DNA of 25,245 nt from a virus: positions 1 through 25,245 of the IMG/VR virus record IMGVR_UViG_3300042564_004145. One strand, written 5' to 3'. Below, piece after piece: positions 1 to 25,245 of the stretch (position 1 is the first letter of the stretch; each line of letters opens with the position of its first letter). A program made the translations under genes and the position numbers. Below the pieces are notes generated by a model. That model saw only the letters and a program-made list of their open reading frames with translations. It was not told where the DNA came from and did not search any database.

Positions 1-183
1 GAATGGTGCAAATACTTTTTGATGATTTGTTGCTCCAGTTAATGAAGATAAATTATAATCGTATTCAGAATCTCCTATTTGGAAATATTGAATATTGAAA
101 TCACCTTTAGCAATTGCTTTTCTACCTCTATTTGTAATCCTTGCTGATAGGTATTCTGAATTATTACTGTTTAAAAAACTCAT
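1..183 (-). CDS. Phage structural protein, N-terminal 61 residues only (runs off the left edge)
   Basis: The reading frame opens with ATG at 183 and stays open to base 1, giving 61 residues that begin MSFLNSNNSEYLSARITNRG and continue with a lysine- and aromatic-rich stretch (RKAIAKGDFNIQYFQIGDSEYDYN). I do not recognise a named family with certainty. The opening, a short Asn/Ser segment followed by 'RITxxGRxAIAxGxF' and 'YFQIGDSE', looks like a conserved N-terminus, and the gene is the last seen in a run of tail genes, so a virion role is likely by context. It starts 24 bases after the stop of the preceding gene, and its ATG lies 4 bases after a TATTTATA motif on the coding strand. The protein is incomplete, so its length and domains cannot be judged. 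Confidence 0.75.
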   Translation of the reverse strand, partial: MSFLNSNNSEYLSARITNRGRKAIAKGDFNIQYFQIGDSEYDYNLSSLTGATNHQKVFAPF

Positions 184-187
184 ATGT

Positions 188-195
188 TATAAATA
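188..195 (-). promoter_or_regulatory. TATTTATA motif upstream of the left-edge structural gene
   Basis: The coding strand reads AAAGATATTTATAACAT directly before the ATG at 183. It is one of four exact TATTTATA copies found in start-proximal gaps of this window. Confidence 0.35.
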
Positions 196-207
196 TCTTT
201 GTTTAAT

Positions 208-1224
208 TTATGTTACTTGTTCTAATTTGGCTTGTACTATGGTTTGTGAACCGTCAGAAATTGCACTTACTGTCCAATCTGTTACATTATACACCCCAAC
301 AGGTAATATAAATGTTGTATATGAAGCGTTTCCTTCGCCCGTACCACTTAAAGGTGTTGCTCCCTGACCTGCAAAATCTGGTGAAATTGAACTTCCGTTA
401 ACGGTTATTGATGTATCAGATCTATATCCACTTATAACCCATGTACTTAATTTTATTGTCACAGTATTATATGTAACCGTAATAGTTGTGCCACTTGTTT
501 CTGTTGTGGTTAAAGCGGCCCCACTTGGTCTACTCGCACTAATTAGAGACGTTGAAAAAGTTGCAACTCCTTCACAACCCATGAATCCTGTTGATGTTAT
601 TGCGTATAAAGTACCACCTGGATTAGTATATGTATTAACATTAGTAATTACCCATACATTACCACCGGGTGTTGTAACTTTTTGATCAATTGCAAATTGT
701 CCTTCAGGATATTCTTCTGAATATGCCACAGAACTATCTGAACAATTGGTTAATTGATACCAAACACTTACCGGAGTTGATGTTGGTGTTGGTGGTGGTA
801 TTGTCGACGTTGGTGTAGGTGGTATATCGGTAGCCGTTGGTGTAGGAGTTGGTGTGGATGTACTAGTCGGTGTAGGGGTTGGTGTGCTAGTTGGTGTAGG
901 GGTTGGTGTGCTAGTTGGTGAAGGTGATGGGGTTGGTGTAGGGGTTGGAATACCGCTAATTGATATCATTTGATTTAATGACGATAAATTACAAGTATGT
1001 CCACTAACCATTCTATTTGGTTCAACGTAAATAAAATTAGTACTACCTAATGTTAACCCCGTTACGTAAAGTCCTGTTCCATCAAAACTAGTATGTAAAA
1101 CATCTTGATAATCTGGTAATGCTGTGCAACTATTTTTATTATTGGTGGTGCATCCCGATAAGTTAAAACTTAGTAAAGAGTTTCCTCTTGTTCCCAATTT
1201 AACATATGTATTAAATGTAGCCAT
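208..1224 (-). CDS. Putative tail adhesin: N-domain, Pro-Thr linker, Cys-containing C-terminal domain (338 aa)
   Basis: The protein has three visible parts. Residues 1-90 start MATFNTYVKLGTRGNSLLSF and contain two close Cys (SGCTTNNKNSC). Residues about 92-148 are an almost pure Pro/Thr/Ser linker (repeats of PTPTPTST, then [18 protein letters not shown]). Residues about 150-338 form a beta-rich region that opens with a YQLTNC element and carries a second Cys in the phrase STGFMGCEG. The last 90 residues are Thr/Ser/Val-rich and look like a beta-sandwich. No signal peptide or membrane segment is visible. The linker type is shared with four other tail genes here, so I infer an exposed fibre or receptor-binding component. 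It follows a strong intrinsic terminator, and its ATG lies 5 bases after a TATTTATA motif, suggesting its own promoter. The specific function is unknown. Confidence 0.8.
   Translation of the reverse strand: MATFNTYVKLGTRGNSLLSFNLSGCTTNNKNSCTALPDYQDVLHTSFDGTGLYVTGLTLGSTNFIYVEPNRMVSGHTCNLSSLNQMISISGIPTPTPTPSPSPTSTPTPTPTSTPTPTPTSTSTPTPTPTATDIPPTPTSTIPPPTPTSTPVSVWYQLTNCSDSSVAYSEEYPEGQFAIDQKVTTPGGNVWVITNVNTYTNPGGTLYAITSTGFMGCEGVATFSTSLISASRPSGAALTTTETSGTTITVTYNTVTIKLSTWVISGYRSDTSITVNGSSISPDFAGQGATPLSGTGEGNASYTTFILPVGVYNVTDWTVSAISDGSQTIVQAKLEQVT
780..955 (-). repeat. Pro-Thr linker minisatellite in the 338-aa tail gene
   Basis: The plus strand reads as G/T-rich repeats of GGTGT(A/T)GG and GTGTGCTAGTTGGTG, encoding tandem PTPTPTST on the minus strand. 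Two units around 880-925 are nearly identical. The same words recur in four other genes of the window. Confidence 0.85.
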
Positions 1225-1228
1225 ATTC

Positions 1229-1236
1229 TATAAATA
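1229..1236 (-). promoter_or_regulatory. TATTTATA motif upstream of the 338-aa tail gene
   Basis: The coding strand reads TATTTATA, ending 5 bases before the ATG at 1224. The same word or its TATTTATT variant precedes five other tail genes in the window. It could be a phage late promoter element or an A/T-rich translation initiation element. The sequence alone does not decide between these. Confidence 0.35.
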
Positions 1237-1252
1237 GTATTATATAGAATTT

Positions 1253-1284
1253 AAATAAAAAACCCCTTATAATAAAGGGGTTTT
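1253..1284 (-). terminator. Rho-independent terminator after the 184-aa tail gene
   Basis: On the minus strand AAAACCCCTT pairs perfectly with AAGGGGTTTT around a 6-base loop (TATTAT), followed by further T-rich sequence (TTATTT). The 10-bp stem contains four G-C pairs. It lies 24 bases downstream of the 184-aa gene stop and upstream of the next gene. It would mainly stop minus-strand transcription. The plus-strand side also begins with TTTT but there is no gene there to terminate. Confidence 0.85.
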
Positions 1285-1307
1285 AATATTGCTTTTATGT
1301 TTTAATA

Positions 1308-1862
1308 TTAACAAGGTTGTGATGCTGCTGGGTTACCAATAACAGCACTTGAAGAGTTAATTTCATAAACTTCTCCGATTCCGCCTTGATAACCATTAAC
1401 ATAAACAAAATTATAACTACTATATAATGTTAATAATTCTTCATCTTGATATAATGTTATAAATTTAGCCCCTCCGGTTACATAATGAGTATCATAATCA
1501 GATTGTGATATATAAACCTGATTAAATATACTAGTTCCTGGACATGTAGATGTCTCAGTCATTCCTAAAATAAAATCATTATCTAATAAAACTCCAGATG
1601 CACCAGCCGTTGCTGTAGGTGTAGGTGTTGGAGTAACACTCCATGTATCTGTAGTTGTACATGTACCTGTACTAGCAACTGTTCCTCCCGTTATTGTATC
1701 ATTGATATTAGTTACAGTGTGTCCTGTTAATAACTGTTGTTTAGTTATTCCCGTGGCAATAGATACACCGTTCAATGCACCTCCACTTGTTGTTCCTGAA
1801 ATATTAAATGGGCCCGCATCCGTTGATGCAGATCCTCCTGTTAATGTAAATGTTACTGTCAT
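1308..1862 (-). CDS. Small tail protein with short Pro-Thr hinge (184 aa)
   Basis: A compact version of the design seen in neighbouring tail genes. Residues 1-75 are Gly/Thr/Ser-rich and beta-like (MTVTFTLTGG, then SGTTSGGALNGVS). A short hinge at about 76-88 reads [13 protein letters not shown], and a second domain of about 95 residues ends NPAASQPC. Cys residues occur just before the hinge, in TSTCPG, and as the last residue. The first domain includes a segment (GVSIATGITKQQLLTGHTVTNI) reminiscent of short beta-hairpin fibre heads, but I cannot assign a family. It is separated by 50 bases from the stop of the 1604-aa gene, with a TATTTATA motif inside the gap, and is followed by a clear terminator. 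I infer a small baseplate or fibre-tip decoration protein. Confidence 0.75.
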   Translation of the reverse strand: MTVTFTLTGGSASTDAGPFNISGTTSGGALNGVSIATGITKQQLLTGHTVTNINDTITGGTVASTGTCTTTDTWSVTPTPTPTATAGASGVLLDNDFILGMTETSTCPGTSIFNQVYISQSDYDTHYVTGGAKFITLYQDEELLTLYSSYNFVYVNGYQGGIGEVYEINSSSAVIGNPAASQPC

Positions 1863-1878
1863 ATGTTTTGTTTCTTTT

Positions 1879-1886
1879 TATAAATA
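1879..1886 (-). promoter_or_regulatory. TATTTATA motif upstream of the 184-aa tail gene
   Basis: The coding strand reads AGATATTTATAA, about 16 bases before the ATG at 1862. The flank (AAAC/AACAGATATTTATAA) closely resembles that in front of the gene starting at 183 (AAACAAAGATATTTATAA). Candidate late promoter or initiation element. Confidence 0.35.
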
Positions 1887-1912
1887 TCTGTTTATTTTGT
1901 TTTTCTATTTTG

Positions 1913-4900
1913 TTATGAACAGAAAGATATATCTGATACCAATCCAGTTCCAGAAACTCTTCCCACAAATGGTAAACTTGCAGGTGCACCTCCCTCACTT
2001 CTATAATATGCATGGAATTCACTTTCTCCAACGTATCCATTTGTTAAATTGATATCGGTGAAAAACTGTATCACATTACCAGGTGCTGCAGTTGCCGCAT
2101 AAACTTCAGTGTAGAAATCCATACTCGCATTATCACAAGCATTAATTGATTGTGTATATGAAGGACCTAATTGATATTGATAAGATGTTACAGGTTCAGG
2201 CGTAGCTGTCGGGTCCGGTGGTACATCTGTCGATGTTGGTGTTGGTGGTATAGGTGTACTAGTTGGTGTTGCAGTTGGTGGTACTGGTGTACTAGTTGGG
2301 GTTGGGGTTGGTACTGTATTATCACATGTTTGACAAGACCCTCCTTGTGATGCTGTATTTTGACTACCGCTATGGAATATTTGTCTATAATTTCCGTCAT
2401 ATGATAACCAATAATTTGTTGTAGCTAATCCTGTAAAATAGTTACTTGTGTAAACTGTGGTATTACAGAATGTAGATCCGTTAAGTTGAACACTTATCGG
2501 TGTTCCTCCGTTACATGCCAAATAACCCGATGGTTGGGATGTGTGAATATTAACACTTATTGTTGGTATAGATGTTGGTGTAGGGGTTGGGGTTTCTGTT
2601 GGTGTTGCAGTTGGTGGTACTAGCGTACTAGTAGGTATAGGTGTACTAGTTGGTGTTGGTGGTACTGGTGTACTAGTTGGTGTCGGTGTTGGTGGTACTG
2701 GTGTACTAGTTGGGGTTGCTGTTGGTGGTACTGGTGTACTAGTTGGGGTTGCTGTTGGTGCCGGTGTTGCAGTTGGTGGAACAGGTGTACTAGTTGGTGT
2801 TGCAGTTGGTGTTGGGGTTGGTGTAATGACGTTTACGGTAATATCAAACGCACAATTAGGTGTTGCAGTTGGTGTTGGTATTGGTGTACTAGTTGGTGTT
2901 GCAGTTGGTGGTATAGGTGTGCTAGTTGGTGTTGCGGTTGGTGGTACCGATGTACTAGTTGGCGTTGGCGTAGCTGATATTATATCAACAGTAACATCAA
3001 ATAAACAGTTAGGGGTTGCAGTTGGTGGTATAGGTGTGCTAGTTGGTGTTGGGGTTGGTACTATAGGTGTGCTAGTTGGTGTTGGTGTGGGTATTATAGA
3101 CGTACTAGTCGGCGTAGGGGTTGCTGTGACAATATCTACATCGACATCAAATAAACAGTTAGGTGTGGCAGTTGGTTGTATAGGTGTACTAGTTGGTGTA
3201 GGTGTCGGAGTTGGAGTGGCGGTTACGATGTCTACATCAACATCAAATAAACAGTTAAGTGTACCTGTTGGAGTTGGGGTTGGGCTAGGTGTTGGAGTTG
3301 GTGTTGCTGTAACAACGTCAACGTTAATATCGAACATACAATTAACGGTTCCCGTTGGAGTTGGGGTAGGTGTTGCTGTTATTATAACAGTATCGATATC
3401 AAATACGCAATTAGGGGTTCCTGTTGGTGTAGGAGTTGGGGTGGCGGTAACAATAATTGCGTCAACATTAAATGCGCAATCAAGTATAACCGCATTTACT
3501 TCAAATATACAATTAGGGGTTGGTGTGGGAGTTGGGGTTGGGGTTGATGTAGGTGTACTAGTTGGTGTTGGTGTAGGTGTAGGAGTTGGTGTTTCCGTTG
3601 GTGGAATATCTGTAGGTGTTGGTGTTGGAGTTGGAGTTGGGGTACTAGTTGGTGTCGTCGTAGGAGTTGGGGTTGGTCCTTCGTGGTATATGGCTGTTCC
3701 ATCACTAAACGTACAATCATAAATATCTGTAAATGCCTTAGCTGTTAAATCTATAAAAATTTCATTACTACAATCATTCGGACCGTGTTTGAATGATGTT
3801 ATTTTAATTTTTTCCTCTCCGTATTTATTAATGAAAATATCCGCGGATAATAGTTTTTTTCTAACTTTAGTTGGCGTTATTGTAATTCCAGTTGCACCGG
3901 TAAATGGTTGATATGAACTTATGTACCCATAATTATCAACCATCAAATCTGAATTAGTGTATTGGTTGATATATTGAATTGTATTTAAAACCGCAAATTT
4001 CCACAATTCTTTTATTTTCTCGTATCCTTCATATCCAGGATTTACAGTATTACCCGAAACAACTGTTGCATAATCACTTCCCGAACCATCGTCTTGAAAT
4101 AATTTAGCACTATTTGTGTTATTAGTTTTACCCGAAACTATTACATATGTTAGATTAGAACCCGTTAATCCTGTTATTGTTGACGTGTTACCTGTTGTTC
4201 CCGAATAAACATTTCCATTTATTTCAAATGTTGGGAATATCAATATATTTCCATCGTACTTATATTCTCCTATTTGATTTACCTCCGCTTTAATACTATT
4301 ATCGTATTCGTCAATAATGTCTTCAAAATAATAGGTATAACCAGACCCACTTGGGATTTCTGGATATAAATTGTCTATAATTTCAATTGGTTGGCAGCCG
4401 TATTTGTATTGATATTTCGGTCTACCAAAAATATTATTTGAGATTAAATTACCTCCCGTCCATAATGTTGTTGATGGTATAATTTGATCTACAACACTTG
4501 TCCAATATGGACTCATTTTTTCAATGAATAAATTAATGTCAGGAAAAGTATATGGTACGAAACCTGTTTGTGAAATGTAATCTTGATATATGTCCTCTAA
4601 TGTAATATAATTTTTTCTATACTTTATTACGTTTGAGTTTCTAATTTGTTGATGTAACATTAAATCAACGTACTCAGCAAAAGTAACGCCAGTTTGCGGT
4701 AATAAACTATTTGTACCAAATGTCAATTCAAAATCTCTTGACTTACGATATATGTCATAATCAACACCCTGTGCTGATGATAAATAAACTTCGATATTTT
4801 TTCTGTTTAATATCAAATGCGATTCATCTCCCGTAAGTTCGGTTTGTTTATTATCTATTACGGTTTCCAATTCATATCCAGTATCTAAACCAGGTAACGT

Positions 4901-6727
4901 TCTATATATGTTAAAATAATCTTCGCCATATGTACGTGGACTATCTTTAGTTACGACAGTTTTCGTTCTACCGGTTAATTGAAATTGGCCATCAACTGTT
5001 GTACCACTTGATAAATCTTGATCAACAATTAATGGTGATTTATGATCTTTAGTGTTATCATACCAACCAGATCCTTTTTGGAAAAATAAATCTGTTACGC
5101 CACTTACCGATTTTGGTTGTAGTGTATCAGAACTAACCGGATAACCATTTACACTTAACGATGTCGATCCTGTTGTTGTGACTGTTGAATATGAATATGT
5201 TGAGGTGTTAAACGTTGTCGTAGTTACAAGGTATTTTCCAGATATTGCCTTGAAAATATCACCTTCTAAATCGAATGACTTAGGATATGATTTTACCTTA
5301 TAAACAAATTGATTAATTTTAATTAATGGTTCAGGTGCGCCTAAAAATCTTAAAAAGAATTCTAACGATTGTCTTGTACCTTTTGATTTATAAATGTGTG
5401 CTAGGTTTACCAATAATCTTCTATAAAATTCATATTCGGCATCCAATAACGAAGTACCGGAAACTAAACCTGAATATTGTTGTGACGTTTTAGTATAAAG
5501 TAATTGATCTATTGTTTTCTCGTCAATTAAATTGACGGTATCTAAACCCAGCGTGTTAGCTAAATTCTTTAATAAAATATCGGGTACGTTATTAATACCA
5601 TCATAACTTACATTTCTCATGTAAGCAATGTTGTCAATATATTTTTTTACTTTATCAAACGATTGACCATAAAGTTGGAATATGGATTCCGCTTTTTTAT
5701 CTGGACTGTCAAACTCAAATAATTGAGGAGATGTTAAAAATCTTACAAATAAATTAGATTTATAATCGTCAATTTCGTCAGCAATATCACTCAATTTTGT
5801 TAAGTAATCTTCGTAGTCTAATCCGGCGATTTTAATATTCCAACCATCTTTTTCCGATAATGGCCAAGTATAGTTTACCGATATCAATTCTGTTTTTGTT
5901 TCGTCAAAACTATCTCTCGGTACTTTAAAACTTGCGGTATATATTGGTGAGGTATCTCTATTAAGTAAACTTTCTTCTAAATCATCCAATCCACTAAAAA
6001 ATTGTTCAACTATCCCATCATTTGGTCTAATTAAAATATTTGATGTGTACGTAGATCCCGTAAATGGTTTTCCATTAACAGTTAAAGTAATAACATTGTC
6101 TGTATTTGGTTCAACATACTTAATTATATCATATGTTTTATTATCTATACCAATAACATATTTTTGATAGTTGCTATAAAAGTCTCTTATTAAATTTGCA
6201 GATGTTTTATTATCCTTACTCTTTGGTGTTACCGTTACTATTGAAAATGGATTATACAACATACTAAACTGTACGTCAAATTTTGTTGTATTGTTTGAAA
6301 CGTTGTATTGTATGTTTGTTGCAGATAAATTATTCGTACCAATTAAACTATTGGAATCTATTAATATTGCCGCAGGGAAGTTAATTACAATTTTTTGTGT
6401 TGATACACCTAATCTACTTTTAAGTGATCCAAATAAAGATTTTCCCGCGTCACCTTTAGCGCCTTTAAATCTTGTTTCTTTCTTTCTTTTTGCAATTTCG
6501 TCTTTAGATAATAAATCATTTTCTAATTTTAAATCATCTAAGGTTAAAAATTCGGAAAACGGATTTGTTTTAAAATTTTTAGTATCTCTTTGAACTACCT
6601 CACTATCTAATGCAAAGTTCGTATTAGTCAATTGACCAGTACCTGTGGTAATTTGATTACCTACTAAATTGTCACTAAATGTATCAGCACCACTCGCAGC
6701 CTGACTTGGAACTTTATATTTTGCCAT
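1913..6727 (-). CDS. Giant baseplate/tail protein: tail-protein-I-like core fused to a modular Pro-Thr adhesin tail (1604 aa)
   Basis: Residues 1-1010 look like a baseplate component. Around 439-472 lies [23 protein letters not shown], which resembles the conserved 'IY(R/K)xRGTxxxLexlLrxxG' stretch of P2-gpI-type tail proteins, here after gp25- and gp6-like genes. Residues about 1013-1385 are Pro/Thr linkers interrupted by eight modules of the type NCxFDVxVxxxTA, starting near 1072, 1083, 1106, 1129, 1158, 1190, 1240 and 1291. Residues about 1386-1470 form a Cys-containing globular domain (ACNGG, FCNTT, CQTC). A second Pro/Thr linker covers about 1471-1511, and a last domain with two Cys (NACDN and the terminal FCS) ends the chain. 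The start overlaps the preceding stop (TAATG), suggesting translational coupling. I infer a wedge protein with an extended adhesin arm; the adhesin role is not proven. Confidence 0.85.
2200..2315 (-). repeat. Second Pro-Thr linker in the 1604-aa tail gene
   Basis: It encodes [20 protein letters not shown]-type sequence between the two C-terminal domains. The DNA words (GGTGTACTAGTTGG plus GTTGCAGTTGGTGGTAC) match those at 2640-2960. Recombination between the two arrays would delete the domain encoded between them. Confidence 0.85.
2560..3690 (-). repeat. Long Pro-Thr minisatellite region with eight interspersed NCxFD modules
   Basis: This region of about 1.1 kb is G/T-rich on the plus strand and encodes Pro/Thr/Ser linkers. 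The dominant period is 33 bp, corresponding to 11 residues such as [11 protein letters not shown]. It is interrupted by eight short conserved modules, at roughly 3512, 3481, 3412, 3343, 3256, 3160, 3010 and 2857 (position of the first base of each module on the coding strand). The module DNA is itself similar between copies: ACATCAAATAAACAGTTA on the plus strand recurs in three of them. This points to duplication within the gene. Confidence 0.9.
2694..2759 (-). repeat. Two perfect tandem copies of a 33-bp unit
   Basis: Positions 2694-2726 and 2727-2759 are identical on the plus strand, starting GGTACTGGTGTACTAGTTGG. Each copy encodes an 11-residue Pro/Thr/Ser repeat in frame. Perfect identity implies recent duplication or ongoing homogenisation. 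Confidence 0.9.
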
Positions 6728-7647
6728 TAAATGTTGGTAATTGTATCAAAGTTTAATGTCTCATCTATATCTGTACGATTTTCTCTAACCTCATAAAGAG
6801 TTTCGTTAAAGTCATCTTTGATTTCGAATAAGTTATATTGTCTGTATATGTTATTTTCTTTATCATAGATTGTGTAGATACCTGGAGCAACCGCCTTAGT
6901 TTGATTACCATAAAGAGCATTTGCGAGTGTTGATGCATCATGTTCAACCATATCAATTTGTATTGTGGTTGGATTAAAATATGTGTTAGATAATATAATC
7001 TTTTGACCTGGACTACCAATAAACGGAACGGTATTTGGTTTATTTGATGGTGCTGATGACGGTGTAACAGTTAAAAACATAAAGTTTGTTGCACCTTCAC
7101 TATATTGATATCTTACCGATTTTTGTGTTGTTGTGTTTAAGTTTGCTACGACCGGAGTACAATAAAAAGAAGATGTTACTATCTTATAGAAGTTAGGTAA
7201 TTTCTTATTATCGTTTGGATTAATATATTCAATTCTGTACCCTACTAAACCTTGTGGGGTAAACTTATTTCTATCCTCTGATGGAACATTTGATAAATCT
7301 ATGACCACTCCTCTAACTGATGGTAATGATGCTAATATTCCGCAATCCGTAATCGTAGTTCTAACTTGTTTTGGTCTTATATAAAGTGTATATATTCCTA
7401 AATTGCTAAAATCTGTTGCGTTTATCTTTAAGTTATATAGACCACCTAATATTTCGGTACCTACCGCCGAAGTATCGCTTGTTGTTGTTCCCGTATGAAA
7501 AATAGGGGTTAACACTTGATTTGACGTTAATTTCTTTAACGTAACTGGAGTTGTTGCCACCCTATCTAACGCATAATGATATAGAATTTCTACATCATCA
7601 GGTGATACATCCGCCGGTCTAACTATTCCATATGATCCTACTGCCAT
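6727..7647 (-). CDS. Unrecognised structural protein of the baseplate/tail cluster (306 aa)
   Basis: The protein starts [20 protein letters not shown] and is rich in Thr, Asn and beta-branched residues, with no signal peptide, membrane segment or Pro-Thr linker. A central phrase [32 protein letters not shown] and a C-terminal phrase [25 protein letters not shown] look like conserved structural segments, but I cannot name a family. Its stop codon overlaps the ATG of the 1604-aa gene (TAATG), so the two are probably made in a fixed ratio and may interact. Upstream, a 24-base gap carries a TATTTATA motif, so it may head a transcript containing the giant gene. A minor baseplate or neck/tail connector is the likeliest role by context. 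Confidence 0.8.
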
Positions 7648-7657
7648 AAACTTTTAT

Positions 7658-7665
7658 TATAAATA
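7658..7665 (-). promoter_or_regulatory. TATTTATA motif upstream of the 306-aa structural gene
   Basis: The coding strand reads TTATATTTATAATAAAAG, ending about 10 bases after the motif at the ATG (7647). The same segment includes TATAAT, so a -10-like reading is also possible. Candidate late promoter or initiation element. Confidence 0.35.
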
Positions 7666-7671
7666 TAATTT

Positions 7672-9141
7672 TTATTGTTTTCTAATCTTAAAAAATCCAT
7701 TTCCATAAACATCTAATTCTAATATACTATCAATTTCGCCCAATCTCAAGTTTTGTTCCATAATACCCTGTCTTCCTCTCTCCACAAATATGTCAGAATA
7801 GACAGACGGATCGTCGATAAAACCGATAAAATGTTCATTTCTTGTAATAACGTTGTTGATTACCTCTTCTTTACTGAAATTAGATGTTTCACCTGTTATC
7901 ATAGTATACCCATCAGCAAAATCCATGTACCATAAACTATCAATAGGGACGCTACTACTAACCAAACTATTACTAACTATTAATGCACCAGTTTCCAATG
8001 TATATCCCGTATACAAAGAACCAGTAAAAGTTCCTGTTACATATGATGAGGTGCTTATTGTTGTTTGACCATATTTTCTTAATTCACCAATTTTACTACC
8101 ACCTATGGTCATATATTTTAAAACAGATGATCCAGTAAAACCCGAAAATTTAGAATTATTTAAATAATCTTGATATATACTACCTGTCGTAAATATGTTA
8201 CCTGGTACAGTAAATCCCGTGCATGTACCTAAAATATTAACATTATCGGTGATTGAACCTGTGTCAAATAATGTTATGCTTTTTGTGATTTTTTGTTTTG
8301 ACCATGGTGAGTTTAAATAAACCGAAACATCAAAACTACTAATTCTTGACCCTGTATATGTTTCTACATATGAACCTGTATTTGACGCTGTATAAGGTGT
8401 ATAATCAAAACCTGTTGTTGGTAAATTACTATATAAAATTCCTTTATTAATTTCTAACGAACCAGTAATCATCGATCCGGTTACATTTTGTCTGACTCCC
8501 CACTCTACCGTGAAATCTTGATCGACTATTTTTCTTAATTTATCTGGGTTTGTTGTTCCGTAAATTGTTACAACCGAACCAGATACTTTATATGTAAAAT
8601 TTACCAACTGCTCAACTTGTTCCATATTACCATCAAAGGATGACATAACACCTAATTCATCGACATTTGATTCGAGTGCAATTGGTATGGTAAAATTTTG
8701 ATTTATTTGACTATTAAAATTTCTTATTATTTCTTCACTTGTTGTTCCCGTTCCAACAATTAGATTCCAATTATCGCCATCCCATTTATAATATTTACCT
8801 TTTGTGTTGTTGATTGCTCTCTGTTCTTCAAATTTCCAAAAAGAACTACTTGGGGATGGTATGTTATTTAAATTTGATTCTATTAATGAACTATATGTAC
8901 TACCGCTATGAAATAAAACGACATCTTTATCATATGTTATATCTGAATACCACTTTACATCACGTACTAAATGTAAACTTCCTGTTTCATTTGAAGACGG
9001 TACCATTCCTGGTATTGGGGCTGATCCAGTATACCAAGATTGCCATTTATTTGTGAAATCAAACCAATATGATCCCGATATTGAATGTAAATTCACATCA
9101 GGTATTTGTCTTTTTAATAATGTATATTCGTTTCTTTTCAT
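7672..9141 (-). CDS. Unrecognised Thr/Ser/Gly-rich tail structural protein (489 aa)
   Basis: I place the start at the ATG at 9141 (MKRNEYTLLKRQIPDV). A TTG eight codons upstream would also be in frame but overlaps the preceding gene, while the ATG leaves a 14-base A/T-rich gap. The sequence is dotted with TGS/SGS turns (SGSYWFDF, YTGSAP, TGSLEI, TGSYVETYTGSR), giving the look of an all-beta fibre or baseplate protein. Tryptophans cluster in the first 150 residues (YWFDFTNKWQSWYTGS, SSFWKFEEQ, YYKWDGDNWNLIVG), which may form a carbohydrate- or protein-binding face. There is no Pro-Thr linker, signal peptide or membrane segment. It lies between two structural genes in the same direction. No named family is recognised. 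Confidence 0.8.
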   Translation of the reverse strand: MKRNEYTLLKRQIPDVNLHSISGSYWFDFTNKWQSWYTGSAPIPGMVPSSNETGSLHLVRDVKWYSDITYDKDVVLFHSGSTYSSLIESNLNNIPSPSSSFWKFEEQRAINNTKGKYYKWDGDNWNLIVGTGTTSEEIIRNFNSQINQNFTIPIALESNVDELGVMSSFDGNMEQVEQLVNFTYKVSGSVVTIYGTTNPDKLRKIVDQDFTVEWGVRQNVTGSMITGSLEINKGILYSNLPTTGFDYTPYTASNTGSYVETYTGSRISSFDVSVYLNSPWSKQKITKSITLFDTGSITDNVNILGTCTGFTVPGNIFTTGSIYQDYLNNSKFSGFTGSSVLKYMTIGGSKIGELRKYGQTTISTSSYVTGTFTGSLYTGYTLETGALIVSNSLVSSSVPIDSLWYMDFADGYTMITGETSNFSKEEVINNVITRNEHFIGFIDDPSVYSDIFVERGRQGIMEQNLRLGEIDSILELDVYGNGFFKIRKQ

Positions 9142-9155
9142 TAATTTAATATATT

Positions 9156-10757
9156 TTATGTACAAGTTGTAGACGCATATGTTATAGTATTATAGTCTTC
9201 TTCATTAGGTGAACTTAATGAATTAACTTGAAGACAATCTGCAATTGTTTTAGAACCTGTTGTTTCGTACATTACCGATTGAACATCTCCTGTACAATCT
9301 ATATAAAATACTTCTAATGGAGTGTCTATTACATTAAATGTTACACCTGTTACACAAGAAGGAGGGTTACTATCACAACTAACCACTGCAGATTTAACTA
9401 TTTTATTTGTTAGTGTTGTATTATCTCTCATAACAAAATACCACGTTCCGTCAGGTATATTTGACCACGTAGCTCCTGTTGATGTTGTATAACCAGTTGT
9501 TGTACCTAAAGCGGTAATTTCATCTGGGTAGTAGTATTGGTTATATTGATATGTTCCTGACCCTCCAGTTCCTCCACTAATGGTTATATATCCGATTTGA
9601 CCAACACATGTATTTGATACGTTAAAATTGACCGGTGAAGGTGTTGGGGTTGGGGTTGGGGTTGGGATGATTACGGGAACTGTGCCTCCTCCTTTTTCAT
9701 AAAAATCAATTGTAGTTGTGAGATTACTATTGCTTATACCCACTCTTTTTCCTTTTGCCCCATCACTATATTCATATATTTGATATGTTCTTTCGTAGTG
9801 ATCGAAATCGACTTGGTAATACATGTCATTTTCTTCTGTTATAACATGTGTGGTACTAAAAGGATAATTTGTAAAATCTAAAATACTTCCATCTTTTCCA
9901 TTAAAGAATTTAGCAGTCATGAAAAATGTATTCATTCCATGATAAAATGGTGTCTTTTGACCTGGCTTATCATTTGTGTTACCTAAAACTTCATATGATA
10001 AATTGGGATAGTTAAATGTTTGTCCTGTCCAACCGATTAAAGATGTTGTTCCAGTGGGTATATTAATTTGTGTTATAACGTTATTTTCATTTGTAAATAA
10101 TATCGTTTGGACCGTTGTTGCGGTAAAACTATATTTGTCTAATGTTACCGTTCCACTTAAATTTATATCTTCTAAATTGCTTTCATCATCAAACCAAAAC
10201 AAATACATATTTTCTTTGTTTCTATAGTTTGATCCGGTAAAAACCGGTATGTGAATATAGAAAGAAGATGTTGTTGATGTATATAAAAACTTTTCCCCTA
10301 ATGGTAAAGATAGATTTTTTGAACTAACAAATCTCCTATTTTGTCTTGTTGGTGGTTCACATGTTAATGTAGTTCCGGTATTTGATATTACCGTAGGTGT
10401 TTTATAAAACTCTAATCTAAAAAAACTTTCTGTTGATTGTCTTAACATTAGTTCATTTTCTCTCAATGTAATATTAACATTGGTTGACCTATAATCTTGC
10501 ATGTATGTCGATCCATTAATAAAATAAAAATTAAACCATATATCACTTTGATTTATGGTTAATCCAGTATTAATTACACGATCATATGGTCTATGAATAT
10601 ATCTAACTGTTTCGTAGTTTTTCGCTGGATTTATAATATCCTCCAAAACTTCTTTTTCAAACTCCACGAAATTTTCACTCCAACCTAAGTCAGTTCTAAA
10701 ATTTTGTTCGGTATTGATGACAAAGTTTAAATTGGTATTATTTTTTAATATTTCCAT
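9156..10757 (-). CDS. Tail protein with Pro-Thr linker and SprB-repeat-like domain (533 aa)
   Basis: The start is the ATG at 10757 (MEILKNNTNLNFVINTEQNF), which overlaps the previous stop as TAATG; an in-frame TTG two codons upstream is less likely. Residues 1-360 form a large beta-rich region. Residues about 363-374 are a [11 protein letters not shown] linker. Residues about 375-470 resemble an SprB-type Ig-like repeat: a Cys near the start (NTCVGQIGYITISGG), the 'GGTGGSGTYQY' turn, and 'IPDGTWYFVMRDNTT', which fits the family pattern GGTxPYxYxW...LxxGxYxVxVxDxxGC. The final 65 residues contain several Cys (CVTG, IDCTG, ADC, TTCT). SprB repeats are known from Bacteroidota gliding adhesins. 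I infer a cell-surface-binding arm. The domain match is by eye only. Confidence 0.8.
   Translation of the reverse strand: MEILKNNTNLNFVINTEQNFRTDLGWSENFVEFEKEVLEDIINPAKNYETVRYIHRPYDRVINTGLTINQSDIWFNFYFINGSTYMQDYRSTNVNITLRENELMLRQSTESFFRLEFYKTPTVISNTGTTLTCEPPTRQNRRFVSSKNLSLPLGEKFLYTSTTSSFYIHIPVFTGSNYRNKENMYLFWFDDESNLEDINLSGTVTLDKYSFTATTVQTILFTNENNVITQINIPTGTTSLIGWTGQTFNYPNLSYEVLGNTNDKPGQKTPFYHGMNTFFMTAKFFNGKDGSILDFTNYPFSTTHVITEENDMYYQVDFDHYERTYQIYEYSDGAKGKRVGISNSNLTTTIDFYEKGGGTVPVIIPTPTPTPTPSPVNFNVSNTCVGQIGYITISGGTGGSGTYQYNQYYYPDEITALGTTTGYTTSTGATWSNIPDGTWYFVMRDNTTLTNKIVKSAVVSCDSNPPSCVTGVTFNVIDTPLEVFYIDCTGDVQSVMYETTGSKTIADCLQVNSLSSPNEEDYNTITYASTTCT
9637..9670 (-). repeat. Short Pro-Thr linker with a G-quadruplex-capable plus strand
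   Basis: The plus strand carries GGGG at 9646-9649, 9652-9655 and 9658-9661 and GGG at 9664-9666, each separated by TT. This is a textbook intramolecular G-quadruplex pattern on the template strand, and it encodes PTPTPTPT. Codon choice (CCC alternating with ACC/AAC frames) makes it more G-rich than most linkers in the window. Confidence 0.75.
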
Positions 10758-12592
10758 TAACAATTGGTTTTGTTTTTATAATTATTAAATCCAATTAAAC
10801 CATCATTTTTATTTGTGTAAGATTTTTCATTTCTTAAATAAAAATTAATATGTTTTAAAACATAGTGCATGTTATTCATAAATGGAAAGTTTGTACCGTT
10901 TCCGTCTTGATCTAAAAATCCGTGATCATATAAATCTCTCCATTTCCAAAGTTTTTCATTTTCATCGTAAATTGCATTCTCAGGTAAGTTGATTAATGTG
11001 TTAGGTTGTTTTGCGTCAAGTTTTGAATTTTCAATGTATGGTGATAGTTCTCTCAATTTAACCCTGTAATGAGGTTGGTAATAATACCCAACCGTGTTTC
11101 CTGTACCAGCTAATGAATAAAAACTATTTAGATCTTGGCTATGATCGAATATTTTTACTCCGCCAACATTTTTTAAATGTGAAAACTTATGATAAGTTTC
11201 ACTTATAATTCTTTCTTTGATTTCACCTCTATTGTATTCAACAAACGCGCCGGTTAGTACCGAACCTTTTTGTAATGTGTTTCCTTTGGTAAATCCTGTG
11301 ACTCCGCTGTTTACTGTGAGAGATGATTTTGTTATTCCCGTTTCGGTGTTTCCCGTAAATTGATTGTCTATCCAACTATCATGAAAATTAAATTTATATC
11401 CTATCTTAGGTGGGTAGTCAAAAAATCCATTTTCATTTCTAAAAATCATAGTAATATAAACATCGGTCGGTGTATAATTTAAATTGTTAGTTAATCCAGA
11501 TAATGTGAAAGTTTTTTTAAAATCAAACAAAAGAGATTCTTGTCTATTTCTTTCAACTAATACGTCATCCTCACCTAAAGCATTTTCAAATAATATTTTT
11601 CTTTCGTCTTCAAATATTGAAGATTCAAAACCAACTTTATCTAAAATATAATCATCAATTGTTGTTAACGTTTTATGTTTATGTACATAATATGTTGATG
11701 TTGTTCCACTTATGTTATTTATGTCCTTACATCTTCTACCTAATACCACCGAACTTAAAGTTGTTCCTGAGGTAAACTCACTTCTAAGAATATTAATTAC
11801 ATATTTTTCTGAGTTATAATTTTCATCTCCCACATTATCTACATAAAATGTTCTAAACTGTTCGGTTGTAGATGTTACGGGTATTGTATAATATGTTTTT
11901 CCAGTTGTTGTTCCTGAATATGATGTGTAGGTTCCTCCTGATAAAATTATATATTCTCCTTGTGAAATCCCATGTTCAACAGGTGATGTTAAAGTTACAT
12001 ATGTGTCACCTGTGGTTACTCTAAATGGAATACCGTCACCTGCAACAAAATTATAATTTGTGCCGTCTGAAAGTGTATAGTTCATTGTAAATCCAGTATC
12101 CTGACCATAGACATATGTTAAATATAAATTCCAATTTTTATATGGCGCTTCCATCGATGTTGTTGAGGTGTGACCTGTATATCTATTATTATCTAATACA
12201 TTTACCGTTGGTGCTGTAATTACTGAACCTCTACTTGGTGTTGATACTTCTCTTAACACATCATTTCTTAAAAATGCAAATTCATTATATGGTACAAACC
12301 CTAATTTATCTCCAGTACCGTCTCCACATAAATAAAGATTTTTCAATAGTGGAACATAGTCTGTATAACCATTATACATGTTTCTAAAAACCATTTTTAT
12401 TTTACCATAAATCTTATAATTGACACTTTTGTTTCTTTCTTCATTAAATAAATCAGCTAAGTTTAGGACAATATCTTTATCACCTTCTCTTAATAATGTT
12501 TCGTCATTCTCTAACTTAACACTAAGATTTAGATCTTGGTCATCTGCCTTAAAGTACCTTTTACTTGGTAATAATATTTCTTTCTTTTCCAT
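10757..12592 (-). CDS. Unrecognised baseplate/tail structural protein (611 aa)
   Basis: The protein starts MEKKEILLPSKRYFKADDQD and has a charged N-terminal 70 residues followed by a long Thr/Ser/Gly/Tyr-rich beta-like body. Notable phrases are FRNMYNGYTDYVPLLKNLYLCGDG, a segment similar to repeated 'VTLTSPVEHGISQGEYIILSGGTY' seen in virion proteins that bind surfaces, and a C-terminal region DLYDHGFLDQDGNGTNFPFMNN. The DQDGNGT run resembles a Ca-binding loop, but this is only a look-alike. The C-terminus is Asn/Lys-rich and ends in Cys. There is no Pro-Thr linker, unlike both neighbours. Its stop overlaps the next start (TAATG) and its start follows the 1397-aa gene by 13 bases, so it is within one operon of wedge or fibre-attachment genes. 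I cannot name the family. Confidence 0.8.
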   Translation of the reverse strand: MEKKEILLPSKRYFKADDQDLNLSVKLENDETLLREGDKDIVLNLADLFNEERNKSVNYKIYGKIKMVFRNMYNGYTDYVPLLKNLYLCGDGTGDKLGFVPYNEFAFLRNDVLREVSTPSRGSVITAPTVNVLDNNRYTGHTSTTSMEAPYKNWNLYLTYVYGQDTGFTMNYTLSDGTNYNFVAGDGIPFRVTTGDTYVTLTSPVEHGISQGEYIILSGGTYTSYSGTTTGKTYYTIPVTSTTEQFRTFYVDNVGDENYNSEKYVINILRSEFTSGTTLSSVVLGRRCKDINNISGTTSTYYVHKHKTLTTIDDYILDKVGFESSIFEDERKILFENALGEDDVLVERNRQESLLFDFKKTFTLSGLTNNLNYTPTDVYITMIFRNENGFFDYPPKIGYKFNFHDSWIDNQFTGNTETGITKSSLTVNSGVTGFTKGNTLQKGSVLTGAFVEYNRGEIKERIISETYHKFSHLKNVGGVKIFDHSQDLNSFYSLAGTGNTVGYYYQPHYRVKLRELSPYIENSKLDAKQPNTLINLPENAIYDENEKLWKWRDLYDHGFLDQDGNGTNFPFMNNMHYVLKHINFYLRNEKSYTNKNDGLIGFNNYKNKTNC

Positions 12593-12605
12593 TTTTTATT
12601 TTATT

Positions 12606-15600
12606 TTAAGGACAATCTACTCCTGCACAACTAGTTAATGATGTTGAGAATTGACCAGCTGTACCAACTATTCTTCTATATCCAATAGGTCCACTTCCAT
12701 AATATCCAGCAGGAACAGGGAATAAAGTTGATCCATTACTTACAAACATCTCTGTTGCCGCGTCAAAATAACTAGTGCCTCCATTATCATCCACCCAGAA
12801 CTGAGTAACTATTTCATAACCATCAGTTGGAGTGAAAACAAAATTACCCGAACCATCTGTATATAAAACAGAACCTTGACAACAAACTCCAGTGTTAGGA
12901 GCGTTAGATGTATTATAAGCATATTCAAGTGCAGGAATTGAAACGTATGTAGGTCCTGGTGGTGGTGTAGGGCATAAATTACAATTTGTTCCAAGATAAG
13001 TCTCTCCATCTCCTAAATCAATATCATATGTAGGACCAAATGTAAATCCAGTTAATCTAATACAAACATAATTTCCTAAATCAAATACTGAATTTAATAC
13101 TTGATCAACAGTAACTCTTACTGTTCCTGCATTTCCACCACTACAATAAACTGCAGTGTAATATTGATAAGATGGACTCGTTGTTGTCGGTGTAGGTGTT
13201 GGTGTATTTGTCGGTGTAGGTGTTGGTGTATTTGTCGGTGTTGGTGTAGGTGTTGGTGTTGGTGTTGATGTGGATGTGGATGTACTTACCGATGTTGTTT
13301 CACATTCTAATAAATTGAATGCTCCGTTAGGACCAAATAAATCAATAAATTTATCTAATCCAGTTTTACCTACGTTTAATCCAAAATAAAATTGAAATGG
13401 TGTTGATAATATTTGTTTTGTTGTTCCGCTATAATAATCTTGTCTTTGTGGAATTATCAAATCGGTTGTTGATGACCATGGAATTATTTGCCAAGTTCCT
13501 GCAGCACCATAACGAATATGTAATGTTCCCGATGTGGGATTTTCAATAGTTCCTCCCGTTACTCTTAAAACAGAAAATCCGGGATATTCTATATTGTACT
13601 GTGTATATTCAGTAGACGCACCTGAATAAATAATATCATATTCAACCACGTCTGTTATATTTACGGATGTATTACCCGTAACACCTGGATTTGTATTTGT
13701 TATTGGTAATAGTAAAAATTTATCAGAAGGATCATTAGGGATATCGGTTAAGTTATAACCGTATGTCATACCTTGTAATGGTTTTGTAATTACATTATTA
13801 TAATCCCAACCTTGATTACTTCTGTTAACCCCCCCTGGTCCAAAACCTTCACCTCCTTTCTCCCATAAGTAAAATGGTACTTCTTGTGTTGAATCGTTTA
13901 ATCTATCGTTTAAACACGATCTAATTCTTTGCCCATCTTCATCTAATTCTAATGTAACGGGTAATGGTCCCCAATCACCTGAAGTTCCTCCTGTATATCC
14001 AACTTTGAAAAATGATTCATTATCTTCGGGATCTAAAAAATCAAATCGATATCCTAAATATTTTGGGTTTTCCAAATCAAACTGATCAATACCTGCTTCA
14101 TTATTTGTTGACACTAACTGAAGTATATCTCCGTCTAATACTTTATTTAACCCCGCATTAAAAAATGACTGATTACTAAAAAATAAATCTAAATTACCAT
14201 TTGCATTTGCGGTGTCCATTCTATAGTTAATTGCTAATCCCAATAAATCACCCAAAGATTGTTGTGACGTTGCACCAATAGATCTAGCAACAGAGCAGTT
14301 CGGATCTAAAGTTTTATCAATACAGATTTCTTTTATAAATTCATCTCTAGGCCCTAAATCTACAATTGTTGTTGGTCTATTTAATTCTTCTTTATTAAAA
14401 CCAGATGTAGTATTAAATGATGACGATCTGTAATAAAATCTTTTTTGATCAAATACGAATCTAACTAAAGTTCTACAATATTTTAATACGCCTTGTGATG
14501 TTGCGGTTGCGAGTTTTCTTAATTTTTTAACTTTAAATTGTGTAAAATATAATGATCCTGATAACCAATTATCAATAAATCCATAATTTACGACCCCACC
14601 ACAAAACATTTTACCAACTCTTTTTCTTCTAAAATATTCTCTTAATAATCCAGTTAGTCTTCTCGATGTTTGAGTACCTGGCACTATATAAAAAACACCA
14701 TTTATAAATTCACTTCTTGTACTTGGAGTTGCAAAACCGCCATCCTCATTATAATCTTCGCAGTTGAAGTCTCTAATACCTGTGGTAAATGGTGAAAAAT
14801 TACCTCCGCCGATTGGATATGGGTAATAAGATTGCGGAACATGAGCTTCTCCACCATAAATTGCTGTTGATATTAAAATATCTCCGGGTGATAGATTTGC
14901 AACATATTTTCTACCTATATTTTGTGGTAAATAACTGGCTGAAGATCCACAACCTGTAAATGCATTAGTGTTAGTATTATCCACAACAAAATAACCGGTT
15001 ACTAGACTATCGTCATATAAAGTATCATATAAATCACAACCAGATGAACCGGTGTATGACGATGCAAAACCTCCTCCAGATGTCGCCGTTTCATCCGAAC
15101 ATTCAACACATTCTGGATAATTTATTAAACTTAATTTGGCTGTATTATTTATTTGTAATCTTGTAATAGCACCTCTTAAACTATCGCTACCTCCTAATGA
15201 AATTACGATTTCCGCCAAAGCGTTACCAATAAAAATTGTAATATTTAAAAATTGTAATGTTAAAAATTTTATTACAAAATCTAAAGCTAATAAAAAATCT
15301 GCGATTAGTAATGAGAATGTATAATTTTTAACTCCGAAATTGGTTGGGGGTGTTACTTTATCACCACAATCTTCTTCTTCTGATGGTAATATTTCATTAA
15401 TATTAGCAAAGTTATATTTCGTGTTCGGATTGAAAGCTGATGTAAATACTCTTGATAACGCGTCTTGACCGATGAAATGGCTATGAAATGACGAAACGGT
15501 ATAAACTTTATTATAATTAAATCTATAAAAATAATCTTTTGGTTTAAATTGGCCGTTTTCATTATTAAGTATTAAAGATTGTGCATCTGCTGGATATCCA

Positions 15601-16799
15601 CTATAATCTAGTCCAAAATAATACGATTTATCTATATCATTATCATATTCCCTAATATTTGGAACTAAAAAATCAGCGTTAGCTCTAGCCCTATCTAATC
15701 CATTGTCATTTAAATTGAATCTAAATCTATAACATGCCGAAGTTGCTATTCCTTTATTAAAGTCATTTGTATACTCATTCTCACCAAACTCATTGGTAAT
15801 AACATAATCCATATTCATTTCTAACGGTAAAACAAATCCTCCATCGTCTGGTATGTCTTCGTCGATTGGCAAATATTCTAAAAAAGGTCTTCCTAAATCA
15901 TCCTTTACGGGTTTAAATCTTAAAGCCTCAATGTTAGCTGATTTTGTAACGAGATCACATTTTCTACCCATCTTTCTTCTCGGAGTACAATTTTTATTAA
16001 CGGAGTTTTTTGCAGAATCACCAAAAACACCGCCAATCAAATATGCTGTTGGTTTAATATTAACTCCTCTATCAGATAAATCAAAATCAGTTCTAGTGAT
16101 ACCAATTTCACATAAACTTTCATTACCCCAAAATGGATAAACTTCGATTAATCTATCAAAACTTACAATTTGTGGTAACGAATCTAAGTCCTCTGATGAT
16201 TTAAATGTGTATTTGTTTTTAAATCCATCAACACCGATACCTAATCTTTGTAGATCATATGGCCTTAATGAGAAACAACCGATGTCAGATAAATCGACAT
16301 CAACATGTATTGTTTGATTACCTACCGGTACCCCCCATATCATGAAGTCACCTGCGGGGTTCGTTTTTACAGTAAACTTGTAATATTTTTCATATACCTC
16401 TAAAACTTCTTCTCTACTTAAAATATCACTTTGATCTGGGAATGTACCCGTTGGAGCATGTCCACCATGTTGTTGTCTTGATGGTAATAAGTTATATCTG
16501 TAATTGTTATCATCCTTATCGGTTACCTCTTTGTACGGGTATAAGGACGAGATTACGGGGTCATTCTCATCTTCTGTGGAAAGGGGTATAAAAATTGAAA
16601 CTCTAGCATTTCCAAGGCCAAAACCATTGTTTGCGGTAACTCTACCACAAACCACCCCATAGTCAGAACATATTGAGGTATATATTTCTTGTTGAGAGAA
16701 TTTTAAAGATAAAATCTCCAACACATCAAAATCTTGTTTTAACTCCACTGTGATCTTTTGATCGATCCCTAAATTGGTTGAAATTCTATGTTTTTGCAT
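12606..16799 (-). CDS. Giant tail/baseplate protein with carboxypeptidase-regulatory-like domain, hydrophobic segment and Pro-Thr-linked C-terminal domain (1397 aa)
   Basis: Near the N-terminus, VVCGRVTANNGFGLGNARVSIFIPL (about 49-73) and FTVKTNPAGDFMIWGVPVGNQTIHVDV (about 142-168) look like the two halves of a CarboxypepD-regulatory/prealbumin-type beta-sandwich, separated by an insertion of about 65 residues. Residues about 486-535 are strikingly hydrophobic (FSLLIADFLLALDFVIKFLTLQFL, then NITIFIGNALAEIVISLG), unexpected in a soluble virion protein. Cys-rich patches follow (PECVECSDE, SGCDLYDTLYD, TGCGSS). Residues about 1170-1208 are a Ser/Thr then PTPTPTNT linker. The last 190 residues hold paired Cys (YCSGG, NCNLC, CCQG, SCAGVDCP). 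The gene lies directly after gp25- and gp6-like genes. I infer a wedge or tip protein with an exposed C-terminal head; the membrane-contact idea is speculative. Confidence 0.85.
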   Translation of the reverse strand: MQKHRISTNLGIDQKITVELKQDFDVLEILSLKFSQQEIYTSICSDYGVVCGRVTANNGFGLGNARVSIFIPLSTEDENDPVISSLYPYKEVTDKDDNNYRYNLLPSRQQHGGHAPTGTFPDQSDILSREEVLEVYEKYYKFTVKTNPAGDFMIWGVPVGNQTIHVDVDLSDIGCFSLRPYDLQRLGIGVDGFKNKYTFKSSEDLDSLPQIVSFDRLIEVYPFWGNESLCEIGITRTDFDLSDRGVNIKPTAYLIGGVFGDSAKNSVNKNCTPRRKMGRKCDLVTKSANIEALRFKPVKDDLGRPFLEYLPIDEDIPDDGGFVLPLEMNMDYVITNEFGENEYTNDFNKGIATSACYRFRFNLNDNGLDRARANADFLVPNIREYDNDIDKSYYFGLDYSGYPADAQSLILNNENGQFKPKDYFYRFNYNKVYTVSSFHSHFIGQDALSRVFTSAFNPNTKYNFANINEILPSEEEDCGDKVTPPTNFGVKNYTFSLLIADFLLALDFVIKFLTLQFLNITIFIGNALAEIVISLGGSDSLRGAITRLQINNTAKLSLINYPECVECSDETATSGGGFASSYTGSSGCDLYDTLYDDSLVTGYFVVDNTNTNAFTGCGSSASYLPQNIGRKYVANLSPGDILISTAIYGGEAHVPQSYYPYPIGGGNFSPFTTGIRDFNCEDYNEDGGFATPSTRSEFINGVFYIVPGTQTSRRLTGLLREYFRRKRVGKMFCGGVVNYGFIDNWLSGSLYFTQFKVKKLRKLATATSQGVLKYCRTLVRFVFDQKRFYYRSSSFNTTSGFNKEELNRPTTIVDLGPRDEFIKEICIDKTLDPNCSVARSIGATSQQSLGDLLGLAINYRMDTANANGNLDLFFSNQSFFNAGLNKVLDGDILQLVSTNNEAGIDQFDLENPKYLGYRFDFLDPEDNESFFKVGYTGGTSGDWGPLPVTLELDEDGQRIRSCLNDRLNDSTQEVPFYLWEKGGEGFGPGGVNRSNQGWDYNNVITKPLQGMTYGYNLTDIPNDPSDKFLLLPITNTNPGVTGNTSVNITDVVEYDIIYSGASTEYTQYNIEYPGFSVLRVTGGTIENPTSGTLHIRYGAAGTWQIIPWSSTTDLIIPQRQDYYSGTTKQILSTPFQFYFGLNVGKTGLDKFIDLFGPNGAFNLLECETTSVSTSTSTSTPTPTPTPTPTNTPTPTPTNTPTPTPTTTSPSYQYYTAVYCSGGNAGTVRVTVDQVLNSVFDLGNYVCIRLTGFTFGPTYDIDLGDGETYLGTNCNLCPTPPPGPTYVSIPALEYAYNTSNAPNTGVCCQGSVLYTDGSGNFVFTPTDGYEIVTQFWVDDNGGTSYFDAATEMFVSNGSTLFPVPAGYYGSGPIGYRRIVGTAGQFSTSLTSCAGVDCP
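13178..13290 (-). repeat. Pro-Thr linker minisatellite in the 1397-aa tail gene
   Basis: The plus strand carries nearly identical 24-bp units (GTATTTGTCGGTGTAGGTGTTGG) at about 13185-13250, encoding NTPTPTPT. A Ser/Thr stretch (STSTSTST) follows on the N-terminal side of the linker. Confidence 0.85.
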
Positions 16800-16806
16800 A
16801 ATTCTT

Positions 16807-16842
16807 ATAATAAATAGAAAGCATACGATTTTCTATTATTAT
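16807..16842 (-). promoter_or_regulatory. AT-rich inverted repeat with TATTTATT motif between gp6-like gene and 1397-aa gene
   Basis: On the minus strand ATAATAATAGAAA can pair with TTTCTATTTATTAT (13 bp with one bulged base) around a loop of 9 bases, filling most of the 57-base gap. The 3' arm contains the TATTTATT motif at 16809-16816 and ends about 8 bases before the ATG. There is no T-tract, so it is a poor terminator. It could mask the start in a read-through transcript or be a promoter with dyad symmetry. Confidence 0.4.
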
Positions 16843-16856
16843 AACGAAAAAACATT

Positions 16857-18689
16857 TTAGTATGTAGCCGTTCCTAAAGTTTTAGTTCTCACTCTAATAT
16901 CTACATTTGGGAATCTAATTTGAAATATCTGATTAGATTTCATAAATATAATACTGTCGGATTGAGCAATTTCTTTTGTATTTGCGTCTTTATACGTTTG
17001 AGAAACTTGTGCCGATGAATATTCACCACCGATTTTGTTAAAGACTCTTGTCTCAATAACATTTACAACTCCAGATACATTACCCATAATTTTGTTTAGG
17101 TCACCAATAAATAACGGGTCACCCATTTTGCGTTTACTGATATCAAAATAAGAAACTACATTATCGATCACTGTTTGTACAACATCCGTTTGGTTTGCGT
17201 TTTTATCTATGTTTAAGTCAACTTCCAAACCTAAATCAATAACTTCACCACTTACGATGTCAATAAAGTCATTAATCATTTTATATTCTGAAAGATATGA
17301 TAAAATATTACTTTTTAATGTAGTAGAAACGGTATCCGTTAAATTGCCCTTTTCATCATATGATAATAATTTAATTCTAACTTTATTATCTTCCTCCATT
17401 ACATTTACTTTAGCTGGCGCACCATATGTTGATGGCATTGTTTCGATTAACGACTTATAATCATTTAAAGTTACAGCTCTATTTTGTGCTGCAAAGTTAT
17501 ATGACACCATATTACGTATTTCTTCTATTGTTGGAGCATCTGCACCACCAACTGCTGGGGTTATATTCACAACTCTAAGTGATCCTACAACTTGTGAATT
17601 GACTGACGCCACAGGTCCAGAAACATTAAACTCAACATCATCCACATTCGTAATTACATTAACACCCAAGTTACTATCCTTACCACCACCAACTCTATAC
17701 CTAACAAATAATGTTGTGTTAAGTTTTGGTGTTTGACCTAAAGATAAGTTATTCAAATAGCTCGCCAAGTTCACCTTCAAATCTCCGGTCATATAGTTGT
17801 CCAAATTGTCCAATGGATTGACCGTACCTGATCCAAATGTTAATGAAAAATAATTTTCAGGTGTATATTCTGTAACAAATTTATTATTAACATCAATAAA
17901 TGTACCTGCAGTAAAATTATTGGTATCCGAAACCGCAGTTGGGTTGGGAACAAAAACTTTATTTTCGATTAATGATTTTACTTCATACCACTTATTGGTG
18001 GTGCTGTTAAACTCGCTTGTGGTTGGATTACTCGCAAAGTTTGTACCATCTTTATGTATAACCGATGTAACACCTAAGACATTTTGTTCTGGTAGATATA
18101 ATTTTAAGAATGGTTTTTGATCTATTTGATTAATAACTCTTCTATATATTTTTGTGATTCCGTTAACAACCGCCTCTCTTTTTGTGATTGTATATGATAC
18201 TAATCTATTATTTGAGTCAAAATTAGGAATTTTTAATCTATTAGGCTCTCCTCTTTTATTGAACGGTATTGAAAAATCAATATCATCTACCGTTTCAAAT
18301 ATTTGACCGGCTCCTGAAACTTGGGCTCCGCTTTTTAATAAACCCAAATATCTAGTATCTTCCTTATCTCCTCTAACCGGTACTGTAATTGAAAAATCAC
18401 ATAATGCAACTGAGGGTCTCACACCAGGTAGTCTTAAACCATAAGTTTTGGCAATATGAAACAGTGATTGTCTTTGTTGCGCAAAATCCAACATAGTTTC
18501 TTGCCAAACTCTATCAATATGAAAATGTAGATTATCCGCAACCGCAGCATTAATATCTAATAACACAGAATAAATCGACGCATCGTTAAAGTTCTTAACT
18601 AAATCTGGATAGTAATCTTTGGTTAATGTTACCAATTCATTTCTTAATCCTTGGAAATCTCTGGTTGCGTATGATATTTGTTTGCTCAT
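16857..18689 (-). CDS. Baseplate wedge protein, gp6 / P2-gpJ (Baseplate_J) family (610 aa)
   Basis: Length is close to T4 gp6 (about 660 aa). The N-terminal signature is typical: MSKQISYATRDFQGLRNEL, then YYPDLVKNFNDASIYSVLLDINAAVADNLHFHIDRVWQE, then AQQRQSLFHIAKTYGLRLPG. The family's N-terminus usually has an 'FxxLR..L', 'D.....(L)...A...D.L..Y.D....E' pattern followed by 'A......A...GY'. The middle (ITPAVGGADAPTIEEIRNMVSYNFAAQNRAVTLNDYKSLIETMP) matches the 'GGxDxEsxeeiRrraP...r.q.RAVT..DYe.l' core of Baseplate_J. The C-terminal part (SYLSEYKMINDFIDIVSGEVIDLGLEVDLNID) matches the family's later domain. In T4, gp6 forms the inner baseplate ring and controls the switch to sheath contraction. 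It starts one base after the gp25-like stop. Confidence 0.93.
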   Translation of the reverse strand: MSKQISYATRDFQGLRNELVTLTKDYYPDLVKNFNDASIYSVLLDINAAVADNLHFHIDRVWQETMLDFAQQRQSLFHIAKTYGLRLPGVRPSVALCDFSITVPVRGDKEDTRYLGLLKSGAQVSGAGQIFETVDDIDFSIPFNKRGEPNRLKIPNFDSNNRLVSYTITKREAVVNGITKIYRRVINQIDQKPFLKLYLPEQNVLGVTSVIHKDGTNFASNPTTSEFNSTTNKWYEVKSLIENKVFVPNPTAVSDTNNFTAGTFIDVNNKFVTEYTPENYFSLTFGSGTVNPLDNLDNYMTGDLKVNLASYLNNLSLGQTPKLNTTLFVRYRVGGGKDSNLGVNVITNVDDVEFNVSGPVASVNSQVVGSLRVVNITPAVGGADAPTIEEIRNMVSYNFAAQNRAVTLNDYKSLIETMPSTYGAPAKVNVMEEDNKVRIKLLSYDEKGNLTDTVSTTLKSNILSYLSEYKMINDFIDIVSGEVIDLGLEVDLNIDKNANQTDVVQTVIDNVVSYFDISKRKMGDPLFIGDLNKIMGNVSGVVNVIETRVFNKIGGEYSSAQVSQTYKDANTKEIAQSDSIIFMKSNQIFQIRFPNVDIRVRTKTLGTATY

Positions 18690-18690
18690 C

Positions 18691-19143
18691 TTATATGTTT
18701 AAAATTATAAAGTCGGATGTTGAAAATGATCCGTTATTAACGGTATAGTCTATTTTCACTACCGCAGTATATGGTTTAGTCGATTCGTCTGAAACCCTAA
18801 ATAATCTTTCATCTTCTTCTTGTGAGAAGCTTCTACCTTGATTTGGGTCATCTTCAGCTGACATTATTGAAATGGTATTAATATCCAAATTTGGAATGAA
18901 CTTCTTAACTCCTTCCCTTATTTCCTCTTCTATTAAATTGTGGGTAATAAAATCATTTTGATCAAAGATAAATTCGTATATTCTTGTACCGAAATCTGGT
19001 AAATAATACCTACTACCTCTCCTTGTTAATATAAGATGTATTAAGTTAGCTCTAACCTCCTTCTCGGGGATTTCTGTCATGTTCAGATAATCTCCCTTAG
19101 GACTGTCTTTAAATGGATAATCAATACCGTATGTTGTCGCCAT
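18691..19143 (-). CDS. Baseplate wedge protein, gp25 / P2-gpW family (150 aa)
   Basis: I choose the ATG at 19143 (MATTYGIDYPFKDSPKGDYL) over an in-frame TTG two codons upstream. The length fits the family (T4 gp25 is 132 aa). The core 'VRANLIHLILTRRGSRYYLPDFGTRIYEFIFDQND' matches the gp25/GPW pattern of a 'I..NI..LL.T..GER...P.FG..L...LFE' helix and strand. The following 'ITHNLIEEEIREGVKKFIPNLDI' matches the helix leading to the sheath-binding strand region. In T4 and P2 this protein joins the baseplate wedge to the first sheath layer. Its adjacency to the gp6-like gene, with a single base between stop and start, is the classical W-J order. It is the first structural gene after the replication block and is preceded by an A/T-rich motif. 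Confidence 0.93.
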   Translation of the reverse strand: MATTYGIDYPFKDSPKGDYLNMTEIPEKEVRANLIHLILTRRGSRYYLPDFGTRIYEFIFDQNDFITHNLIEEEIREGVKKFIPNLDINTISIMSAEDDPNQGRSFSQEEDERLFRVSDESTKPYTAVVKIDYTVNNGSFSTSDFIILNI

Positions 19144-19147
19144 ATTC

Positions 19148-19155
19148 AATAAATA
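19148..19155 (-). promoter_or_regulatory. TATTTATT motif upstream of the gp25-like gene
   Basis: The coding strand reads TTATATTTATTGAAT immediately before the ATG at 19143. It lies at the border between replication and tail genes, where a late promoter would be expected. Confidence 0.35.
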
Positions 19156-19173
19156 TAAACAAACACAAAATGG

Positions 19174-19347
19174 TTATGTATCCTCTTTCAATTTTGTATT
19201 TCCTTTGATTGTACGAGGTGGGTCATATGGACAATTTGAACATCCGTTGGAACAACAGTACCCTCTCTTCTGTAAAAAGAAAGAAGTCAGGACCATAAGC
19301 CCCGACTTCTCATCTATGTAGTAATCTACTCCTTCCTCTAATTTCAT
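19174..19347 (-). CDS. DUF5522-like small Cys-motif protein (57 aa) coupled to ribonucleotide reductase
   Basis: The reading frame starts with ATG at 19347, overlapping the reductase stop as TAATG, and encodes MKLEEGVDYYIDEKSGLMVL followed by TSFFLQKRGYCCSNGCSNCPYDPP and a Lys-rich end. The K-R-G-Y-C-C-x-N-G-C-x-x-C-P-Y motif is the hallmark I know from the small DUF5522 family, found in many Bacteroidota and other organisms and of unknown function. Four Cys at about residues 31, 32, 36 and 39 suggest metal or Fe-S binding, or redox activity. Coupling to a thiol-dependent reductase makes an accessory or reducing role attractive, but this is inference. The second third of the gene contains a terminator-like hairpin. 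The gene is too short to appear in ordinary ORF listings, but codon structure and motif are convincing. Confidence 0.85.
   Translation of the reverse strand: MKLEEGVDYYIDEKSGLMVLTSFFLQKRGYCCSNGCSNCPYDPPRTIKGNTKLKEDT
19274..19310 (-). terminator. Intrinsic-terminator-like hairpin inside the DUF5522-like gene
   Basis: On the coding strand AGAAGTC pairs with GACTTCT, and the adjacent GGGG can pair with TCCT (two G-C and two G-U pairs), making an 11-bp stem with loop CTTATGG, followed directly by TTCTTTTT. It lies within the open reading frame, at the end of the replication block. It could act as a conditional terminator, suppressed by ribosomes translating the small gene. Confidence 0.5.
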
Positions 19348-21608
19348 TAGATACTTGTTACATCACATTGTGCTCCACTACAAGCTTGTGCCGCATAATC
19401 AGAAATATTCTTGTATTGTGGTTTATCCAAAATGGTGCCAAAATCAACTTCTTTAAATTGGCGAGTAATGGTTTCCCACTTATAGAATAAGTGTACGTCT
19501 TTCAAACAATAAACCATTTTCTTTAAATCACCTTTGAAGTAATTCTTTGCAAATTTCTTTGCTCTTGAGATCCAATATTTCTTTAATAATACTTGTTCTC
19601 TTGTTCCTGTTACCGGAATTGAATCGTCTAATAAAGTATCTGTAGCCAACCATAGGTTATTTTGGAAATAATGTAAGCCGTCAATGATTAAACCTGAAGC
19701 TAGTATTGAACCTTTACCATATGTTTCCACAATTTCATCAAGATTTAAAACCGATGTAAATGGTGCTTGGTTGAAATCTTTATCTCCGTAATCTGACATG
19801 AAGCTAACCGCAGTAAAGAAATCTCTTTGTTCCCAAATGTATTCAACAATCGCATCTTTGTCATCAATGATAACCGTACAAGATGTATTGTGATTTACTG
19901 GCATGTAAGCACACAATTCAGGATTTGTACCGGCATTTACCCAATGTTGTTGAACTAACTTAATCAATTCAAGGTGTTTAATTCCTTTCATGTCTTTTTT
20001 GAATAGACCAACTTTTGGATTTTCTACTGGAACAAATACAACATAATCTGATTTAGTTGATGACCATACACTCTCCTCTAATAAGAATGACATATTATCT
20101 TCTAACCATTTTGCGGTATTACTTTCTTTGTTCAATTGCATAATACGGAAATACTTTTCAGAATGTTCAGGGTGAATACCTGACGCAGTTCCCAATACAA
20201 CTGATGCGTTACCTGATGGTTTTACACATGTAGTTCTCGCAGCTTGGTTAATGCCTATAACTGCCGCTAATTCTTTATTAGCATCTTTTACTGCTTGTGC
20301 ACCTTCTTCTAATAATTCAGCATTAAACAATTTAGGGTTATTCATCCAGCCTGTAATACTAACGCCTAATAAAGCTTCTCTTTCGAAAATTGCCTTACTT
20401 GTTTCACCTAAATAAGGGAAGTCAGTATAACCCGCTTGTAATGTACCTAAGAAAGATGCGTCTCTACAAGCCTTTAAAAACTTTTCTTTTGTTGTTGCCT
20501 TTTCAGCATTTATTTCTGTTAAGTTACAACCTTGAATACCAAATTTAGATTTGTTGTCTTTTACATATTGCTCAACTTCATCATATTTGATTTTACCAAA
20601 ATCAATTGTGTCTAATACAGGTATTTTTAAAATCTCAAAACATGGATTGAACATGTCAAACCAACTATTAGCAAACACGAAACCAATATCATTTGCTCCG
20701 TCGTTTAATTGTACTAGATAATTGAATTGATCTTTTTTAACTTCACTTCTTAATAATAAAACCGAGTTATTACTTCTACCTCTTTGTGGATTCTCCATTC
20801 TCCAGTTTCCGGTCTTAGCATGAATCATCTCGTCATCATTAGGATCAACAATCATATTTAACGCTGAACGTCTAACACCGCCAGATAATACCGCATCGGC
20901 AGAATGACAAATAATGTCAAACGCTAAAATAGGACGGATTTTTTCTCCTTCTGTTGCAATCCATTTTTCAATTAATTGTTCGATCTTTTCTAATGATTGT
21001 TTTAAACCATCAGGGCCAGGTGCTTTAAAGCCTCCGCTAATGAACGCACCTTTCTCGCGAATTAAAGAATAATCTAATTTAACTTCGTAACCAGCATATT
21101 CTGGGAACGGTTGGTCGTCAACGAAATAAGATGATAATAATACACCTAATGCATTTGCCCAACCTTCGATTGAATCTTCAATATAAAAAGTCTTTGTACC
21201 TAAAGTTCTTTTTTGTATTCTACTTAAATTGTTTACAAAAGGAATTAATAAACCTCCACCAAATCCACAACCTGATAATGCAAGATAGAAAATCTCTTGG
21301 AACACTCTATTACGTGCAATGTGTCCTGATGTACAGTTAAACATTCTCGTATTATGTTTCATAATTTGTTCATGTCGATATTGCAAATTTCTTTGCGATG
21401 CTAACACCGCTTGGTCTTTCATACTTTCAACAGCACTTTGTAAATACGGTTCAATAGCGTCAGCATATTTTACATATTTTTTTCTGTGTCCATCGATGAT
21501 GTTTTCACAAGCATCTTCCCACGTTTCATAACGACCTTTATCCTCTAACCATTTGAAATAATCTGAGTGTAACTTCAAGTCACTCAGAAATTTTTTACCT
21601 TTCTGCAT
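19347..21608 (-). CDS. nrdJ: Adenosylcobalamin-dependent (class II) ribonucleoside-triphosphate reductase (753 aa)
   Basis: It makes deoxyribonucleotides from ribonucleoside triphosphates using a B12-generated thiyl radical, feeding phage DNA synthesis. Length matches monomeric RTPR of Lactobacillus type (739 aa). Visible signature parts are the N-terminal TWEDACENIIDGHRKKY, LSGCGFGGG with the first active-site Cys (about 114), SADAVLSGGVRRSA (236-249), FNPCFEI with Asn321, thiyl Cys323 and Glu325, and GCNLTEIN with the partner Cys (about 361). The C-terminal tail CSGAQC provides the CxxxxC redox pair that reduces the active site. The thiyl and partner Cys are 38 residues apart, against 11 in the Lactobacillus enzyme, so this loop is longer. 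It lies 25 bases after the helicase gene and its stop overlaps the DUF5522-like start. Being O2-independent, it needs host cobalamin. Confidence 0.95.
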   Translation of the reverse strand: MQKGKKFLSDLKLHSDYFKWLEDKGRYETWEDACENIIDGHRKKYVKYADAIEPYLQSAVESMKDQAVLASQRNLQYRHEQIMKHNTRMFNCTSGHIARNRVFQEIFYLALSGCGFGGGLLIPFVNNLSRIQKRTLGTKTFYIEDSIEGWANALGVLLSSYFVDDQPFPEYAGYEVKLDYSLIREKGAFISGGFKAPGPDGLKQSLEKIEQLIEKWIATEGEKIRPILAFDIICHSADAVLSGGVRRSALNMIVDPNDDEMIHAKTGNWRMENPQRGRSNNSVLLLRSEVKKDQFNYLVQLNDGANDIGFVFANSWFDMFNPCFEILKIPVLDTIDFGKIKYDEVEQYVKDNKSKFGIQGCNLTEINAEKATTKEKFLKACRDASFLGTLQAGYTDFPYLGETSKAIFEREALLGVSITGWMNNPKLFNAELLEEGAQAVKDANKELAAVIGINQAARTTCVKPSGNASVVLGTASGIHPEHSEKYFRIMQLNKESNTAKWLEDNMSFLLEESVWSSTKSDYVVFVPVENPKVGLFKKDMKGIKHLELIKLVQQHWVNAGTNPELCAYMPVNHNTSCTVIIDDKDAIVEYIWEQRDFFTAVSFMSDYGDKDFNQAPFTSVLNLDEIVETYGKGSILASGLIIDGLHYFQNNLWLATDTLLDDSIPVTGTREQVLLKKYWISRAKKFAKNYFKGDLKKMVYCLKDVHLFYKWETITRQFKEVDFGTILDKPQYKNISDYAAQACSGAQCDVTSI

Positions 21609-21633
21609 TTGTTCTTTTTTCTTTATTTTGTGT

Positions 21634-23013
21634 TTATTGTTTAGTTGCTACCTGTTGTCGCCTCTTAAATGCTTCTGCCGCTCTGTTAGCATTTATTTGG
21701 ACTTTTTGCTCTTCGTGTCCCAACAATGTATTTTGAGACTCCGTATCAATAAGAAGGAACTCGTTATTGAATTTACAGTTTTGGAAAACAACACCATCTC
21801 TACCAATACGTGATTTTAATAACGTAAGTGTTGCCAAATTGTGTTCTTTTTGTTCTAACGTTTTACCGATAGATAATATAACGTGAGCAATTTGTGCTTT
21901 CTTAATTGAACCACCCATTTGGTCACCTGTCACAACTTCAGACGAAATTGATTCACGGTTGCCTTGTGTTGCGGTCCATATTGCCATTTCAAATTCAGAT
22001 GTCATTGACTCTAAACTTCTCATAACAGATCCTTCACCTTTCCATTCTTCTCCATTAGCTGATTTATCAGTTGATACGCAATCAACATAATCCAATACTA
22101 ATAAGTCAACTTTTTTACCGCCCTCTGAGTTCATCTTTCTGATTTTATTTTTAATTTCAGAAACAGTAACATTATCACTAGCTAATTTTAATAACTTTAA
22201 ACTACCCTTAGATTTAGCCTGTGCCTCTTCTACTTTCATCTTAACTTCATCTTTAAAATCAGGTTGTGAATCTGGAGCAATTTCTGTCCAAATCGTATAG
22301 TGTTTTCTTTTAATATTACCTGGATTATCCTCAAAGAAAATTTGCACAACATTGTAGCCTAAGTTATAAGCGGTGTTCGCAAACTTTGTAAGTAAGGTAG
22401 TTTTACCGGTACCCGTAGGTGCTAATACAACCCCCAGTTCTCCGATCCCAAGACCGCCTTTAAGTAAGTTGTCGATACCCACAATACCTGTCGGTAATGG
22501 GTGTCTAAAGTCCTTCTCTAATGCTCCATCGATATCATGAAATACATCTGTTGCTTCATCGTTGGCTAAACCAACTTGTAATGCTTTTTGGATGATTTCC
22601 TCAATTTTGTTATAAGCCTCAAACTCACCACTTTCAATAATGCTCTGTACACTTTTTAACTCTCTTTTCAAGTTTTGTTGTTTACAGAAATTAAGTGCTG
22701 TGTCTTTTACGTATTCAATTTGAGACTCGTTATTTTTAATTGCTTCTAATGTATCTACGTGAATTTTAGAGGAATCTTTGTTACCGCCTTCGGCCATGAT
22801 TTTCTGTGCCAATGTATTGTAATCGGGGATTTTGTTGTAATTCTTATACAACTCCTTTGTATTTTCCATAATAAATCTAAATGAGTTATTATCAAAAAAC
22901 TTACTCTCTAATACATCAATAATTGTTTCTCCGTACTTCTTATCTTCAATAATTGCTTTGATAAGGGACTGTTGAAACGAAAATCCCAAATACCCAAAAT
23001 TCCTTTCTTCCAT
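21634..23013 (-). CDS. Replicative DNA helicase, DnaB / T4 gp41-like (459 aa)
   Basis: A hexameric 5'-3' helicase of superfamily 4, unwinding DNA at the phage replication fork. Residues 1-150 form a DnaB-N-like helical region (NFGYLGFSFQQSLIKAIIEDKKYG, then NNSFRFIMENTKELYKNY). The RecA-like motor has Walker A APTGTGKTT (198-206), the H1a Glu region QIFFEDN, Walker B VDLLVLDYVD (302-311), the glutamine switch TATQGNRES (347-355) and an arginine-finger-like KSRIGRDG (400-407). T4 gp41 is 475 aa, so the size fits. The C-terminal 40 residues are Gln/Ala/Lys-rich. No separate primase is seen in this window. The start ATG at 23013 follows the unknown 152-aa gene by 25 bases, and the gene is co-directional with the nuclease, recombinase and reductase genes. 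Confidence 0.95.
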   Translation of the reverse strand: MEERNFGYLGFSFQQSLIKAIIEDKKYGETIIDVLESKFFDNNSFRFIMENTKELYKNYNKIPDYNTLAQKIMAEGGNKDSSKIHVDTLEAIKNNESQIEYVKDTALNFCKQQNLKRELKSVQSIIESGEFEAYNKIEEIIQKALQVGLANDEATDVFHDIDGALEKDFRHPLPTGIVGIDNLLKGGLGIGELGVVLAPTGTGKTTLLTKFANTAYNLGYNVVQIFFEDNPGNIKRKHYTIWTEIAPDSQPDFKDEVKMKVEEAQAKSKGSLKLLKLASDNVTVSEIKNKIRKMNSEGGKKVDLLVLDYVDCVSTDKSANGEEWKGEGSVMRSLESMTSEFEMAIWTATQGNRESISSEVVTGDQMGGSIKKAQIAHVILSIGKTLEQKEHNLATLTLLKSRIGRDGVVFQNCKFNNEFLLIDTESQNTLLGHEEQKVQINANRAAEAFKRRQQVATKQ

Positions 23014-23038
23014 AGTGTTTATTATATATTGTTTTTTC

Positions 23039-23497
23039 TTATAATTCGTATCCTAAATAACTTGTTTCCAATTCTTCCGAAGACAGGATGTCCGTTAGAT
23101 CGGAAAGAATTCTCTTCAATCTTGGACGGATATCTACTGTGTATCTCGCCTTTGGATGATAAACATATGCGGGAAACAGTCTTTGAATAAATACATCGTC
23201 CCCTAACTTAATTTCCAATAAAAAATGTTCTTTTTCTTGTGTTAACGTCTCATCCACAACCTCCGAATGAAGGATATAGTTTTGATTTTCGCATAGATAA
23301 TTGGAACTTTTTATTTTCAAATCTTCCATAAAATCTTCACAAATATTTTTTACATAATAATGAAGATCTAATGATCGTCTCGCTTGGTCAACGTGATCTC
23401 TAACGTTAAAAAATCTTTGACATACGATATGTCCTTCTAAAGACAAAAGAAACTCGAATTTTGTGATGTTCTCTTGGTTTTGGTAATCTCTACTCAT
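23039..23497 (-). CDS. Unrecognised 152-aa protein between nuclease and helicase
   Basis: The start MSRDYQNQENITKFEFLLSL overlaps the end of the nuclease gene by 8 bases (ATGAGTAG), indicating coupling. The protein is acidic and aromatic, with three Cys (IVCQRF, NICEDF, YLCENQ), a phrase DQARRSLDLHYYVKNICEDFMEDLKIKSSNYL, and a C-terminal KARYTVDIRPRLKRILSDLTDILSSEELETSYLGYEL. There are no known catalytic motifs and no membrane segment. The pattern 'FEFLLSLEGHIVCQRFFNVRDH' then 'HFLLEIKLGDDVFIQRLFPAYVYHP' has two similar strand-rich phrases, and might be an internal duplication (FLLsLeGhIVcQRfF and FLLeIkLGDdVFIQRlF). Position suggests a replication accessory factor such as a helicase loader or clamp-associated protein, but there is no direct sequence support. 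Confidence 0.8.
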   Translation of the reverse strand: MSRDYQNQENITKFEFLLSLEGHIVCQRFFNVRDHVDQARRSLDLHYYVKNICEDFMEDLKIKSSNYLCENQNYILHSEVVDETLTQEKEHFLLEIKLGDDVFIQRLFPAYVYHPKARYTVDIRPRLKRILSDLTDILSSEELETSYLGYEL

Positions 23498-24524
23498 AAG
23501 GTCTTACTTTAATTGTTTTTTTTATATTGTTTTTTATATTTTTTTCTTTTCTTGTTAATCTTAGAAAAGGGTTTAAAAAATTAATCCACGCATCTTCTGA
23601 TTTTGGTAGAACATTAAAAAGTCCATCTTCATTCATCATCTTCATGGCATTCTTGTACGATCTTCCTTCTTGGTCTAATGATTCACTAATCAGTAGGTTA
23701 ATAACCTCTTTTGCCTCGTCTGTTAAAAATGGTTCATCCAAACTTACTATCCTGTTGTTTACGTCGAAGAATTCCTCACCTAGAACACCGTGTTTTGTTA
23801 CACCCGTCAATAAATTAGCAATTGACTTATTGTGTTTGTCTTGTTCAAATAATAGGTTACACTTATCTTTAACCTGATCAACCGTAATTGGTTGATTTCT
23901 TAGTTCAGGGACAAAAGACAATAATCTTTTTAATCCCATTCCTCTTATTCCTGCTATGTTATCTGATGCGTCACCACAAATCATTTTTACCAATCGAACA
24001 TTTTCGATAAGGATTTCTTCGTGATCGTAAACGATTATATCATTTTTTGAATATAATTTCCTGTGTGAAGGATTGTAAACTTGTGTGTTTTCTGAAACGA
24101 GTTGAGTTAAGTCCCCGTCTGATGAATAAATAATTTTTCTTTCGTCAGGTGAGTTTTGAGTATAGTAAGCGATGTTATCATCGGTCTCACAATACTCAAA
24201 TTCTCCTTGTCTGACATATAACTCCTCAAGATACTGTTTGATACGTTCTCTTTGGTAGTTATAAGATTGTAAATCTTCTTCTGTTCTAACTCTTTGTCTT
24301 CTGTTTTCCTTGTAGTGAGAATATATTCTTCTTCTATTTTGTGATCCCTCAAAGCCATCCCAAAAAACAACAATCTTGTCTAGTTGGTATTCCTCAAAAG
24401 ATCTTCTTAAGGTGTTTAGAAAGTGGTAGATACCACCTATATGTGTTCCTTTATAAAACACATTCTTCGCTCCGTAATAACCAATAGTTAATAGATTATC
24501 ACCATCAACAAGTAAAACCGACAT
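23490..24524 (-). CDS. 5'-3' exonuclease / flap endonuclease, T4 RNase H-like (344 aa)
   Basis: A PIN/FEN-type nuclease that removes RNA primers and 5' flaps during lagging-strand synthesis. Metal-binding acids are in place: VDGDN with Asp7 and Asp9, VVFWDG with Asp56, CETDDN (Glu113, Asp115, Asp116), SSDGDL (Asp136, Asp138) and CGDASDNI (Asp185, Asp188). The last leads into a helix-three-turn-helix DNA-binding motif GIRGMGLKRLL (192-202). The Arg/Lys-rich segment after Asp56 (QNRRRIYSHYKENRRQRVR) corresponds to the arch or helical clamp region. T4 RNase H is 305 aa, and the extra C-terminal part here is Lys/Asn-rich (KEKNIKNNIKKTIKVR). It follows the recombinase by 9 bases and overlaps the next gene by 8, indicating one replication operon. 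Confidence 0.93.
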   Translation of the reverse strand: MSVLLVDGDNLLTIGYYGAKNVFYKGTHIGGIYHFLNTLRRSFEEYQLDKIVVFWDGFEGSQNRRRIYSHYKENRRQRVRTEEDLQSYNYQRERIKQYLEELYVRQGEFEYCETDDNIAYYTQNSPDERKIIYSSDGDLTQLVSENTQVYNPSHRKLYSKNDIIVYDHEEILIENVRLVKMICGDASDNIAGIRGMGLKRLLSFVPELRNQPITVDQVKDKCNLLFEQDKHNKSIANLLTGVTKHGVLGEEFFDVNNRIVSLDEPFLTDEAKEVINLLISESLDQEGRSYKNAMKMMNEDGLFNVLPKSEDAWINFLNPFLRLTRKEKNIKNNIKKTIKVRPYE

Positions 24525-24533
24525 TTATTAAAT

Positions 24534-25245
24534 TTAAAGATCACTATCTTCTGTTACAACTTCTACGTCTGTGATGTCTGTAACATTAACACCTAACATC
24601 TTACTGATGTAATCACCACTTTCTTTTTTATAATCCTCGATAGATTTCTTTTCTTCACCATCTTCTCTACCTGGCATAAATCCATGTGATGTAACCAAGA
24701 TACGTCCATCTTCATACCCTAAACCATTGATGTGGTTTTTCATAATTGAGATTTTTGTTCTTGTTGCAATTTTTACTTTTCTCTTATCTTTTGTGATAGA
24801 GATTTTTGTTGTTCCAGCTCCTTTTTGATTTCCAAATAAGAATACGATACTCGAGTTTAACCAAATTGCTTCTCCACCTTTTGCTTTAATCTTCGGTTGT
24901 CCGAAAGGATTATCTGGCAATTCTACCCAAGGTTGGTTAACAATGATTAACGTGTTCGTATAAGGCTTATCTGTTCTTCTTGAACCTGAAATACGTTGGT
25001 TGATGCCCATTCCAATTTTGTCAGCTAAAACTGACGCGTTGTGTTGTTTACCACCTTTACCATCGTAAGTCATTTTACATGGAACCGAACCTACTGAATC
25101 CCATAAGATTAATAAATCGTGAGGTAAATCTCCTTTCTCTTGTGCGTCTATTAGTTCATTGATATAATCAGTGATTTGTTCAATGTACTCAAAGTCGCTG
25201 TTAAAAAGATAATCTCCATTTCTATCAAATCCCATCAATTCAGCG
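24534..25245 (-). CDS. RecA/UvsX-like recombinase, C-terminal 236 residues (5' end beyond the right edge)
   Basis: The frame is open to the last base of the window (...AELMGFDRNG), so the N-terminus with Walker A is missing. Visible RecA-fold parts are LLILWDSVGSVP (Walker B strand), an L1-like segment with GMGINQRISG, NTLIIVNQPW (the strand ending in an Asn/Gln sensor) and KAKGGEAIWLNSSIVFLF, which fits the L2-flanking 'GGxAIxxxSSxxxxL' of RecA/UvsX. The C-terminus is acidic (DITDVEVVTEDSDL), as in RecA/UvsX. The role is strand exchange in recombination-dependent replication, working with the nuclease and helicase downstream. I prefer UvsX because of the phage context, but bacterial-type RecA is not excluded. 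Confidence 0.85.
   Translation of the reverse strand, partial: AELMGFDRNGDYLFNSDFEYIEQITDYINELIDAQEKGDLPHDLLILWDSVGSVPCKMTYDGKGGKQHNASVLADKIGMGINQRISGSRRTDKPYTNTLIIVNQPWVELPDNPFGQPKIKAKGGEAIWLNSSIVFLFGNQKGAGTTKISITKDKRKVKIATRTKISIMKNHINGLGYEDGRILVTSHGFMPGREDGEEKKSIEDYKKESGDYISKMLGVNVTDITDVEVVTEDSDL

Follow-up and report, generated by a model that had tools for sequence, protein, structure and literature searches.

Why should a virus couple the gene for a 57-aa protein of the DUF5522 family to that of its B12-dependent ribonucleotide reductase (RNR), and what could so small a protein contribute to the enzyme? Phage B12-dependent RNRs are abundant, and during infection they have to obtain and retain a cofactor that is scarce and easily inactivated. 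The question is raised by positions 1 to 25,245 of IMG/VR virus record IMGVR_UViG_3300042564_004145, a stretch of 25,245 nucleotides that is referred to below as the window.

A DUF5522 gene overlapping a class II RNR gene

The reductase of the window comprises 753 aa and is encoded on the minus strand (19347..21608). It matched phrog_367 when compared with PHROGs (2e-77), its best NCBIfam model was the AdoCbl-dependent TIGR02505 (3e-36, which is below the equivalog cut-off of that model), and its only PDB sequence match was the RTPR of L. leichmannii (1l1l). The catalytic cysteines C92, C323 (NPCFE) and C361 align with those of other class II phage RNRs, as does the tail pair C743/C748, which forms the C-terminal redox motif CSGAQC (19365..19382, minus strand) and is the expected target of thioredoxin. 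Together, the profile matches, the PDB match and the aligned cysteines confirmed the initial annotation of a B12-dependent enzyme, by sequence a class II/RTPR-like RNR that is predicted to depend on adenosylcobalamin. A class I small subunit (PF00268) was not detected when 20 records of related phages, including three above 200 kb, were examined, so that these phages, as far as seen, depend on the B12 enzyme.

The final base of the RNR stop codon TAA is the first base of the DUF5522 start codon ATG, resulting in a 1-nt overlap (TAATG, 19345..19349, minus strand). The 57-aa ORF and its overlap with the RNR stop had been recognized before, but the interval assigned to it, 19174-19360 with no strand given, has to be corrected to 19174..19347 on the minus strand. 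An AGGAGG-like site was found neither before the DUF5522 gene nor before the other genes examined; since the DUF5522 gene lacks such a site, reinitiation at TAATG is a plausible route for its translation.

Translation of the ORF yields MKLEEGVDYYIDEKSGLMVLTSFFLQKRGYCCSNGCSNCPYDPPRTIKGNTKLKEDT. This protein matched the DUF5522 profile PF17653 with 63.9 bits (cut-off 25, E 1.4e-17) over positions 5-45 of 48, which confirmed by profile that the product, initially called DUF5522-like, is a bona fide member of the family. No model of PHROGs or NCBIfam matched it. Its core, CCSNGCSNC (C31, C32, C36 and C39; 19231..19257, minus strand), holds the four cysteines of the family, all of which were invariant in an alignment of 92 sequences, and the pattern CCx3Cx2C was present in 328/328 DUF5522 homologues examined, a set of which the scan-derived part was motif-seeded. 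In the window protein RG stands before this core and P[YF] after it. It thus has the full-length domain match, the four invariant cysteines and the Y/V/T/RG signature in common with the family, whereas its coupling to a phage class II RNR sets it apart from a family without prior function. A codon comparison with eight relatives gave dN/dS values of 0.05-0.15, which indicates that the ORF encodes a protein under purifying selection.

The structure of the 57-aa protein was predicted as a beta-hairpin, a helix and a Cys loop (pLDDT 91.4). Compared with PDB folds, the model gave no match under E 2, a PDB sequence search gave nothing usable either, and the viral fold library returned matches to unnamed phage proteins only. 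No redoxin family of Pfam matched the protein and the predicted model does not contain a thioredoxin fold. The statement that DUF5522 has no known function stands, as no mention of the family was found in open-access papers; the same literature yielded nothing functional on C1orf53 and OXLD1. Human C1orf53 is presumably a eukaryotic member of the family.

On the minus strand, the pair is flanked by genes for a DnaB-like helicase (21634..23013) and a 5'-3' exonuclease (23490..24524) as conserved upstream neighbors and by a baseplate gp25 homologue downstream (18691..19149), all assigned by profile matches and synteny. The gp25 slot changes in other phages, while the RNR-DUF5522 pair stays. A B12 salvage gene was not seen beside DUF5522 in the window. 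Elsewhere in the window, at 1913-6727 and 7672-16799, large minus-strand ORFs of structural type (1604, 497, 535, 611 and 1397 aa) had no Pfam match.

Conservation of the pair in phages and probable exchange of its RNR

When IMG/VR was scanned with DUF5522 as the lead, 77 homologous viral loci were obtained, in most of which RNR stop and DUF5522 start show the same 1-nt overlap. A second scan of wider scope raised the number of viral DUF5522 loci to 147, which fall into 17 sequence groups and include a few contigs that were fetched twice. By tblastn no RNR was found in 10 of the 147 loci, 8 of which are cut at the contig end, and a class II RNR was present in 137 of the remaining 139 evaluable loci. 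In one of the two exceptions (L166) the contig does carry a class II RNR, ~6 kb upstream; the other (L168, 75 kb) is the sole DUF5522 IMG/VR contig without any class II RNR.

When sampling was led by the RNR, DUF5522 was found behind the reductase in 63/79 loci of the 620-aa lineage and in 18/41 loci of the L165 lineage, and in 0/33 loci of more distant RNR lineages. In four of these 33 loci (L530, L531, L533 and L535) a glutaredoxin-like gene, checked against Pfam for L530, overlaps the RNR gene by 4 nt. The pair spans three RNR lineages, the 753-aa type of the window, the 620-aa type and the RTPR type of L165. A match in Microcystis phage MaAM05 (L079, MW495066.1, ~233-246 kb) was left out of account, as the record is, at least there, probably bacterial and not phage DNA: DUF5522 adjoins purL/purF and shares 87% identity with that of Vampirovibrio chlorellavorus, and yitJ, gatA and rnhC are found in the same stretch.

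In most of these phages the upstream block of exonuclease, helicase, RNR and DUF5522 was kept by descent, and because the block is shared in this way the viral locus counts are not independent. The genes downstream of DUF5522 vary between phage groups, and in L075 the pair occurs in a context without the helicase. In L015, L018, L075, L171 and others, homing-endonuclease-like ORFs have been inserted at the exact junction of RNR and DUF5522; the 3' end of the RNR gene seems to be a recurrent insertion site. Between the window and L074, identity amounts to 74% for DUF5522, 52% for the helicase, 47% for gp25 and only 35% for the RNR, which also differs in length, and the window RNR, over its full length, shares 45% identity with its counterpart in Rhizobium phage RHph_I1_18. 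Given the difference between DUF5522 and RNR in the comparison with L074, the RNR looks to have been exchanged while DUF5522 was retained. The RNR of L165 represents the third lineage (22% identity) and is again followed by DUF5522. The link between RNR and DUF5522 would thus in part exceed shared gene order.

DUF5522 has been lost in the relatives L442 and L452, and related RNRs without DUF5522 occur in Rhizobium phage RHph_I1_18 and KLEP7. In L398 (4832-5120), L437 (4832-5120) and L454 (4832-5117) the gene is seemingly cut to an N-terminal remnant without cysteines, behind which another small Cys protein, with a zinc-ribbon-like pattern, is encoded. Losses and Cys-less remnants suggest that DUF5522 helps and is not strictly required.

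B12 genes and cobalamin riboswitches at bacterial DUF5522 loci

DUF5522 was also found in Bacteroidota, Planctomycetota, Acidobacteriota, other bacteria and a few archaea, mostly as a single copy in the genomes looked at. An enrichment of nrd genes around DUF5522, as proposed initially, was obtained for the phages (137/139) but not for bacteria, where a class II RNR was found within ~8 kb of DUF5522 in 0/81 scan loci. In nine loci (L087, L235, L298, L300, L302, L305, L307, L308 and L313) bacterial DUF5522 is fused to a DUF71/Dph6-like PP-loop domain (PF01902), and in three (L094, L141 and L245) to BtuF-like proteins (PF01497), at either end; the best NCBIfam match of L245 is BtuF. Bacterial DUF71 proteins had independently been predicted to function in B12 salvage, since they are mostly encoded next to BtuCDF or CbiB genes (PMC3541065). 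Another set of bacterial DUF5522 proteins is fused to the Cys-rich CWC domain, and neighbor clustering revealed that in Bacteroidota the genes for CobU, BluB-CobT, CobS and CobC, all of which exceeded the cut-offs of their NCBIfam models, are located directly behind CWC-DUF5522. At other DUF5522 loci BtuC, BtuD-like, TonB-B12-like and DUF5074 beta-propeller proteins are encoded nearby, with BtuC and TonB-B12 among the best matches.

A B12 gene was present within 5 kb in 25/100 HMM-sampled bacterial DUF5522 loci and in 3/40 control regions of the same genomes (Fisher 0.014), and a stricter B12 gene set gave 22 DUF5522 loci versus 1 control (0.0024); this enrichment in locus counts is partly circular, as the neighbor profiles were built from DUF5522 neighbors. 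For this reason the weight rests on the fusions, the identities by curated models and the riboswitches. About 75% of the HMM-sampled bacterial loci had no B12 gene within 5 kb, and the neighbors at loci without a B12 link include urocanase, TrmB and GluQ-like genes. The PduO adenosyltransferase family was present in 29/29 Bacteroidota genomes with DUF5522 and in 59/89 without it (Fisher 4.7e-5), a difference that is confounded by phylogeny and genome size.

Cobalamin-family riboswitches (Rfam) were detected in 15 scanned DUF5522 loci, RF00174 in 14 of them and AdoCbl-II in L128. In L087, L097, L136, L137, L251, L262, L249 and L141 the riboswitch lies ahead of a run of genes on the same strand, DUF5522 among them. 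It is followed by a TonB receptor and DUF5522/DUF71 in L087, by a TonB receptor, DUF5074 and DUF5522 in L097 and L136, by a TonB receptor, DUF5522, BtuF and BtuC in L262, and by DUF71 and BtuF/DUF5522 in L141. In L250 the riboswitch is located ~230 bp before DUF5522 itself, and in five Bacteroidota cob loci it precedes btuB, which adjoins the DUF5522-cob gene run. No cobalamin riboswitch was detected in 20 control regions of the same genomes, in 31 DUF5522 loci without B12 neighbors, in ten additional loci, most of which are DUF71 fusions, or in the phage window. The riboswitches are an independent line of evidence for a B12 linkage in a subset of bacterial DUF5522. Linkage or fusion to cobamide genes, the mark of B12 salvage and handling proteins, was thus found for this bacterial subset, and for the phage copy only via the RNR. 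A tree of the 45-aa domain did not group the phage copies with the B12-linked bacterial copies, at a resolution too low to place the origin of the phage copies.

Two other bacterial contexts were observed. In L106, L133 and ~22 further Bacteroidota loci a stand-alone DUF5522 immediately precedes urocanase (HutU) or forms a fusion with it, a link that a B12 role leaves unexplained. In L301, L303, L330 and L332 DUF5522 is found near a glutamyl-Q tRNA(Asp) synthetase-like gene, with which it shares a long frame in L330. QueG is B12-dependent, and a queuosine link for DUF5522 is possible at these loci. Fusions with urocanase (L106, L133), DUF188 (L092) and the GluQ-like protein (L330) amount to 1-2 cases each, some of them possibly long-open-frame artefacts, and were not taken further.

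A proposed role in cobamide handling

The corrinoid is common to the phage partner, a B12-dependent RNR, and to part of the bacterial contexts, namely B12 uptake and salvage, and for this reason cofactor handling was chosen as the function to be proposed. The initial annotation had suggested a supply of thiol, metal or cofactor for ribonucleotide reduction; the bacterial fusions, operons and cobalamin riboswitches favor the last of these and narrow it to the cobamide. We consider it fairly probable that DUF5522 is a small cobamide-handling family and that the phage copy helps the RNR to obtain or keep usable adenosylcobalamin. That it represents a new, widely distributed cobamide-handling factor, and in phages a dedicated B12 accessory of class II RNR, is put forward more tentatively. 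We infer that the B12 role proposed for the bacterial proteins extends to the phage copy and that DUF5522 and RNR are direct partners. DUF5522 would be made together with the B12-dependent RNR via the stop/start overlap, and could then load or supply corrinoid to the enzyme, or exchange or clear inactivated cob(II/III)alamin and thereby reactivate it. Alternatively, the CCx3Cx2C center, which may bind a metal or ligate or act on cobalt, could keep the cobalt in a usable redox or ligand state. To our knowledge, no reactivating or loading partner of class II RNR has been described. An adenosyltransferase of the PduO family (PF01923) was not found in 20 phage records, and a complete phage B12 pathway is therefore not claimed. 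In a fraction of bacteria, DUF5522 is fused to or in an operon with the DUF71-B12, BtuF and cobUTSC salvage modules (PMC3541065), with cobalamin riboswitches, whereas the phage DUF5522 adjoins an enzyme that uses B12 and was not seen beside any salvage gene.

Cobamide handling was weighed against three other explanations. DUF5522 might have a different function and owe its place to a conserved phage gene order. The exonuclease-helicase-RNR-DUF5522 block is indeed shared by descent, which makes the counts non-independent, and some three quarters of the bacterial copies are without B12 linkage, but the link outlasts the apparent replacement of the RNR, change of the downstream genes, homing-endonuclease insertions and the helicase-less context of L075, and just one DUF5522 contig of IMG/VR, that of 75 kb, is without any class II RNR, which makes such a passive inheritance improbable. 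It is likewise unlikely that DUF5522 is dedicated to reducing the C-terminal Cys pair of the RNR, as thiol reductant or redox relay, the role that glutaredoxin or thioredoxin has in other phages. Those redoxins are, like DUF5522, small Cys proteins encoded just downstream of the RNR, often with an overlap, and the glutaredoxin-like genes of the unrelated phages L530, L531, L533 and L535 occupy the same slot. The four invariant cysteines would suit this role, and some NrdJ enzymes accept neither thioredoxin nor glutaredoxin in vitro (PMC5704485). However, a viral NrdJm accepts host thioredoxin (PMC6459318), and 13/24 phage records with DUF5522, among them all three of >200 kb, additionally encode thioredoxin; in L075, L077 and L163 its gene lies close to that of the RNR. 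DUF5522 moreover belongs to another family, without a CxxC redoxin fold and with a model that lacks a PDB match, the RNR retains a C-terminal Cys pair of its own, and in bacteria it is B12 genes that DUF5522 tracks, with no RNR found nearby in the 81 scan loci. The thiol supply proposed initially is therefore disfavored.

The third explanation takes DUF5522 as a stand-alone structural or metal module that acts on the RNR in trans, in oligomerisation or in positioning of the tail, like the C-terminal Cys-rich zinc domain (CRD) of NrdJ (PMC5704485). Most dimeric class II RNRs have such a domain, which is needed for turnover; both modules are Cys-rich and linked to class II RNR, the four cysteines of DUF5522 could bind metal, and the bacterial fusion to CWC joins it to another Cys-rich domain. 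DUF5522 is nevertheless a separate gene and by its Cys count, four in CCx3Cx2C and not six, appears distinct from the CRD. The RNRs keep their own tail pair, and the B12-salvage association found here for DUF5522, with fusions to salvage proteins and no RNR near the 81 bacterial scan loci, also speaks against this explanation, which we regard as very unlikely.

The cobamide-handling proposal is the first functional hypothesis for DUF5522. A 57-aa protein that is coupled to the RNR and comes from a family with ties to B12 salvage in some bacteria makes the question of the phage cofactor testable, and if the proposal is true, the function of the eukaryotic members could be tested as B12 biology. 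While the family as such is known already, a phage B12-handling partner of class II RNR would be new among phage RNR accessory genes.

As a separate observation, two tandem thioredoxin-family ORFs were found in the related phage contigs G767 (122328-122801), G768 (70174-70644), G780 (57250-57720) and G790 (12191-12661), where they possibly form a redox relay.
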